Under the pieces are notes generated by a model, which had not been told where the DNA came from, did not search any database, and saw only the letters and a list, made by a program, of their open reading frames with translations. Position numbers and translations under genes: made by a program. Positions 1 through 64,000 of a stretch of 64,000 nucleotides of DNA are shown one piece after another. Source of the DNA: Clostridium sp. BJN0001 (GTDB lineage Bacteria > Bacillota > Clostridia > Clostridiales > Clostridiaceae); NCBI RefSeq assembly GCF_022869825.1, contig NZ_CP094971.1, forward strand, positions 1,365,501 to 1,429,500. Direction: 5' to 3'. Within the stretch, counting starts at the first letter, position 1. Every line of letters starts with the position of its first letter.

Positions 1-971
1 TCATAAACGATGACAAGCTTCCAATGATTCTTGTTGATTTTCTAAATTATCTTCAAACAATTCGAAGTAAATCTTCAAATACAATTGATGGTTATAAAGA
101 TGATCTTGTTGTGTTCTTCAGATTTATGAAATTATATAAAGGATATGTAAAAGATGATTCAATTGAATTTGAAGAAATAAATATAAAAGATATTGATGAG
201 CAATTTATAAAAAGAATCAGGCTTCAGGATTTTTATGCGTTTTTATCATTTGTTGAAAAATATAGAGATAACGGAACTTATGCCAGAGCTAGAAAAGTTG
301 CTACTTTAAAATCCTTTTTTAATTATTTAAGCAAGAAAATTAAGGTAATTTCTGAAAATCCCGCAGATGAACTTGAAACGCCAAAAATTTCCAAAAGGCA
401 CCCTGTTTATCTAACTCTTGAAGAAAGCAAAAGACTTTTAGATTCTCTTGATAAAAAAGATAAGAATTATTTTAGAGATTACTGCATACTAACTCTATTT
501 CTAAATTGTGGAATGAGAATTTCAGAGCTCTGTAGTATTAAACTTGATAAAATAAAAAATGATACACTAACTATTATAGGTAAAGGTGATAAAGAAAGAA
601 CTGTCTATTTAAATAACGCTTGCTTAAAAAGTATTGATAATTATTTAAAAGTTAGAGATGATACGAAAGCTCTTGCTGAAAATAAAAAATATTTATTTTT
701 GTCTAACATGCACAGACCTATAAATAAAAGAACTGTTGAGATTTTAACAAAAAAACATTTAAATAACGCAGGAATAACTGGAGATAAATACACTCCCCAT
801 AAATTAAGACATACTGCTGCTACACTTATGTATAAATACGGGAAAGTTGACATCAGAAGCCTTCAAGCAATTTTGGGACATGCTAGTATTTCAACTACTC
901 AGATTTATACGCATGTTGATGAAGATGAGTTAAGAGAAGCTGCAAATAAAAATCCCCTTTCAGATTTATAA
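1..971 (+). CDS. XerC/XerD-like tyrosine recombinase (5' end outside window)
   Basis: Site-specific tyrosine recombinase of about 320 residues. It has the N-terminal SAM-like core-binding domain and the C-terminal catalytic domain. Catalytic residues are visible in order: Arg in GMRISEL, Lys in GKGDKERTV, His and Arg in HKLRHTAATL, His in LGHAS, and the nucleophile Tyr in TTQIYTHV. The frame is open to the left edge, and the residues before the first in-window ATG (base 24) continue naturally into the domain, so the true start is probably upstream. It is a host gene, far from the prophage, and may serve dimer resolution or another Xer role. The paralogue cannot be assigned from this fragment. 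Confidence 0.85.
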   Translation, partial: INDDKLPMILVDFLNYLQTIRSKSSNTIDGYKDDLVVFFRFMKLYKGYVKDDSIEFEEINIKDIDEQFIKRIRLQDFYAFLSFVEKYRDNGTYARARKVATLKSFFNYLSKKIKVISENPADELETPKISKRHPVYLTLEESKRLLDSLDKKDKNYFRDYCILTLFLNCGMRISELCSIKLDKIKNDTLTIIGKGDKERTVYLNNACLKSIDNYLKVRDDTKALAENKKYLFLSNMHRPINKRTVEILTKKHLNNAGITGDKYTPHKLRHTAATLMYKYGKVDIRSLQAILGHASISTTQIYTHVDEDELREAANKNPLSDL

Positions 972-986
972 ATCTGAAAGGGAACT
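955..986. terminator. Inverted repeat at the end of the recombinase gene
   Basis: A perfect 13-bp inverted repeat (arms 955-967 and 970-982) overlaps the recombinase stop codon. The T-tract after it is short (aactttta), so it is a weak or bidirectional terminator between this gene and the convergent lipoprotein gene. Confidence 0.5.
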
Positions 987-1014
987 TTTAAAAACGTGCA
1001 CTTCCCTGCTCTTT

Positions 1015-1539
1015 TTAGCTTGGCTGATAAGGAGTATATATTTTTTTCAATTCATTTACATAGTCGCTATCAGTTCCTTCATATATAATTAAAGTATTTT
1101 CTTTTGTATAATAATATGGTGCAGATTTAAAATCTGTTGTTGCATCTTTTATTGTCATGCCATCATCTGTAATATTTTTAAGTGCATTATTCATTTCTTC
1201 TTTACTATCAAATTCATATATAATGACTGGATCATCTTTATATGTATAATTAGTTTCATTTACAGAAAAATTAGGAAAATAATTATATTTATCAGGTGTT
1301 ACAGCATCTTTAATTTCATACCCTGCTTTTATAATATCATCCTTAACATTTTTAGCTGTATATTGAATGTTATCTCCTATATTTTCTGCATTTTCTTTAA
1401 TATCTTCTCCTGCTTTTTCTACTACATTTTCATCTGTAGTTGTATCAGAAGTATTAGTATTATTTTGGCATCCACCTAAAAGGCACATTACAGATAAAGC
1501 TGATGCAGTAAAAAAATATAACAATTTATTTTTTTTCAT
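1015..1539 (-). CDS. Putative lipoprotein
   Basis: A secreted lipoprotein of about 174 residues. It has a basic N-terminus (MKKNK), a hydrophobic stretch and a lipobox ending LLGGC, after which Cys would be lipidated. An Asn/Thr/Asp-rich linker follows, then a region resembling amphipathic helices (about residues 40-80), then a globular C-terminus without a recognised family. The ATG at 1539 is chosen because AAAGGA lies about 9 nt upstream and the signal peptide then starts correctly; an upstream in-frame ATG at 1569 would add ten polar residues before the signal. It converges on the recombinase gene. Function unknown. Confidence 0.7.
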   Translation of the reverse strand: MKKNKLLYFFTASALSVMCLLGGCQNNTNTSDTTTDENVVEKAGEDIKENAENIGDNIQYTAKNVKDDIIKAGYEIKDAVTPDKYNYFPNFSVNETNYTYKDDPVIIYEFDSKEEMNNALKNITDDGMTIKDATTDFKSAPYYYTKENTLIIYEGTDSDYVNELKKIYTPYQPS

Positions 1540-1635
1540 ATAATAATCAATCCTTTCTTGTTTAGTCATACTTAGTATTCCAAAGATTGATACAATCTAT
1601 TCAAGGATCGAATTATATAAACTTGATTAATCTTT

Positions 1636-2058
1636 CTACTTATTAATCTTTTTCTTTAGAAGTTTTACTCCAGGATAAACTTCATCTGTCATTTTATTAA
1701 ATTCATCTTCAGGAATATTGCAAACATCTGTTTCATAATCAATATGATCAAAAGCATCCTCATATCCATCTAAATCAGAATTATCTAAATTGTTATTTTC
1801 CATAAATCTCTTGTAAATCTCACTATTACTTAGATTTTCTTCATTTATTTCATCAAGTTCTTCAGAAGTAAGATCAGCTTTTATATCCTCCATATACTCT
1901 TCTTCTAAGATTTTATTTTCATCTTTATTTTTAGCTATATCTTCTATTTTTATAGCTTTAGTATCTATTCCATTCATTTCAAGACATTTTCCACAATTAT
2001 CACATATTTTATTTTCGTATATATCACAATAGTCATCATCAGAATATTTATATCCCAT
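1636..2058 (-). CDS. Hypothetical acidic protein with an N-terminal CxxC zinc-binding-like motif
   Basis: A 140-residue very acidic protein. Near the N-terminus, CDNCGKCLE resembles a small treble-clef or zinc-ribbon fragment; the rest is Asp/Glu-rich with predicted helices. A GAGGTG Shine-Dalgarno lies 5 nt before the ATG. It is transcribed divergently from lexA and its promoter must lie close to the lexA SOS operator, so LexA might also affect it (inference). The family is not recognised. Confidence 0.65.
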   Translation of the reverse strand: MGYKYSDDDYCDIYENKICDNCGKCLEMNGIDTKAIKIEDIAKNKDENKILEEEYMEDIKADLTSEELDEINEENLSNSEIYKRFMENNNLDNSDLDGYEDAFDHIDYETDVCNIPEDEFNKMTDEVYPGVKLLKKKINK

Positions 2059-2128
2059 ACTTACACCTCAATTAAAATTTTATCAATACATAGTATAACA
2101 TATCATTTATATTGTTGCAAAGCACCTG

Positions 2129-2168
2129 GGAACAAAGGTTTGTATTAAAAAATCAAATATGATATAAT
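2129..2168 (+). promoter_or_regulatory. lexA promoter with overlapping SOS (LexA) box
   Basis: A -35 TTGTAT (2140-2145), a 17-nt spacer and a perfect -10 TATAAT (2163-2168) precede lexA. The 14-mer GGAACAAAGGTTTG at 2129-2142 matches the Gram-positive LexA operator CGAACNNNNGTTYG except at the first base. It overlaps the -35, as expected for autorepression. Confidence 0.75.
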
Positions 2169-2196
2169 TAATTTAAGATAGCGAGGTGAAAAGTAC

Positions 2197-2802
2197 ATGG
2201 ATCAATTGAAAAACAAGCAGTCAGAAATCTATGAATTTTTAAAAGTATATACTGAAAATAAAGGATATCCGCCTTCTGTAAGAGAAATCTGTGAAGCTGT
2301 CAATCTAAGTTCTACATCTACAGTACATGGCCATCTTAAAAGACTTGAAAAAAAAGGACTTATAAAAAGAGATCCTTCAAAGCCAAGAGCTCTTGAAATA
2401 TTAGAACTATCAAATCCTAAAAAAGAAATGGTCAACATCCCTATTATAGGAAAAATAACCGCAGGACGTCCAGTTCTTGCTGTTGAAAATTATGAAGATA
2501 CTTTCCCACTTCCACTTGATTATATAAAGCATGACAAAGAGCTTTTTGCATTGCGTGTAAATGGAAATAGTATGATTAATGCAGGAATAAATAACAACGA
2601 TCTTGCAATCGTTGAAGAATCAAATGTAGCATCTAATGGTGATATTGTTGTAGCTTTAATTGACGATTCAGCTACAATTAAAAGATTTTTTAAAGAAAAT
2701 GGACACTATAGACTCCAGCCTGAAAATGATACTATGGATCCTATAATAATTGATAAATGTACAGTTTTAGGAAAACTTGTAGCAATTTATAGAGAATATT
2801 AA
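2197..2802 (+). CDS. lexA: LexA SOS repressor / autoprotease
   Basis: Represses SOS genes and cleaves itself when bound to RecA filaments. The N-terminal winged helix (about residues 1-65) includes the recognition region [16 protein letters not shown]. The C-terminal S24 peptidase domain has the Ala-Gly cleavage site in ITAGRPVLA, the catalytic Ser in NGNSMI and the catalytic Lys in ATIKRFF. Its 201 residues match the family length. The ATG follows GAGGTG with about 8 nt spacing. Autoregulation is supported by the SOS box at its promoter. Confidence 0.97.
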
Positions 2803-2849
2803 AAAATACTCTTTACATACTTATATTTTTATGTAAAGAGTATTTTTTT
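2801..2849. terminator. Bidirectional terminator between lexA and the PLP enzyme gene
   Basis: A long hairpin (aatactctttacat paired with atgtaaagagtatt) is flanked by A-runs on the left and T-runs on the right, so it can stop transcription from both convergent genes. Confidence 0.85.
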
Positions 2850-2867
2850 ATTTATAAATATTTATTT

Positions 2868-4163
2868 TTAGTTCTTTTCAGTTTCTAAAACTTTACTAAG
2901 ACCTATCATTATACCAATACGACCATGATCAAAATTAAGTCCTCCCTGCATATATGCAATATAAGGTTCTCTTAATGGACCATCACATGAAAGTTCTATA
3001 GTAGATCCTGATATAAACGATCCTGATGCCATTACTATATCACTATCATATCCTGGCATTGGAGATGGTATACAAACTGCAAATGAATCTATTGGTGATC
3101 CATGCTGAATACCACTACAGAAATTTACAAGCTTATCTGGATCAGAAAATTCTATAGCTTGTATTATATCTGTTCTCTTTTCATCAGATTGTGGGAAAAC
3201 CTTAAATCCAGCAAGTTCCATTACCTTTGCTCCAAAGATTGATGTCTTAACAGCTTCTATTGCTACATGAGGGGCGCTGAAAAGTCCTTGATAAAAACTT
3301 CGCATAAGTCCGTATGTTGCTCCATACTCTCCTCCAACTCCTGGAACAGTCATTCTGTTTTCTGCATTCACAACATACTCTTTTTTACCAGCTACATATC
3401 CACCACCTGGAGCAATTCCGCCTCCTATGTTTTTCATAAGAGAACCTGCAATTATATCAGCTCCTACATCTGTTGGTTCTAATGTTTCAATAAATTCACC
3501 GTAGCAGTTATCTACAAAAATTATAACATCTTCTCTTACGCTTCTTATAACATCTATAACTTCTTTTATCTTAGAAATCGAAAATGATTTTCTAGCTGCA
3601 TATCCTGTACTTCTTTGAATATGTATCATTCTAATTTTTTTATCTTCTTTTAATTTTTCTCTTATTTCATCAAACTTAAAATTTCCTTCTTTATCTAAAG
3701 GTATTATTTCTGTTTCAATACCATATTCATCTAAAGATCCTGGATTTTTTGTTTCAGAAAGTCCAAGTACGCTTAAAAGTGTATCGTATGGAAGTCCTGA
3801 TACACAAAGTATTTTATCATTAGGACGAAGGTTTCCTGCCATTGCACATCCTATTGCATGTGTTCCACTTACAATATGTGGTCTTACAAGTGCAGCTTCT
3901 GTATGAAATACTCTGCTATATACTCTATCTAAAGCATCACGTCCCATATCATCTAGTCCATATCCTGTAGTATTTGTAAAATGTGCTTCACTTATATTTT
4001 CTTCTTGAAAAGCATTTAAAACTTTAAGAACATTATACTCTCTTATTTCATCATATTCTTTAAACTGCTCTTTTAAATCCTTATCTGCTATATCATAATA
4101 CTCAAAACATTTATCATTTATCTTATACTTATCTTTCAAAAATTTTTTTGTTTCATTTAACAT
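2868..4163 (-). CDS. PLP-dependent methionine gamma-lyase-family protein (aluminium-resistance/YnbB type)
   Basis: A 431-residue fold-type I PLP enzyme of the family annotated as aluminium resistance protein or methionine gamma-lyase family. The PLP-binding Lys lies in IAGSLMKNIGGGIAPGGG, and an Asp in VIIFVDNCYGEF would contact the pyridine nitrogen. The substrate is not established; a C-S lyase activity is an inference from the family. It directly follows miaA (stop to start with no gap), so the two are probably cotranscribed. In many clostridia hfq sits between these two genes; here there is no room for it. Confidence 0.88.
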   Translation of the reverse strand: MLNETKKFLKDKYKINDKCFEYYDIADKDLKEQFKEYDEIREYNVLKVLNAFQEENISEAHFTNTTGYGLDDMGRDALDRVYSRVFHTEAALVRPHIVSGTHAIGCAMAGNLRPNDKILCVSGLPYDTLLSVLGLSETKNPGSLDEYGIETEIIPLDKEGNFKFDEIREKLKEDKKIRMIHIQRSTGYAARKSFSISKIKEVIDVIRSVREDVIIFVDNCYGEFIETLEPTDVGADIIAGSLMKNIGGGIAPGGGYVAGKKEYVVNAENRMTVPGVGGEYGATYGLMRSFYQGLFSAPHVAIEAVKTSIFGAKVMELAGFKVFPQSDEKRTDIIQAIEFSDPDKLVNFCSGIQHGSPIDSFAVCIPSPMPGYDSDIVMASGSFISGSTIELSCDGPLREPYIAYMQGGLNFDHGRIGIMIGLSKVLETEKN

Positions 4164-5102
4164 TTAAATATTCTCCTTATTGTTCAAATCATTTAATATC
4201 TTTTCAATCATTTTTTCTTCTGTTAATTTATCTTTATCTAAGAATATGCATCTTGGATCTCGTCTAAACCATGTAAGCTGCCTTTTTGCATAATTTCTAG
4301 AATTCTTTTTTATTAGTTCTACTGCATCTTTAAGAGTTATTTCATCATTAAAATAACTTAAAATTTCTTTATACCCTATTCCTTGCATTGATTGATTCTC
4401 TTTTGTAAGTCCTGAATCATGTAACTTTTTACATTCAGAAATAAGACCATTTTCAATCATTATGTCTACTCTTTTATCTATTCTTTCATAAAGCTTTTGT
4501 CTATCCATAGTAAGTACATAATAATATATATCATATTTTGAATCATAAAAAGAATCGCCTGCATTAAATGAACTAAATGGCTTTTTAGTTATTTTATAAA
4601 CCTCAAGGGCTCTTATTACTCTTTTTACATTGTTCATATGTATAGCTTTATAGCTTATAGGATCAATATCTTTTAGCATTTCATGAAGATAGAAATTTCC
4701 TTTATCAGAAGCTATTTTTTCAAGTTCTTCTCTATATTCTTCATCCTTATATGCATTTGTAAAATCCATTTTACATGTAACTGAATTTATATAAAGACCT
4801 GTTCCTCCAGTAATTATAGGAAATTTATTTCTATTTATAATATCATCAAGACATTTTGTAGCATCTTTTTTATATTCAGCTACTGTATAGTTTTTATCTG
4901 GCTCTATAATGTCTATCATATAATGTTTTATATTTTTCATTTCTTCTTTAGTTATCTTTGCAGAACCTATATCCATATATTTATAAATCTGCATCGAATC
5001 TGCAGAAATTATTTCAGCATTCAGCTTTGAAGCAAGTTTTATTGAAATATCACTTTTTCCAACAGCTGTAGGTCCTCCTATAATAAGTAGTTTTTGTTTC
5101 AT
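4164..5102 (-). CDS. miaA: tRNA dimethylallyltransferase MiaA
   Basis: Transfers the dimethylallyl group to A37 of tRNAs reading UNN codons, the first step of ms2i6A formation. Diagnostic motifs are the P-loop GPTAVGKSD at the N-terminus, [15 protein letters not shown] and the GGTGLYIN motif; its 312 residues are standard. It sits immediately after mutL with a 28-bp gap, in the common mutS-mutL-miaA order. The ATG has AAAGGT about 10 nt upstream. Confidence 0.97.
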
Positions 5103-5130
5103 TTAAAAATTACCTTTCATTTAAATTTAT

Positions 5131-6987
5131 TTATACTATTCTTCTAAACTTTTTATCAATATCAGTGCTTGTAAACTTTATAATTACAGGCCTTCCATGA
5201 GGACAATGGAATGGATCATCTAAATATCTTAAATCGTGAACAAGTTTTTCCATTTCAATTTTCTCAAGCTTGTCATTACCTTTTATTGCAGCTTTACATG
5301 CTTTTGTTGCTATAGCTAAATGCTTAACTTCAGTAGTTTTTCCTGATCCTAGATTTTTAATATTATCTAATATATCTAAGAAGAACTTTTTATCATAAAG
5401 CTTTCCCAAAAAGTAAGGTATTTCTTTAATAGAAATTGAATTGTTTCCAAATTCATCTATAATGAATCCTGCCTGTTTAAATACATTCTTATTTTCTTCA
5501 AAATAAGAATAATCATTTTGAGACAGTTCAATAACTATAGGAGTTAAAAGAGGCTGAATTATTATATCACCTGTTTTTATATCATTTAAATACTTTTCAA
5601 ACATTATTTTTTCTGATGCTGCATGCTGATCTATTATATATAATTCACCATCATATTCGCCAAGTATATATGTTTTATTATACTGCCCTATTATATTTAT
5701 TTCAGGAAATTTTGCTTCTTTTACTTTTTCTTCTTCTATAAAAGTTTTACTTTCAAAATCGTTTGAAACTGGTTCTTTTTTTTGATCCTCATTATCTTCA
5801 TTTCTATTAGGTATATTAGGCGATATTAACGTATCACTTATATTATTATCTAAAATTTTATTTTTTTCATTATCCTTAGTTATTATATCACTAATATTTT
5901 TATTTATATTGTTTTCCTGCTCAGTAATCTTGAATTTTATCTCCTCAAAAGAAGGAGATGGTTTTTTATCTTCTCCTTCTATCTTAAATGTATCAAACAC
6001 TTCATTTTTTAAAGCCTCATGAACTGAATCAAATACACATTTAAAAACTTCTCTCTCATTTAAGAATTTAACTTCAGCTTTAGATGGGTGTATATTTACA
6101 TCTACAAATTCAGGATATATATCAATAAAAAGAATAAAAAATGGAAATTTATTTACTGTTGAAAAAGATTTAAAAGCCTGCTCTACAGCTACCTGTACTG
6201 AACGGTTTTTAACGTATCTTTTATTTACAAATATACTCTGATTATTTCTCGATCTTCTAGCTATTTCTTCTTTACCAATGTATCCGTAAATAGTCATAAC
6301 ATCAAGTGAATTTTCAAAATAAATAATATTTTTCACTATATTTTTTCCATAAAGCATTTGTATTGTATCTTTTAAATTGTCTGTCTTAAAAGTATGTATT
6401 ACATTTTTTGAATTATTAATAAGTTTAAAGCTTATATCTTTATTTGAAAGTGCAATTCTTGTAATTATATCGTTTATTAACGATGATTCTTTTGATGTTG
6501 TTTTTAAAAACTTTTTTCTAGCAGGAACATTATAAAATAAATCTTTAATTTCTATACTGGTTCCATTATTTACAGCACACTGCGATTCATTAACTATGTT
6601 TCCTCCTTCAATACTTAATGAATTCCCATAAGTATCTTCTTTTGTCTTAGTTTTTAAAGTAAGTTTTGATATAGAAGCTATTGATGGAAGTGCCTCACCT
6701 CTGAAACCTAAAGTATTAATTTTAAAAATATCATCAGATTCTTTTATTTTACTTGTGGCATGAGGAAGAAAGGCCTTTTTTATATCATCTTTTTCAATTC
6801 CTAAACCATCATCAATTATCTTAATTAAAGATTCGCCGCCATCTTTTACCTCAATTAATATATTTTTAGCGTCTGCATCTATTGAATTTTCAACTAATTC
6901 TTTTACTACAGATACAGGTCTTTCAATAACTTCACCAGCAGCTATTTTATTCGATGTATCATCATCTAATATATTAATTTTCCCCAA
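5131..6987 (-). CDS. mutL: DNA mismatch repair protein MutL (endonuclease type)
   Basis: The GHKL ATPase domain is shown by VENSIDADA, DDGLGI and GFRGEALPS in the first 110 residues. A charged, low-complexity linker follows (about 340-430), then the dimerisation and endonuclease domain. That domain carries DQHAASEKIMFE, the metal-binding motif of nicking MutL found in bacteria lacking MutH, and the conserved CPHGRP near the end. Length is 618 residues. The start is TTG, placed 7 nt after AGGAGG. It lies 22 bp downstream of mutS, in the same operon. Confidence 0.96.
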   Translation of the reverse strand: MGKINILDDDTSNKIAAGEVIERPVSVVKELVENSIDADAKNILIEVKDGGESLIKIIDDGLGIEKDDIKKAFLPHATSKIKESDDIFKINTLGFRGEALPSIASISKLTLKTKTKEDTYGNSLSIEGGNIVNESQCAVNNGTSIEIKDLFYNVPARKKFLKTTSKESSLINDIITRIALSNKDISFKLINNSKNVIHTFKTDNLKDTIQMLYGKNIVKNIIYFENSLDVMTIYGYIGKEEIARRSRNNQSIFVNKRYVKNRSVQVAVEQAFKSFSTVNKFPFFILFIDIYPEFVDVNIHPSKAEVKFLNEREVFKCVFDSVHEALKNEVFDTFKIEGEDKKPSPSFEEIKFKITEQENNINKNISDIITKDNEKNKILDNNISDTLISPNIPNRNEDNEDQKKEPVSNDFESKTFIEEEKVKEAKFPEINIIGQYNKTYILGEYDGELYIIDQHAASEKIMFEKYLNDIKTGDIIIQPLLTPIVIELSQNDYSYFEENKNVFKQAGFIIDEFGNNSISIKEIPYFLGKLYDKKFFLDILDNIKNLGSGKTTEVKHLAIATKACKAAIKGNDKLEKIEMEKLVHDLRYLDDPFHCPHGRPVIIKFTSTDIDKKFRRIV

Positions 6988-7009
6988 AATATCTTCCTCC
7001 TTAAAATGT

Positions 7010-9628
7010 TTAATTTAACTTTTTAGCTTCTGTTACAATATCATATAAAGTATTCATGGCTTCCATAGGATTTAATGATAGCATATCTACATTTTTTAAT
7101 TTCTTTAAAAGATTATCTTTTTCAAGAGAATTAAAGTCCATTTGAATATTTTCAGATTTTTTATTTTTACTATCTGTTTCTACTTCAGTTACTTTTATAA
7201 TCTCTTTGTTTTCACTCTTTTTGCTATCTTTTTTCTTCTCTAAAGAAGCTAATATATCCCTCGCTTTATTTATTACATCTTTAGGAAGGCCTGCAAGTTT
7301 TGCAACTTCTATACCATAAGACTCATCTGCTCCGCCTTCTACAATCTTCCTTAAAAATACTATATTATTATCTTTCTTCTCTACTGCGATTGAATAATTT
7401 TTAACTCCTTTTACACTACCTTCTAATTTAATAAGTTCATGATAGTGTGTCGCAAAAAGCGTCTTGCATCTTAAATGTTTATTTTCTGTTATATATAAAA
7501 TAACTGCCCATGCTATACTAAGTCCATCATATGTAGAAGTTCCACGTCCTACTTCATCTAAAAGGACAAGACTTTTTGATGTGGCATTTTTTAATATGTT
7601 AGATACTTCACTCATTTCAACCATAAATGTTGATTTTCCGCCTGCTAAATCATCTGAAGCACCTATTCTTGTAAATATCTTATCACATATTGATATATTA
7701 GCCTCTGATGCTGGAACAAATGATCCTATCTGTGCCATAAGTGTTATTAATGCAGTCTGCCTCATATATGTTGATTTACCAGCCATATTAGGACCTGTTA
7801 TTATTAAGAATTCATTATCATCCTGATTTAAAAGACAATCATTTGATATGAATTCCCCACTTTGAATCATTTTTTCAACAACAGGATGCCTTCCATCTTT
7901 AATATTAATTATACCTTCTTCATTAATATTAGGCTTTACATAATTATTTGAAATTGCCACATAAGAAAGTGATGATAATGCATCAAGTTCAGATACTATT
8001 TTTGCACTCATCTGTAATCTTGGAATTTCTTTTTCAATTTTATCTCTTATTTCTACAAATAATGAATATTCAAGATTTACGATCTTTTCCTCTGCGCCTA
8101 AAATCTTATCTTCCATAGTTTTAAGTTCATCTGTTATAAATCTTTCAGCATTAGTTAATGTCTGCTTTCTTATATATCTATCATCATTAAGATATTGAAG
8201 ATTTGCTTTAGATACTTCTATATAATATCCAAAAACTTTATTATATGAAACTTTTAAAGATTTAATTCCTGTTATTTCTCTTTCTTTATTTTCAAGAGAA
8301 GCTATCCACTCTTTTCCGTGGAATTTTGATTTTCTTAATGTATCAACTTCAGAATTATATCCGTCTTTTATAATTCCTCCATCTTTAATGCTTAAACTAG
8401 GTTCATCTTTAATAGCTTTCTCTAAAAGTTCTCTTATATCTGATAAATCATCAAGATTTTTATAATAATATAATAAAAGCTCTGACGATGAATCATTTAA
8501 AATATTTTTTATATCAGGAAGCATTGAAATAGATGTTTTTAAAGATATAAGATCTTTTGCATTAACATTTTTATTTGCAATTTTTCCAACTATTCTTTCA
8601 ATATCATATATATCACTTAAAATAGTTCTTAAATCATTATTAAATGTTACATTATTATAAAGTTCCTCTACAGTATTTAATCTTTTTTCTATTCTATCCT
8701 TTGATATAAGAGGTTCTTCAATCCATTTTCTTATAGTTCTTGCTCCCATAGCTGTTGATGTTTTATCAAGAACCCATAAAAGCGAACCTTTTTTTGTCTT
8801 TTCACGAATATTTTCTGTAAGTTCAAGATTTAATCGTGAATTATTATCTATAGTCATATAATTTACAATATCATATCTCTCTAAAAGATTTATATTAGAT
8901 AAGCACATCATCTGTGTACTTTCTATGTATTTTAGTAAAACTTCAGAGCATATTATACTTCCTTCATCTAAACACTCAACCTCAGGATCAGAGAACTGTT
9001 TTATAAGTTCTTCTTTTGAAACTTTATATTCATCAAAATTCTTAACAGTTATAAGTGCATTTGATACTTCATTTATTCTTTTTAAAATAGTGTCATCTAT
9101 TTTATCTGATAAAAGTATTTCTTTAGGAGCTAATTTAGCTATCTCATCTAAAAGTGTTATTATCGTATTTTTAAAAGTAGTTGTTTTAAACTCTCCTGTA
9201 CTTATATCAGATACTGAAAGTGAAATACTTTCTTCATTTATGTCTATTGTCATAAGATATGTATTATCGTCAGAATCACTATTTAAATCTACATATGTTC
9301 CAGGGGTAAGTACCTTAATTACTCCTCTTTTTACAATCCCCTTTGCAAGCTTTGGATCTTCAAGCTGCTCACATATAGCTACCTTATATCCCCTTTTTAT
9401 AAGACGTGGTATATAAGAATATGCTGCATGGTGAGGTATCCCACACATTGGTGCTCTATTTTCAAGTCCACAGTTTTTCCCTGTAAGTACAAGTTCAAGT
9501 TCTCTTGACACAGTAACTGCATCATCAAAGAACATTTCATAAAAGTCACCTAATCTATAAAATAAAATACAGTCTTCATACTGTTTTTTTGTCTTTATGT
9601 ATTCGCTCATCATAGGCGTTAAAGCCAT
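7010..9628 (-). CDS. mutS: DNA mismatch recognition protein MutS
   Basis: An 872-residue MutS1. The mismatch-probing Phe-x-Glu is in [10 protein letters not shown] near residue 30. Connector, lever and clamp domains follow. The C-terminal ABC-type ATPase has Walker [10 protein letters not shown] and the [12 protein letters not shown] region. A strong AAGGAGG ribosome-binding site precedes the ATG. It is the first gene of mutS-mutL-miaA and is separated from the upstream helicase gene by a terminator. Confidence 0.97.
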
Positions 9629-9689
9629 AAAATTGCCTCCTTAAAATTTAAATCTCTACTAAAAATTATTTTACCACACTAAGAAAATG

Positions 9690-9744
9690 ATATCAAAAAA
9701 ATCAAGACCACAAATAATAAGATTTCACTCTATTTTGTGGTCTT
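9690..9744 (-). terminator. Terminator after the SNF2 helicase gene
   Basis: An 11-bp perfect stem (9704-9714 with 9734-9744) is followed, on the minus strand, by a T-rich run. It lies between the helicase stop codon and the mutS start. Confidence 0.75.
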
Positions 9745-9780
9745 AAGTATTCTTTTATATTATAAGTTTTATTTAATATC

Positions 9781-12700
9781 TTAATTAAATAAATTCATTA
9801 TTTCATCTGGTTTAAGTTTTAAAATATTAGCTCCATAGTTAGAATCACTTCCGATAATTTCAGATGCCATTTCTTTTTTCGTATCTTGAAGACTTACTAT
9901 CTTCTCTTCTATAGTACCTTTTGCTATTAATTTTATTACTTCAACAACATGTTTTTGGCCTATCCTATGTGCTCTATCAGAAGCTTGTTCTTCGATTGCA
10001 GGATTCCACCATGGATCAAAATGTATTACAATATCAGCGCTAGTTAAATTAAGTCCTGTTCCTCCTGCCTTTAGTGAAATTAAAAATACACTATATTCAT
10101 TACTATTATTAAATTTATTTACAATGTCAAAACGCTTTTCAGACTGTACTGTCCCATCTAAATAAAGATATTTATATTCTCTACTGTCTAATATTTTAGC
10201 GATATTTTTTAATATTGTTGTAAATTGAGAAAAAACCAATATCTTATGATTTTCTAATATTGAGCTGTCTAATATTTCGCATAATGCATCAATTTTAGCT
10301 GAAGTTCCTGTATAATCATTAATTACTACAGATGGATCTAAACATATCTCTCTAAGCTTTGTTATATATGCTAAAATCTCAATACTTCCTTTTACATTAT
10401 CCTCTTCTTTAAATTTTTTGCTTAATGCTTTTTTTACATAGTCTGTATATGCTTTATATACAGTTTTCTGTTTATTAGAAAGATCTACATAAACTCTCTT
10501 CTCTATTTTAGATGGAAGTTCTTTTATTACATCTTTTTTTAAACGTCTTAATATAAAAGGAGATACAAGCCTTTTTACTTCTGTAAGTATCTCTGGATCT
10601 TCGTTTAATCGTCTAAAGTACATAGTAGTAAACTTCTTTTTGCTATATAAATATCCTGGCATTATAAAATCAAATATTGACCACAGTTCCATTAAAGAAT
10701 TTTCAATAGGTGTTCCACTTAATGCATATTTTAAGTCTGCTTTTATTTTTTTTACAGCCTTAGTCTGTTTAGATGATGGATTTTTTATATTCTGAGCTTC
10801 ATCTAAAATGCAGTAATCAAAATTCATATCATACAAATCTATGTCTATTCTTAGAAGATTATACGATGTAATTAGTACATCAGATTCTTTATAGGATGTA
10901 ATGATATCTCTTCTCTCACCCTTACTTCCATTTACAATAGATACTTTTATTCCATCTGCAAATTTATAAAATTCATTTTTCCAGTTAAATAAAAGAGAAG
11001 TTGGAACAATAATAAGAGTTTTAGCATTTTCTTTAGAAAGAAGAAAAGATATAATTTGTACAGTCTTTCCAAGTCCCATCTCATCTGCAAGAATTCCTCC
11101 AAATCCAAGGAAATCTAATGTTTTAAGATAATTGTACCCTTCTTTTTGATAAAACCTTAAGTCAGCTTTTAAATTCTTAGGAAGAGGGAAAACAGCATTT
11201 TTAACTTTTTTAAACTTTTCCTTTAATTTTTTAAGTTCATCACCAGTTTTTATATACCTTAACCCTTTATCCTGAAGATAATCCTCTGCATATAAAGCCT
11301 TACTTTTATCTAAAAGTATCTTACTGTTTTCAAGATTATTCTCATCAATTACATTATATAAAAGCATAAGCGAATCTTTTAAATCATTACTTGTTAAATC
11401 AAGAAATTCACCATTTGGTAATTTAAAATATTTAATATTATTTTTAAATGAATTTACTAGCTTATTTATAATTTCATCGCTCATATCTAATAAATTAAAT
11501 TCAAATTCAAAATAATTAAATTTACCTTTTTTTATCTCACCTTTAAAATTGCTTTTATTAAATTGTTTTATTCCTTTAAAATTTTCTGAATAATATACCT
11601 CTCCCATTTTTTGAAACTTTTCAATATCTGTTTTAAAAAATTCAAATGCATCTGAATCGTCTTTCATATAATAAAAAGTTTTATTTACCTCACAAAATCC
11701 AAAAGATTTTATGAAATTTAACATATTATCTTCTTTTTTATTATCCCTAAGTATTATTTTTTCTTTATAATCATCAAAATAGTTAAATTCTACATCACTA
11801 TAACAGACCTTAAAAACAAGTTTTATTTTTTTACCTCTATCAAAATAAAATTTAAAATGTACAGGAGACTTAATGAGTCTCTTATTTAATTTTTCAGAAA
11901 GATCTACACTTGCCCTTGCTTCAGTTATTTTAGGAACGAGCTCTTTTAATATTCTGTTTTCATAAGATTTGTCAAAATACAGTTTCTTATTATGCTTAAA
12001 TACGTTAATATATAGCTTTAAAAATGCGCACTGCTTATATGATGGAATATATATATATTCTCTAAACAAAAATAAATCCATGCCCTCATTTAAAGGCTCT
12101 GGAAGATCATCAGCTAAATCCATAACAATATTATTTTTTTCTTCAAATATAGAAAATGATATATCCATATCACCTTCTATTACTTCCGTATCAACAATTC
12201 TTGTAAAAAATCCATCTCCTAGATAAACTCTGTTATATTTTATTAGCGAAAAAAACTCTTTTAAGAACATATCTGGTATCGTAAAATGTTTTCCATCAAC
12301 TAAACGATCTTGATATCTTCTAAATGAATGAGTAGTATTATCTAAAGATACTAAGTTTGTAATAAATTCTATTATTTTTTTATCTTTATATTCAAAATAA
12401 TATTTCTTTGAATCAAAAGTGAGATTTTTACCAAATCTTAAAATGTAATTATTATTTACAGATTCTAAAAATTCTCTAATATTTTTTACTACATACATTT
12501 TTTTATAAAGATCTACTAATCCAATCCTCAACTCTGCTTGAATACTAGATGACCAGTTATTTCTATCTATTATTATCTCTAATTTTAACTTTTCTCTTTT
12601 TTCCGTATCTAAAAGTATATCTAGATAATTAGTCTTTGAAATTTTAAAAAGCTTTTTATTATCATCATCTTTTTTAATATTCATAAAAAGGTTATTTCTA

Positions 12701-13038
12701 AGCACTTCATCTTTATCAATTTTTTCTGAAAAAGCATAGAAAGTAGCTGCTAGATGCTTACATAAGTAAATATCTTTTTTTGATATGTTTTTTTCAAATT
12801 CATCACATGTGCATTTAGTTTTAACAATGCTCATACTCTGAGTATCAACTACGAGTGTACAATTATATTCATTAAAAAGACTTTCTGAAACCACAATAGA
12901 TTTAATAAAAATATAATTATCTTTAAAATTAACATCAAGATTATAAATAAGATCATTTTTAAGTATCCTATCTGCCGTAAACCTTATATCATCATTTGTA
13001 AGATTTATAAAACTTTCATGAAGCAGCTGCTTAATCAT
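9781..13038 (-). CDS. SNF2-family DEAD/H helicase with SWIM zinc finger
   Basis: A 1085-residue bacterial SNF2 ATPase. The N-terminal SWIM finger is CTCDEFEK plus CKHLAATF near residues 75-105. A long helicase-associated region follows. The C-terminal third has the RecA-like lobes: Walker A ILADEMGLGKTVQII, the Walker B box DEAQ, and motif VI ending DRAHRIGQ. Such proteins are DNA-dependent ATPases thought to remodel nucleoprotein or RNA polymerase complexes; the precise client is unknown. The ATG overlaps the stop of the upstream ABC-F gene by 8 bp, implying translational coupling. Confidence 0.92.
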   Translation of the reverse strand: MIKQLLHESFINLTNDDIRFTADRILKNDLIYNLDVNFKDNYIFIKSIVVSESLFNEYNCTLVVDTQSMSIVKTKCTCDEFEKNISKKDIYLCKHLAATFYAFSEKIDKDEVLRNNLFMNIKKDDDNKKLFKISKTNYLDILLDTEKREKLKLEIIIDRNNWSSSIQAELRIGLVDLYKKMYVVKNIREFLESVNNNYILRFGKNLTFDSKKYYFEYKDKKIIEFITNLVSLDNTTHSFRRYQDRLVDGKHFTIPDMFLKEFFSLIKYNRVYLGDGFFTRIVDTEVIEGDMDISFSIFEEKNNIVMDLADDLPEPLNEGMDLFLFREYIYIPSYKQCAFLKLYINVFKHNKKLYFDKSYENRILKELVPKITEARASVDLSEKLNKRLIKSPVHFKFYFDRGKKIKLVFKVCYSDVEFNYFDDYKEKIILRDNKKEDNMLNFIKSFGFCEVNKTFYYMKDDSDAFEFFKTDIEKFQKMGEVYYSENFKGIKQFNKSNFKGEIKKGKFNYFEFEFNLLDMSDEIINKLVNSFKNNIKYFKLPNGEFLDLTSNDLKDSLMLLYNVIDENNLENSKILLDKSKALYAEDYLQDKGLRYIKTGDELKKLKEKFKKVKNAVFPLPKNLKADLRFYQKEGYNYLKTLDFLGFGGILADEMGLGKTVQIISFLLSKENAKTLIIVPTSLLFNWKNEFYKFADGIKVSIVNGSKGERRDIITSYKESDVLITSYNLLRIDIDLYDMNFDYCILDEAQNIKNPSSKQTKAVKKIKADLKYALSGTPIENSLMELWSIFDFIMPGYLYSKKKFTTMYFRRLNEDPEILTEVKRLVSPFILRRLKKDVIKELPSKIEKRVYVDLSNKQKTVYKAYTDYVKKALSKKFKEEDNVKGSIEILAYITKLREICLDPSVVINDYTGTSAKIDALCEILDSSILENHKILVFSQFTTILKNIAKILDSREYKYLYLDGTVQSEKRFDIVNKFNNSNEYSVFLISLKAGGTGLNLTSADIVIHFDPWWNPAIEEQASDRAHRIGQKHVVEVIKLIAKGTIEEKIVSLQDTKKEMASEIIGSDSNYGANILKLKPDEIMNLFN

Positions 13039-14962
13039 CAGAATTCCTCCAAGTTTTTATCTCTTCTGCTTTTTCATTTAAGTATTCCCATCTCTGCATT
13101 TTTAAATCAAGTTCTTCATTTAACTTATTTTTTTCTTCTACACATTTATTTAATTTTTCATAATCTGTTGGATTATTTTCTATTTCTTTATCAAGCTCTT
13201 CAATTTTACTTTCTATAGATGATATTATGCCATCTATCTCTTCAAACTCTTTTTGTTCTTTAAATGTAAATTTAGGTTTATTATCTTTAATCTTAACTTT
13301 CCCACATTTAGCATCTTTTTTCACTTCTGTTTCCTGTTTTTCAACTTTTTCAGGTTTTTCAATCTCTTTTTGAATTAAATAATCACTATAATTTCCATGA
13401 TATATCTGTATCTTTCCATTTCCTTCATATGAGAAAATTTTATTTGTAACTCTATCTAAGAAATATCTATCATGTGATACTGTAAGAATTACCCCATTAA
13501 ATTTATCAAGAAAATCTTCTAATATTCTTAATGTTTCAATATCTAAATCATTAGTAGGCTCATCTAAAATTAAAAAATTTGGTGATTCCATAAGCACTCT
13601 TAAAAGATAAAGCCTTCTTCTCTCTCCACCTGATAACTTTCCTATGAATGTATACTGCATATCACTTGTAAATAAAAATCTCTCACACATTGTAGAGGCA
13701 GATATTTTACTTCCATCTGAAACTTCTATAAATTCTCCACCATCTTTTACATAATCAATTACTCTTTCATTTTCATCCATATTTGTGCTGTCTTGAGAAA
13801 AACATCCTATCTTTACAGTATCTCCAATATCAATGTCTCCTGAATCTGAATTTATTTTTCCACATAAAATATTAACAAGAGTTGTTTTTCCTGCTCCATT
13901 AGGCCCTATAATTCCTATTCTATCTCCTTTTAAGAAAGTATAAGTAAAATCATTTATAATATTTTGTTTTTCATAAGTTTTACATATATTATGTATTTCA
14001 ACTATCTTTTTACCAAGTCTTTTACCAACAAACTCCATGGTCACATTTTCTGGATTTCTTAAAGATTCCGTATTAACTAATTTTTCAAATCTTTGAAGTC
14101 TTGCTTTTTGCTTTGTACTTCTTGCCTTAGCCCCTCTTTTTACCCATTTAAGTTCATTTCTTATAAGAGATTTTCTCTTTTGATCTTGTGATTTTAAAGT
14201 TTCAAACCTTTCAATCTTTTTATTTAGAAAATCTGTATAATTTCCAGGATATGAGTAAAGTTTTCCATTATCTAGTTCTAATATCCTATTTGTAACTCTA
14301 TCTAAGAAGTATCTATCATGAGTTATCATTAAAAGAGCACCTTTTCTTGAGTTTAAATAATCTTCAAGCCATTCAATTGATTCTGAATCAAGGTGGTTTG
14401 TAGGTTCATCAAGTACTAAAACATCGCATTTAGTTATAAGTGCAGCTGCAAGTGCAACTCTTTTTTTCTGGCCTCCAGATAAATTCTTCATCTTTTCAGA
14501 ATAATTATTAATTCCAAGCTTAGTTAATACTGTTTTAGCCTGGCTTTCAAGTGTCCATAAATTTAAAGAATCTATTTTAGACTGAAGCTCTATTAATTCT
14601 TTATTAAGCTTTTCAAGATCCTCATTTTTATTATTATTTATCTTATAAACAATATTTTCATATCTTAAAAGTATTTTATTTTCCATAGTATCTGCTCTAA
14701 AAATCTGCTGTAAAACAGTAAGGTCTGGATCAAAATCTGGTGTTTGTTTTAAATATTCTATTCGTGCATTTTTTTTCTTTGTAATATCTCCATTAAAAAA
14801 TTCATCTTTTCCACAGATTATTTTAAGAAATGTTGACTTTCCTGCACCATTTATTCCAATAAGTCCTATCTTATCTCCATCATTAATTCCTAGTGATACA
14901 TTATCTAGAAGAGTTTTTTCGCTATAAGATTTTGATATGTCTGTCAATGTTATTATGTTCAT
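13031..14962 (-). CDS. ABC-F family ATPase (Uup-like)
   Basis: A soluble ABC-F protein with two nucleotide-binding domains and no membrane segments. Walker A motifs are GINGAGKST and GPNGAGKTT, signatures are LSGGQKKR and LSGGERRR, and Walker B motifs are LVLDEPTNHLD and LILDEPTNDLD. The C-terminal coiled-coil extension (about residues 570-640) is typical of the Uup branch. ABC-F proteins act on the ribosome; whether this one gives antibiotic protection or housekeeping rescue cannot be seen. The ATG at 14962 follows GGGAG by about 7 nt; an in-frame TTG lies directly upstream. Confidence 0.92.
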   Translation of the reverse strand: MNIITLTDISKSYSEKTLLDNVSLGINDGDKIGLIGINGAGKSTFLKIICGKDEFFNGDITKKKNARIEYLKQTPDFDPDLTVLQQIFRADTMENKILLRYENIVYKINNNKNEDLEKLNKELIELQSKIDSLNLWTLESQAKTVLTKLGINNYSEKMKNLSGGQKKRVALAAALITKCDVLVLDEPTNHLDSESIEWLEDYLNSRKGALLMITHDRYFLDRVTNRILELDNGKLYSYPGNYTDFLNKKIERFETLKSQDQKRKSLIRNELKWVKRGAKARSTKQKARLQRFEKLVNTESLRNPENVTMEFVGKRLGKKIVEIHNICKTYEKQNIINDFTYTFLKGDRIGIIGPNGAGKTTLVNILCGKINSDSGDIDIGDTVKIGCFSQDSTNMDENERVIDYVKDGGEFIEVSDGSKISASTMCERFLFTSDMQYTFIGKLSGGERRRLYLLRVLMESPNFLILDEPTNDLDIETLRILEDFLDKFNGVILTVSHDRYFLDRVTNKIFSYEGNGKIQIYHGNYSDYLIQKEIEKPEKVEKQETEVKKDAKCGKVKIKDNKPKFTFKEQKEFEEIDGIISSIESKIEELDKEIENNPTDYEKLNKCVEEKNKLNEELDLKMQRWEYLNEKAEEIKTWRNSDD

Positions 14963-15088
14963 CAATATGCTCCCTTTATAATATTCTTACCTTTTATTTT
15001 AACATACATTAACTTTATTTGCTAAGCGATTGATTAACATATATGTAAATGATATAATAATGTAAAATAATAATAAGGGTGGTATGAT

Positions 15089-15685
15089 ATGAACATTGAA
15101 GAGGTTATAGAATTTGTCCGTAAAAAAACGGAAGAAAATAAGAGACCTTCAAACTACAAGTTTAGAGATAGATTCAGTCATATTATGAGAGTATATAATT
15201 GGGCTCTTAAAATTAACGAGATAGAATGTGGAAATAAAGAAATTATATCTTTAGCTGCTCTTTTTCATGATTCAGGATGGGATGATAATATTCCACATGG
15301 AGATGTAAGCGCAAAAATAGCATATGATTTTCTAAAAGAACATAATTTTAATGAATCAGTAATAGATGAAGTTGTCTTTATCGTAAAAAACCACTCTTTA
15401 AAAAATAAGGAAATGTCTTTTCCTAAAAATTGCTCTATAGTTATGGATGCTGATTTATTAGATGAAGTAGGAGCACTCAGTATAATATGGGATTCAATGG
15501 CTACCGTTGTAAATGAAAAGGACTCTGCTACATATTACAAAGCATATAGGCGAATTACAGATTATTTTGAATCAAACAGTAAAAAAATTTACAGAGCCAA
15601 AACTAAATTTGGCAGAAATGAATTTAAAAGAAGAATTGAGTTTATACAAAATTTTATAAAAGAAATGGAAATGGAAATCAACTGA
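15089..15685 (+). CDS. HD-domain phosphohydrolase
   Basis: A 198-residue HD-superfamily metal-dependent phosphohydrolase. The metal ligands are visible as SHIMRV (first His), AALFHDSGW (HD pair) and MDADLLDEVGA (late Asp). It resembles the YpgQ/YedJ group; the substrate is probably a nucleotide but is not determined. GGGTGG lies before the ATG. The 3' end overlaps the convergent acetyltransferase gene by 8 bp. Confidence 0.85.
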   Translation: MNIEEVIEFVRKKTEENKRPSNYKFRDRFSHIMRVYNWALKINEIECGNKEIISLAALFHDSGWDDNIPHGDVSAKIAYDFLKEHNFNESVIDEVVFIVKNHSLKNKEMSFPKNCSIVMDADLLDEVGALSIIWDSMATVVNEKDSATYYKAYRRITDYFESNSKKIYRAKTKFGRNEFKRRIEFIQNFIKEMEMEIN

Positions 15686-16241
15686 TTTCCATTTCTGTCT
15701 TTAAAATCGAATAATATTTACAATCTGTATATTTCCCATCTGATAGTTTTATTATTTTTCTTAATGTTCCTTCATATTTAAAGCCAACATTTTCAAGAAG
15801 TTTTTCGCATCCTATATTTTTAGCAGCATGTCTTGCTGAAATTCTTACAAAACCAACCTCTGAAAATGCAAATCTTATTACTTCATTTAAAACCTCTGTC
15901 ATAATTTTATGATTCCAATATTCTTTAGATAAACAAAACCCGACCTCACAATTTTCATTATAATTATCTATTGATGTAATATTAATACTTCCTATCGGTT
16001 CATCTGTATCATTTAAACAGATTGCCCAATTATAATATTCTATATTACTATATTCTTTAATCCATGAATGCAAAACTAAATCAGTAATTTTTAAATTTTT
16101 ATGTGGTTTCCACGGTAAAAACTTAGTAACTTCATAAGAAGATGTAAAATTATTAAATAGTTTTATGTCATCATCATCTCTAAATCGCCTCAAAATAAAT
16201 CGTTTTGTACGTAGAATTACAGTTCCAACATGATTTAACAA
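15678..16241 (-). CDS. GNAT acetyltransferase (RimJ/RimL-like)
   Basis: A GNAT-fold N-acetyltransferase of about 187 residues. The N-terminal LRTKRFILRRFRDDD and the central acetyl-CoA region (EVGFCLSKEYWNHKIMTEVL, then AARHAAKNIGC) match the RimJ/RimL-type family; the substrate is unknown. The TTG at 16241 is preferred because GGGAGG lies 7 nt upstream. The longer frame from an ATG at 16280 has no ribosome-binding site. It converges on the HD gene. Confidence 0.85.
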   Translation of the reverse strand: MLNHVGTVILRTKRFILRRFRDDDDIKLFNNFTSSYEVTKFLPWKPHKNLKITDLVLHSWIKEYSNIEYYNWAICLNDTDEPIGSINITSIDNYNENCEVGFCLSKEYWNHKIMTEVLNEVIRFAFSEVGFVRISARHAAKNIGCEKLLENVGFKYEGTLRKIIKLSDGKYTDCKYYSILKTEMEIS

Positions 16242-16433
16242 TATAAATCCCTCCCATAAAGTTTTTCTATATATTACCATTATAACATATGTTTTGTTCT
16301 GATAAGTGATATATTTGCTATATTTTATCTGTTTTAGTATTTTAATATTTTTGTTTTTAGAGTATAATAAAGACTGATGAAAATAATTTTATTATTTTTC
16401 AAGTAGAATACAAAAGTATACGGAGGTTTTAGA

Positions 16434-17300
16434 ATGTTAACATCATCTAAAGAAATGTTAAACAAAGCAAAACAAAACAAATACGCAGTAGGTCAGTTCA
16501 ATATCAACAACCTAGAATGGACTAAGGCCATTTTATTAACTGCACAAGAAAATAATTCACCAGTTATTTTAGGAGTATCTGAAGGTGCTGGTAAATACAT
16601 GACTGGATTTAAGACAGTTTCAGCTATGGTTAATGCTATGATGAAAGAATTAAAGATTACAGTTCCAGTATCTCTTCATTTAGACCACGGTTCTTATGAA
16701 GGTGCTAAAGAATGTATCGAATCTGGATTCTCATCAATCATGTTCGATGGTTCTCACTATCCAATAGCTGAAAACATTGAAAAGACAACAGAATTAGTTA
16801 AGATATGTAATGCAAAGGGAATTTCTCTTGAAGCAGAAGTTGGAGCTATCGGAGGAGAAGAAGACGGAGTTATAGGTTCTGGTGAAATAGCAGATCCTAA
16901 AGAATGCAAACAGATAGCTGATCTTGGAGTAACTATGCTTGCTGCAGGAATTGGTAACATCCACGGAAAATATCCAGCAAACTGGAAGGGCTTAGACTTT
17001 GATGCATTAGCTGAAATCGAAAAGACAGTTGGACAGGATATGCCTTTAGTTCTTCACGGTGGTACAGGAATTCCTGATGATATGATAAAGAAAGCAATCT
17101 CACTTGGAGTTGCTAAAATCAACGTTAACACTGAATGCCAATTAGTATTCCAGGAAGCTACAAGAGCTTATATAGAAGCTGGAAAAGACCTTCAGGGAAA
17201 AGGATTTGACCCAAGAAAGTTATTAGCTCCAGGAACTGAAGCAATCAAAGCTAAAGTTAAAGAAAAGATGATCTTATTCGGATCTGTAAACAGAGCTTAA
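16434..17300 (+). CDS. fba: Class II fructose-1,6-bisphosphate aldolase
   Basis: A zinc-dependent aldolase that cleaves fructose-1,6-bisphosphate in glycolysis. At 288 residues it is the short class IIA/B type. The metal and substrate sites are visible: SLHLDHG (catalytic Asp and zinc His), GNIHGKYP and VLHGGTGI. The TAI/tagatose type is possible but the context favours the glycolytic enzyme. GC-richer, strongly biased codon use and a near-ideal CGGAGG site indicate high expression. A TATAAT at 16363-16368 is a likely -10. Confidence 0.93.
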   Translation: MLTSSKEMLNKAKQNKYAVGQFNINNLEWTKAILLTAQENNSPVILGVSEGAGKYMTGFKTVSAMVNAMMKELKITVPVSLHLDHGSYEGAKECIESGFSSIMFDGSHYPIAENIEKTTELVKICNAKGISLEAEVGAIGGEEDGVIGSGEIADPKECKQIADLGVTMLAAGIGNIHGKYPANWKGLDFDALAEIEKTVGQDMPLVLHGGTGIPDDMIKKAISLGVAKINVNTECQLVFQEATRAYIEAGKDLQGKGFDPRKLLAPGTEAIKAKVKEKMILFGSVNRA

Positions 17301-17311
17301 TTTTTAAACAT

Positions 17312-17349
17312 AAAAAAGTGTCATGAAATTTTTCATGACGCTTTTTTTT
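17312..17349. terminator. Terminator after fba
   Basis: A strong hairpin (aaaaaagtgtcatgaaa with ttcatgacgctttttt) has A-runs on one side and T-runs on the other, so it serves both fba and the convergent methyltransferase gene. Confidence 0.9.
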
Positions 17350-17353
17350 ATCT

Positions 17354-18541
17354 CTATATCAATTTTATAAAAACAACTTTTAAATAATTGCTTTCAGAAT
17401 AATTAGTATTAATGCTAAAATCTTTAGGAAGCTGATGCTCTTCTAATATTTCATACTGCACATCTTTTTCTTTCATTGCATCATCAATAAATACTTTAAA
17501 TTTGTTCATATTAAATGTAGAACAGTTAGTTGATGCTACTATAATTCCATCATTTTCTGTTATAGAAACAGCAAGTTTTAAAAGATCTTTATAATCTCTA
17601 GATGCACTAAATGTATTTTCTTTAGAATTTGAAAAGCTTGGAGGATCAAGTATTACCATATCATATTTAATGTTATTATTTTTAGCTTCTTTAAAGAAAT
17701 TAAAAATATCTTCAACTACTATTTTTTGATTCTTTAAATCTATTTTGTTTAAATTGAAATTTTCAGTAGTTTTAGGAAGACTTCTTTTTGCCAAATCTAC
17801 ACTTGTTGTGTATGCTTCAGAAGTTGCTGCTGCAACAGAAAATGCTCCTGTATATGAGAATGTGTTGAGAATTTTTTTCCCTTTTGAATACTTTTCTTTT
17901 ATAGATTTTCTTACATCTTTTTGGTCAAGAAAAATACCAGTCATAGCTCCATCATTTAAATAGATAGCAAATTTAACATCATTTTCTTTAATTACAATTA
18001 ATTTATCATTTCTTTTTCCACATACAAAGCTATCTTCATCTACTACCATTCCATTATGTTCAAACCTCTTCTTCTGATAAATTCCATCAAATGGGACAAG
18101 AGATTTAATGCATTTAAGAACTATATCTCTATATTCATATATTCCCTCAGAATACCATGTTATAAGATAATACCCATTATAATAGTCAATTGTAAGACCG
18201 CCTATGCCATCTCCTTCTCCATTAAAGACACGAAATGCATTAGTATGTTTTGAATAATAGAATTTTTCTCTTTTTAATATCGAATTTCTTATCTTATCAT
18301 AAAATAATTTATAATTGACAGATGCCTTTTTACTAGTTGTAAGCACCCAGCCTATGCATTTATTCTGAAGTCCATAATAGCCTTTAGCTATAAATCCACC
18401 TTTTTCATCTGTTAATCTTATTATCTGGCCTTCCTTGTCTAAAGTCCCCATAGATAATACTGAATCCTTTGTAATAATAGGATACCCATTTTTATATTTT
18501 GATACATATTGTTTCTTAATTTTTACGTTTATTTCATCCAT
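17354..18541 (-). CDS. Class I SAM-dependent rRNA methyltransferase (RlmI-like)
   Basis: A 395-residue enzyme with an N-terminal PUA RNA-binding domain, a small central domain and a C-terminal Rossmann methyltransferase domain. The SAM region is ILNTFSYTGAFSVAAA and the catalytic loop is ILDPPSFSNS. RlmI of this family makes m5C1962 in 23S rRNA; that target is inferred. It lies downstream of trpF, 68 bp away and on the same strand, with its own AT-rich promoter-like region. Confidence 0.88.
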   Translation of the reverse strand: MDEINVKIKKQYVSKYKNGYPIITKDSVLSMGTLDKEGQIIRLTDEKGGFIAKGYYGLQNKCIGWVLTTSKKASVNYKLFYDKIRNSILKREKFYYSKHTNAFRVFNGEGDGIGGLTIDYYNGYYLITWYSEGIYEYRDIVLKCIKSLVPFDGIYQKKRFEHNGMVVDEDSFVCGKRNDKLIVIKENDVKFAIYLNDGAMTGIFLDQKDVRKSIKEKYSKGKKILNTFSYTGAFSVAAATSEAYTTSVDLAKRSLPKTTENFNLNKIDLKNQKIVVEDIFNFFKEAKNNNIKYDMVILDPPSFSNSKENTFSASRDYKDLLKLAVSITENDGIIVASTNCSTFNMNKFKVFIDDAMKEKDVQYEILEEHQLPKDFSINTNYSESNYLKVVFIKLI

Positions 18542-18609
18542 GTAAAAGCAGCTCTCCTTTTATATTTATACAATATATTATATCTCAATATAATATAATT
18601 ACAATTTTT

Positions 18610-19251
18610 TTAATTAAGTGCCCTTACATTATCAATTAATTTTTTCATTTTTTCATACGATTTAATATAATTTTCACCTTCAACGCCTGATGATATATCC
18701 ACTCCGGATGGATACACTTTTTTAATTCTTGAAACTACATTTTCTGGATTAAGTCCTCCTGATAAAAAAAAGCTCGTTTTTTCCCTTATATCATTTACTA
18801 AATTTGAAAGTTTATTTATATTATAAGCTTTACCGCTGCCAGGTACTTGCCCATCTATTATAATTTTATCAATATTTATGAATAGACTATCATTTATAAA
18901 TGTTTTTATATTATAAGATTCCTCTACAGAAAATGCTTTAAAGATTAATATATTCTTATCTATTTTTCTTTTAAGTGTATCTATAAAATTAAGATCTTCA
19001 TCTCCATGAAGCTGCACCACATCAAGATCTACTTTATTTAAAACAGAAATTATATCTTCTAATGAGTTATTTCTAAAAACGCCTACTCTTTTTATTTTTT
19101 TATCTAATTTTAAAATAAGTTTTTCTGCATCATTTAAATCTATTTTTCTTTTACTTTCCGTAAATATAAAACCTGCATAATCTGGCTTTAAAATATTAAG
19201 ACTTTCAATTTCTTCTAAGGCCTTTATTCCACATATTTTTATTTCAATCAT
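18610..19251 (-). CDS. trpF: Phosphoribosylanthranilate isomerase TrpF
   Basis: Isomerises N-(5-phosphoribosyl)anthranilate to CdRP in tryptophan synthesis. A 213-residue TIM barrel with the catalytic Cys in IKICGIK, the DVVQLHGDE strand, the general-acid Asp region in IIIDGQVPGSGKA, and the phosphate-binding FLSGGLNPENV. It overlaps trpC by 4 bp (coupled). It is the last trp gene here: trpB and trpA do not follow. Confidence 0.95.
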   Translation of the reverse strand: MIEIKICGIKALEEIESLNILKPDYAGFIFTESKRKIDLNDAEKLILKLDKKIKRVGVFRNNSLEDIISVLNKVDLDVVQLHGDEDLNFIDTLKRKIDKNILIFKAFSVEESYNIKTFINDSLFINIDKIIIDGQVPGSGKAYNINKLSNLVNDIREKTSFFLSGGLNPENVVSRIKKVYPSGVDISSGVEGENYIKSYEKMKKLIDNVRALN

Positions 19252-20045
19252 AAGTTTTCATCTCTAAATGCATTAAAAGTTTTAGAAAAATCATCATTTT
19301 CTATATTTCTCATAAAGTATTCACCTACAAGACAGCCATCAGCACCTAACTTTTTCATGCTTAACATATCAGAATTGCTCATAATTCCACTTTCTGCAAT
19401 TTTTATTCTATCTTTTGGAATAATATCTATAAGATCTTTTGTTATATCAAGTGATGTTTTAAAAGTCTTTAAATTTCTATTATTTATCCCTATTATATTT
19501 GCTCCTATATTTATAGCCATATCAAGTTCTTCTTTATTATGAACTTCAACTAAAGCTTCAAGATTAAATTTTTTAGCTTCTTCATAATATTTTGAAAGAT
19601 TATCCTTTAATAATGATGCAATTAAAAGAACAGCGTCTGCGTTAAGAACTTTAGCTTCATATATCTGATACATATCTATTATAAAATCCTTTCGCAAAAC
19701 TGCACAATCAGAATATTCCTTAACCTTTTTTAAATATTCATCGCTTCCTAAGAAGAAATCTTCTTCTGTTAAAACAGAGAAAGTATTTATATTAAGTTTT
19801 TTATAGAAAGAATGAATTTTCTCTATATCAAAAACTTCTGTAATAATGCCCTTAGATGGAGATGCTTTTTTAAATTCACCTATAATTGAAAATCCTTCAC
19901 TTTTAAGATTTTTCATAAACGCATTTTCTCTATTTTTAGTTTCACATTTCTGATAAGCCCTATTTCTAATTTCCTCTATGGATATTTTTTCTTTTCTTTT
20001 ATTAACTCTTATTATTTTTTTTGCTGCTATATCATCAAGTATCAT
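19248..20045 (-). CDS. trpC: Indole-3-glycerol phosphate synthase TrpC
   Basis: Converts CdRP to indole-3-glycerol phosphate. A 265-residue TIM barrel with the signature IGEFKKASPSKG, the catalytic-region strands VLRKDFIID and LVEVHN, and IGINNRNL plus AESGI. It starts 22 bp after trpG. In the usual clostridial order trpD lies between these two genes; it is missing here. Confidence 0.96.
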   Translation of the reverse strand: MILDDIAAKKIIRVNKRKEKISIEEIRNRAYQKCETKNRENAFMKNLKSEGFSIIGEFKKASPSKGIITEVFDIEKIHSFYKKLNINTFSVLTEEDFFLGSDEYLKKVKEYSDCAVLRKDFIIDMYQIYEAKVLNADAVLLIASLLKDNLSKYYEEAKKFNLEALVEVHNKEELDMAINIGANIIGINNRNLKTFKTSLDITKDLIDIIPKDRIKIAESGIMSNSDMLSMKKLGADGCLVGEYFMRNIENDDFSKTFNAFRDENL

Positions 20046-20067
20046 AAAATTTAGCCCCCTTTTTTAT

Positions 20068-20649
20068 CTATCTACTGTCATTACATATATTAACCACAAA
20101 ATTAGCTATTATATTTTTTCCTTTTGGAGTGTATATTGATTCAGGATGAAACTGAAGTCCATAAACATCATATTTTTTATGTTTTATCCCCATTATTTCT
20201 CCAGTATTATAAACACTTGCTATAATTTCTAAAGAATCACTTAAAGAACTATTATCAACTATAAGTGAATGATATCTCATGGCTTCTATTTTTCTAGGTA
20301 TACAGTTGAAAATGCCTTTTCCCTTAAGCTGAATAGTAGATGTCTTACCATGAAATATTTCATTAGCCCTTACAACTTTTGTTCCATACGCAGCAGCAAT
20401 ACATTCATGTCCTAGACATATTCCAAGTATAGGTATACTTTCTCCAAGCTTTTTTATTATTTCTATTGATAACGTAGCTTCTTCAGGTCTTCCAGGTCCT
20501 GGAGAAATTATAATTCCAGAAGGATTAAGTTTTTTAATCTCATCTATTGTTATTTCATTACATCTATAAACTTTAGCATCTGCAAATTCTGAAACGTATT
20601 GGTAAAGATTATAAGTAAAAGAATCAAAATTATCTATAATTAATATCAT
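20068..20649 (-). CDS. trpG: Anthranilate synthase component II (glutamine amidotransferase) TrpG
   Basis: Supplies ammonia from glutamine to TrpE. A class I amidotransferase of 193 residues: the nucleophile Cys is in GICLGHECI and the catalytic His-Glu pair in LQFHPESI; the oxyanion region is ISPGPGRPE. It overlaps the trpE stop by 4 bp (ATGA-type). It could also serve 4-amino-4-deoxychorismate synthase, as many clostridial TrpG/PabA proteins do, but the Trp T-box upstream supports TrpG. Confidence 0.94.
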   Translation of the reverse strand: MILIIDNFDSFTYNLYQYVSEFADAKVYRCNEITIDEIKKLNPSGIIISPGPGRPEEATLSIEIIKKLGESIPILGICLGHECIAAAYGTKVVRANEIFHGKTSTIQLKGKGIFNCIPRKIEAMRYHSLIVDNSSLSDSLEIIASVYNTGEIMGIKHKKYDVYGLQFHPESIYTPKGKNIIANFVVNICNDSR

Positions 20650-22037
20650 CTTAATGCCTCCTTTAAAGCCATAAGCTTATTTTGTACTTCATTAAATTCA
20701 TTTTCAGCAATTGAATCATAAACAATTCCTGCACCAGCTTGTATATATGCTGTCTTATCTTTTAAAAGAAGCGTTCTTATTGCTATTGCCATATCTGTAT
20801 TTCCACCATATGAAAAATATCCTACAGAACCAGCGTATAATCCCCTTTTGTAATCTTCAAGCTCCTCTATAATTTCCATTGCTCTTATTTTAGGTGCACC
20901 AGATAATGTACCTGCTGGAAGACATGCACTTAATGCATCAAATCCATCAATATTATCTAAAAGTTTTCCTTTTACAGTTGAAGTAATATGCATTACATGA
21001 GAAAATTTTTCAACTTTCATAAAGTCATTTACATGAACAGAACCCACTTTACTTATTCTTCCTATATCATTTCTACCAAGATCCACAAGCATAACATGTT
21101 CTGCAAGTTCCTTTTTATCTTTTAAAAGTTCATCACTTAACTTATTATCTTCCTCTGGTGTTTTTCCACGTTTTTTTGTACCAGCTATAGGCTTAGTTAT
21201 AACCTCGTCTTTCCTTACAGTAACTACTGTTTCAGGAGATGAGCCTATTACCTGATACTCATCATAATCAATAAGATACATATATGGAGATGGATTAGTT
21301 TCTCTTAGTTTTCTATATATATCTATATATGATTTTTTAGTATCGCATTTCATTCTTAAAGATGGAACAACCTGAAATATATCTCCTCTTAAAATATGGT
21401 CTTTTGCTTTCTCTACATTTTCCATATATTTTTCTTTTGAAGTAAGAAGTTTAAAAGAAATATCCTCATCTTCTGCAATTTCTTCAATATCAGCCGGATA
21501 ATTTATTAAATCTTTTATGTACTTCTTTTGATCTTTTACTATAAAATCATAATCACGAGTATCATCCTTTTTAATATTATCTATAATAAAAACTTTATGA
21601 GTAAAGTGATCATAACATATATATCTGTTATATATGTTAAATCTTATAAGAGGAATATTTAAATCGTCCTTATTTTTAAACTCAAGCTTTTTTTCAAAAA
21701 GAGCTACTGTATCATACCCCATATATCCTATAGCTCCGCCTTTATATGAAAAAGGATTAGATTCATTTGAAAATTGAACCCTTATTTCAGCTTTTAATTC
21801 TTCAATCTCTTTTAATGTATCACCTTTAATTTCTTTACATGGATTTTCACCAATATAAGAATATCGTCCAAAGTAATTTTCTTTTGAACCACTTTCAAAA
21901 ATAAATTTTCTTTTTCCTTTAAAACCATTAAATATCCTTATCGGTGTAATTTCATCTCCTCGAAATTCACTTATAAGAGAGAAAACTTTTCCTTCTTCTT
22001 TTCTTTTTAAAAACTCATCTTTTTTAATATTAATCAT
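20646..22037 (-). CDS. trpE: Anthranilate synthase component I TrpE
   Basis: Makes anthranilate from chorismate. 463 residues. The N-terminal feedback region has FESGSKENYFGRYSYIG, corresponding to the tryptophan-binding LLES region. The chorismate-binding core has GDIFQVVPSLR, KPIAGTKKRG, DLGRNDIGRI and PAGTLSGAPK. AGGAGGG precedes the ATG. It is the first gene of the trp cluster and is under T-box control. Confidence 0.95.
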   Translation of the reverse strand: MINIKKDEFLKRKEEGKVFSLISEFRGDEITPIRIFNGFKGKRKFIFESGSKENYFGRYSYIGENPCKEIKGDTLKEIEELKAEIRVQFSNESNPFSYKGGAIGYMGYDTVALFEKKLEFKNKDDLNIPLIRFNIYNRYICYDHFTHKVFIIDNIKKDDTRDYDFIVKDQKKYIKDLINYPADIEEIAEDEDISFKLLTSKEKYMENVEKAKDHILRGDIFQVVPSLRMKCDTKKSYIDIYRKLRETNPSPYMYLIDYDEYQVIGSSPETVVTVRKDEVITKPIAGTKKRGKTPEEDNKLSDELLKDKKELAEHVMLVDLGRNDIGRISKVGSVHVNDFMKVEKFSHVMHITSTVKGKLLDNIDGFDALSACLPAGTLSGAPKIRAMEIIEELEDYKRGLYAGSVGYFSYGGNTDMAIAIRTLLLKDKTAYIQAGAGIVYDSIAENEFNEVQNKLMALKEALR

Positions 22038-22058
22038 TTTTAGCCCTCCTTTTTATAA

Positions 22059-22378
22059 TAAAAAAAGCCACTTCGCCTTTTGGGACGAAGTGACTTTCGT
22101 TATGCCACCCAAAACTTTAGAAAGTATAAAAAAAAGTATTCATCCTATCTAGGACGAATACTATATATCGCTATACCACCTATACACTTTTCCTGGTACA
22201 AAATTATACCATGTCATCTTAACGGCAGACTCCCGTATATCCCTACTAAAATTCAGAATATCACTTCAAAGACCCATTCAAAAACCGCTTTAACGCCCGT
22301 TTCTCATCTATCACAGACTTTCTGTAAATAAAGTAATAGTTTTCTACTATTCTTCTCATAAGCTTTAATCTATAAATT
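22059..22378 (-). ncRNA. Tryptophan T-box leader with two antiterminator/terminator modules
   Basis: This is the leader of trpE on the minus strand. The specifier region reads GAA-UGG-GUC-UUUGAAG, giving a Trp codon at 22276-22274. Downstream is a first T-box core AGGTGGTA (22181-22174) followed by a 12-bp terminator hairpin (22135-22162) and a T-run. A second T-box core GGGTGGCA (22110-22103) follows with its own terminator (22066-22095) and T-run before the ribosome-binding site. Only one specifier/stem I region is visible, so this looks like a single sensor with two decision modules. Uncharged tRNA-Trp would have to stabilise both antiterminators in turn. Confidence 0.88.
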
Positions 22379-22384
22379 AAATAT

Positions 22385-22413
22385 ATTATAAACATATATT
22401 ATAGAATATTCAA
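22385..22413 (-). promoter_or_regulatory. trp operon promoter
   Basis: On the minus strand, a -35 TTGAAT, a 17-nt spacer and a -10 TATAAT lie just upstream of the T-box leader. The predicted start of transcription is near 22378. Confidence 0.7.
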
Positions 22414-22429
22414 TAGTATTTATAAATTT

Positions 22430-22756
22430 TTATTTATTTTTTATTAATTTATAAAATCTAAATACTTTATTTATGTCTCCATCTATCTTAAGTGTATTTT
22501 TTACTAATGCATTTTCAATATCAAGCTTTTTTGAAATAAATCTCATTAAAATATTTGATTTAGCCTTAATTACAGCATCATTATCTTTATATTCATAAGG
22601 CTCAATATTTATCTTTTCCTTATCTAATTCAATATAAAATGTTCCTTCATCAGCACCATCTAATCTTACCTCAAGTGCTATATGTTCATCTAAATGATGA
22701 GTATCAAGATTTTTTAACCTTTCTTTTACATCGTCAACTGATTTTAAAAAACTCAT
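22430..22756 (-). CDS. SCP2 sterol-binding-domain protein
   Basis: A protein of about 108 residues formed almost entirely by one SCP2-like domain (a hydrophobic-ligand-binding fold); the DAVIKAKSNILMRFISKK stretch is typical. The bacterial ligand is unknown. The ATG at 22756 is chosen because GGGGAG lies about 8 nt upstream. It lies 36 bp after the AAA+ gene on the same strand and is probably cotranscribed with it. Confidence 0.75.
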   Translation of the reverse strand: MSFLKSVDDVKERLKNLDTHHLDEHIALEVRLDGADEGTFYIELDKEKINIEPYEYKDNDAVIKAKSNILMRFISKKLDIENALVKNTLKIDGDINKVFRFYKLIKNK

Positions 22757-22792
22757 AATTATCACTCCCCCTATATATTTTACCATATTTCC

Positions 22793-25330
22793 TTACCATA
22801 AATCTATATCTTTTGTCAATATTTTGATTATTTCTCTTTTTGAATAGATATTATTCTTTATTATTCTTTCAGCCTGGCGTAATTTTATCTTTTCAAAACA
22901 CGATCTAACAAATCTAGCGTTTGAAGAATCAGTTTTACCAGATTCAAATGCACTTTTAAAGAAACTTTTTATTTTATTTTCAGAATCCTTAGTTAAAACA
23001 AACGATTCTTTTTTGCAAAATACTTTAAAAATATCAAAAAGTTCTTTATAATTATAATCATCAAATTTTATATCAAAATTAATTCTGCTTTTAAGTCCTG
23101 GATTTATTTTTAATAATTCTTCCATTTTATCTGTATAGCCTGCAAAAATAACGACAAGTTTATCTCTATTATCTTCCATCTCTTTTATAAGAGTTTCTAT
23201 GGCTTCTTTTCCATAATCATTAGATGAACCCCCATTTAGACTATAAGCTTCATCTATAAAAAGGATACCACCATAGGCTTCTTTTATTTTATTTAAAGTC
23301 TTTATTGCAGTTTCACCAACATACTGTCCTACAAGATCAGATCTTGTAACCTCGACAAGGTGACCTTTTTTTAATATTCCTATCTCTTTTAAAATCTTAG
23401 ATAAAATTCTTGCAACTGTTGTCTTGCCTGTTCCTGGATTGCCAGAAAAAAGCATATTAAGTGATACTGTATTAACTTTTATTCCAAGTTTTGATTTTCT
23501 TTCCATAACCTCAAGTGAATTTAAAAGGCTTATTATAACATCTTTAACATTTTTAAGTCCAATAAGATCATTAAGCTCTTTTTTTAGTTTCTTTTTTTTA
23601 TCTTCGTAGCTTTCTTTTTTTGAAAATCTTCCAAAGTCCTCTCTAGTTATTATGGTAAAATCCTTTTTAGAAGCTTTTTTATCACCTATTCTATACGCTT
23701 TTTCTCTAAGACACGATTCATATATATTTCTTACCTCACGTGCATTTGCAAAATTCTCATCAATTTTAGCTTCTGATATTTTTTGAAAGAATATTTCATA
23801 TGCATTTTTTGAAATCTTATATTTATCGTTTTTAGCCATATTCTTAAAAATTTCAAGCAGTTCAATATCTGTATAATCATCAAACATAATTTCAAAATTA
23901 ATTCTGCTTTTAAGTCCAGGATTAAGCTTTATAAGATTTTTCATTTTATCTGTATATCCTGCTAAGATAACTATAATCCTGTCTCTATAGTCTTCCATAG
24001 CTTTAAGTAGCGTTTCTATAGCCTCTAAGCCATAATCATTGCTGCTTCCTTCTTTATATAATGAATATGCCTCATCTATAAATAGAACTCCATCTAAGGC
24101 TTTCTCAACAGCTTTTTTAGTAAGTTTTGCAGTCTCTCCTACATATTTTCCTACGATTACACTTCTATCAACCTCTACAAGATTATTAGTCTTTAAAATC
24201 CCAAGATTATAAAATATTTCAGCAATAAGCCTTGCAACTGTTGTTTTACCTGTCCCAGGGTTTCCGAGAAATGCAAAGTGATATGATAAATTATTTTTTT
24301 CACAAATGCCTACAATATTTTCTCTATTCTTTTCGTACTTTACAAATCTAACTATCTTATTTATTTCTGTTTTAACATTCTTGAGTCCTATAAGAGAATT
24401 AAGCTTTTTTAAACCATCAGTTTTTACTTTAAATTCTTTTTTCTCTTTGTTAGTATTAAGGTTTTCTTTTACATTATCTATAGAAGAGCTACTATTTTCT
24501 TCATTATCTTTTAAATTTGTATACGGCTGTGAAACATAAGACTCTTCAGATCTAGTAGACACATTAACATTTTTCTTAAGTTTTTTCTCTTTTATATTTT
24601 TTATTTTATCAACTATTTTATCATCTTTATTAAAAACTTTATCATAGATATTATATAAGTATTTATCAGCTTTAGAAAGTGCATAACTTCCAAGGTGATT
24701 TGATAAAATTTTTCCACAATAATCAACGCATTTTGAATAATCTTCACATTTATATAAATATTTTATTATATCAATATATAATTCTTCATCAAAACCATAT
24801 TTTTCTGCATCATATAAAGATTCTAAAATAAATTTTGGTTCTTTATCTAAATTTATATAGCATCTGCTTAAAAGACGAAGGCATTTATAATTTGTTTTAT
24901 CAATTGAAGAAGATAAAAGAGCAAATTTAAGTGCATCGTCAAAATTTCCATTTATAAGTTCAAGCTTTCCAAGAGTTACTAAACAGTCTGTATTATATTT
25001 ATCTATGATAAATCCTTTTCTTGCATATGTATAAGCACTCTCATAATCGTTTACTTTGTAAAAACAACAACTTAAAAGACCATAATACTTACTGTTTGTA
25101 ACATCAAATTTTATGGCTTTTTTAAGATTGCTGCATGCTTTTAAATATTCTTTTGAATTATAATAAGTAAGCGCCATTAAATAATAAAGTCCTGGGTGGT
25201 TTTTGAAACATGAAATTGCTGTCTTCAAAACTACTATGCATTCATAAAAATTATGCATATCATTGTATCTTTGAATTTCTTCTTTAAACTTATTAAATTG
25301 TTTATCTTCATGAAGATTTGTATATTCCAT
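22793..25330 (-). CDS. TPR protein with two CbxX/SpoVK-type AAA+ ATPase domains
   Basis: 845 residues. The N-terminal third is a TPR-like helical repeat array (about residues 15-240). A low-complexity linker follows, then two AAA+ modules of the CbxX/CfqX/SpoVK family (about 310-560 and 600-840). Each has Walker A GNPGTGKTTVAR and Walker B LFIDEAYSL, and each carries an arginine-finger region near LKSRINF. This twin arrangement resembles a double-ring remodelling ATPase with a protein-interaction arm. The client is unknown; a sporulation role is possible by family only. Confidence 0.85.
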   Translation of the reverse strand: MEYTNLHEDKQFNKFKEEIQRYNDMHNFYECIVVLKTAISCFKNHPGLYYLMALTYYNSKEYLKACSNLKKAIKFDVTNSKYYGLLSCCFYKVNDYESAYTYARKGFIIDKYNTDCLVTLGKLELINGNFDDALKFALLSSSIDKTNYKCLRLLSRCYINLDKEPKFILESLYDAEKYGFDEELYIDIIKYLYKCEDYSKCVDYCGKILSNHLGSYALSKADKYLYNIYDKVFNKDDKIVDKIKNIKEKKLKKNVNVSTRSEESYVSQPYTNLKDNEENSSSSIDNVKENLNTNKEKKEFKVKTDGLKKLNSLIGLKNVKTEINKIVRFVKYEKNRENIVGICEKNNLSYHFAFLGNPGTGKTTVARLIAEIFYNLGILKTNNLVEVDRSVIVGKYVGETAKLTKKAVEKALDGVLFIDEAYSLYKEGSSNDYGLEAIETLLKAMEDYRDRIIVILAGYTDKMKNLIKLNPGLKSRINFEIMFDDYTDIELLEIFKNMAKNDKYKISKNAYEIFFQKISEAKIDENFANAREVRNIYESCLREKAYRIGDKKASKKDFTIITREDFGRFSKKESYEDKKKKLKKELNDLIGLKNVKDVIISLLNSLEVMERKSKLGIKVNTVSLNMLFSGNPGTGKTTVARILSKILKEIGILKKGHLVEVTRSDLVGQYVGETAIKTLNKIKEAYGGILFIDEAYSLNGGSSNDYGKEAIETLIKEMEDNRDKLVVIFAGYTDKMEELLKINPGLKSRINFDIKFDDYNYKELFDIFKVFCKKESFVLTKDSENKIKSFFKSAFESGKTDSSNARFVRSCFEKIKLRQAERIIKNNIYSKREIIKILTKDIDLW

Positions 25331-25356
25331 TTATTAACCCACCCATTTTATATTAT

Positions 25357-25986
25357 TTAAACAATTGTAGCTTCTTCCTTTAAATGATTTGTATCATTTA
25401 GATAAACTAAATGCGCATCAAAATTATCATCAAAATATATTTTTGTTACGCACGTATTTCCAAGTCCTATTCTATGATACATATTCATATTCCATTCAAA
25501 AAGATTTATAAGTGCAGCTTTTATAACTCCACCATGAGCTACTATAACTACTGTCTTTCCTTTATTATCTTCAGCTATTTTTCTTACACATGCTGAAGCT
25601 CTTAATGAAGCATTCTTTATGCTTATTTCTCCTGAGCCAAATCTTGCTTCTTCTTTATCTTTTCTCCATATATTAAAGTCTTCGTTATATTCATTCTCTA
25701 TTTCTTTTATACTAAGTCCTTCCCAATTACCAAAGTTTATTTCTTTTATATTTGGTTCAATTATTACTTCTTTTGATGTATCTTCTGCAAGTATCTGTGC
25801 AGTCTTATATGCTCTTTTAAGCGGACTTGCATAAACAGCGTCAAATTCACCATTTAATCGCTTTTTTAATAATTTTGCTTGTTCTATTCCCCTTTCGGAT
25901 AATGCTATATCAGTACAACCTTGAAATTTGCCTGCAGCATTCCATAAAGTTTCTCCATGTCTTATTAATAAAATTGTTGTCTTCAT
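25357..25986 (-). CDS. Histidine phosphatase family protein (phosphoglycerate mutase-like)
   Basis: 209 residues. The phosphohistidine motif is LLIRHGETLWN at the N-terminus; the second catalytic His is in VIVAHGGVIKA, and YASPLKRAYKTA is typical of the family. Candidates include alpha-ribazole phosphatase (CobC-like) or a broad acid phosphatase; there are no cobalamin genes nearby to favour the former. AGGGGG precedes the ATG. Confidence 0.88.
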   Translation of the reverse strand: MKTTILLIRHGETLWNAAGKFQGCTDIALSERGIEQAKLLKKRLNGEFDAVYASPLKRAYKTAQILAEDTSKEVIIEPNIKEINFGNWEGLSIKEIENEYNEDFNIWRKDKEEARFGSGEISIKNASLRASACVRKIAEDNKGKTVVIVAHGGVIKAALINLFEWNMNMYHRIGLGNTCVTKIYFDDNFDAHLVYLNDTNHLKEEATIV

Positions 25987-26151
25987 TGTTCCCCCTAGAT
26001 TTTATACTTTTGTTTAAATATAATATACCATAAAATGTTACAATATTATAGTCAAATTCAACTATGAGTAATACTTATACTATATTTTCTCGTTTTATAT
26101 TATAATAATAGTAATATACTAATATAATGCAATTTTTAGGAGGAATTTATT

Positions 26152-27321
26152 ATGAACTTGACCTTTTCAAAAAATCTTGATTATTTTCAAACAGGAATAT
26201 TTAATATATTAAATGAAAAACAGCAGGAACTTATAAAAAATGGAATGAAAGTATATAATCTTTCAGTAGGAACACCAGATTTTAAGCCTGACAATCATGT
26301 AATCGATGCACTTGTAAAATCAGCTCAAAATCCTAACGACTGGAAATATTCATTAGGTGACAGTCCCGAATTAATTGATGCGATGAAAAATTTTTATAAA
26401 AAAAGATTTAACGTTCAATTAGATAGTGATGAAATTATGTCTATTTATGGTTCACAAGAGGGATTAACGCATATAGGATTTTCAATATTAAATAAAGGCG
26501 ATACTGTTCTTGTTCCAAACCCTGGATATCCAATATTTGAAATAGGACCTTATCTTGCAGGTGCAGACATACATTATTACGATCTTTTAGAAGGAAATAA
26601 TTTTCTTCCAGACCTTAATTCCATATCAAAAGACATATTAAGAAAAGCAAAGATGATGATTGTCTCTTACCCTATGAACCCTGTCTGCGAAACTGCCCCA
26701 CCTGAATTTTATGATAAGCTTATATCTTTTGCAAAAGAAAACAATATAATAATCATACATGATAATGCATATTCAGATATAATCTATGACGGTAAAAAAG
26801 GAGGTTCATTTCTCTCTCATAAAGAAAGTAAAGAGGTCGGAGTAGAATTTTATTCTTTATCTAAATCATTTAACATGACAGGAGCAAGAATTTCTTTTGT
26901 TCTTGGTAATAAAGAAATTATAAAGCATTTTAAAATGCTTAGATCACAAATAGATTATGGTATCTTCACTCCAATTCAACAAGCTGCCATAGCTGCACTT
27001 AAGGGACCTTTAGACAGCGTTAAAGAGAACTGCAAAGAATATGAGAAAAGAAGAAATGCATTATGCAGAGGACTTACAAACATAGGCTTAAAAGTTAAAG
27101 ATAGCAGAGGAAGTATGTTTGCATGGGCAAAAATACCATCTAAATATAAAACTTCAACTGATTTTTGTATGGATCTTATGGAAAAAACTGGCGTTATATG
27201 TACTCCAGGAAACGCATTTGGAAGTCTTGGAGAAGGATATGTGCGTTTTGCATTAGTTCTCCCCGTAGATGTTATAAACGAAGCTGTTGAAAAAATTGAT
27301 GCAAGCGAAATATTGAAATAA
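26152..27321 (+). CDS. Class I/II PLP-dependent aminotransferase
   Basis: 389 residues, fold-type I. The PLP Lys is in YSLSKSFNMTGAR, the pyridine-contacting Asp is in IIIHDNAYSDII, and the carboxylate-binding Arg is in GYVRFAL. It resembles LL-diaminopimelate/alanine-type aminotransferases, but the substrate cannot be fixed from sequence. TAGGAGG lies 9 nt before the ATG. It stands alone on the plus strand between minus-strand genes. Confidence 0.88.
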   Translation: MNLTFSKNLDYFQTGIFNILNEKQQELIKNGMKVYNLSVGTPDFKPDNHVIDALVKSAQNPNDWKYSLGDSPELIDAMKNFYKKRFNVQLDSDEIMSIYGSQEGLTHIGFSILNKGDTVLVPNPGYPIFEIGPYLAGADIHYYDLLEGNNFLPDLNSISKDILRKAKMMIVSYPMNPVCETAPPEFYDKLISFAKENNIIIIHDNAYSDIIYDGKKGGSFLSHKESKEVGVEFYSLSKSFNMTGARISFVLGNKEIIKHFKMLRSQIDYGIFTPIQQAAIAALKGPLDSVKENCKEYEKRRNALCRGLTNIGLKVKDSRGSMFAWAKIPSKYKTSTDFCMDLMEKTGVICTPGNAFGSLGEGYVRFALVLPVDVINEAVEKIDASEILK

Positions 27322-27330
27322 TAAATAAAA

Positions 27331-27375
27331 AAATACTGTATCATAGCAAGAAGAGTTGCTTCTGATACAGTATTG
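27331..27375 (-). terminator. Terminator of the fru operon
   Basis: A 12-bp hairpin (aatactgtatca with tgatacagtatt) is followed on the minus strand by a T7 run. It also lies just after the aminotransferase stop codon and may serve both genes. Confidence 0.8.
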
Positions 27376-27405
27376 TATATAAATATTAAAATGAGAGTGA
27401 TTATA

Positions 27406-29319
27406 TTATTTTTTAATTGGTTTTTTTAATAATGATAATAATATCATTCCAACTACTGATCCTGCTATTACTGCTGCAATATACATTAATGAATTTCCTA
27501 TAACAGGAACTACGAAGATTCCTCCATGAGGAGCTCTTAAAGTACAATTGAATAACATTGAAATTGCACCTGCAGTTGCTGAACCAATTACGCAAGATGG
27601 AATAACTCTTAATGGATCTGCTGCTGCAAAAGGTATTGCACCTTCTGTTATAAACGATAAACCCATTATATAATTAGTTAAACCTGATTTTCTTTCATTT
27701 TCAGTAAATCTATTTCCAAAGAATGTTGTAGCAAGTGCTATTGCAAGAGGCGGAACCATACCACCAGCCATTACAGCTGCCATTACTTCATAGTTTCCAC
27801 TTGCAAGTGATGCTGTTCCAAATACATATGCTGCTTTATTAAATGGACCACCCATATCAATTGCCATCATTCCTGCAACAACAATTCCTAAAAGAACTCT
27901 GCTTGTTCCACCCATTGAATTAAGTAAGCCAGTAATTCCACTATTTATTGAACCAAAGAATGGATTTACTAATATCATTATTATTCCAATAATACCTATT
28001 CCAAAGAAAGGATATAACAATGTTGGCTTTAATCCTTCTAAGGCTTTTGGCAATGAATTAAATATTTTCTTTAAACCAAGAACTAAGTAACCTGCTGCAA
28101 AACCTGCAAATAATGCACCTAAAAATCCACCACTTATTGGTGATATACTTGAATCAAAAGCACTTGAGTAAGTAGTTCCAAGCTTTGCAAGAACTCCACC
28201 TACAAATCCAACTGCAAGACCTGGTCTATCAGCAATACTCATTGCTATAAATCCTGCAAGAACTGGAAGCATAAACCCAAACGCTTCTCCTCCAACTGTT
28301 TTTAGAAATGCTGCAATTGGTGTATTCATACCAAAGTTTTTTGGATCAATGCTATAGTCATCTAATAAGAATGCTAAAGCTATCAATATTCCTCCACCTA
28401 TTACAAATGGAAGCATATGTGATACACCATTCATCAAATGCTTATAAATTTGACGTCTAATGCTTTCATCATTTCCAGAATTCAAATCTTCTTCACTTCC
28501 TCCTTCATGATGATAAACATGAGCATCTCCACTTATAGCTCTACTTATTAATTCTTCTGACTTATGAATTCCATCGGCTACCTTTGTCTTTATAACTCTT
28601 TTGCCATCAAATCTAGCCATTTCAACATCTTTATCAGCTGCAATTATAATACATTCAGCTTGTTTAATTTCTTCCTTAGTTAAAACATTTTTAGCGCCTA
28701 CAGAACCATTAGTTTCAACTTTTATAGAAACGCCCATTTCCTTACCTTTGTTTTCTAAGCTTTCTGCTGCCATGTAAGTATGTGCTATTCCAGTTGGGCA
28801 CGCAGTTACTGCTAATACTCTATAAGATTCAGCTGCTTTTTTAACATTTTCTTCTGGGAACTTTTCAGTTTCTTTTTCATCTATTAATTTTAAAAATTTA
28901 TCTTTGTTATTACAATTTATTAATTTCTTTCTGAAGTCTTCATCCATTAATATAGTTGAAAGACGTGCTAATACTTCTAAGTGTAAATTATCACTATTAT
29001 CTGGAACTGCTATCATAAAGAATAAATTTGCAGACCTTCCATCTAAAGAATCATAATCAACACCAGATTTACATACTGCTGCTGCAATACCTGGTTTTTT
29101 AACTGCATTTGTCTTTCCATGAGGAATAGCTATTCCATCACCTATACCAGTTGTACTTAAATTTTCTCTAGTAAGTATTGCTTTTTTATATTCATCTTTA
29201 TTATTTAAGTTTCCTGTTTTGTCCATAAGGTCAACAAGCATATCTATACATTCTGCTTTAGAATGAGGTTTAATATCCATGTTCATTCCTTGTTTGTTTA
29301 ATAAATCTACAATTCTCAT
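27406..29319 (-). CDS. fruA: PTS fructose transporter, fused IIABC
   Basis: Imports fructose with phosphorylation to fructose-1-phosphate. The IIA domain (residues 1-150) has its phosphohistidine in GIAIPHGKT; the IIB domain has its phosphocysteine in VTACPTGIAHTYMAAE; the IIC membrane domain (about 300-635) has eight or more hydrophobic segments. The ATG at 29319 is chosen because AAGGAGG lies 8 nt upstream. It is the last gene of fruR-fruK-fruA. Confidence 0.95.
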   Translation of the reverse strand: MRIVDLLNKQGMNMDIKPHSKAECIDMLVDLMDKTGNLNNKDEYKKAILTRENLSTTGIGDGIAIPHGKTNAVKKPGIAAAVCKSGVDYDSLDGRSANLFFMIAVPDNSDNLHLEVLARLSTILMDEDFRKKLINCNNKDKFLKLIDEKETEKFPEENVKKAAESYRVLAVTACPTGIAHTYMAAESLENKGKEMGVSIKVETNGSVGAKNVLTKEEIKQAECIIIAADKDVEMARFDGKRVIKTKVADGIHKSEELISRAISGDAHVYHHEGGSEEDLNSGNDESIRRQIYKHLMNGVSHMLPFVIGGGILIALAFLLDDYSIDPKNFGMNTPIAAFLKTVGGEAFGFMLPVLAGFIAMSIADRPGLAVGFVGGVLAKLGTTYSSAFDSSISPISGGFLGALFAGFAAGYLVLGLKKIFNSLPKALEGLKPTLLYPFFGIGIIGIIMILVNPFFGSINSGITGLLNSMGGTSRVLLGIVVAGMMAIDMGGPFNKAAYVFGTASLASGNYEVMAAVMAGGMVPPLAIALATTFFGNRFTENERKSGLTNYIMGLSFITEGAIPFAAADPLRVIPSCVIGSATAGAISMLFNCTLRAPHGGIFVVPVIGNSLMYIAAVIAGSVVGMILLSLLKKPIKK

Positions 29320-29433
29320 TTTTTCTTCCTCCTTAAAATAAATTGCTAAATTAATATAAGTCAATAATAACGTTTACTATGATTGCATTTTTAGGTACCA
29401 TACATCTAATGCATGATACTTAAAACTCTTAAT

Positions 29434-30339
29434 TTATTTCATTTGTACTAATAAATTTTCTACTTCTTCTTTTGTTGCTAATTCTTCTGAAAAAGCGCTT
29501 GCACTTCCAGTTGCTATGCCCATTTTAAATGCTTCATTTAAATCTTTATTTTTTAAATATCCACATAAAAATCCTGCCACCATTGAATCTCCAGCACCTA
29601 CTGAATTTTTTAAAGTTCCTTTTGGTACTTCTCTTTTTATTGGTTGTCCACTGTGGGGTAATAAAATTGCACCGTCTCCGGCCATTGATATTAGGACATT
29701 TTTGGCTCCCATTTCCTGAAGTTTTTTCCCATATGTTATTATATCTTGATTGCTTTTTAATTCAACATTAAACATTTCTGCTAATTCATGATGATTAGGT
29801 TTTATCAAAAAAGGTTTATATTTTAAAACTTTTAATAGTAGATCTTTTGTAGCATCTACAACAAACTCAACTTCTTTATCTAAAAGGCTCTTCATTATTT
29901 TTTCATAAATATCATCTGGAACACTGCTAGGAATACTCCCTGATAGTATTAAAAAATCACCTTTTTTAAGTTTATCTACCTTTTGATAAAGGAAGTTTAA
30001 ATCCTTTTCTTTTATGTATGGACCTACACCATTTATCTCTGTTTCACCATCACTTTTGAGCTTAACATTGATTCTTGACATTCCGTCTTGAAGCTTAAAA
30101 AAATCACAATCAACATTATGTTTTTTTATTCGTCTTAAAATTTCATCACCTGTAAACCCTGCAATATATCCTAATGCAGTGTTATCAACTCCTAAGTTTT
30201 TTAAAACAATTGATACATTTATACCTTTTCCACCTACATATATTTGTTCATCGTTAATTCTATTTAAAGCATTTGATTTAAAATTATTAACTTTAACAAC
30301 ATAATCTAATGAAGGATTTAAGGTTATAGTATTAATCAT
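29434..30339 (-). CDS. fruK: 1-phosphofructokinase FruK
   Basis: Phosphorylates fructose-1-phosphate to fructose-1,6-bisphosphate, feeding the aldolase encoded elsewhere in this window. A PfkB-family kinase with the N-terminal TITLNPSLDYVV, the GGKGINVS motif, and the C-terminal GAGDSMVAGF containing the catalytic Asp. The ATG at 30339 has AGGAG 9 nt upstream, within the end of fruR (TAATATG junction), so the two are translationally coupled. Confidence 0.95.
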   Translation of the reverse strand: MINTITLNPSLDYVVKVNNFKSNALNRINDEQIYVGGKGINVSIVLKNLGVDNTALGYIAGFTGDEILRRIKKHNVDCDFFKLQDGMSRINVKLKSDGETEINGVGPYIKEKDLNFLYQKVDKLKKGDFLILSGSIPSSVPDDIYEKIMKSLLDKEVEFVVDATKDLLLKVLKYKPFLIKPNHHELAEMFNVELKSNQDIITYGKKLQEMGAKNVLISMAGDGAILLPHSGQPIKREVPKGTLKNSVGAGDSMVAGFLCGYLKNKDLNEAFKMGIATGSASAFSEELATKEEVENLLVQMK

Positions 30340-30340
30340 A

Positions 30341-31084
30341 TTATTCAACTCCTATCACTTTAGTATCGTAATTACTACTTCTATTTGTTTTACTTGTTAT
30401 TAATATAGAATCACTTATATTTGCAAATGTTATAAAACTTACTTCATCAAGCTTTGATTCATCTGCCAGTATATAAGATTCTGTACATCTTTTTATTGCT
30501 TCTCTTTTAACCATTGCTTCACTAGCATCTGGAGTTGTATATCCGCTTTTATTACTAACACCATTTGTTCCAAAAAATCCCTTTGAAAAATTATATTTCT
30601 TAAGATCTTCTACAGCACTGCTTCCAACTATTGCTTCAGTTACTTCTTTAACTTCACCACCTAAGATGAAAGTTTTTATGCCTTTTTCTAAAAGCTTTTT
30701 TGCATTGTCTATACCATTAGTAACTACAAGAATCCTGTCATTTTCAATATAATCAATAATTAATTCAGTTGTAGTCCCTGCATCTAAATATATGATATCA
30801 TCATTTTCTATGAGACTACCTGCATGTTTTGCAATCTTTTGTTTTTCTTCCATATTTAAAGTTTTTCTTACATTGACCTTGTAATCATGTTTGGAAGTAT
30901 TATCACCAATTGAAATTGCTCCTCCATGAATTTTTTTAATCATTCCATTATCATCAAGAGAATTTAAATCTCTTCTTATAGTTGATTCTGACACATCAAG
31001 TAACTTAACAAGTTCGGTTACTGAAACAATTCCTTTTGTATCTAATTCTTGAAGAATGATATTATATCTTTCCTCAGTAAACAT
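30341..31084 (-). CDS. fruR: DeoR-family fructose operon repressor FruR
   Basis: 247 residues. The N-terminal DeoR helix-turn-helix includes VSESTIRRDLNSLD; the C-terminal sugar-phosphate-sensing domain has DAGTTTELI and ILADESKLDE. It probably senses fructose-1-phosphate, as in other Firmicutes. The ATG at 31084 is favoured by GAGGAG 8 nt upstream; an earlier in-frame GTG abuts the site. Four regularly spaced repeats lie just upstream and are likely its operators. Confidence 0.92.
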   Translation of the reverse strand: MFTEERYNIILQELDTKGIVSVTELVKLLDVSESTIRRDLNSLDDNGMIKKIHGGAISIGDNTSKHDYKVNVRKTLNMEEKQKIAKHAGSLIENDDIIYLDAGTTTELIIDYIENDRILVVTNGIDNAKKLLEKGIKTFILGGEVKEVTEAIVGSSAVEDLKKYNFSKGFFGTNGVSNKSGYTTPDASEAMVKREAIKRCTESYILADESKLDEVSFITFANISDSILITSKTNRSSNYDTKVIGVE

Positions 31085-31110
31085 TTTTACCACTCCTCTA
31101 CATAATAATA

Positions 31111-31180
31111 AATCATATTTTAAAATAAATCAATCATTTTCTTTCAAAAATAATCATTTTCTTTCAAATTAAATCATCTT
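31111..31180 (-). promoter_or_regulatory. FruR operator array with about 20-bp spacing
   Basis: The 17-mer aatcattttctttcaaa (plus-strand sense) occurs perfectly at 31132-31148 and 31152-31168. Its AATCAT core recurs at 31111 and 31172, giving four cores 20-21 bp apart, that is, on the same DNA face. On the minus strand the repeats contain TTGAAA, which may double as -35 elements for fruR. Confidence 0.65.
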
Positions 31181-31520
31181 TTTTTATATTTATAACAAAA
31201 AATCCAATTATAATTATTAAAATTAAAGTCTATACTTAGCTATTTTACTTGTCCTATGTACGTTTAAGACATTTTTAATAAAACTATCTGTTTACAAGGA
31301 TAATTATATTGACTATTTATCTTCATAATTTCTTTCATAAACAATCATAAGTGCTCATAACTTTTCAATAAATTCATTTCATTTATCAAATTTTCTAATA
31401 AAATATAACTTTATTAGGTCTTTATGTTACATACTTTACTATATCACAACAAATATTTCTATACCATATAACTGTTCTAATTCATATTTAGAGTATAGTA
31501 TTTCAAATATGCAGGGTGAT
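31181..31520. other. AT-rich intergenic region, no gene seen
   Basis: About 340 bp between the fruR operators and the hydrogenase terminator. It is very AT-rich and I see no convincing reading frame, RNA structure or repeat. It presumably holds upstream promoter sequence for the fru operon. Confidence 0.4.
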
Positions 31521-31524
31521 AATA

Positions 31525-31574
31525 CAAAAAAAAGAATGTAGTTGATTTGTTTGTACAAATTTTCTACATTCTCT
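31525..31574 (-). terminator. Terminator after the hydrogenase gene
   Basis: Stem agaatgtag (31533-31541) with ctacattct (31564-31572), plus an inner atttgt/acaaat pair. On the minus strand it is followed by a T-run. Confidence 0.75.
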
Positions 31575-31593
31575 ATTCTCAAATATTTTCTTT

Positions 31594-33183
31594 TTACTTA
31601 CTCTTTTTATTATTCTTTCTTTTTCTTCTTTTATTTTGAATTTCAGATGATCTATCTATATAATTTGTATGAAGTAAGGCATTTGCTTTTTCTCCATCTG
31701 GTTCTCCCATGTAGTTGTTATACATATTTTGAAGATTTTCATTTGCATCTGAAACTCTTATTGTTGATTCTTTATCAATATTTTTTAAAACATCACTTCT
31801 TAATTTCGTATAGCTTTCTTCTAAAATCTTGCCTGTAGCTTTATCATAATATTGCATTTTTATTGCTCTAGCTCTGCAAATATTACTACATAATTTACAG
31901 CCAACACATTTTTCTTTTTTAGCTTCTGCACGTCCTGATGCATTATATTCTATAGCTCCAACAGGACAATTTTCAATACAAGTACCACATGCTATACATA
32001 AATTCTGATTAATTTGAGATTTCTTTTCTATTCTTGGAGTTCCTCCTCCATTAATGCACCCACCTTCGCATGCCATAACTTCAATAAACAAATACTCTTT
32101 CCATTTTCCACTACTTAAAAATTTTTCAATATCTTTTAGCCCATTTACAATTGCAACTTTATAATTTTGACTTCCTAGAGTTACATCTGCTTCTTTTATA
32201 TATTCATATCCATCTATTTTATTAAATTTAATATTATCAACTTTTGATACATCACTTTTTAAATAATTAGTTACTGTTCTAAGAGTTGCCTGCATAACAC
32301 CTCCACTTGATCCAAAAATAACTGCTGCTCCAGTATATTCTCCCATAAACGGATCAGGTTTTTCATCTGGTATTGCAGTTATATCAATTTCTTTTTCTTT
32401 CAAAAGCTCTGCATATTCTCTAATAGTTAAAACAACATCAACATCCCTATAGCCATCTCTTCCCATCTCATCTCTTTCTGATTCATATTTTTTAGCAGTA
32501 CATGGTTTTACAGATACAGTAAATATATTAGTTGGCAGTACATTATAAGTCTCTGCAAAGTATGTTTTTATGCTTGCTCCCATCATTTGCTGTGGAGATT
32601 TTGCAGTTGAAATATTATTTAATATTTCTGGATGGAAAATTTCAGCATAGCGTACCCAAGCAGGGCAGCAAGATGTAAACATAGGCAAGTTTTCTTTATT
32701 CGCAATTCTTTTTATAAGTTCAGTACCTTCTTCTAAAACTGTCATGTCAGCTCCAAAATCTGTATCAAAAACCTTTTGAAAGCCTAGTTTTTTAGCAGAT
32801 GGTGCTATTTTACCACCTACATATGTTCCTATTTTAAGATTAAATTCTTCTCCAAGTGTTGCTTTTGTTGCTGGTGCTGCTGTTAATATTAAATATTTTC
32901 CACTATTTAAAGCTTCTTTTACTAGTGCTAAATCATTTCTAACATTAATAGCTGTTGTTGGACAAACAAGAGTACATTGCCCACAATATATACATCCACT
33001 AGCTCCAAAATCACCTTTTTTAGGTTCTACTGTCCTTCTTCCATTATCAGTTGCTTTTAATACAGATATCTTAGTATCCTGAGCACATGTAAATGCACAA
33101 GCTGTACATCCAATACATTTTTTCTTATTTATTTGTATAATATTATCTTCTTTAGCCCTATATTTTTTCTTCGATTTACTCAT
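31594..33183 (-). CDS. [FeFe] hydrogenase, monomeric, with N- and C-terminal ferredoxin clusters
   Basis: Interconverts protons and H2, or acts as a related sensor. The N-terminus has two 4Fe-4S motifs (CIGCTACAFTC and CIYCGQCTLVCP). The H-cluster domain follows with L1 TSCCPAW, L2 VKPCTAKKYE and L3 MACEGGCINGGG. A second pair of 4Fe-4S motifs (CIACGTCIENCP, CVGCKLCSNIC) lies after L3, unlike the standard clostridial CpI layout. The L2 motif has Lys where CpI has Met (MPC). About 529 residues. The ATG at 33183 lies 6 nt after GGAGG; an upstream ATG abuts the site. No partner subunits are adjacent. Confidence 0.9.
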   Translation of the reverse strand: MSKSKKKYRAKEDNIIQINKKKCIGCTACAFTCAQDTKISVLKATDNGRRTVEPKKGDFGASGCIYCGQCTLVCPTTAINVRNDLALVKEALNSGKYLILTAAPATKATLGEEFNLKIGTYVGGKIAPSAKKLGFQKVFDTDFGADMTVLEEGTELIKRIANKENLPMFTSCCPAWVRYAEIFHPEILNNISTAKSPQQMMGASIKTYFAETYNVLPTNIFTVSVKPCTAKKYESERDEMGRDGYRDVDVVLTIREYAELLKEKEIDITAIPDEKPDPFMGEYTGAAVIFGSSGGVMQATLRTVTNYLKSDVSKVDNIKFNKIDGYEYIKEADVTLGSQNYKVAIVNGLKDIEKFLSSGKWKEYLFIEVMACEGGCINGGGTPRIEKKSQINQNLCIACGTCIENCPVGAIEYNASGRAEAKKEKCVGCKLCSNICRARAIKMQYYDKATGKILEESYTKLRSDVLKNIDKESTIRVSDANENLQNMYNNYMGEPDGEKANALLHTNYIDRSSEIQNKRRKRKNNKKSK

Positions 33184-33367
33184 AGACATCCTCCATTCTA
33201 ATACTTTATATGAATTATATATTCAATCTATGATTCTAAAGACGTAATTTATTCTACATAGGTATAGATATTTTAATTATTGTTATAAAACATCAAAATT
33301 TGTAACTTAATTAAATCAGACTCATAGACTAAAATTAGGAAACAAAAGTTGTCAAAAGGAGAACACT

Positions 33368-33541
33368 ATGAACGAAAATGACAAATGCATATACGATAAA
33401 GATTATGATAAATATGATAAAAAAGAATATGCACGAGTATATATAAAACCTCAACAATATACGAATCTATTTACATGCACAGAATCATTTGCAAATGGAA
33501 CTATTTTTAAAGATCTTGCAAAAATAAAATATAAATGTTGA
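33368..33541 (+). CDS. cotJA: Spore coat-associated protein CotJA
   Basis: A 57-residue protein, first gene of the cotJ operon. The segment ARVYIKPQQYTNLF followed by FANGTIFKDL is characteristic of the CotJA family. AAAGGAG lies 5 nt before the ATG. The operon order and the spacing to cotJB (about 10 bp) support the call. In Bacillus the operon is made in the mother cell under sigma-E; a CATAGACT at 33323-33330 weakly resembles a sigma-E -10, but no clear -35 was seen. Confidence 0.85.
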   Translation: MNENDKCIYDKDYDKYDKKEYARVYIKPQQYTNLFTCTESFANGTIFKDLAKIKYKC

Positions 33542-33551
33542 GGTGACATAT

Positions 33552-33815
33552 ATGAATGAAAATGAATTATTAGAAAAAATAAGAATATATCAATTTTGTG
33601 CTGTCGAATTAAATTTGTATCTTGATAATTTCCCAAATGAAGAAAATGCTGTGTATGATTATAAGGCAGTTTCTAAAAAGCTTAATGAATGCATTATGGA
33701 ATATGAGAAAAACTATGGTCCATTAACAAACTTTGGTTCTTCTTATTATGCAAATCCACAAAAATGGCTTTCAAATCCATGGCCATGGGAAAATTGTAAT
33801 AATAGGGAGGATTAG
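33552..33815 (+). CDS. cotJB: Spore coat protein CotJB
   Basis: An 87-residue protein of the CotJB family: the helical N-terminus RIYQFCAVELNLYLDNFP, then YGPLTNFG and the Trp-rich ending WLSNPWPWEN. The ATG at 33552 is chosen because GAGGTGA lies 5 nt upstream; a GTG at 33543 is also in frame but overlaps this site. Confidence 0.92.
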   Translation: MNENELLEKIRIYQFCAVELNLYLDNFPNEENAVYDYKAVSKKLNECIMEYEKNYGPLTNFGSSYYANPQKWLSNPWPWENCNNRED

Positions 33816-33818
33816 AGA

Positions 33819-34025
33819 ATGTGGTATTATGTAAAAACTTTAGAATATCCAGTAAACTTAAAATCAAAAGATTTAATGATGGCTAAATTACTTCTTGCAC
33901 AATATGGGGGCCCAGATGGGGAACTTGCTGCGTCTTTAAGATATTTAAATCAAAGGTATACAATGCCTACTAATATGACTAAAGGTCTTCTTAATGATAT
34001 TGGTACTGATGCTACGATTACCTAA
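33819..34025 (+). pseudogene. cotJC: cotJC, 5' fragment interrupted by the prophage
   Basis: CotJC is a manganese-catalase-like coat protein of about 190 residues. Here only about 65 residues match: LEYPVNLKSKDLMMAK, then QYGGPDGELAASLRYLNQRY and GLLNDIGT. The family continues GTEE(L/F)AHLE, carrying metal ligands; this frame instead reads DATIT and stops. The match ends within the tggtactga stretch at 34001-34009. All later ligand motifs are lost, so this fragment cannot be an active catalase. The missing 3' part is expected at the other prophage end, beyond the window. Confidence 0.88.
33997..34010 (+). other. Probable prophage attachment junction in cotJC
   Basis: Homology to CotJC breaks between 34001 and 34010 (tggtactgat). 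The att core should lie in this stretch. The partner junction is not in the window, so the exact core cannot be fixed. Confidence 0.6.
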
Positions 34026-34052
34026 TTGCAAAAATATAAAGTTAACTATACT

Positions 34053-34083
34053 ATAAAAAAAGACCAGGATTTTCTCCTGATCT
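34053..34083 (-). terminator. Terminator at the prophage end, after the membrane-protein gene
   Basis: A 9-bp stem (34061-34069 with 34075-34083) is followed on the minus strand by a T7 run. It shields cotJC from prophage transcription. Confidence 0.8.
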
Positions 34084-34229
34084 TCTACTATGAAAATAAT
34101 TTAATTTATTTTAAATTATCTACTGCATATTTTATCTCTTCTTAAATAAAATTCCCATATTAATAAGATTATACTAATATATTATAATGTGTAAATTATT
34201 ACAATAATGTAGAAAATAAATCTAGTATG

Positions 34230-35369
34230 CTAACTTTTATTACTTTTTTCAATTGTTTTATTTTTCATTTGATCATATTCTTTATTGTTTTCTTTATTAG
34301 AATTATTATCACATTTACTGTTTTTTAGTATTAATACAACCATAATTAATGAAACTATTAATATTATAAAAAATCCTAATATAGAAACTAATTTAGGGAA
34401 ATTTTTACCTAAAAGCACAAACCAATATCCAATATCTTTAGAATCTATATAATATAACCACGAACAGTTTCCTAATATAATGACTAGAATTAACTCACTC
34501 CAAAATACGAGAGGATATTTTTGAACTAAATTAGCATCTTTTCTATCTGATGATTTAATTTCTAGTTTTGTCATTTTGCTTACAAAAAACATAAATACAA
34601 AAATTAAATTTGTTAAAAATAATCCCCATATAGAACCTATTATCATAGCTTGTAATACTGGAATATAAATGGCATCTTTAAGAATCTCTTCAAGAGAATT
34701 TATTCCACCAAATACTAAAAAAGACATTGCTGTAAATATACCCACTAAAGAAATTAGTTGGGATATAATTGATTTATTAGAAGAACTTATCTTTTCAGTC
34801 ATTTTATTTCTAACTGGTTCTATACATATTGCAAATTTTTTATTAAATTCATCATCACTTTGCTTCAAATTTTCATATTGGTATATAGCTAAATGTGAAT
34901 GATCCCATAATTTCAATATAGTCTTTTTTAATTTTTTATATACCTTATCTTCTTTTTCTAAATATAATTTTTTATATATGCTATCTTCTTTATATATGTT
35001 ATCTTCTTCTTTTTCTAAATATAATTTTTTATATATGTTATCTTCTTCTTTTTCTAAATATTTTTTTTTATATTCATCAGATAAAACAAATTCTGTTAAT
35101 GTTTCTAAATTAGTTATAAATATTCCTTGTTTCTCATTATTTAATGAAAATATATATTTACTTATTACTGAATATGGTAATCTATCATACTTCTGCATAT
35201 ATTTTTTCATTACCTTTATAGAATTATCTTTATCAAATTCTGATGTTGTTTTCATAATACATGAATCTAAAATCTTATTTATTTCAGAAACTAATTCTTC
35301 TAACTTATTTTCTTTTAAAAGTCTATTTTCTACCAAATCAGATGTCTTTTTCGTAAACTTTATTCTCAT
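34230..35369 (-). CDS. Four-helix membrane protein, candidate toxin paired with the Panacea protein
   Basis: 379 residues without a recognised family. The N-terminal half is hydrophilic and helical, with a tandem 13-residue repeat (YLEKEEDNIYKKL) around residues 95-150. Four hydrophobic segments follow: near LISLVGIFTAMSFLVFG, MIIGSIWGLFLTNLIFVF, ELILVIILGNCSWLYY and LGFFIILIVSLIMVVLIL. A short charged tail ends the protein. It starts 9 bp after the Panacea-domain gene. Panacea antitoxins are known to neutralise many unrelated toxins, including membrane-targeting ones, so a toxin role is inferred from context only. Confidence 0.65.
   Translation of the reverse strand: MRIKFTKKTSDLVENRLLKENKLEELVSEINKILDSCIMKTTSEFDKDNSIKVMKKYMQKYDRLPYSVISKYIFSLNNEKQGIFITNLETLTEFVLSDEYKKKYLEKEEDNIYKKLYLEKEEDNIYKEDSIYKKLYLEKEDKVYKKLKKTILKLWDHSHLAIYQYENLKQSDDEFNKKFAICIEPVRNKMTEKISSSNKSIISQLISLVGIFTAMSFLVFGGINSLEEILKDAIYIPVLQAMIIGSIWGLFLTNLIFVFMFFVSKMTKLEIKSSDRKDANLVQKYPLVFWSELILVIILGNCSWLYYIDSKDIGYWFVLLGKNFPKLVSILGFFIILIVSLIMVVLILKNSKCDNNSNKENNKEYDQMKNKTIEKSNKS
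34940..35070 (-). repeat. Tandem 39-bp repeats inside the membrane-protein gene
   Basis: Two nearly complete 39-bp units and two shorter variants encode YLEKEEDNIYKKL-like repeats. Units differ by multiples of 3 bp, so copy-number change would keep the frame. Confidence 0.75.
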
Positions 35370-35378
35370 AATTAAATT

Positions 35379-35861
35379 CTAACCTTCACTAAAAAAATTA
35401 TATATAGAATCCTTAGTTATTATCTTATTCCATCCACTAAAATATACGTTCTTCCATGGATCTTGGTTGTGTGTGATTTCTACCAACTGTCCAGCTGAAT
35501 ATTGACTACATTCATCAACCATACTATTTATTAGATTTTTATCTTCAGGGAAAATAATGTCTTCATTATATAATTTTTTTGTTGCTTCCCATATTCCATT
35601 ACTTAAATCAATATAACTATCTATATATGGTATATTATTACTTCCATACATTTTAAATTCTCTATATACTTTTGGTACTACTGGTCCAAAATCCCAAGCT
35701 TCAATATCTTCATTAAAGCATGGCTGCATGTTCTTATCAACCAAAAAAGACGCTTGTACAAAATACAAGATTTTTTGCAATTTTAAATTGGATATATTAT
35801 ACTCTTTTTTATTGCCGTAGTTTATAATATATCTTGCAATATCTAAAACATCATAAGCCAT
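35379..35861 (-). CDS. Panacea-domain (DUF4065/SocA-like) antitoxin
   Basis: 160 residues that are essentially one Panacea domain: LDIARYIINYG at the N-terminus, ISNLKLQKILYFVQASFLV, and the hallmark AWDFGPVVPKVYREFK. This domain is found in SocA, GepA and phage-borne antitoxins. AGAGGTGAT lies just before the ATG. It is the first gene of a two-gene unit with the membrane protein, the antitoxin-first order usual for toxin-antitoxin pairs. It sits between the lysis genes and the attachment site, a typical place for lysogenic-conversion genes. Confidence 0.85.
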   Translation of the reverse strand: MAYDVLDIARYIINYGNKKEYNISNLKLQKILYFVQASFLVDKNMQPCFNEDIEAWDFGPVVPKVYREFKMYGSNNIPYIDSYIDLSNGIWEATKKLYNEDIIFPEDKNLINSMVDECSQYSAGQLVEITHNQDPWKNVYFSGWNKIITKDSIYNFFSEG

Positions 35862-36099
35862 ACAATCACCTCTTTATTATTTCTTTATTATAAATAGTAT
35901 ATGTATAAATATTACCTATATTACCTATACTCTACCATTATATTAGAAAATAATCAAATATCGTAATCACCCCAATAAACATAATACTAACTTAATTTCA
36001 TAATATAATTTTATTTTCTGTAATTACTCGTTCACTTATTATATATGGAGTATTAGAAAATTTTTATAAAATATTTAAAAATTTTTTAAATATTTTTTC
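35862..36099. other. AT-rich region upstream of the Panacea operon
   Basis: About 240 bp with no credible gene. It should contain the minus-strand promoter of the Panacea pair; a GGTAATATAGGTAAT direct repeat (minus strand) near 35909-35927 could be an autoregulatory site. Confidence 0.35.
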
Positions 36100-36150
36100 G
36101 ACAAAAAAATAAAGGCAGTACATAAGAAATTAATCTTATGTACTGCCTTT
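36100..36150 (-). terminator. Late-operon terminator after the amidase gene
   Basis: A perfect 16-bp stem (36111-36126 with 36135-36150) is followed on the minus strand by a T-run. It is the strongest terminator of the prophage and separates the late genes from the Panacea pair. Confidence 0.9.
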
Positions 36151-36154
36151 ATTA

Positions 36155-36829
36155 TTATCCCACAATTTTACAAAACCAACTGTCAAGAACTTTCTTTAGT
36201 TCTTCTGCTTTTTCTTTACTTATATACTGTGTTTCTATCCATATACCTTTGTTATTTCCTCTAACATAAGTTTTAATATCTTTGAAATAACTCAACACAT
36301 AGTTTATGTCTATACCATCATATCCTGAATAAGCAGATGGTAAGTAGCTTGTAACAACATAATATTTTTTATTATCTTCTGAAACTATCCCAGTTTTAAC
36401 CTTATCTAATGGGAAATAAGTACCAGGGCATGTGCTTTGTCCTTTTTCTCTATGACCATATATATGCATTTCTCCATACTTATTTAATAAATATGTCTTT
36501 AATTCACACCATGCATTATATTGAGCAACAGGCATTTCTTTTCTATTATCATAGTTTCCTTCAAATGCAATTCCTAAACTATTTGTATTTGCACCCTTGC
36601 AGTGTGCTCCTATTGCATTGTCAGGTCTACCTTTATAAATGGAGCCATCTAATCTAATGTAATAATGATATCCTATTCCAGCCCATCCATTTTGATTCTT
36701 ATGCATATTGTGAATAGCTTGTACAGTCCAAACAGGTCCTTCAGCATCTATATGATGTACTATTAGCATTTTAGGTATATTACCATAACTCATATTTCCA
36801 AAATTTAATCCAATATTATTAATATTCAA
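36155..36829 (-). CDS. Phage endolysin, N-acetylmuramoyl-L-alanine amidase
   Basis: Cuts the amide bond between MurNAc and L-Ala to release phage. 224 residues. An amidase_2/PGRP domain (about 20-145) has zinc ligands in MLIVHHIDAEG and in YGHREKGQSTCPG. The C-terminal 75 residues contain a YYVVTSYLPSAY-type SPOR-like repeat region that may bind the wall. The start is TTG, 9 nt after GGGAGG. It follows the holin gene by 15 bp, as in a lysis cassette. Confidence 0.92.
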   Translation of the reverse strand: MNINNIGLNFGNMSYGNIPKMLIVHHIDAEGPVWTVQAIHNMHKNQNGWAGIGYHYYIRLDGSIYKGRPDNAIGAHCKGANTNSLGIAFEGNYDNRKEMPVAQYNAWCELKTYLLNKYGEMHIYGHREKGQSTCPGTYFPLDKVKTGIVSEDNKKYYVVTSYLPSAYSGYDGIDINYVLSYFKDIKTYVRGNNKGIWIETQYISKEKAEELKKVLDSWFCKIVG

Positions 36830-36844
36830 ATCTATTTTCCTCCC

Positions 36845-37282
36845 TTATTTATCTGATTGACTTTTCTTTTTAAGAATATCAACTGCATTCACTAATACAG
36901 GTGGCATATTTATACCCATAAGTCCACCATTCTCAAGTATACTTAATAATTCATTTGCGATAAAAGCTAATATTACAGCATTTCTTATAAAATTAGAATC
37001 AAGTACTGTATCTACCTGAACAGCAACAGCAACTATTAACAGAATAAATATTTTTTTTGCTAATCCCTTTAGACCTGCATTACTTTGTAAAGCTCCTGTA
37101 TCTGTTTTAGGACTGTTTTTAAATACTAATGCAACAATTACTCCACTAAAATAATCAATTATCATACAAATTATTAGTGCTTTAGCTAAACTATCATAAC
37201 CCCCTAAAAATTGTCCAAATATACCTCCTATAGCACACATTGAACTATAAAATCCAGTTCTTATTGTCATTGTTTTTTCCAT
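36845..37282 (-). CDS. Phage holin (toxin secretion/phage lysis family)
   Basis: About 145 residues with three hydrophobic segments: near SMCAIGGIFGQFLGG, ALIICMIIDYFSGVIVALVF and IFILLIVAVAVQVD, then a further helix NAVILAFIANELLSILEN. This matches the Cph1/TcdE-like holin family. It forms the membrane lesions that release the endolysin. The ATG at 37282 is preferred, 8-9 nt after AAAGGA; two closer in-frame ATGs abut that site. Confidence 0.9.
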   Translation of the reverse strand: MEKTMTIRTGFYSSMCAIGGIFGQFLGGYDSLAKALIICMIIDYFSGVIVALVFKNSPKTDTGALQSNAGLKGLAKKIFILLIVAVAVQVDTVLDSNFIRNAVILAFIANELLSILENGGLMGINMPPVLVNAVDILKKKSQSDK

Positions 37283-37308
37283 TTTCATCATCCTTTCTTA
37301 AAATAAGC

Positions 37309-37333
37309 AAATAAAAAAGACCTTTTAGGCCTT
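37309..37333 (-). terminator. Small terminator between tail and holin genes
   Basis: Minus-strand AAGGCCT-AAA-AGGTCTT stem followed by TTTT. It lies within the late operon. Confidence 0.55.
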
Positions 37334-37362
37334 CAACTTACTTTTAAATTATTTAATTTTAT

Positions 37363-38400
37363 TTACAAAGATAGTTTAATATCAGGTATTCCAAAATATA
37401 TTAAAAGAGCTTGAGTTACTGTAACTATTTTTATTTTTTTGCTTTTAACATAATTTATAAATTCATCCAATTTATCTGGTACAAAAATATTATCTCCATA
37501 TTTAACTTCATCTTTCATCCAACAATGCTGAAATAAAATACACCACCCCTTCTCTTTATTTTCTTCATATTCCCAAACCATCTCACCTCCTGTCCAATTT
37601 CCTTCTGAATCAAAATAATCTTTCCATACTTTTTTATACCCAAGACTATTCATTACTTCATCTTCTTGCCATGTTCCAATTCCAGTTGATTTACATAAAT
37701 ACATTCTTGATATATTCAATTTTTTTAATGAAGATAATTGCATATTACCTTCACCAACATTCAAAGCATAACTTACAAATTTTGAACATACTTCTTCAAC
37801 TTTTGACGGATTTGGATCTGTATTAGCATTAGGGTATACTAATATTTGTTCAGTTATTGTTCCTGGAATTAAAAGTTTTTTATCAATCATATATTGTTTA
37901 CATCTTGTAATAAGACCAGGAGAATTTTCTGGACTTAATGTATATCCGCCTTTAATATGATTTAACAAATCATACCCTTCACTATTTAATTCTTGTAATT
38001 GTTCAGTTGTCATACTTCCTTTTAAATCAATCATATCAACAGGAATCGATAGACTTGCCTTTATTCCATACTTTTCATATATAGGATAAACAGTTGTTAA
38101 AAATTCTTCTGGAGCATCATCATCCATAAATGTAAAAAGAGTTTTATTTTTATATGATGAAAAAATATTATTTAATTGTTCTTTAAGTTTTTGCAATGTT
38201 TGCAAAATACCTTGAATTATAACTTTCTGTTCTTGCTGAATCAATATTAAATTTTCTATATTTTGAAACATAATCTCAATTATGTTTTTCTCTTCTTCAT
38301 TAAAATTGCTATGTTTTTTGTTATATCTTTCTAATTTATTTAAGTTTGTTTGTTCAACTATATTATCACAATTTTGCCAGTCTATATATTCATAGCTCAT
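37363..38400 (-). CDS. Tail-associated protein with polysaccharide deacetylase-like domain
   Basis: 345 residues. The N-terminal third has a coiled-coil-like helix (IEIMFQNIENLILIQQEQK). The remainder resembles a NodB/polysaccharide deacetylase barrel: LFTFMDDDAPEEFLTTVYP with Asp residues at the usual metal position, then YGIKASLSIP, and a late FQHCW. The canonical HxxxH is not clear; LLNHIKGG may stand in for it, so activity is uncertain. It overlaps the preceding small gene (stop/start ATGA). Position between tail genes and holin suggests a tail tip or fibre protein acting on cell-surface glycans. Confidence 0.72.
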   Translation of the reverse strand: MSYEYIDWQNCDNIVEQTNLNKLERYNKKHSNFNEEEKNIIEIMFQNIENLILIQQEQKVIIQGILQTLQKLKEQLNNIFSSYKNKTLFTFMDDDAPEEFLTTVYPIYEKYGIKASLSIPVDMIDLKGSMTTEQLQELNSEGYDLLNHIKGGYTLSPENSPGLITRCKQYMIDKKLLIPGTITEQILVYPNANTDPNPSKVEEVCSKFVSYALNVGEGNMQLSSLKKLNISRMYLCKSTGIGTWQEDEVMNSLGYKKVWKDYFDSEGNWTGGEMVWEYEENKEKGWCILFQHCWMKDEVKYGDNIFVPDKLDEFINYVKSKKIKIVTVTQALLIYFGIPDIKLSL

Positions 38401-38660
38401 CACTTCACCCCTGATATTTGTGCTGCATCATCAACAACTTTTTGCATTATCAAAACTAGCTTATTAGTACTTTCCAATAAAGACATGTTTTCTTTAATTT
38501 GAGTTTCTAACTGAACCTGTTTCTCTTTAAGTTTTTGTAATGATAAATTATTTTCTTCCATATTATCTTCATTGTTTTTTATACCATCTTCTATATTATT
38601 CATATTATCTTGATTAACCCAGGTCTTATTATTTTCCCATTTAGTTTTATTATATTCCAT
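38400..38660 (-). CDS. Small coiled-coil tail-region protein
   Basis: 86 residues, largely one long coiled coil (about 20-75). The N-terminal NKTKWENNKTWVNQDNMN resembles the start of many phage fibre proteins (KTxWxxG...WN). It is probably a tail-fibre linker or chaperone. AAGGAAGTG precedes the ATG. Confidence 0.6.
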   Translation of the reverse strand: MEYNKTKWENNKTWVNQDNMNNIEDGIKNNEDNMEENNLSLQKLKEKQVQLETQIKENMSLLESTNKLVLIMQKVVDDAAQISGVK

Positions 38661-38672
38661 AATTTCACTTCC

Positions 38673-41600
38673 TTATTTATCTGATACTTGTTGTTCATTC
38701 AATTTAAAAGTTCCACACAATGAATTATTTAATATTGGGCTACCATTAATTGTTATATCATATGCATCTTTAAATAAAACTGGATAGCTCAGTGTTATAT
38801 CTGGTGCAATTCCGTCACTTTCAACAACTATCCATGTATCTTGTCCACATGCAAGTATTGGCAATGGTTTTTCCAATTCATATACTTTCTCTTCATCAAG
38901 AATTTCTCCATTTTCATCTATTCTTTTTATAACTGAATCAACTGTTATTTCATCATAAATTGTACCTTTTGTCCTTAATGGTAAACATTCATCTGATATA
39001 TAATCTTTTAAATTACAAATATCTGTGTATTTACCATTTACATTCTTCGTTGATATAACAACATCTTTTGTAAAACATTCAATTTCATTTTCTATATAAC
39101 TACCTGGATTATTAGGAATATTACCTTCAAATAACATTATATTATTCAATATTAAAGTATTTTCACCATTAGGAGGATATATTGTTATGTATGAATGCAA
39201 TTCATCCGTTTTGAACTTGTATTGTATACTATCTCCATTCTTCACAGGCATTCCACCATTTAAAAATACTGTGCTGTTTTGTGTTCCATCAGTTTTATTT
39301 TCTGTAAACGCAAGTACAACACTGCCACTCCCTGAAGCTTTAAAACATATTGTATATTCTTTTGATGAACTTAAAAAGAACATATTTGTATATAAACCTG
39401 TAGAATAATCGTAGCTTCTTCTAGGACTAATATTTACAGTTTTACTCCTAGCCTTTATACCTAAAAAAGCAATGCATCCTATTTGAGATTTATACAGCAT
39501 AGTAACTTCATTTTTTAAGTCAATATCAATTGGAACTTTTCCAACTGACTTTTTAATAAGGTTAAAATCATATACACTCATTTCCTCTCCTCCTTTTACA
39601 GACTTAATTCCTGAATCTGTCTGAACTAATAGATCAGTCGCATATTTATCATCCATTGCTACTAATTCAGCAATTTGTGGTCCTGATGGCGTTTGTATTT
39701 CAACATAGTCTTTGCTTGTTATTCCAAAAGCTTTAGGCATTGTATCAATAGTATATCTATAATTACTTGATTTTAAATACATTTTATTTGGAACATACTT
39801 TAATAATTCACCAAGAGCATGTAAAATTTCTCCGCCATGAAATTGATACCAAATTCCATCATTTCTCCATGTACCTATTGTCGATTCTTTATTATAATCA
39901 CCTCTATCTGTTGGAAATTGAAAATTAATATCCATAAACATCAAACATTTATTTATAAGTGATAAACATATTCCATCACTTATAGCACAACTTTGATAAG
40001 CATATACTGCTGCCCTTAATATTAAAGCTACACCATGTAAATCTAATCCATCTTGAGTAGTTACAGATCCATCAGGATTAAAATTTGTAGGTGGACTTTC
40101 CTTACCAGATTTCCATACTTTATTTAATGACATAAAGAAATTATAAACTATGTTTTTAGCTGTTTTATTTTGGGGCTCATTCATTAATGCTAATGCAACA
40201 TTTGTTATTGCTCTATATTGATATCCACCCCAACTTGTATTTGGATCTGGACCAATAAAAGTAAAAGTATTTGGTTTCCCATACTCTAAATTATCCCATC
40301 TATCCCATATAAAACATGGCATAAAAAAATTGTATCCGTTTTTTAATCTTTTTGAATATTCAATTTGAGCATCTTTTAAAAATTTAAGATTTATATTAGT
40401 TCCCTTTTCGTCTCCTACATCCTGCCAAAACCAGGGGCACTGGTAGCCTGCATATGGTGTTCCTCTCCATGAATTAATTACTCCATTCACTGTATTCATA
40501 GTAAATGGAAATATATACGGAGAATATTTATAATCTTTAATAGGTAAAGGTCTCAAATAATGAAGCTTAAATGTTTGTGGTTTTTCTTCTGTTATTTCTA
40601 TATCTATATTTGTTGTATATGTTACAGTATTAAATTCAGCATCTTCTATGGTGCCTAATCTTAGCAATGTTAATTGACTAGTTTTAGATATTCCGCAAAA
40701 TAGTAAAGTATTCAATTCTCCTACTGGCGTATTTGGAACATCTATAAAGCCATTTTCTTGTATTTCATATAGATAAAAATCGCTTTTATCTAGTGAAACT
40801 GTTATTAATTTTTCTGAAGCTGGTAGTGCTTTAGCCCATTTCCATCCTGCTTCATCAAAAAAAGTTATTTCAATACATCCTGAACTAGAATAAGTTATTT
40901 TAGGAATCTCATTAAAAGTTCTACTTCTCATAGATGGATGGTATTGAGCATATCCTGCATATGCATTTCCTTCAGTATCATATTCAGTCCCTACTAAGAA
41001 ATCTACTTTTCTTGCAAGTCCTTCTTCTAATTTAACTTCGCTAAAAATTACATTGCAGTTATCACTTTTATATATAAGCTCTGCATGTGGGCTATAAAGC
41101 AAATCAAATTCACATTTTGATACATCTTTAAATTTATTTATTGGATATTTTAATACTTCTGCTTCATACTCATTTAATAACTCTCCAGTAACTTCATCAA
41201 ACAAAGGACCTTTTGCAATCTGACCATATGAAAATTCTTTTATAACTCCTGCAGCATTAAGACATTTAATTTTTAATACTATTGCTGTTCTTGTTCCTGC
41301 TTCTACTAACATTTCATAATACCTATCGTCATAATTGGTATCTCTATCTATTTTTGCCCCTAATAATATAGATCCAATTCCTTCTTCTATCATTATCTCT
41401 ATTGAACCATCTTCTGCATTTCGATTCCATTTAGGCTCTGGTATTCTATTAGAAGAATCTTTATACGTATTATCTTTATTTATTAATATTCCATCTTGGC
41501 TTTCATCTTCCGTAAGATTAAATGCAGCTCCAAAATATTGTTCTACATCTGATAATTGACATGTTCTTTTTAGTACATTTTGTGTATGATCTACTAATAA

Positions 41601-42428
41601 TCTATATCTTTCTGATTTTGTTATAGAATATAACTTTTTCCAACAAAAATAAGACCACCAAAGACTATCAACTGCTGCATCAGTTTCTCCTTCTTTAAGT
41701 GGTCTCCAAATTGGATAAGCTTCATAATTTTCAGATGGTTTTATAACTGGTCCTCCCATATCACTATAAACAACAATAATTGTATCTGTAATATTGTCTT
41801 TTAATCGTATTGATATCTCATTTTCATCTACAATCCAATTAGATATTTCATACTCAAATACATCTTTTTCAGAAACAGTTGTATCTTTAGGTACTATTGA
41901 AGCATATGGATCATCCCACGCCAATTTTGCATTGATAGTAAATGCCTTAAATACTTTTCTTGCTTCATACTTAGTTTTTATACTACCTTTTCCATTTTCA
42001 ACTTTTATTTTTTTAGTATAATACGCTTCTGAAATAAAATCCTTAGATACATTGAAAAGCCAATGAGGAATATACGTATTTAATTCACTGAATTTATAAT
42101 CTTTTGGAAATTTACAGTTTTTATATAGATATTTAAATGCTGATTCTATAAGTTTTTCAGCCATTCCAAGCCATTTCATTTTTTTTGTTGCTTCATACAT
42201 GGCCAATAATCCTAATATACTTAAAAATTGTCCTTCAGATGTCCCACTTTCAGGTGTAAAGTATCCGTTTCTTCCTATTTCTTCATGATATTGTGCTTTT
42301 ACTAAATTATCCATATTATGCGCCATTGGTTCAATACTTCGAGTATTAAAACTTAACCAATCAAAATAATAATTTGCCCATTTTATTATTTTATTTGGAC
42401 TTACTTCTATATCATCAATTATTCGCAA
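38673..42428 (-). CDS. Large tail protein, candidate receptor-binding/tailspike
   Basis: 1251 residues. No family is recognised with certainty. Aromatic-rich helices in the first 300 and again at about 640-880 (for example YQCPWFWQDVGD, FNPDGSVTTQDGLDLHG, IWYQFHGGEILHALGELL) look like an (alpha/alpha)6 glycosidase-type toroid with an inserted beta-rich domain (about 320-640). The C-terminal third is beta-rich and could bind carbohydrate. The start is TTG, about 7 nt after GGAGGTG and 2 bp from the upstream tail gene. Its place after the tail hub and before the fibre genes fits host recognition. Confidence 0.65.
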   Translation of the reverse strand: MRIIDDIEVSPNKIIKWANYYFDWLSFNTRSIEPMAHNMDNLVKAQYHEEIGRNGYFTPESGTSEGQFLSILGLLAMYEATKKMKWLGMAEKLIESAFKYLYKNCKFPKDYKFSELNTYIPHWLFNVSKDFISEAYYTKKIKVENGKGSIKTKYEARKVFKAFTINAKLAWDDPYASIVPKDTTVSEKDVFEYEISNWIVDENEISIRLKDNITDTIIVVYSDMGGPVIKPSENYEAYPIWRPLKEGETDAAVDSLWWSYFCWKKLYSITKSERYRLLVDHTQNVLKRTCQLSDVEQYFGAAFNLTEDESQDGILINKDNTYKDSSNRIPEPKWNRNAEDGSIEIMIEEGIGSILLGAKIDRDTNYDDRYYEMLVEAGTRTAIVLKIKCLNAAGVIKEFSYGQIAKGPLFDEVTGELLNEYEAEVLKYPINKFKDVSKCEFDLLYSPHAELIYKSDNCNVIFSEVKLEEGLARKVDFLVGTEYDTEGNAYAGYAQYHPSMRSRTFNEIPKITYSSSGCIEITFFDEAGWKWAKALPASEKLITVSLDKSDFYLYEIQENGFIDVPNTPVGELNTLLFCGISKTSQLTLLRLGTIEDAEFNTVTYTTNIDIEITEEKPQTFKLHYLRPLPIKDYKYSPYIFPFTMNTVNGVINSWRGTPYAGYQCPWFWQDVGDEKGTNINLKFLKDAQIEYSKRLKNGYNFFMPCFIWDRWDNLEYGKPNTFTFIGPDPNTSWGGYQYRAITNVALALMNEPQNKTAKNIVYNFFMSLNKVWKSGKESPPTNFNPDGSVTTQDGLDLHGVALILRAAVYAYQSCAISDGICLSLINKCLMFMDINFQFPTDRGDYNKESTIGTWRNDGIWYQFHGGEILHALGELLKYVPNKMYLKSSNYRYTIDTMPKAFGITSKDYVEIQTPSGPQIAELVAMDDKYATDLLVQTDSGIKSVKGGEEMSVYDFNLIKKSVGKVPIDIDLKNEVTMLYKSQIGCIAFLGIKARSKTVNISPRRSYDYSTGLYTNMFFLSSSKEYTICFKASGSGSVVLAFTENKTDGTQNSTVFLNGGMPVKNGDSIQYKFKTDELHSYITIYPPNGENTLILNNIMLFEGNIPNNPGSYIENEIECFTKDVVISTKNVNGKYTDICNLKDYISDECLPLRTKGTIYDEITVDSVIKRIDENGEILDEEKVYELEKPLPILACGQDTWIVVESDGIAPDITLSYPVLFKDAYDITINGSPILNNSLCGTFKLNEQQVSDK

Positions 42429-42430
42429 AA

Positions 42431-44065
42431 TTACACCTCCAAGTCAGTTCTAAACCATACATCTCCAACTTTTGCATCTACATTTCCATTATCAATCATA
42501 TAAGCTCTATCCTTTTCACACATTTTACCATCTTGAAACACTATTCCATATTCAAGACTACTACCTGGAACTGCAGATACACCATCAATATAAACATAAC
42601 CACTTACACATTCTATTTTTAATCGCATAACATTTGTATTAGGAGCAACAATTATATAATCAGGTTCTGGATGCCAATACAGATCATATACTTCAAAATC
42701 GACTTCAACTCCTGTTTCAGTATTATACGCATCCCTTGATGATGACTGTAATTTAAGCTTATCTCCATTAGTATTTTCTATCCATACTTTTATAACACCT
42801 TCTCCTAAAATTCTAAAAGAATACCTTGTTGATAATGATGCCCACTTTGAACCATCAACTAACTCAACTCCAGTAAAAGCCTTTTGAAAACAATGCTGCC
42901 CTTTAGTTAAATAAAGAGAATAATCACCATAAGCACTATAAGCTGTAGATACAATTCCATCTGTATCCCAATAATCTGGTTTTAAATTTTCATCAAATCT
43001 TGCAAAACTAGAGTTATATATATAATTTGGTATATGCCATATTCCTTTTGCTATTCTTGTATAATTTTCTTCAGATGTGCTTTTATCTCCTGGTTTATTA
43101 GCAAAACTTTCTAAATCAACGCTCATTCCACCGTTAAATGTTAATTTGGTATGCATTACAGCAACATTATAATACTTATCTGTATTGTTACTATCTTCTA
43201 CTTTTACAATATCTCCTGTTTCTATATATGGTAGTCCTCTCATTTTTAATGAAATATCATTATAGGATATATTAATCAATTTTATATATACTTCTTCAAC
43301 GATTTTATTCGTAACTAATGGATTAATACATTTAATGATTTTATATTCTTCTGACTCTCCCCTAGATATAGAATATGAATCATTTATTTGAAAACGCACC
43401 GAACCTGGTGTAAATGTAGAAACATCAACTTTTTGAGTATTATAATTTTTCTTTTTAATAATTTCATCATTTTCTTTAAAAGTTACTATAGTAATATTTC
43501 CGTTTTTATTAAATTTAGCGCATCCACAATTAGCAGATGCTATATAGCTCAATATTTCTTTATAAGTATATCCACTAGGCTTTGAATCAATAGTATATGG
43601 CTCACTTGTAAATTCAACTACTACATTTAAACGTTCAGCCAATTCTTCTAATAAAGATTGCATAGATGTCGGATAAGTTAAGCTAGAAGAAAAAATTCTA
43701 TCTAGCTTATTCATCATATCATAGCAAACATATTTCACTGAATTATTTATCTGAGGTTCAGAATCAACAAAAAACACCCCCAAAGGCATCCATTCACTTT
43801 GATTTTCTCCATTATAATCAGCAAAACAGATATATGGCTTTACTTTATCCCCTGCTTTAATAATACTTGATTTTGTTTCTATTTCTAAAATAGAACTCAT
43901 TGTTGAACCTATTTCTAAACAGCTCCCACATATTGAATCTTCTATAGTTATAGAATTTATATTATTTGATGATATTATAGTACTATCATTAACTTCTGCT
44001 TTAAGTTTTATATTTCTAGTCGTGTTTTTAGCATAATTTTTAAAAAGTTGTGATACATTATACAT
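42431..44065 (-). CDS. Tail hub/tip protein with C-terminal carbohydrate-binding-like domain
   Basis: 544 residues. Residues 1-330 look like a siphovirus tail-hub fold: LEIGSTMSSILEIETK, WMPLGVFFVDSEP, KYVCYDMMNKLD and LPYIETGDIVKV. Residues 350-500 have jelly-roll-like strands (GDYSLYLTKGQHCFQKAF) like carbohydrate-binding modules. The ending AKVGDVWFRTD is common in phage tail-tip proteins. It is downstream of the tape measure and distal-tail genes, as expected. Confidence 0.72.
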   Translation of the reverse strand: MYNVSQLFKNYAKNTTRNIKLKAEVNDSTIISSNNINSITIEDSICGSCLEIGSTMSSILEIETKSSIIKAGDKVKPYICFADYNGENQSEWMPLGVFFVDSEPQINNSVKYVCYDMMNKLDRIFSSSLTYPTSMQSLLEELAERLNVVVEFTSEPYTIDSKPSGYTYKEILSYIASANCGCAKFNKNGNITIVTFKENDEIIKKKNYNTQKVDVSTFTPGSVRFQINDSYSISRGESEEYKIIKCINPLVTNKIVEEVYIKLINISYNDISLKMRGLPYIETGDIVKVEDSNNTDKYYNVAVMHTKLTFNGGMSVDLESFANKPGDKSTSEENYTRIAKGIWHIPNYIYNSSFARFDENLKPDYWDTDGIVSTAYSAYGDYSLYLTKGQHCFQKAFTGVELVDGSKWASLSTRYSFRILGEGVIKVWIENTNGDKLKLQSSSRDAYNTETGVEVDFEVYDLYWHPEPDYIIVAPNTNVMRLKIECVSGYVYIDGVSAVPGSSLEYGIVFQDGKMCEKDRAYMIDNGNVDAKVGDVWFRTDLEV

Positions 44066-44074
44066 AAAACTTAC

Positions 44075-44416
44075 CTACAATTCTATAATATTAAATTTTA
44101 CATCTTTATATAAATTCAAAAGCAAATTAGTAACTGGTCTGTCTCCTACATAGAATTCCCCAGTTTTATTTTTATTACTTTGTGGATCAGTGTAATTAAC
44201 TGAAAAAGATGAATTTGAAACTGCTGTTAATATTATTGATAATTCTTCTTTTGTCATGACTCCAAATTCAAAACTTATTTTTCGCTTTACAGCTATTCTA
44301 TCTCTAGTTAAAGTTCCTTCTGCATTTCTTGTTGTATCACCATCAACATCAACTATACTAATTTGGCAATTTGTTAAATAAGGTTTAAAATCTATTCCAT
44401 TAACTTCTATCGTCAT
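44075..44416 (-). CDS. Small distal tail-type protein (DUF6711-like)
   Basis: 113 residues, beta-rich: MTIEVNGIDFKPYLTNCQ and FEFGVMTKEELSIILTAVS. This resembles a family of short proteins encoded directly after the tape measure in clostridial phages; a distal tail role is inferred from position. AAGGAG lies before the ATG. Confidence 0.65.
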   Translation of the reverse strand: MTIEVNGIDFKPYLTNCQISIVDVDGDTTRNAEGTLTRDRIAVKRKISFEFGVMTKEELSIILTAVSNSSFSVNYTDPQSNKNKTGEFYVGDRPVTNLLLNLYKDVKFNIIEL

Positions 44417-44428
44417 AATTTATTCTCC

Positions 44429-47400
44429 TTATATTAAGATAATCTTTTTTCCAATTTGTTTTTCTAGCTGTCTTATTCCATCAATTGTACCTCTTGCTAT
44501 TTCTCTTTTGTCTATCTGTAATACTATCTCAGTTAATTCAGACTCTTTGTTTGTTGTTGTCAATAAGCCATCAAGTAGTATCTGCATTTTATCTCCAACA
44601 GCATTAGCAACTGCTTGCCCTAAGCTACTAACAAATCCTGTGTTTTCTAATGGAACAACAGCTTCCTTACCTGCTTCACCTACCATTGCGAGTGTTGGAC
44701 TATCTATAATTCCACCTCGTGCAAGATATGGGATTTTACCAATGTTTAGTCCAAAACTTTTACCCCCATAGCTAGGTACCCAGTCAGGTATATTAATGTC
44801 TAATCCATTCAAACCACCTATAACAGTATTAATCATTCCTATAATAGCATTTAATGGAGAACGTATAACTCCTTCAAGAGAATTAACTATACCACTAAAT
44901 ATATTTTTTACACCTTTCCATGCTTTTTCCCAATTGCCCGTAAATGTTCCTGAAACAAAGTCATTTATTCCATTAAATATCTTTTTTATTCCTTCCCAAA
45001 CCTCTTTTGAACTATTAGAAAATCCATTTAAAACATCTCCTAATATTCCAAAGCTGTTTGACCAGTCTGTTGTAAATATGCTACTTAAATATTTATCAAA
45101 CAAATCAATTACACTCGTTATTATTTCCCAAGCTCCAGTCCATATAGTCTGTAAACCTTTAGTAGCCTGTTCCCAGTCTCCTGTAAAAGTTCCTACTAAG
45201 AAATCAATTAATCCACCGCATACTTCTATTGCACCTTTTATTATGTCTGCAATAACTCCACCTAAATCTATTATGATTTTTCCAATTGTTTCAAAAGCAC
45301 TAGCAAATAAAGGTGATAGACTTTCTATTATCCAATTAATAAATGGAACTAATATTTCTGTCCAAATTTTAGTTATTCCATCAGTAATTTTCCCAATTAA
45401 ATCAAGAAATGCATCTATTAATGGTTGTATTTGATCACTTACCAATACTGAAAAAAGTTCTGATAGTTCCGATAAAACTGGAACTACATATGTGTTATAT
45501 CCTTCTAGTAGTGTACTAAAAATAGAACTTAAACCAGTCCCAATTGCTGTAAACATAGGACTTATATGCTCATCATATACTTCATTTAATTTTATCATGC
45601 TATTAGTAACAAGCTGTGCAATACTTCCAACTACTGTTTCAATAGGTTGCAATGTCTCACTTATTGCTGTTTTTATAGCATCCTTATTTTCTATAAATGG
45701 TCTTGTTATAGCATCCAATATATCTCTAAAAGCTTTTGCAATAACTTCAGTTATTCCCATAAATGCATTAGCAAATATAGCTATTAAATCTGCAGTTATC
45801 TGTTTAGCAGTATCCGACCTAAACACACTGAAAATATCTGCACAGGCAGTTGCAAAATTACCTATTATTGTTTCCGTTTCAGATGAGATATCAAACATAT
45901 CAACAATATATTTTTTTATAGAATCACAATTTTGTTGAAGATATAAATTAATTCCGCCAAGTAAATTATCAGCTATGGTTACTCCAATACTTGCAACTGA
46001 ACCTGTTATCTGCCCTAACGAATATATTGTTGTTTTTACCCATTCTTTAGCAGCATTGACTACTTCACTATCTGAAAAAATATCTTTCAATGATTTTTTA
46101 ATGCCATCTATTGACTGCTTTATTCCATCAAAATTAGTATCAGCAAAACCGACTTTAAATCCATCTTTAAATATATTAAAAGCTTCTTGAAGTTTCTTTT
46201 TCATATTATCGACCATAGATTGAATTTTACTATCCATTTCATCTATGCCTGGTGTATCATAAAGTTGTGGAACATTTGCTCCACCTCCACCACCAGAACC
46301 TGCATCAGCACCTGAATCATTTTTTGAATTTAATTGATTTATCTCATCAAAACCCATGAGTTGATTAGTAGCTTCTTTAGCTTCTTTTCCTGCTTTTTTG
46401 GCTGCTCCTCCATAAACTCCCATAGCTTTTTTAGCATTTATTAGTCCTTGTGTTGCTTGTTTACTTTGCTTAAATGTTTTACCAAAAATTGCACTTATAA
46501 AACTTGCTATATACGCAGTAATAGTTGCTAATCCTCTCATTAAAGCATTTATTGCAGGAAGTATTGCATAGAATATTGGCGTAAATGCAACTGTTAAATT
46601 GCTCTTAATCTGATTTAAAGATGATACAAACTGCTCATTTGTGTTTAAATTGTTTAGCATTCCGTTTGCCATAGCTCCAAGTCCACGAATAACTATTGGA
46701 AATATTACTCCCCAAGCCAACATACTTTTTGCCATCATTGCCATTCCATAGCTCGCTCCACGTGAGCTATTACCAGTATTTTTCATATGCTGATTTGTAT
46801 TTTTTATATTTGAATTAAACTTTTTTGTCACATTTCCAGATCTTCTAGCACTTGCACTAAATGACTTTGTACTTTCTGATACATTATTAATTCCGCTTGC
46901 AGCTTCAGTAGCATTAGCTTTTAAAGATGATAACTTACTATCTAAATCTGATAATTTAAAACCGAGTTTATTAGACTGTCCTATAAGCTTATTTATACTT
47001 GCTTCTGTTTTTAAAATTTGTTCCTGTATTTTATTTTTGGTGTTTGGATTGAATGCTGATACATACGATTGCTTTAATTGTAAAAGCTTTTTTCTTTGCA
47101 TATCTATCTTAGCATTAACATTATTAAGAGTTTCCTCAGTATTAGATATCTGAGCTTTTATCTCCTCTTCATTAACTGGTGAACCTCTAGTTTTGTTAAC
47201 ATTTGATGCTTTTGCAGTTTTTGTTGCTTTTGTATCTTCAGATTTATGGAAATTGATTTTAGGTGGCTTAATATTTCTTATTACTGAAAAAGCACTCGAA
47301 AGAGTATCTTTTATTACTTGTGATGTTCTATTTAAACCATTTTTAATTGAACTATTCATTTTTGACATTGCTACATCTGCTTGCTTATTTATATTATCAA

Positions 47401-47533
47401 ACATATTTTTACTTGAATTATTTGTTGCATTCTTCATTTTAGATGCAATTAGATCAGACATCATATTTATCTGCTTACCAAGATCACTTTTAACCTCTAA
47501 ATCAAGACTTATTTTTCCTACACTATCACTCAC
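44429..47533 (-). CDS. Phage tail tape measure protein
   Basis: 1034 residues that set tail length. The N-terminus has coiled coils (about 1-240). Hydrophobic segments follow around 270-360 (SMLAWGVIFPIVIRGLG, ITAYIASFISAIFG), then a Gly-rich joint (GADAGSGGGGGAN) and long amphipathic helical repeats typical of tape measures (for example GNWEKAWKGVKNIF twice). Near the C-terminus AGEAGKEAVVPLE is the usual tape-measure motif. An attenuator-like hairpin lies just upstream. Confidence 0.93.
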   Translation of the reverse strand: MSDSVGKISLDLEVKSDLGKQINMMSDLIASKMKNATNNSSKNMFDNINKQADVAMSKMNSSIKNGLNRTSQVIKDTLSSAFSVIRNIKPPKINFHKSEDTKATKTAKASNVNKTRGSPVNEEEIKAQISNTEETLNNVNAKIDMQRKKLLQLKQSYVSAFNPNTKNKIQEQILKTEASINKLIGQSNKLGFKLSDLDSKLSSLKANATEAASGINNVSESTKSFSASARRSGNVTKKFNSNIKNTNQHMKNTGNSSRGASYGMAMMAKSMLAWGVIFPIVIRGLGAMANGMLNNLNTNEQFVSSLNQIKSNLTVAFTPIFYAILPAINALMRGLATITAYIASFISAIFGKTFKQSKQATQGLINAKKAMGVYGGAAKKAGKEAKEATNQLMGFDEINQLNSKNDSGADAGSGGGGGANVPQLYDTPGIDEMDSKIQSMVDNMKKKLQEAFNIFKDGFKVGFADTNFDGIKQSIDGIKKSLKDIFSDSEVVNAAKEWVKTTIYSLGQITGSVASIGVTIADNLLGGINLYLQQNCDSIKKYIVDMFDISSETETIIGNFATACADIFSVFRSDTAKQITADLIAIFANAFMGITEVIAKAFRDILDAITRPFIENKDAIKTAISETLQPIETVVGSIAQLVTNSMIKLNEVYDEHISPMFTAIGTGLSSIFSTLLEGYNTYVVPVLSELSELFSVLVSDQIQPLIDAFLDLIGKITDGITKIWTEILVPFINWIIESLSPLFASAFETIGKIIIDLGGVIADIIKGAIEVCGGLIDFLVGTFTGDWEQATKGLQTIWTGAWEIITSVIDLFDKYLSSIFTTDWSNSFGILGDVLNGFSNSSKEVWEGIKKIFNGINDFVSGTFTGNWEKAWKGVKNIFSGIVNSLEGVIRSPLNAIIGMINTVIGGLNGLDINIPDWVPSYGGKSFGLNIGKIPYLARGGIIDSPTLAMVGEAGKEAVVPLENTGFVSSLGQAVANAVGDKMQILLDGLLTTTNKESELTEIVLQIDKREIARGTIDGIRQLEKQIGKKIILI

Positions 47534-47550
47534 TTATTGACCTCCTCCCT

Positions 47551-47583
47551 AAAAAATAAGAGATACCTAGTTTTGGGTACCTC
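47551..47583 (-). terminator. Attenuator-like hairpin before the tape measure gene
   Basis: Minus-strand 8-bp stem (47576-47583 with 47560-47567) followed by TTATTTTTT. It straddles the stop codon of the upstream gene. Confidence 0.55.
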
Positions 47584-47911
47584 CAAACATTTCTTTTATT
47601 ATATTTTGTACTTCTTTTACCTTCTCTGACTTTTGTTCATTTGTCATATACTTAATTGGATTATTTTTGTTTCTCCAATCATTTCTTATTTTATGTTGTT
47701 CCTTAGTAAAATTCTTAATTACATCCTTATCTTCTTCACTTCTAATAGCAACAATATTTCCAAGTGGAGTTTTTGGCAATATTCCATTCAGTAAAGAACA
47801 AAATTCTTGCCAAGTCATATTATCTATCTGTGACAAGCGTATATTGTATTGTGCTGCAAAAGATGATTCTATAAGACTCCAATCCTCATATAAGTCATAC
47901 CATTTATTCAA
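47567..47911 (-). CDS. Tail assembly chaperone, Gp15-like (second frame)
   Basis: 114 residues. DNMTWQEFCSLLNGILP and GNIVAIRSEEDK match the Gp15-type proteins next to tape measure genes. The first codon seen is TTG, overlapping the previous gene by 8 bp, and there is no Shine-Dalgarno. The frame stays open upstream past that TTG. It may therefore be made as a frameshift extension of the upstream chaperone, or by translational coupling. Confidence 0.75.
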   Translation of the reverse strand: MNKWYDLYEDWSLIESSFAAQYNIRLSQIDNMTWQEFCSLLNGILPKTPLGNIVAIRSEEDKDVIKNFTKEQHKIRNDWRNKNNPIKYMTNEQKSEKVKEVQNIIKEMFGGTQN

Positions 47912-48242
47912 TACTACTGGGATTTTTCTTTGATATTTTTTCCATATCTTCTAAATCCATATTAGCAATAGCTGCCATTATCGCATTTAAAATAATTATA
48001 TATACTGGCATTGCATATTCTTGTGATTTAATATACTCACGTGCTTCTTCATTTAACGCAACTGTAAAAATCTTTTGTATCCTTTCTTCATCACTTAACT
48101 CTTTGTCTTCACTATACGCTTTTATTGCTATTGCTGCTGCAAAAGAATTGTTTATTTTAAATTCAGTATTTTCATTAAGTTTAATCTTAGGTTTTTGATT
48201 TGCATTTGCAATTCTATCAACTATATCATATGCTCTTCCCAT
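47904..48242 (-). CDS. Tail assembly chaperone (first frame)
   Basis: 112 residues: VDRIANANQKPKIKLNENTE, then helical EEARE and a C-terminal MDLEDMEKISKK. Position between the tail tube and tape measure genes is diagnostic for G-type chaperones. The last codons include a rare CCC (AAT CCC AGT) where a +1 slip would join it to the next frame. Confidence 0.72.
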   Translation of the reverse strand: MGRAYDIVDRIANANQKPKIKLNENTEFKINNSFAAAIAIKAYSEDKELSDEERIQKIFTVALNEEAREYIKSQEYAMPVYIIILNAIMAAIANMDLEDMEKISKKNPSSIE

Positions 48243-48256
48243 TTTTCATTTCCCCC

Positions 48257-48721
48257 TTATGCTTCAGTTACTGGTACTGGTGTATAAACTGGTTTTCCAT
48301 CACCTTGTAAATCAAATTCAAGTGGTGCAACATCTGTACTATCTCCGCCACCATTATTTGTTACACTTACTACGCAGTCAAAAGCTAACTTTGAACCATC
48401 AGGAAAATTAATTTCAGCCTTAGTAGAACAATCTAGCCCATCAGCAAATGTTGTTCCTGCTATATAATCATTTCCTTCATCTCCTACGTTTCTTTTTCCT
48501 TTTAAACTTATAGAAAAAGCTTTACCTGTCATTAATGAACGTTGCCATCCACTTGTAGTCATTGGTGTCCAGTTTTGTACTGTCCCATCAATACTCATAC
48601 TAAATGTCTCCATGTCAGCTATAGTTTTCATTTCTTCTTCTGTGCTCTGTTTACCTTTTATTCCAATCTTAAATTCTATATTATAAACTGGATAAACTCC
48701 ACTTGATACTGTTCCTGCCAT
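48257..48721 (-). CDS. Major tail tube protein
   Basis: 154 residues. MAGTVSSGVYPVYNIEFKI at the N-terminus and the central MSIDGTVQNWTPMTTSGWQR with SLKGKRNVGDEGND match the phage tail tube family. It is followed by the chaperones and preceded by the tail-terminator-like gene. Confidence 0.85.
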   Translation of the reverse strand: MAGTVSSGVYPVYNIEFKIGIKGKQSTEEEMKTIADMETFSMSIDGTVQNWTPMTTSGWQRSLMTGKAFSISLKGKRNVGDEGNDYIAGTTFADGLDCSTKAEINFPDGSKLAFDCVVSVTNNGGGDSTDVAPLEFDLQGDGKPVYTPVPVTEA

Positions 48722-48730
48722 AATTATTAC

Positions 48731-49120
48731 CTACCTTTCAAAATAAATTATTGTTTCAATTACAAATTCGAATATTCCATTATCATCAGTTCCTAATTCA
48801 ATAGGCTCTGATGACTTCATATCGAATTTAATTATTTTATGTCCACCGATTATTTTATTTTTATTACAAACTAGACAGTCATAAACCTCTTGTGCTTTCT
48901 TTTCTGCACTTGTAACATTCTTAGACCAATGTACAAGTATTGATATTCCCTTAGTTGAATATGACGTATTATTTAATCCTCCTAAGGCTATATTAAGCTT
49001 AACTCCTTGAATACCATAAATTCCTATGCATTGTTCTTTAGTTGCATCAATTTTTCCCGTATACCATTGAGGGCAATCTATTACAGTTTTTAAATAGTTT
49101 TTTACTTCACTTAATAGCAT
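48731..49120 (-). CDS. Minor capsid/tail-terminator protein (Minor_capsid_3-like)
   Basis: 129 residues with DCPQWYTGKIDATKEQCIGI and GISILVHWSKN, as in the minor capsid 3 family of A118-like phages; these fold like tail terminators. It overlaps the upstream gene by 1 bp. Confidence 0.75.
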   Translation of the reverse strand: MLLSEVKNYLKTVIDCPQWYTGKIDATKEQCIGIYGIQGVKLNIALGGLNNTSYSTKGISILVHWSKNVTSAEKKAQEVYDCLVCNKNKIIGGHKIIKFDMKSSEPIELGTDDNGIFEFVIETIIYFER

Positions 49121-49494
49121 TAATATATTACCCCCTTACTTAACTGTTTAAAAAACTTACCATAGGTATCTATAATCCATTGCTTTTTAGGACCATCAAT
49201 ATATGTTTCCATCCACTTGCCTTGCGCATTTACGTTTTTATCATGTCTAAAATTAAATTCTGGATGCCAATATAAACGCCTAGCATATGGAGTATCAAAT
49301 ATTATTTTGCCAATCATATTTTTTATATCTGTAAATCCACTTTCTTCTAATGTTCCTGTATCTTTGGGAACTACTGCACTTGTTACAATATCAGTTAATA
49401 CTGCTTCAACTGTCATTTCAAAAGCTTGTTTGCTCGCATTTTCTAATATTCCAATCTTATCTGAATATAATTTAATATCAACTTTAACATTCAT
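49120..49494 (-). CDS. Minor capsid protein (Minor_capsid_2-like)
   Basis: 124 residues with VPKDTGTLEESGF and TPYARRLYWHPEFNFRHDKN, typical of the minor capsid 2 (HK97 gp10-like) family. It overlaps the upstream gene by 4 bp. Confidence 0.8.
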   Translation of the reverse strand: MNVKVDIKLYSDKIGILENASKQAFEMTVEAVLTDIVTSAVVPKDTGTLEESGFTDIKNMIGKIIFDTPYARRLYWHPEFNFRHDKNVNAQGKWMETYIDGPKKQWIIDTYGKFFKQLSKGVIY

Positions 49495-49805
49495 GATAAA
49501 TTCAACTCTGTACTAAATACAGAACCATCTGGATTTAGTGGCCTTTCAATAGAAAATATTTTCTTGTTAACTCCATCTTTTTTTATATATCCTTCTTTAA
49601 TTGGTATATCTCCTTCTATAACAACTTTGCCACATAATGTTACAAGTTGTCTCTCTGCTGTCATTACTTGCCTTGTTTTGTCTGTATAGATGCATTTACC
49701 ATCAAATACTCTTGTCTCTTCTTCTCCATCCTCACCTAATTCAGTTTTAAATACTGTTATAGATGTATTGGCTAAAAATCTTGGAAAAGGTAATTTCATT
49801 CCCAT
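49491..49805 (-). CDS. Minor capsid / head-tail stopper protein (Minor_capsid_1-like)
   Basis: 104 residues, beta-rich, with FPRFLANTSITVFK and VVIEGDIPIKEGY, as in the minor capsid 1 family. It is the first of three consecutive minor capsid genes. Confidence 0.75.
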   Translation of the reverse strand: MGMKLPFPRFLANTSITVFKTELGEDGEEETRVFDGKCIYTDKTRQVMTAERQLVTLCGKVVIEGDIPIKEGYIKKDGVNKKIFSIERPLNPDGSVFSTELNLS

Positions 49806-49806
49806 G

Positions 49807-50160
49807 TTATAACCCCCTACAAGTTAACCCTGTATCATTTAGATAATTTAATACCTCTTGTGAAGTAGTAACTCCATTAACTTTATTAGCTTTAAAACTT
49901 ATGCTCGTACTTCCTGCACTAAATCCACTTAAAGGCATATCAATATAACTTCCATACCTCTCTACAAAATCAGCATGTACACATATAGCCTTTTTAACTT
50001 TATCCTTTTGAAATTCAGTAAGGTTATTAAATCCTATACCAACTATTCTGTTATAAGTGAGTGAATTAATTTGATCTGTTGCTTTTTCTAATTTACTATT
50101 TAACTTATCAGTTATTTCTCCTGAAAAACTGTTGTAATATTCTTCATCTACATAAGTCAC
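49807..50160 (-). CDS. Head-tail connector (adaptor) protein
   Basis: 117 residues, mostly helical. FQKDKVKKAICVHADFVERYG and the helical QINSLTYNRIVG match Gp6-like head-tail adaptors. Position after the capsid gene supports this. Confidence 0.75.
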   Translation of the reverse strand: MTYVDEEYYNSFSGEITDKLNSKLEKATDQINSLTYNRIVGIGFNNLTEFQKDKVKKAICVHADFVERYGSYIDMPLSGFSAGSTSISFKANKVNGVTTSQEVLNYLNDTGLTCRGL

Positions 50161-50168
50161 AAAACCAC

Positions 50169-50462
50169 CTACTTGTCATCTTCTTTATTCTCTGACTCAG
50201 TTGCTTTTATCTTTTCAATTATTCCTGCTTGACTAGATGCTTTACCAATATCTATATTATTTTTTTCAGCATATGAGATTAATTCTTCAACACTCATATC
50301 ATCAAGAGTTTTATCTTTAATTTCTTCTTCAATTACTTGATAATTATGATTTTTAAACCATTCCTTAAGTTCTGGCTTATCTGTCGTACCTATTCCATTA
50401 CAAAATGATACACTAGCACTTACACCAGTATAATTTTTATTAGGTGCTAATATCTTAGCCAT
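50169..50462 (-). CDS. Hypothetical structural-module protein
   Basis: 97 residues. The N-terminal half has YTGVSASVSFCNGIGTT; the C-terminal half has a SAP/Rho-N-like helix pair (LDDMSVEELISYAEKNNI). The ATG at 50462 lies 7 nt after AAGGTG and overlaps the stop of the upstream gene by 8 bp. Location between capsid and connector suggests a head decoration or assembly role. Confidence 0.65.
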   Translation of the reverse strand: MAKILAPNKNYTGVSASVSFCNGIGTTDKPELKEWFKNHNYQVIEEEIKDKTLDDMSVEELISYAEKNNIDIGKASSQAGIIEKIKATESENKEDDK

Positions 50463-50676
50463 TTGCTTCACCTTCACTTTCTATTACTAGTTTATTTACT
50501 GTTTCTAGTTTATCCTGTGATATAGTTCCAACTCTTATTGAATCTTTCTGCATTTCATAGCCAGTACGGCTTTTATCTAATTCATCAGGAGTAGGAGTGC
50601 CATGTTTGACACCCACATAATGACCATTAATGTATTTTTCTCCTGTTGAAACCTCTGTATAATCTTTATATTTCAT
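50455..50676 (-). CDS. Small hypothetical phage protein
   Basis: 73 residues: YTEVSTGEKYINGHYVGVKH and a polar C-terminus. No recognised family. GAGGTGAG lies before the ATG. It lies between the major capsid and a structural-module gene. Confidence 0.6.
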   Translation of the reverse strand: MKYKDYTEVSTGEKYINGHYVGVKHGTPTPDELDKSRTGYEMQKDSIRVGTISQDKLETVNKLVIESEGEANG

Positions 50677-50689
50677 AAGCTCACCTCAA

Positions 50690-51655
50690 TTATTTTATTT
50701 TCAAGTTTCTAAATACTGCTGCTGCTTTTGATTTTTTAAGTGCTAATGCTGCAACCATTTCAACTTCACCTGTCTTAACTGCACCTGCTTTTGTATAATC
50801 AGGTAGCCATGTTTGTATTGGAGAAACTCCTGCCATAGAAACTCCATGTAACCCATCAAGTCCTAGTCTTGCAGCATAAATAGAAGTTGTTCCTGCTGTT
50901 CCATCAGTTTCAATTACATCATTGTTTAAACCACTCTTTGCTCCTAAATCAATTATTGGAATGTTTCCATACATTTCAACTTGCTGTCCCCAATTATCCT
51001 TTGTAACTTGGTACATTGATGCTCTTCTAGCACATGCTCTTATCTTGGCTGCCATTTTAGCATTAACCCCTACAAAATCAGGAGTACCATCTAATCCTGT
51101 TAAGAACTCATCAAACATATCTAAAAAAAGCATATAATTTTCTGTTATCTTAGCTGCTGTAGATAAGTCAATTACTGTTTTATCTGTGCCATTATTATAT
51201 TCAGTACTTGAACCTGTTAATGCTTTATCAAGTCCATCAAATGCCTTTGCATCTGTAGCACTATCACCATTTATACAAGTATCATTAAATAATGCTTGTG
51301 CTGCTTTTATTTTCTGCTGTGACTGTAAAGTTACTTCATCAACTATACCACCCATATTTGCTATAACTCTATCAATCTGATAAGAGCCACCAAATACTTT
51401 AAGATCAACTGTATGTCTTTCTTTATTTACTTCTTGAGGTGTATATTCTTCATTTACAGATCTAAATTGAGCAGTTGGTTGTGTAGTTAATCTAGTATAA
51501 CCATAAGTTAATGTTGCTCCACCACCTGTTGGTGATACTGCATCATCAAAAGTTAATCTGTCTAATAAAAAGTTATTCTTTCTGAATTCATCAATAACTC
51601 CTGCTGTAATATCGTCTTGTACGTTTTTCTGTGCCTCTGCTAATGTTATTGCCAT
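50690..51655 (-). CDS. Major capsid protein (HK97 fold)
   Basis: 321 residues. LAEAQKNVQDDITAGVIDEF at the N-terminus, PTGGGATLTYGYTRLTTQP, and VFGGSYQIDRVI are typical of HK97-fold coat proteins with a separate scaffold. It lies directly after the scaffold gene. GAGATG precedes the ATG. Confidence 0.88.
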   Translation of the reverse strand: MAITLAEAQKNVQDDITAGVIDEFRKNNFLLDRLTFDDAVSPTGGGATLTYGYTRLTTQPTAQFRSVNEEYTPQEVNKERHTVDLKVFGGSYQIDRVIANMGGIVDEVTLQSQQKIKAAQALFNDTCINGDSATDAKAFDGLDKALTGSSTEYNNGTDKTVIDLSTAAKITENYMLFLDMFDEFLTGLDGTPDFVGVNAKMAAKIRACARRASMYQVTKDNWGQQVEMYGNIPIIDLGAKSGLNNDVIETDGTAGTTSIYAARLGLDGLHGVSMAGVSPIQTWLPDYTKAGAVKTGEVEMVAALALKKSKAAAVFRNLKIK

Positions 51656-51677
51656 AAAATATCATCTCCTATAAATA

Positions 51678-52286
51678 TTATTGTTTGCTTAATTGTCCTT
51701 GCAATTTTGTCGCTATAGCATCATGCATACTCATTCTTTGATCAGGTGGTGTTGGATTTGGATTAGGATTCCCAAAATGAAAACCAGGGTTTGGCTTAGA
51801 ATCATCCACTGGAGACTTATCCTCTTTAAATAAGAAAGCCTTATCCTTTTTTAATCCCTTAACCTGTTCATCTAATCCAGTGACCTTTCCATCTTCACCA
51901 AGAATCAACTTTGTTTTATCTATAAGTCCTGCAACTAAATTAGCATCTTGAGCTGTATCAGCAACGGCTAATTTAATGGCATTACTTATTTTCAAATCTT
52001 TAAGTTGTTCATCAAATGCTTTCGCATCATCTTTCTGTTTTTGAATAGCATTATCTAACTGAGTTTTTAGTTCTTCATTATCTCCTGCATTGTCCTTTGC
52101 TATTTGAAGATCTTTAGTAAGTGTTTTTATTTGTCCCTCTGCTGTCTTCTTAGCTTCATTAACTTCATCAAAACGTGTCTTTGGTATATACGTCTCTAAC
52201 TCCTTTCCTGATGCATCAGCTATCTTTTTCGCATCTTCATCACTTAATCCTGTAATACTTAAAGCCTTTACTTGTTCTAAATTCAT
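51678..52286 (-). CDS. Scaffold protein (phage GP20-like)
   Basis: 202 residues, mostly one long coiled coil (about 30-120: EVNEAKKTAEGQIKTLTKDL), with a proline-rich GNPNPNPTPP segment near the C-terminus. This matches GP20-type minor scaffolds. The ATG at 52286 lies 8 nt after GGAGG. Two terminator-like hairpins lie just upstream. Confidence 0.85.
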   Translation of the reverse strand: MNLEQVKALSITGLSDEDAKKIADASGKELETYIPKTRFDEVNEAKKTAEGQIKTLTKDLQIAKDNAGDNEELKTQLDNAIQKQKDDAKAFDEQLKDLKISNAIKLAVADTAQDANLVAGLIDKTKLILGEDGKVTGLDEQVKGLKKDKAFLFKEDKSPVDDSKPNPGFHFGNPNPNPTPPDQRMSMHDAIATKLQGQLSKQ

Positions 52287-52363
52287 TTTCAATTCCTCCA
52301 TTCATTTTTTACCTTGTATGCCAAGTTCAGAATTAAACCTTTTAATGCCATGCTCAGGGCATA

Positions 52364-52398
52364 ATAAAAAGCCTTAGATTTCTCTAAGACTTTTTTTG
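52364..52398 (-). terminator. Terminator hairpin upstream of the scaffold gene (2 of 2)
   Basis: Stem agccttaga with tctaagact; T-runs on both strands make it bidirectional. It lies inside the late operon. Confidence 0.75.
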
Positions 52399-52419
52399 CA
52401 CATTCATAATTTTAAGTAT

Positions 52420-52454
52420 AAAAATAGCACTTACCTTATTTGGGGCAAGTGCTT
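52420..52454 (-). terminator. Terminator hairpin upstream of the scaffold gene (1 of 2)
   Basis: Stem agcacttacc (52426-52435) with ggcaagtgct (52444-52453), followed on the minus strand by ATTTTTA. Confidence 0.65.
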
Positions 52455-52455
52455 A

Positions 52456-52650
52456 TTAATTATTATATATTTCATCATAAAGTTTCTGTAAAATCAATCC
52501 ATCTTTATTCAGATATTCTTGGTCTTTTGTTAAACCTCTACAAACTATTTCATCATCTATTTCTTCTAGTAATTCATCAATAGAATTATAATTGCTTGCA
52601 TTAATACCATATTTCAACAATTTTTCCTTTTGTTCTTCCGATATGTTCAT
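52456..52650 (-). CDS. Small hypothetical phage protein
   Basis: 64 residues, acidic and helical: KLLKYGINASNYNSIDELLE. No family recognised. It lies 5 bp after the minor head gene and just before two terminators. Confidence 0.55.
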   Translation of the reverse strand: MNISEEQKEKLLKYGINASNYNSIDELLEEIDDEIVCRGLTKDQEYLNKDGLILQKLYDEIYNN

Positions 52651-52654
52651 TGCA

Positions 52655-54358
52655 TTATTTACCTCCTCTTGGATTTGTTTGAATTAAAGTTCCTGTTTCT
52701 GGATTAATAGAAACAACGTTATTTTCACCAACATATTTAATACTTATTCCATTATCCTCTGTTCTTAATTCTTTTATTCTTATAGGATTTTTTAAAGTTT
52801 CTATAATATCAAGTATTTCAACACCACATCTTTTTTGCTCAACTGATCCAATTATTCTTTCAATAAAATGAATTGAATGGGCTTTAATTTCTATTCCACC
52901 ACTTGTTTTTATACCTATTAATTTTTCTTTTATCAGTTTGTCTGTGTACTTATATAATTTATAATCGGCTAAAGATGTTAAGCTGCCATTGGTAATTCCT
53001 CTATAATAACCTTTCATCAGTCTAAATTCTTTATTGTTATTATACTTCAATTCTTGAAACTCTTGCAATGTATCTGGTAAATCTTTTCCCAAAACTTCTC
53101 TAAATTTATTATACATTTTTAAATCAGAATTATGATTAATTTCTTGAATACTTCTAACATCAATTTTTTCTCTTTCCTGATTTCTTCTTAATTCTTTGTG
53201 TGTATTAAGATGTGATCTTAATTTATCTTCTAGAACTTTTAATTTTCTTTGTTCATCTGCTCTGCTTTTTTCATCACAAGTGCCCTCAATAATTCGCTTT
53301 TGTATTCTTATTTGTCTTTCATATCTTCTTTGTATCTGCTCTGCATTATATGTTTCAATAGCTTTTTTACCATCAGGTATATTAGGAATAGTTGTAACTT
53401 TTTCAAAATAGGTATTTAATGAATGACGACAATTGGGGTGCAACAAACCCTTTTTAATGGCTTCACTCAATAAATGATATTTATCTTTATATTTTGCAAT
53501 GTATTCTTTACTTGGATGTGAAAAAACATCATCTATTAATATCTTACCCTGCCATGGTTCACATAATGGGCATGTATTAGCATGAGCACTACATACTACA
53601 AGGTGTATATTCCATTCATCACGTTTACTCCCCTCTCCAAGTAACATAGTTCTATGATTTGCAGTTCTTAAACACATCTCTGAATAATTTACAATATTAA
53701 CTCTCTTACCATCTTTATAACTAATACTATTAATTCCTTGCTTTAAGAAGTCTTTAGTTGCCATATCAATAGCTTGATTTAATGTCTTAGCACCTGCTTG
53801 CATATACATTTGACTTTTAAATATTGTCTGCCTGTATACATCATCCATTCTACGTAAAACTGAATACTGAGCTTTCTTTAAATCTTCTGTAACTACTTTC
53901 TGTAAAGTATTAATTTTCTTTTCATTGATACCAAAAAACGAATTATCTTCTGGCACAGGATTATGCATTACTTTTGCAATAGTAGCTTTTAATTCATCTA
54001 TTTTATTTTTAGGTTTTATATCCTCTGGAAAATAAATAGAAGCTTTGTCTCCAATATGAAAGAACCTTTTTACTTTTCCTAAAAATCTATTAAACCTATT
54101 TAAACCACTTACTTTACTTGCCTTAAGCTGCTCATTAATACAATTTTGAATAGGCTTACTATAACTCTCAACTATCTTCTTATTTCTTTTTCTATATTCT
54201 TCTATACTACGTAATTTAGATCTTTGCCATTGTTCCCATTGGAATTTTTCTTTTTGTTCTTCCCTTTTGTGAAAATAAAAAGTTCTATGCATAGATGATA
54301 TAAGGTCAAGTTCCATCTGCTCAAATATTTTTCTGATATCATAACTCTTCTTCGGCAT
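52655..54358 (-). CDS. Phage minor head protein with C-terminal BECR/toxin-like domain
   Basis: About 567 residues. The central region (about 200-340) is the minor capsid protein 2 type: a zinc-like CSAHANTCPLC, PWQGKI and HPNCRHSL. A charged helical linker follows (340-410). The last 80-90 residues have HSIHFIERIIG, LDIIETLKNP, KYVGENNVV and SINPETGTLIQTNP, a pattern shared with RelE/EndoU-like (BECR) nuclease domains attached to phage head proteins. The start is uncertain: ATG at 54358 lies 6 nt after AGGTG; GTG at 54367 and ATG at 54364 are closer to it. It overlaps the portal gene. Confidence 0.82.
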   Translation of the reverse strand: MPKKSYDIRKIFEQMELDLISSMHRTFYFHKREEQKEKFQWEQWQRSKLRSIEEYRKRNKKIVESYSKPIQNCINEQLKASKVSGLNRFNRFLGKVKRFFHIGDKASIYFPEDIKPKNKIDELKATIAKVMHNPVPEDNSFFGINEKKINTLQKVVTEDLKKAQYSVLRRMDDVYRQTIFKSQMYMQAGAKTLNQAIDMATKDFLKQGINSISYKDGKRVNIVNYSEMCLRTANHRTMLLGEGSKRDEWNIHLVVCSAHANTCPLCEPWQGKILIDDVFSHPSKEYIAKYKDKYHLLSEAIKKGLLHPNCRHSLNTYFEKVTTIPNIPDGKKAIETYNAEQIQRRYERQIRIQKRIIEGTCDEKSRADEQRKLKVLEDKLRSHLNTHKELRRNQEREKIDVRSIQEINHNSDLKMYNKFREVLGKDLPDTLQEFQELKYNNNKEFRLMKGYYRGITNGSLTSLADYKLYKYTDKLIKEKLIGIKTSGGIEIKAHSIHFIERIIGSVEQKRCGVEILDIIETLKNPIRIKELRTEDNGISIKYVGENNVVSINPETGTLIQTNPRGGK

Positions 54359-55856
54359 TTTCATCACCTGAATTATCTAACTGATCATAGTCATCTATAA
54401 CTTTTGGTTCATCAGCTTCAAGCATTCCATTCTGTTCTTTAATTCTTTGTATTTCATCTGCTTTTTGCTCATCAGTCCATGTATCTCCATACATTTCATT
54501 TATACACTGTTCAATTGACATAACACCATAACTCTTAGCTTGTCCTACTGTCTCAACAATATTATCAAATGAAGGAGACGCATATTCTCCAAACTCAATA
54601 GATGCTTCATAATCTCCTGCAGTCTTCTTAGTAGTTAAATCATTAACCTTTAATGATATTGCAACAAGTAAAGGAATAACATCTGTAAGTTTATCAACTA
54701 TCTTCCCTCTTGTATAAAGAGTTGTCTTTTCTTTTTCTCTTTGGCTTTCAGCATTATCAGTTTTCTTAAGATCTATTCCTAATGTGGAAGGTGATATAAT
54801 ACCCTGTAAACACACATCAAGAGCACTAGCATAACTTTGAGTAAATGCATCATAGTTAATATCTGCCTGCTGTAAGCTTATCTCATTCTTTGCATTTTCA
54901 TTCATATCATTTCCTGTAGCAATGAATCTATTGTCAAAGCTGTTTGGCTTAAGTATTTCTCCTGTTTCAGGATTACGTGGAAGAAGTGATTCTGGTATAT
55001 ATTTATTAACTCTCCCATCTCTTATAGCATCTATCCACTGACTTAATACTTCGTCTAATGCATCAAATGAATCTGACTTACTATCAAATATACTTTTACC
55101 CCTATCTTTAAACTTTGCTGATCTAAAGAATTTAATAGGCACAGCCATAATAAAATCACCATTAAAAGTTAAATTTTGAAGTTCTGCAACATCAGCTACT
55201 AAATTCATAGGCACTTTCTTACCATTTTCATCAAGTAAACTGTAATTTATATACCCTTTTCCATATGTTTCTTCAAGCTTGTATGTCTTATTATTTTCTA
55301 GGTATTCAGTATAAAATATTATCTCTTGAAGTCTGCCACGTTTATAATTATAAGATACTCTGTCACCACTAAAGAACTCAATTATTGGATAAGCTGTTAT
55401 ATCCGTATCCATACTTAATTTAAAAGCTCCATCACCAGTAACAAGTGTATCAACTACTGCTGTATTAAGTAAATCTGTAAAATCATTGTCCGTTGCTATT
55501 TCATCCCACATACCATTTAATACATCACTGCCTAAGTCTATATCATCAAGATCACTTACAACTATGTCAGCTAATGTATCACATATTATTGAAGGAAGCC
55601 CTGAATGTATCTTTCTTATATCTAAATTATCACTTGGTACTGCTGCCCAAAACCTTGACTTGCTTACAGCATCATTTGTTGTCTGCTTAAAGAATTGATC
55701 TAATTCGGATGAATCACCACGATACCAAGTTCTGTTCCTTAATACATTACATTCATATGTTAATGATTCTTTAATTGTTATGCTGTGATTACTTGCAGGA
55801 ACAACATGTAAATATTTAATTGCTGCTTTCGTTAACACGTTCTTAATCCACCCCAC
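54339..55856 (-). CDS. Phage portal protein (SPP1/Gp6 type)
   Basis: 505 residues forming the DNA-entry vertex. LPSIICDTLADIVVSD, FFSGDRVSYNY and a crown/stem region rich in charged helices match Gp6-type portals. QGIISPSTLGIDLKKTDNAESQREKEKT is split here as PSTLGIDLKK and NAESQREKEKT, the usual portal signature. The start is GTG, 9 nt after AGGAG. It overlaps the minor head gene. Confidence 0.9.
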   Translation of the reverse strand: MGWIKNVLTKAAIKYLHVVPASNHSITIKESLTYECNVLRNRTWYRGDSSELDQFFKQTTNDAVSKSRFWAAVPSDNLDIRKIHSGLPSIICDTLADIVVSDLDDIDLGSDVLNGMWDEIATDNDFTDLLNTAVVDTLVTGDGAFKLSMDTDITAYPIIEFFSGDRVSYNYKRGRLQEIIFYTEYLENNKTYKLEETYGKGYINYSLLDENGKKVPMNLVADVAELQNLTFNGDFIMAVPIKFFRSAKFKDRGKSIFDSKSDSFDALDEVLSQWIDAIRDGRVNKYIPESLLPRNPETGEILKPNSFDNRFIATGNDMNENAKNEISLQQADINYDAFTQSYASALDVCLQGIISPSTLGIDLKKTDNAESQREKEKTTLYTRGKIVDKLTDVIPLLVAISLKVNDLTTKKTAGDYEASIEFGEYASPSFDNIVETVGQAKSYGVMSIEQCINEMYGDTWTDEQKADEIQRIKEQNGMLEADEPKVIDDYDQLDNSGDENAEEEL

Positions 55857-55925
55857 TTTCTATCACTCCTATCTTATACAGTCTTTCACACCCTTTTATA
55901 TCTTTCCAACTCTCATTAACCAATA

Positions 55926-57281
55926 TCAATCTCCTTTATATGTTCCAATTATCTTTCTGTATGGAATCCATGCATAGCATGATGAATCTATAGTGTGGTT
56001 GTTCTTATCTTCTGGAATGTCTTTGTCTTCTTCCCATGAATAAGTCTCAAGCTCTTTTATATGCTCAATACAATGGTCACACACAGAATAAAAGACTCCA
56101 TCAGTACTACCAAGCCATGATAATACAAATTCTATTCTATCTATAATTTCAACTTTCTTATAGCTGTTATTAAAGTTATATACATTAGGATGTAATCTCT
56201 TATATTTAATAAGTTCAGTTATTGTTGCCTGGTCAGCGCTATCTACAAATATATTTCTTGCAAGTCCCCATTTTCTTCTATTCCTATCTAAAAATTTAAC
56301 AAACTTAACTGCTGTGTCAGATGGTGCTAAAGGCTGTTCTTTATTGTCTTTGTTGTTATAAACTCTTTCATCTAAATAAACCAGTTTCTTATCATCTGTT
56401 ATACCTAAGAATGTCATAGCAATAGTATCATGACTCTGACTTGAGTATGATGTATCAAGTCCTGCTGTAAATTGTATAAATCTTAATTTCTTAGCCTGCT
56501 CTTTAGATATAAGGTTTTTCTTTCTATCAAAGTTAGGGAATATTAATCCTGTAGCCCTTCCTCTAAGTCCTTCTATCTTATTCTTATAAAGTTTAGTACC
56601 TTTTGGAGCACTTAACTTCTTTTTCTCTATATCTGCTTCACTTAAAGATGCATTATCATAAAAAGAAAAGAACCAGTATACCCAGTTCTTCTTTGTTTGA
56701 CATCTATTTAAATCTTCCATAATTGAATCAGGAACATCTTTTTCATATTTCTTTAATGGCCTGCTACAATTAATAAATTCATCATACACTGATAGATTAG
56801 GATCATCAGGATTAAGCGTACCCATCAGATAATCGTTTCTTGTAGATATTTCTCTTACAAAGTCTATATCAGCTGTATTAATTTCATCAATCATAACACA
56901 ACCGAACTGAGAACCAAGGGCCATCTTCCACTTGTCTTTATTATCATATCCTAAAACATAGATTATCTTTTCGCCTTTAGATGTCTGATATCTTATATGT
57001 GGAATCTTATTATCTTTATCACCATTTCCATTATATTTAACAAGTTCTCCAAACACATCTAACAATCCATATTCTTTTTGTATAATATTCTTTTCTGCAA
57101 CTCCTGTTGTCTTACTTGCTATAATGTGCATTTTCTTATCTGATTTAGCAACATTAAGCATAAATTTTACTATACCGACTGTAGTTTTTCCTGCTGCTGT
57201 AGTACCTTCAAGAAATTCAACTGGTGCTTTACACCTTAAGAAATCTTTATATTTCTTAGACAGCTTATATTCATCATTCAT
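55926..57281 (-). CDS. Terminase large subunit
   Basis: About 451 residues: the DNA-packaging motor. The ATPase domain has Walker A LEGTTAAGKTT near residue 25 and Walker B CVMIDEIN. The RNase H-like nuclease has acidic residues in AGLDTSYSS, FVDSADQA and HTIDSSCYAW. The ATG at 57281 overlaps the small-subunit stop by 8 bp. Confidence 0.94.
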   Translation of the reverse strand: MNDEYKLSKKYKDFLRCKAPVEFLEGTTAAGKTTVGIVKFMLNVAKSDKKMHIIASKTTGVAEKNIIQKEYGLLDVFGELVKYNGNGDKDNKIPHIRYQTSKGEKIIYVLGYDNKDKWKMALGSQFGCVMIDEINTADIDFVREISTRNDYLMGTLNPDDPNLSVYDEFINCSRPLKKYEKDVPDSIMEDLNRCQTKKNWVYWFFSFYDNASLSEADIEKKKLSAPKGTKLYKNKIEGLRGRATGLIFPNFDRKKNLISKEQAKKLRFIQFTAGLDTSYSSQSHDTIAMTFLGITDDKKLVYLDERVYNNKDNKEQPLAPSDTAVKFVKFLDRNRRKWGLARNIFVDSADQATITELIKYKRLHPNVYNFNNSYKKVEIIDRIEFVLSWLGSTDGVFYSVCDHCIEHIKELETYSWEEDKDIPEDKNNHTIDSSCYAWIPYRKIIGTYKGD

Positions 57282-58041
57282 TATAGCCACTCTCATTTAA
57301 CTCATTTAATATTGAATCAAGTTTTTTAGTACTATTACTATTTCCTTTTTTATTATCTTCACCTGTTATCTTACTCCTTTGAGCTTTTATTAATTTAATA
57401 CGTTCTTTCTGTTCTTTAGTTGCAAAGTCCCAATTTTTATGAAGTAATTCTTCATAAGTATTTATCATCTTGCTTAGTCTATCCATAGCTTTAGAATTAA
57501 TATCTAAACTGTTATTTTCTTTATCCCATGCAAACTGTATCTCATATTCCTTAGAATTGTTTTTTCCCCAACTTTCTTTTTTAAGCTCTTTAGTTAAATC
57601 TTTTTTATTTTTAACTGAAGTTATCTTTTGGCTTACTAATATCTTAGCCCATAATATATCAATTGCATATCCAAGCTTATCAACCTTACTTATTTCTAAA
57701 TTAGCAGTTTGTTCATATGCACTTTTCAATCCTACTGGAAACCATTTTTTAATAAACTCATTAGGAAGTCTTTTGCTTTCATCACAATACATTCCATGCT
57801 TAAGAGAATTTAAATTTCCCTTAGGAGCTCCTCCATTGTTACCTATTGCATTCTTGTTTCCAGATGGAGCACCCACATTACCTTTTAATTTTCTATTCCA
57901 ATTATCTTTATTCTTCCATGCATAAACTCTACTTACTTTCTCATTTAACATATCAGCTATTTCTTTAGGCTTAAGCTTTCCTTTATTGTCTTTAAATATT
58001 TTAAATGCTTTATCTCTGTTTGGGCTTCTTGAGTTTGCCAC
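57274..58041 (-). CDS. Terminase small subunit
   Basis: 255 residues. The N-terminal helix-turn-helix (KPKEIADMLNEKVSRVYAWK) binds packaging-site DNA. A Gly/Asn-rich linker repeats GAPxGNxN twice (GAPSGNKNAIG, GAPKGNLNSLK). The C-terminal part is helical and would contact the large subunit. The start is GTG, 9 nt after GGAGG. Confidence 0.88.
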   Translation of the reverse strand: MANSRSPNRDKAFKIFKDNKGKLKPKEIADMLNEKVSRVYAWKNKDNWNRKLKGNVGAPSGNKNAIGNNGGAPKGNLNSLKHGMYCDESKRLPNEFIKKWFPVGLKSAYEQTANLEISKVDKLGYAIDILWAKILVSQKITSVKNKKDLTKELKKESWGKNNSKEYEIQFAWDKENNSLDINSKAMDRLSKMINTYEELLHKNWDFATKEQKERIKLIKAQRSKITGEDNKKGNSNSTKKLDSILNELNESGYNE

Positions 58042-58072
58042 AATTAATTACCTCCATAAAAAAGAGAAGACC

Positions 58073-58684
58073 TTAATTAGCCTTCTCCTCATATCTTTTA
58101 ATATATTTATATAATGTTGTTCTACTTTTTAAATTCAAGAGTTTTGTAAATTGCACTGCACTTATCTTTTTGTCTTTCCATTGTTTATAAAGTTTCTCAA
58201 AACCTTCTGGAAGTGGTGCTAAAGGTCTACCTTTATATTTTCCTTTAGCTTTAGCAATTGCAATTCCTTCTGCTTGCCTAGATCTTATCTTTTTTCTTTC
58301 TTCTTCTGCTATAGCTCCAAGAACTTCAATAAGAATATTATTAATCATATCGAATACCCATTCATTACCTTTTGGCAAATCTATAAGTGTAGTTGGTATA
58401 TTTAATATCTTTACTCTTATCTTATTATTTTTAAAATAATCAAGTTCTTCCTTTAATCCTTCTTTATTTCTACCAAGTCTATCAAGTTCTTTGATGATTA
58501 AAATATCACCTGCTCTTAATATAGTCTTAAGCGCCTGATAATTTTTTCTGTTAAAATCTTTACCACTTTGCTTATCTATATAAATATTTTGATATTCTAG
58601 CTCTGAACAGTAATTCTTTAACGCCTGAATCTGTCTATCTTCTTTTTGATCCATACTTGATACCCTAACATATCCAAAAATCAT
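58073..58684 (-). CDS. Small serine recombinase (resolvase/invertase family)
   Basis: 203 residues. The catalytic Ser is in YVRVSSMDQ; the active-site Arg cluster is in IKELDRLGRNKEGL; the C-terminal Hin-like helix-turn-helix is KISAVQFTKLLNLKSRTTLY. This size fits resolvases and invertases, not large phage integrases. GGAGGG lies before the ATG. It has its own promoter and stands between the terminase and tyrosine recombinase genes. Its target sites are not established. Confidence 0.92.
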   Translation of the reverse strand: MIFGYVRVSSMDQKEDRQIQALKNYCSELEYQNIYIDKQSGKDFNRKNYQALKTILRAGDILIIKELDRLGRNKEGLKEELDYFKNNKIRVKILNIPTTLIDLPKGNEWVFDMINNILIEVLGAIAEEERKKIRSRQAEGIAIAKAKGKYKGRPLAPLPEGFEKLYKQWKDKKISAVQFTKLLNLKSRTTLYKYIKRYEEKAN

Positions 58685-58721
58685 AAATTCAATTCCCTCC
58701 GAAACAATATTTTATGATTTT

Positions 58722-58750
58722 ATTATAAATGTTCATTTTGAGTATGTAAA
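58722..58750 (-). promoter_or_regulatory. Promoter of the serine recombinase gene
   Basis: Minus-strand -35 TTTACA (58750-58745), 17-nt spacer, -10 TATAAT (58727-58722). An outer inverted repeat TGTTCA (58730-58735) / TGAACA (58758-58763) flanks the -35 and could be an operator. Confidence 0.65.
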
Positions 58751-58832
58751 GTATTATTGAACACTTTTGTGGTTAAATTTCTATAAAATTTATTTAATTT
58801 CTTCAAATTTTTTATTATTATATCTGTTCTTT

Positions 58833-58861
58833 ATAAAGTGCACCTAAAATGTACACTTTAT
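58833..58861. repeat. Inverted repeat upstream of the serine recombinase
   Basis: Arms ataaagtgcac and gtacactttat match at 10 of 11 positions around a 7-bp centre (29 bp overall). There is no T-run, so it is not a terminator. It may be a recombinase or repressor site. Confidence 0.6.
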
Positions 58862-59150
58862 TAAAACAAATTTATAAAGTCAAACCATTATGCTTAAACC
58901 CACTAAATACAATACATAAGGGCTAATTTAATTGAGTTGCTCTTAGGTTGAATTTTTAATAAAATTTTGATTGAAGTTTTTTTAATTATTATTTAAATCT
59001 ATCTAAAGCCTTTAAATTCAATAGCTAAGCTATATTTCTCACTCTACTTTTAAATCCGCTATAATACCTATGATTACTGATTAATATTTTTTAATGCTTA
59101 TATTAGAAAGAATTTTTTTATTAGTATCCAAATAAGTATGTTCCCCTACA

Positions 59151-59168
59151 TTGCTTATTAATAAGCAA
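59151..59168. repeat. Perfect 18-bp palindrome
   Basis: TTGCTTATTAATAAGCAA is a perfect palindrome 3 bp beyond the stop codon of the tyrosine recombinase. No T-run follows, so a protein-binding site is more likely than a terminator. Confidence 0.6.
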
Positions 59169-59170
59169 AA

Positions 59171-59824
59171 TTATAATCTATCATCAGTTATCTTTGCAGC
59201 TTCTTCTCTGTCTTTCTTAGTAAATCCTAGATATAATTTTGTTGTTTCTATGTTCTTATGTCCCAAACATTCCCTTACATAATTTAAATCATGAGTTGCA
59301 TCCCATAATCTCATTGCATATGTCTTTCTCATACTATGGCCCCCTATATGTTCTATTTTTAAATCTTTTCCAACATCAGCTAAAAATTCTGAATATGATT
59401 TAGATGTTATATATTTTCCTTTATTTGACTTAAAAGCATATTCCGATTTTATTTTATTTTTCACATATCTTTTTAAAAGTTTTTTTAAGTTATTCTTTAT
59501 TTCTGCTTGTCTTGACTTTGGCTTCTTTAACTTTATATTCTTATTTCTAATTTTCTTTTTCTTCCAACGCTTATACTGTTTCTGCTCTTGTATTCTAAAA
59601 TATCCATTTTCTAATGCTTCTTTAATTTCTCCTATCGTTAAACAAACTAAATCTTCTGTCCTATATCCTGTTGCAATTCCAAGTTGAAAAAGCATTAAAT
59701 TTCTTTTTGGATATTTTTTGCTCATTTCTTCTATTCTATATTTAAACTGTAAATATTCTTCTTCTGGAATTGGTTCAGATGGCTCCTTTATTTTTCTGTC
59801 TAAATCATCATCTGTAAAATTCAT
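59171..59824 (-). CDS. Short tyrosine recombinase/integrase
   Basis: About 217 residues. The catalytic set is present: Arg in GIATGYRTEDL, His and Arg in GGHSMRKTYAM, His in LGHKNIETT and Tyr in KLYLGF. The usual N-terminal arm-binding domain is missing; only the core-binding fragment and catalytic domain remain. The ATG at 59824 overlaps the stop of the zinc-ribbon gene (ATGA), giving clear coupling; an earlier in-frame start at 59881 lacks a good ribosome-binding site. Because it lies mid-prophage it is probably not the prophage integrase. Confidence 0.87.
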   Translation of the reverse strand: MNFTDDDLDRKIKEPSEPIPEEEYLQFKYRIEEMSKKYPKRNLMLFQLGIATGYRTEDLVCLTIGEIKEALENGYFRIQEQKQYKRWKKKKIRNKNIKLKKPKSRQAEIKNNLKKLLKRYVKNKIKSEYAFKSNKGKYITSKSYSEFLADVGKDLKIEHIGGHSMRKTYAMRLWDATHDLNYVRECLGHKNIETTKLYLGFTKKDREEAAKITDDRL

Positions 59825-60045
59825 TGTCTCACTTGTTTTATAACTCCGTGTTCTTTTTTCCAAGCCATATGTTTCATACATTCCCGAAGATCATCAGTTT
59901 CAATTGTGGGATTTATTTTTTTGCATCCGCAATATGGACATGATAAATATTTATTTTTAAACATATTTTTGCTTATATCTGAATTCATTAAAATAAATTC
60001 ACTATGACATCCCTTACATTTATAACTTTTATATATTTTCTTCAT
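59821..60045 (-). CDS. Small zinc-ribbon phage protein
   Basis: 74 residues with two Cys pairs, CKGC near residue 10 and CPYCGC near residue 36, forming a zinc ribbon. It is coupled to the tyrosine recombinase by a 4-bp stop/start overlap, suggesting a joint function such as a recombination accessory (inference). GTGAGGAT precedes the ATG. Confidence 0.7.
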   Translation of the reverse strand: MKKIYKSYKCKGCHSEFILMNSDISKNMFKNKYLSCPYCGCKKINPTIETDDLRECMKHMAWKKEHGVIKQVRQ

Positions 60046-60067
60046 ATCCTCACCTCACAATACAATA

Positions 60068-60104
60068 TAAATAAAAGCACATACGATAATGTATGTGCTT
60101 TGTT
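60068..60104 (-). terminator. Terminator/hairpin upstream of the zinc-ribbon gene
   Basis: Perfect 11-bp stem (60074-60084 with 60091-60101), then TTTTATTTATATT on the minus strand. Confidence 0.7.
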
Positions 60105-60160
60105 TAAATCTATATTCAATTTTTCACCATACCGAAATCCTAACATTATTTTCTTAATTT

Positions 60161-60249
60161 GTCCATAAAATTTTCCTTTACTTTTCCTCAAATCTTCCTT
60201 AGTTCTTCCCTAATTTATCCTTAAATTTTCTCTATTTTTTCTTATCTAA
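60161..60249 (-). repeat. 11-bp-phased purine-rich direct repeat array
   Basis: On the minus strand, AAGGAA-like cores recur with their GG at 60219, 60208, 60197, 60186, 60175 and 60163 (plus-strand CC positions), spaced 11, 11, 11, 11 and 12 bp. Two weaker units continue to 60249. The degenerate unit is TTCCTTAnnTT on the plus strand. No open frame explains it. It lies just downstream of the ArpU-like gene. Confidence 0.65.
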
Positions 60250-60261
60250 TTTTATAAATGA

Positions 60262-60642
60262 TTAACAATAACCTATTCCAAGTGCAAATTTATATAATGC
60301 ATCTTCCTTTAATTTATAATATTTATTCTTGTCTATTTTTAATTCATCAATTATTTCAGTCATTGTCATATTATCATTAAAGTAACCTGTTTCTATTATT
60401 CTTTTACTTCTTTTATCAAGATTATCAAATACAAAACCTATTGCATTTACTAATGCTCTTTTATATTCAAGGTTTGCCACACTTTTTCCAACAGGATCAG
60501 CAGTACTTATGTTTTTATCAAGAATTATATCTGGTCGTATTGCACCACCTAATCCAGGAGTTTCAATTGATATAAGATAATATGGATAATTTTTTAAATC
60601 ATTTTCTACTGCAAACTTAATTTTTTTATTATTAATTCTCAT
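60262..60642 (-). CDS. ArpU-like phage late transcriptional regulator
   Basis: About 126 residues. The C-terminal sigma-region-4-like helix-turn-helix is MTMTEIIDELKIDKNKYYKL, and the DKRSKRIIETGYF helix precedes it. This is the usual ArpU/RinA-type gene found before terminase in Firmicute phages, where it activates packaging and structural genes. The ATG at 60642 is preferred (AGGTG with 5-nt spacing); a longer frame to 60750 would read through the divergent small-RNA candidate and lacks a ribosome-binding site. Confidence 0.8.
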   Translation of the reverse strand: MRINNKKIKFAVENDLKNYPYYLISIETPGLGGAIRPDIILDKNISTADPVGKSVANLEYKRALVNAIGFVFDNLDKRSKRIIETGYFNDNMTMTEIIDELKIDKNKYYKLKEDALYKFALGIGYC

Positions 60643-60667
60643 TTTGTCACCTATCCTTTTTACATTA

Positions 60668-60676
60668 TGGTATAAT
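60668..60676 (+). promoter_or_regulatory. Extended -10 promoter for the small plus-strand RNA
   Basis: TGGTATAAT: a perfect TATAAT (60671-60676) with TG at the extended -10 position. No good -35 at 17 nt; a TTGTCA lies 21 nt upstream. Confidence 0.6.
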
Positions 60677-60681
60677 TTAGA

Positions 60682-60758
60682 TAGGCGTATTAGAGAACTG
60701 GTGTTCAAGTGCAATTCTCTAATATATTTTATGGTGTTCTTTATGAGCACCTTTTTTT
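60682..60758 (+). ncRNA. Candidate small RNA with two hairpins and an intrinsic terminator
   Basis: About 77 nt, divergent from the ArpU-like gene. Hairpin 1 has a perfect 9-bp stem (60689-60697 with 60715-60723) and a 17-nt loop. Hairpin 2 is a terminator: GGTGTTC (60733-60739), loop TTTAT, GAGCACC (60745-60751), then T7. The loop of hairpin 1 contains a second exact GGTGTTC (60700-60706), which could pair with GAGCACC instead. No reading frame fits. I do not recognise a known RNA family. Confidence 0.55.
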
Positions 60759-60783
60759 ATTCATAAAGTCTTAGCATTGTGAA

Positions 60784-60826
60784 ATAAAAAAACACCGTAT
60801 ATCTCATTGTAGATAATACGGTATTT
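60784..60826 (-). terminator. Terminator after the HEPN gene
   Basis: Hairpin ACCGTAT-ATCT with AGAT-(a)-ATACGGT, followed on the minus strand by a T7 run. Confidence 0.8.
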
Positions 60827-60851
60827 ATAATATTAATCTTATTAAACAAAT

Positions 60852-61682
60852 TTACTTAATAAACTGTGGGCAATTAAAAATCATGTCATCAATTTTTTTA
60901 AATACAACTTTTTCATCAATTTTATATATTTTCATCATAATTTTAGAAAACAACTCTTTTAGATCATAATATTTAACATATAATTCATCACTTGATAGTT
61001 TTTTAACTACTTCTTTTACTTCTCCATGAACAACTTTACTTCTTAAGTTATACATCCACTTAACTAAATCACGTATATTTTTTCTTTCTTCTGCTTTATT
61101 AGCTGCTATAATGCTTGAATATAAAGATACCCTATAAGTAAGTTCACCTTGTCCTTCAACTAATAATGCTTCTAAACCTGTTATAATATTTAATATACTA
61201 ATTTCAATTGACATACTTGTACAAGCATTAACATATTGATTGTAAGCATATGACCACCTTGTTGGATGATAGTTATTTTCTTTTTTCTTTTTTCTTTGTT
61301 CCTTATTATATTCAATAATCAGATTAAATGTATCTTTTAAATCACTAATATTTTCTTCATTGATATTTATTTTTCTTTTATCTATTTGATATTCATTATT
61401 TTTTGATGAATAATAATTGATCATTGTACAAGATAAATCCTTTATAAAAGAATATGTTACATCATCACTTTCATCTGCATAGGCTTGAATATGAACCTTT
61501 GGCATACTAAATTCTAATGCCCTATAAAATAATACTATGTTATTCTCATATAAATTTTTTGAATCATCAATCTGTACCATTGTTTCTTTAGCATTTTCAT
61601 AACTCTGTCTCAATACTATATAATTATTTAGTTTATATTGTTCTTTATCAAGTTCGATATTCTTTATATAAAACTTTCCCAA
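60852..61682 (-). CDS. HEPN-domain protein (Apea-like), possible defence or abortive-infection RNase
   Basis: 276 residues. The C-terminal half resembles the Apea-like HEPN fold: IITGLEALLVEGQGELTYRV, then a SSIIAA helix, and the Rx4-6H motif as NLRSKVVHG. That motif is the RNase centre of many HEPN toxins. The N-terminal half is mixed alpha/beta with no recognised family. The start is TTG, 6 nt after GGGGGAG. It stands alone, with its own terminator, between the late regulator and early genes. Anti-phage activity is inferred from the family. Confidence 0.72.
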   Translation of the reverse strand: MGKFYIKNIELDKEQYKLNNYIVLRQSYENAKETMVQIDDSKNLYENNIVLFYRALEFSMPKVHIQAYADESDDVTYSFIKDLSCTMINYYSSKNNEYQIDKRKININEENISDLKDTFNLIIEYNKEQRKKKKENNYHPTRWSYAYNQYVNACTSMSIEISILNIITGLEALLVEGQGELTYRVSLYSSIIAANKAEERKNIRDLVKWMYNLRSKVVHGEVKEVVKKLSSDELYVKYYDLKELFSKIMMKIYKIDEKVVFKKIDDMIFNCPQFIK

Positions 61683-61808
61683 TTCATTCTCCCCCCTTAA
61701 TATCTAATCTATAATTAATATATACTTTATTAGTATATTATACCATATTTTAAATACCATTTTATTCAATTTTCAAAGATCATAACTTTCTATCTAATTC
61801 ATCAAATC

Positions 61809-61946
61809 TACATATTGCTTTTTATTCTTTTAACTGCTCCTATACAAGCGGAACTAATATCCGCTATTTCTCCTGTAGTTAAAATTTCTTTAGTTGCTTG
61901 TAGAAAATTAATTATATTCTCTACTTGTTTAACATTTTTATCCATG
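61809..61946 (-). CDS. Small hypothetical phage protein (45 residues)
   Basis: A short frame starting MDKNVKQVENIINFLQATK, with TTGGAGG 8 nt before the ATG. It is helical with no recognised family. The strong ribosome-binding site and tight packing with neighbours support it. Confidence 0.55.
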
Positions 61947-61976
61947 CTTTAAACCTCCAATTTTTCTTAGCTTGGC

Positions 61977-62177
61977 TTAATATTTAAAAATAAATATTAT
62001 AAAAAATATTAAAGCTATAATATTTAATATTTCTGCTTTGTAAAAAGCCTTAAAATTTATATCTTTTACATTAACTCCACGTTTTTTTGCTCTTATATAT
62101 GATTTAAATAATCTTTTTGACGGATTAATAATATCTATTAAACATGAAATTATTAAAATTATAGCTATTAACTTCAC
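61977..62177 (-). CDS. Small membrane protein
   Basis: 66 residues with a hydrophobic N-terminus (AIILIISCLIDII), a basic middle and a hydrophobic C-terminus (ILNIIALIFFIIFIF): two membrane segments with a positively charged loop. Function unknown. Confidence 0.55.
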   Translation of the reverse strand: MKLIAIILIISCLIDIINPSKRLFKSYIRAKKRGVNVKDINFKAFYKAEILNIIALIFFIIFIFKY

Positions 62178-62209
62178 TCTCTACACCCTTTCTTATATAT
62201 TGCTCTACC

Positions 62210-62407
62210 TCACTTTAAAATTTTAATTTTATAATTTTTTATATAATCATCTGCAATTACAAAGTTATTACATTTTTCTTTTTTGTTTAGATTTTTATTC
62301 TTTAAATCGTAGTTAAAACATTCTTCACAATTGAAACATGCTAAGTCGCTGTCTTTTCTGCTATATGAACAATCAACATTGTTAGCACATATACAATTAC
62401 ATATCAT
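62210..62407 (-). CDS. Small cysteine-rich phage protein
   Basis: 65 residues. Seven Cys lie in the first 31 residues (CNCICANNVDC, ACFNCEEC), suggesting a zinc-binding module. Its ATG overlaps the upstream stop (TAATG). Confidence 0.6.
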   Translation of the reverse strand: MICNCICANNVDCSYSRKDSDLACFNCEECFNYDLKNKNLNKKEKCNNFVIADDYIKNYKIKILK

Positions 62408-62958
62408 TACTGCTTCACATCTATTCTTTCTTTAATTGCATAAAATTCACTTATTTTTATTTCTTCTAAGCCTTTAGGAACATCTTTATCTCCTAGATGC
62501 TCACTAGATATTTTTATATACATCACATTATTTTCATCAATAAGTTTTGCTAAGCTATATCCACCAAATCCTAAACTTTTAAAATAATCATTTGCATATG
62601 GTTCAAGTATATTTATTACAAATTGTTTTTCTATAGCATAGTTCTGAAATGACCTGCTTAATTTCCCATTTGCTCTAAACATACATAATCCACAATCTGA
62701 AGGTCTTAACAATTCTTTTTTAAAAGTCTTTTTGTCGCATTCATTAGGAATAATTCCTATTCTTATATCTTTTTTCTCATATTCATTAAATGCCTTATTA
62801 CAAAATCCATCACCAGTAACATAATATTTTGTTGTTTTTATCTCGTGATTTTTAAAAAAATCACATACACATTTCTTCTGAAACTCAACTCTTTCTATAT
62901 ATTTTTGATAATCTTTATATAACTGAGAATCTTTACCCAGTTTAAATGCTTTTTCCAT
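62407..62958 (-). CDS. Hypothetical early phage protein
   Basis: 183 residues: CVCDFFKNHEIKTTKYYVTGDG, then IGIIPNECDKKTF and PSDCGLCMFRANGKLSRSFQ. Conserved-looking Cys residues suggest metal binding, but no family is recognised. The ATG at 62958 lies 9 nt after AAAGGG; an upstream in-frame start at 62997 would overlap the preceding gene more. Confidence 0.6.
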   Translation of the reverse strand: MEKAFKLGKDSQLYKDYQKYIERVEFQKKCVCDFFKNHEIKTTKYYVTGDGFCNKAFNEYEKKDIRIGIIPNECDKKTFKKELLRPSDCGLCMFRANGKLSRSFQNYAIEKQFVINILEPYANDYFKSLGFGGYSLAKLIDENNVMYIKISSEHLGDKDVPKGLEEIKISEFYAIKERIDVKQ

Positions 62959-62980
62959 ATTTCTACGCCCTTTCTGACTA

Positions 62981-63226
62981 TTATTTAGTATTCTCACTTA
63001 TAAACCATCTTCCAAACATTTCACTTGGAATAATATAAGCACATGGCTGCCATCCACAAATTATGGGATTATAAAATTTTAATTTTCTTTTTTTATTTTT
63101 AATTTCATTTCTGTAACTATCTTTACTTATTTCACTTGTTATCACAACAGATTCACTTTTAAGACTTTTTTCCCACGCTTCAATAAATGAATAATATTTT
63201 TGTTTATTTATTTTACTAACAGCCAT
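62981..63226 (-). CDS. Hypothetical early phage protein
   Basis: 81 residues, basic, with an aromatic-rich C-terminus (FYNPIICGWQPCAYIIPSEM). No recognised family. GAGGAG precedes the ATG and overlaps the end of the preceding 45-residue gene. Confidence 0.6.
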   Translation of the reverse strand: MAVSKINKQKYYSFIEAWEKSLKSESVVITSEISKDSYRNEIKNKKRKLKFYNPIICGWQPCAYIIPSEMFGRWFISENTK

Positions 63227-63228
63227 TT

Positions 63229-63366
63229 CTACTCCTCATTTTTCTTTTTATCTATATATCCTATTTTTATTAATTCCTTTTCAAGAGCTTCTCTAAGATT
63301 TAAACCATTAGCCATATCATCTTGAACATTAGGAATTACTATATCTAAAATCTTATTTATAATCAT
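63229..63366 (-). CDS. Small hypothetical phage protein (45 residues)
   Basis: A short frame starting MIINKILDIVIPNVQDDMAN, with GAGGT 8 nt before the ATG. Its 3' end supplies the GAGGAG site of the next gene, 2 bp away. No recognised family. Confidence 0.55.
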   Translation of the reverse strand: MIINKILDIVIPNVQDDMANGLNLREALEKELIKIGYIDKKKNEE

Positions 63367-63383
63367 TTTAATTACCTCATTTT

Positions 63384-63405
63384 GTAGGAGGATTTCTCCT
63401 CCTAC
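63384..63405. other. Perfect GTAGGAGGA hairpin between early genes
   Basis: A 9-bp perfect stem with a 4-nt loop, upstream of the 45-residue gene on the minus strand. No T-run. The stem contains GGAGG and CCTCC, so it could sequester or mimic a ribosome-binding site. Confidence 0.5.
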
Positions 63406-63447
63406 TTTATAAAAATTGTAACCTTAACTTAGCTTGTAATCCCTTTG

Positions 63448-63645
63448 TTAGTCACAATATTTAACAATTTCTAAATTCTTAATTGGAACATATCCTCTTA
63501 AGCCACTTAACTGTGCAACTATTTTTTTATTAAATAAAAAAGGTGCTCTTTTAACTTTAAATTTTTTATCTTTGTATGTTATTGCATTTGGACACCCTTT
63601 AAGAATTACTGTATCTCCAACTTTAGGTAATCTTCTATTTGACAT
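63448..63645 (-). CDS. Small SH3-like/beta-barrel phage protein
   Basis: 65 residues: RRLPKVGDTVILKGCPNAI and LRGYVPIKNLEIV, a strand-rich KOW/SH3-like pattern. The ATG at 63645 lies 8 nt after AGGAG, just downstream of the helicase stop; the longer frame to 63705 lies within the helicase gene. Confidence 0.6.
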   Translation of the reverse strand: MSNRRLPKVGDTVILKGCPNAITYKDKKFKVKRAPFLFNKKIVAQLSGLRGYVPIKNLEIVKYCD

Positions 63646-63656
63646 ATTAACCACTC

Positions 63657-64000
63657 CTATCGTATTACATCTAATGATCCAAACCTCTGATATTTTCCTA
63701 TCCATACTAATTTTGTTGTAGCAGTTATTCCGTTTCTGTCTTTAGCTGTAATTATTTCTGCTATATTTTTATCTTCAGTATCAGGATTGTAATACTCATC
63801 TCTATATATAAAATTTATAATATCTGCATCCTGTTCTATTGAACCTGATTCTCTTAGATCTGAAAGTTTAGGTCTATGATCAGGTCTTTGCTCTGGTGCT
63901 CTTGAAAGTTGAGCTAATGCAATTACTGTAATATCTAATTCCTTAGCTAATGCTTTAAGTTCCTGAGATATATACGATACTTCCTGTTCCCTTGATTGAG
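63657..64000 (-). CDS. Replicative DnaB-type helicase (3' part; 5' end outside window)
   Basis: The visible last 113 residues are the C-terminal RecA-like domain: [31 protein letters not shown], the AKDRNG strand and KYQRFGSLD at the end. This is the hexameric helicase of the prophage replication module. It continues beyond the right edge. Confidence 0.93.

Follow-up and report, generated by a model that had tools for sequence, protein, structure and literature searches.

The spore-coat gene cotJC of Clostridium sp. BJN0001 is divided by a prophage, and from its sequence we consider it probable that this prophage is an intervening element of the skin/SPbeta kind, which would be excised in the mother cell. 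The window, a stretch of 64,000 nucleotides, contains the left junction, and the right junction lies beyond it on the same contig (C1 of this genome, G000; the locus beyond the window is L003). The original prediction had already proposed such a switch, with a dead cotJC as the alternative, and we favour the switch because the two halves are in frame and represent the sole copy of the gene, an integrase adjoins, a candidate excision factor is preceded by a sigma-K-type motif and the sigK gene (239 aa) is intact.

The cotJ operon starts at window position 33368 with cotJA (33368..33541, plus strand, 57 aa), followed by cotJB (33543..33815, plus strand, 90 aa from a GTG, with the ATG at 33552 as an equally likely start), both names being our assignment from operon position. 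In the 5' part of cotJC (33819..34025, plus strand) 63 native codons are followed by a short phage-encoded tail, whose stop codon at 34023-34025 lies within prophage sequence. As predicted, the cotJC homology ends at the prophage: it is in frame through codon 63, departs from the family after the GA at 34008-34009 and breaks directly before the catalase ligand motif EEMAH. We take the Mn-ligand positions to be divided accordingly, with GGPDGEL in the left half and EEMAH and the remainder in the right half; the Mn-catalase structural homologues of CotJC that were found include 1jku and 1o9i. About 125 codons had been expected past position 64000, and 124 codons plus a TAA were found in frame at C1:1440229-1440603 (L003:11230-11604), 40.7 kb from the 5' part and open to their own stop.

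A search of the complete, single-contig genome (2,688,791 bp) with the Mn-catalase family PF05067 gave two matches, profile positions 1-65 at C1:1399319-1399510 and 64-199 at C1:1440226-1440597, and no intact cotJC or further Mn-catalase match. The pattern that would have spoken against the original prediction, an intact cotJC elsewhere and a decaying copy here, was thus not seen. Neither match contains an internal stop, and the frameshifts or relaxed selection of a degenerate remnant were not found, the dN/dS of both halves being 0.007-0.19 in the pairs giving a value (six genomes), although such low values are no proof of use after insertion. Both halves are in phase with the intact relatives, and no replacement coding sequence was found. 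A sporulation gene, its role assigned by homology to C. difficile cotCB/cotD, is hence split into two in-frame parts. Rejoining them by arithmetic gives 63 + 124 = 187 codons, and four intact relatives have 186-192 aa.

The core repeat expected at the far end is present at both junctions, but the common segment is just GA, located at 34008..34009 in attL (plus strand, the first two bases of cotJC codon 64) and at C1:1440229-1440230 in attR, beyond the window. A very short common core is normal for a serine integrase. GA is common to both junctions in all six elements compared, some having 1-4 extra shared bases; ACTGA, the 5 bp common to both junctions in G000, was rejected as the core because it would shift the frame and is absent from the other elements. 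Adjacent to the core, the phage arm of attL (34010..34037, plus strand) is a near-mirror of the attR arm at 20 of 28 positions, counted by eye, and attP sites of serine integrases usually have near mirror-image arms. The precise join at GA is an arithmetic prediction.

From core to core the prophage measures 40,721 bp, with its left 30 kb (34010..64000) inside the window. According to PHROG matches its minus strand carries lysis genes (amidase 36155-36829, holin 36845-37291), tail genes (tape measure 44429-47533, major tail protein 48257-48721) and, within 50690..58041, genes for the major head protein, the portal and the large and small terminase. A helicase gene is also present, and all ten prophage proteins submitted, plus the large integrase, had PHROG matches. 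Genes for head, tail, packaging, lysis, replication and integration were thus found, and by its gene content the element is a temperate prophage. Just inside attL (34230-35861) a gene with a Panacea domain (SocA-like antitoxin) and an ORF of 379 aa that has no Pfam match possibly form a toxin-antitoxin pair, and small serine resolvase-type and tyrosine-recombinase genes are located at window positions 58073-59881, besides the large integrase. An ABC-three-component-like defence set (CTD10, DUF2326 and MC6 matches; L003:5649-8665 = C1:1434648-1437664) sits between the excision-factor candidate described below and the integrase.

At the far prophage end, where the original prediction had looked for a large serine integrase, a gene of 563 aa with Resolvase, Recombinase and Zn-ribbon domains (L003:9563-11254 = C1:1438562-1440253, plus strand) ends at the junction, its final codons overlapping the cotJC 3' half in a different frame. 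Its counterparts at the same site (site A) in G033, G023, G031, G021 and G029 are 60-63% identical to it, and the one at cotJC in G034 is 57% identical (locus L038, a MAG locus taken as contig C209 of G034 by matching coordinates). In L038 the integrase (L038:3079-4860) adjoins the cotJC 5' half and is directed towards it, opposite to the arrangement elsewhere among the elements. Integrases of this type occur in seven of 68 genomes of the genus, G000 included, and every one is located at cotJC. In a genus search with the integrase alignment the top seven matches reached at least 823 bits and the next one 566 bits; since six of the seven genomes had been used to build the alignment, the high scores are partly by construction, and what counts is that no other genome of the genus has such a match.

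Scans of genomes and viral contigs gave the same association: wherever the integrase was at least 57% identical, cotJC was found at the integrase end (9/9 loci, at least four of them being genomes already counted, namely G033, G031, G021 and G034, while L116-L118 are near-identical to one another). The named hosts of cotJC-site loci are Clostridium sp. C2-6-12, Clostridium sp. LS and C. puniceum DSM 2619, plus a MAG. Within the locus DNA examined, none of the 78 other loci kept has cotJC at the integrase end, and three (L046, L063 and L102) have a Mn-catalase match away from it. The 812 phage records that matched the integrase were all less than 60% identical to it. Another recurrent target was noticed among integrases 44-47% identical, since seven of ten inspected (of 11) lie, by reading, in an ABC-transporter substrate-binding-like gene (L039, L040, L042, L043, L045, L047 and L048), with a ~1430-aa ORF adjoining in five of these seven loci.

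The splitting of cotJC is recurrent in the genus. A Mn-catalase match is present in 62 of the 68 genomes and cotJC is divided in 14, eight of them at the G000 point or one codon off (G000, G010, G021, G023, G029, G031, G033 and G034, the contigs of the last ending at the split point) and six at a second site, site B, in the codons for TGN-PW (G004, G007, G032, G037, G044 and G047; loci L029, L031, L033, L034, L131 and L133); the integrases seen at site B belong to another lineage. The two halves share a contig in G000, G010, G023, G029, G033, G004 and G037 and lie on separate contigs in the other split genomes, and in the 13 genomes whose junctions were read by eye the halves are in phase with intact relatives. 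Other partial Mn-catalase matches are found in G024, G028, G036 and G040, and G060 was left out of the count as it shows a deletion with frameshift instead of a split. The integrase of G010, one codon further on, is 26% identical, and those of site B are 36-39% identical and are found at the junction in G004 and G044 and inside the element in G037; for G007 no integrase was found within the stretch around the split, and the one listed by the genus search lies about 17 kb off on that contig. A wider family search covered 187 genomes, and re-examination of 15 of them among the matches listed gave one more split, in G097 from another genus (L146 and L147), where a CotJC homologue is interrupted at nearly the same codons next to a 22%-identical recombinase; in G096 the sequence breaks at contig ends near the site. 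As the recombinases of the G000 type, of G010, of site B and of G097 are so divergent, at least three and probably four integrase lineages use cotJC.

The elements differ widely in what they contain and in size, from about 7 kb in G029 over 40.7 kb in G000 to about 58 kb in G023, and in most close pairs the synonymous divergence of the integrase is below that of the cotJ genes. Therefore the elements appear to move sideways and to arrive repeatedly, and the purifying selection seen in the halves may date from before the insertion. Vertical inheritance of one old insertion was rejected, because the dS of the excision-factor candidate between G023 and G031 (0.10) is far below that of cotJC (about 1).

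A hint that split and whole forms may coexist comes from the metagenome-derived G034. Its 5'-half contig and its 5'-half-to-integrase contig overlap by exactly 127 bases and diverge within two bases of the core, and its 3'-half contig begins at GAAGAAC, where the whole and split forms would converge. Such a fork is as expected if both forms were in the sample and the assembler worked with a k of 127, which is a setting deduced by us, and a strain mixture would look identical to excision.

A small gene of 58-63 aa was identified by profile in all six of the site-A elements with a G000-type integrase examined; the profile was built from four of them, with G023 and G031 outside it. In G000 it encodes 58 aa (L003:3866-4042 = C1:1432865-1433041, minus strand), and we infer from its conservation that it may be the excision factor, or recombination directionality factor (RDF), of the prophage. 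No such candidate was seen in the 4.9-kb G034 contig. Among the 59 ORFs of the G000 prophage the amidase, the 58-aa gene and one integrase-region ORF are common to at least two other elements. The 7-kb element of G029 (L019:1288-8579) contains the integrase, the RDF candidate and FtsH-extracellular-domain and AI-2E-transporter-like genes. Comparing single sequences, four of its 13 ORFs, located in the integrase region, and the 58-aa gene match other elements; the four are parts or antisense shadows, the integrase gene being cut at the boundary, and the match of the 58-aa gene to G000 is by profile only. The RDF candidate itself has weak family matches, and for the C. puniceum version a helical hairpin was predicted with a mean pLDDT of 87. 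Neither sequence nor fold searches gave a meaningful PDB match, and no relative was confirmed when viral contigs were scanned with the RDF alignment.

Upstream of this small gene we found a motif of the form AC-N16/17-CATANNNT(A/G), called relaxed when it ends in G, which resembles a sigma-K promoter. In the available part of PMC3789822, sigma-K sites of C. difficile are described with AC as -35 element and a -10 element closely like that of sigma-E, and the cotJC homologues cotCB and cotD are described as sigma-K-controlled. In all six elements the motif precedes the small gene by 45-53 nt, exact in G021, G023, G029, G031 and G033 and relaxed in G000 (L003:4063-4090, minus strand), and is relaxed also in the IMG/VR elements L116-L118; at the small gene of L115, a further cotJC element, it is absent. 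Among 183 other ORFs of the elements, each 80 aa or longer and with its start placed mechanically, one is preceded by the motif, and its chance per 100-bp upstream stretch is 0.2-1.4% in Markov shuffles of four of the six elements. The motif had been noticed in the sequences before the pattern was written, after a sigma-E scoring scan that gave no significant sites had exposed it in its output, so the 6/6 result is partly post hoc, and as the elements are related it does not represent six independent events.

The cotJ operon offers an independent check on this pattern, pointing to a shared putative promoter type. In G000 the form AC-N16-CATANNNTA is located at window 33305..33331 (plus strand), 63 nt upstream of cotJA, and within 900 nt upstream of cotJC the motif was found in 24 of 27 genomes, once each and 487-678 nt away (relaxed in eight of the 24; the G000 position taken from the window), with 10 of 142 window stretches of 900 nt as a control. 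It is present in all 14 split genomes and missing in G038, G053 and G057, all of which have a whole cotJC (3/10 intact operons tested), and in seven genomes it lies 61-67 nt before cotJA. At the loci of the other lineages, a search at 38-80 nt before ORFs of at least 35 aa found it at seven cotJA genes and at three further ORFs named by reading: one of 70 aa close to the integrase gene of G010, an RDF-like one of 54 aa close to that of G044, and one resembling carbonic anhydrase. Among 14 RDF-like ORFs in relatives with other insertion sites, two carry the exact and three the relaxed motif, with a wider stretch searched and several of the ORFs being weak profile matches; by reading, two of the five motif-bearing ORFs are in non-sporulation genes. 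The motif therefore occurs outside the cotJC elements as well.

These observations suggest the following model. A temperate prophage would use, through its serine integrase, a site inside the gene for a Mn-catalase-like spore-coat protein, and in growing cells cotJC would stay split. During sporulation a mother-cell sigma factor, recognizing the sigma-K-type motif, may turn on both the cotJ operon and the small prophage gene, whose product would act as directionality factor and, together with the integrase, cut the prophage out at the GA core. The mother cell would be left with a whole, in-frame cotJC from which the product could be made, and the spore chromosome would retain the prophage.

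A different reading is that a phage inactivated cotJC by chance use of a site, that it shows ordinary induction only and that the spores simply lack CotJC, the halves being intact as the insertions are recent. Integrases often target conserved coding sequence, and the divergence of integrase and RDF candidate suggests repeated horizontal arrival. Furthermore, another full-length Mn-catalase is present in nine of the 14 split genomes (G004, G007, G023, G029, G031, G032, G033, G037 and G044), and B. subtilis mutants without CotJC in the coat had no apparent defects according to the available part of PMC12122855. We nevertheless regard simple inactivation as rather improbable, as no full-length copy was found in the other five split genomes (G000, G010, G021, G034 and G047), the motif precedes the RDF candidate in 6/6 elements and the 7-kb element, in which no phage structural gene was found, retains integrase, RDF candidate and motif. 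Improbable also is the idea that AC-N16/17-CATANNNT(A/G) serves the phage as an ordinary vegetative promoter and that the small gene encodes a phage regulator instead of an RDF; this we rate as the least probable account, even if CATATTATA resembles a housekeeping -10 box and the small gene has no fold or functional family match, since the motif is missing from 182 of the 183 other element ORFs and yet precedes cotJC in 24/27 genomes, and since, outside the integrase region, the 7-kb element has nothing but the small gene in common with others.

The timing of excision at sporulation might also serve the phage itself, for instance in copying or in escape from the dying mother cell, with the repair of cotJC as a valueless by-product. 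This explanation can be compatible with the same mechanics, and the head, tail, packaging and lysis genes of the G000 prophage as well as the motif close to some RDF-like ORFs in relatives at other insertion sites agree with it. Against it stand the nine of 14 such ORFs without the motif and the 7-kb element, whose five other ORFs match no phage structural family in Pfam or PHROGs, so that we hold it to be unlikely, if a serious candidate.

Returning to the intervening element excised in the mother cell, we lean slightly towards a wider reading in which phages repeatedly gate cotJC in Clostridium, these integrase lineages having entered it at two conserved stretches of codons. The excision factor of the main lineage and the operon it frees would carry the same kind of motif and fire together, and the 7-kb element of G029 would represent a domesticated switch of phage origin. 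If true, an enzyme-like coat gene would be added to the few sporulation genes known to be interrupted by excisable elements, with a splitting that is common in one genus. As cotJC is whole in some species and in others divided by a full prophage, by a 7-kb remnant or at a second site, and as a short promoter is predicted, one can ask whether such elements are a host-serving switch or harmless phage parking. We found no record of an intervening element in cotJC in the literature, which is weak evidence of absence as most subscription papers were outside our reach, and the accessible part of a paper on prophage deletion in C. saccharoperbutylacetonicum (PMC8285483) contains no mention of it.

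Elements known to interrupt sporulation genes are skin, SPbeta, vfbin, gin and yin, and the closest systems are compared here as far as the available parts of the cited reports describe them. SPbeta of B. subtilis is an active prophage that splits the spore-envelope gene spsM and is precisely excised at sporulation (PMC4191935) by a recombinase and a small RDF (PMC5595907). It resembles the cotJC element as a prophage inside a spore-envelope gene and differs in gene, host and integrase, and its excision is demonstrated, whereas the cotJC element is known from sequence. The skin element in sigK of C. difficile uses a large serine recombinase and the mother-cell-controlled RDF CD1234 of 72 aa (PMC5025042); skin in C. 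difficile and B. subtilis shares with the cotJC element a large serine recombinase and a small RDF (a candidate at cotJC), but it splits a sigma factor gene and its RDF is under sigma-E and SpoIIID, whereas here a coat gene and a sigma-K-type motif are involved. A prophage at a CotJC-like Mn-catalase gene is also present in C. difficile R20291, where phi027 is described as adjacent to cotG, which lies downstream of attR and is not divided as cotJC is (PMC11222575, PMC12122855); being described beside its gene, it was rejected as a precedent. Similarly clostridial is the prophage-like yin in the SigK-regulated gene yabG of C. botulinum V73, which has a putative SigK promoter before a putative RDF (PMC10747680) and thus an arrangement like the one proposed here for cotJC, but it is reported as unique to one strain and has a 14-bp repeat, compared with 14 of 68 genomes and a GA core for cotJC. 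Finally, gin in gerE of B. cereus ATCC10987 is excised by a serine recombinase and a small factor (PMC5595907), which again parallels the integrase and the candidate factor at a sporulation gene proposed here; gin has no phage genes and three recombinases, and its nearest analogue at cotJC is the 7-kb element of G029.
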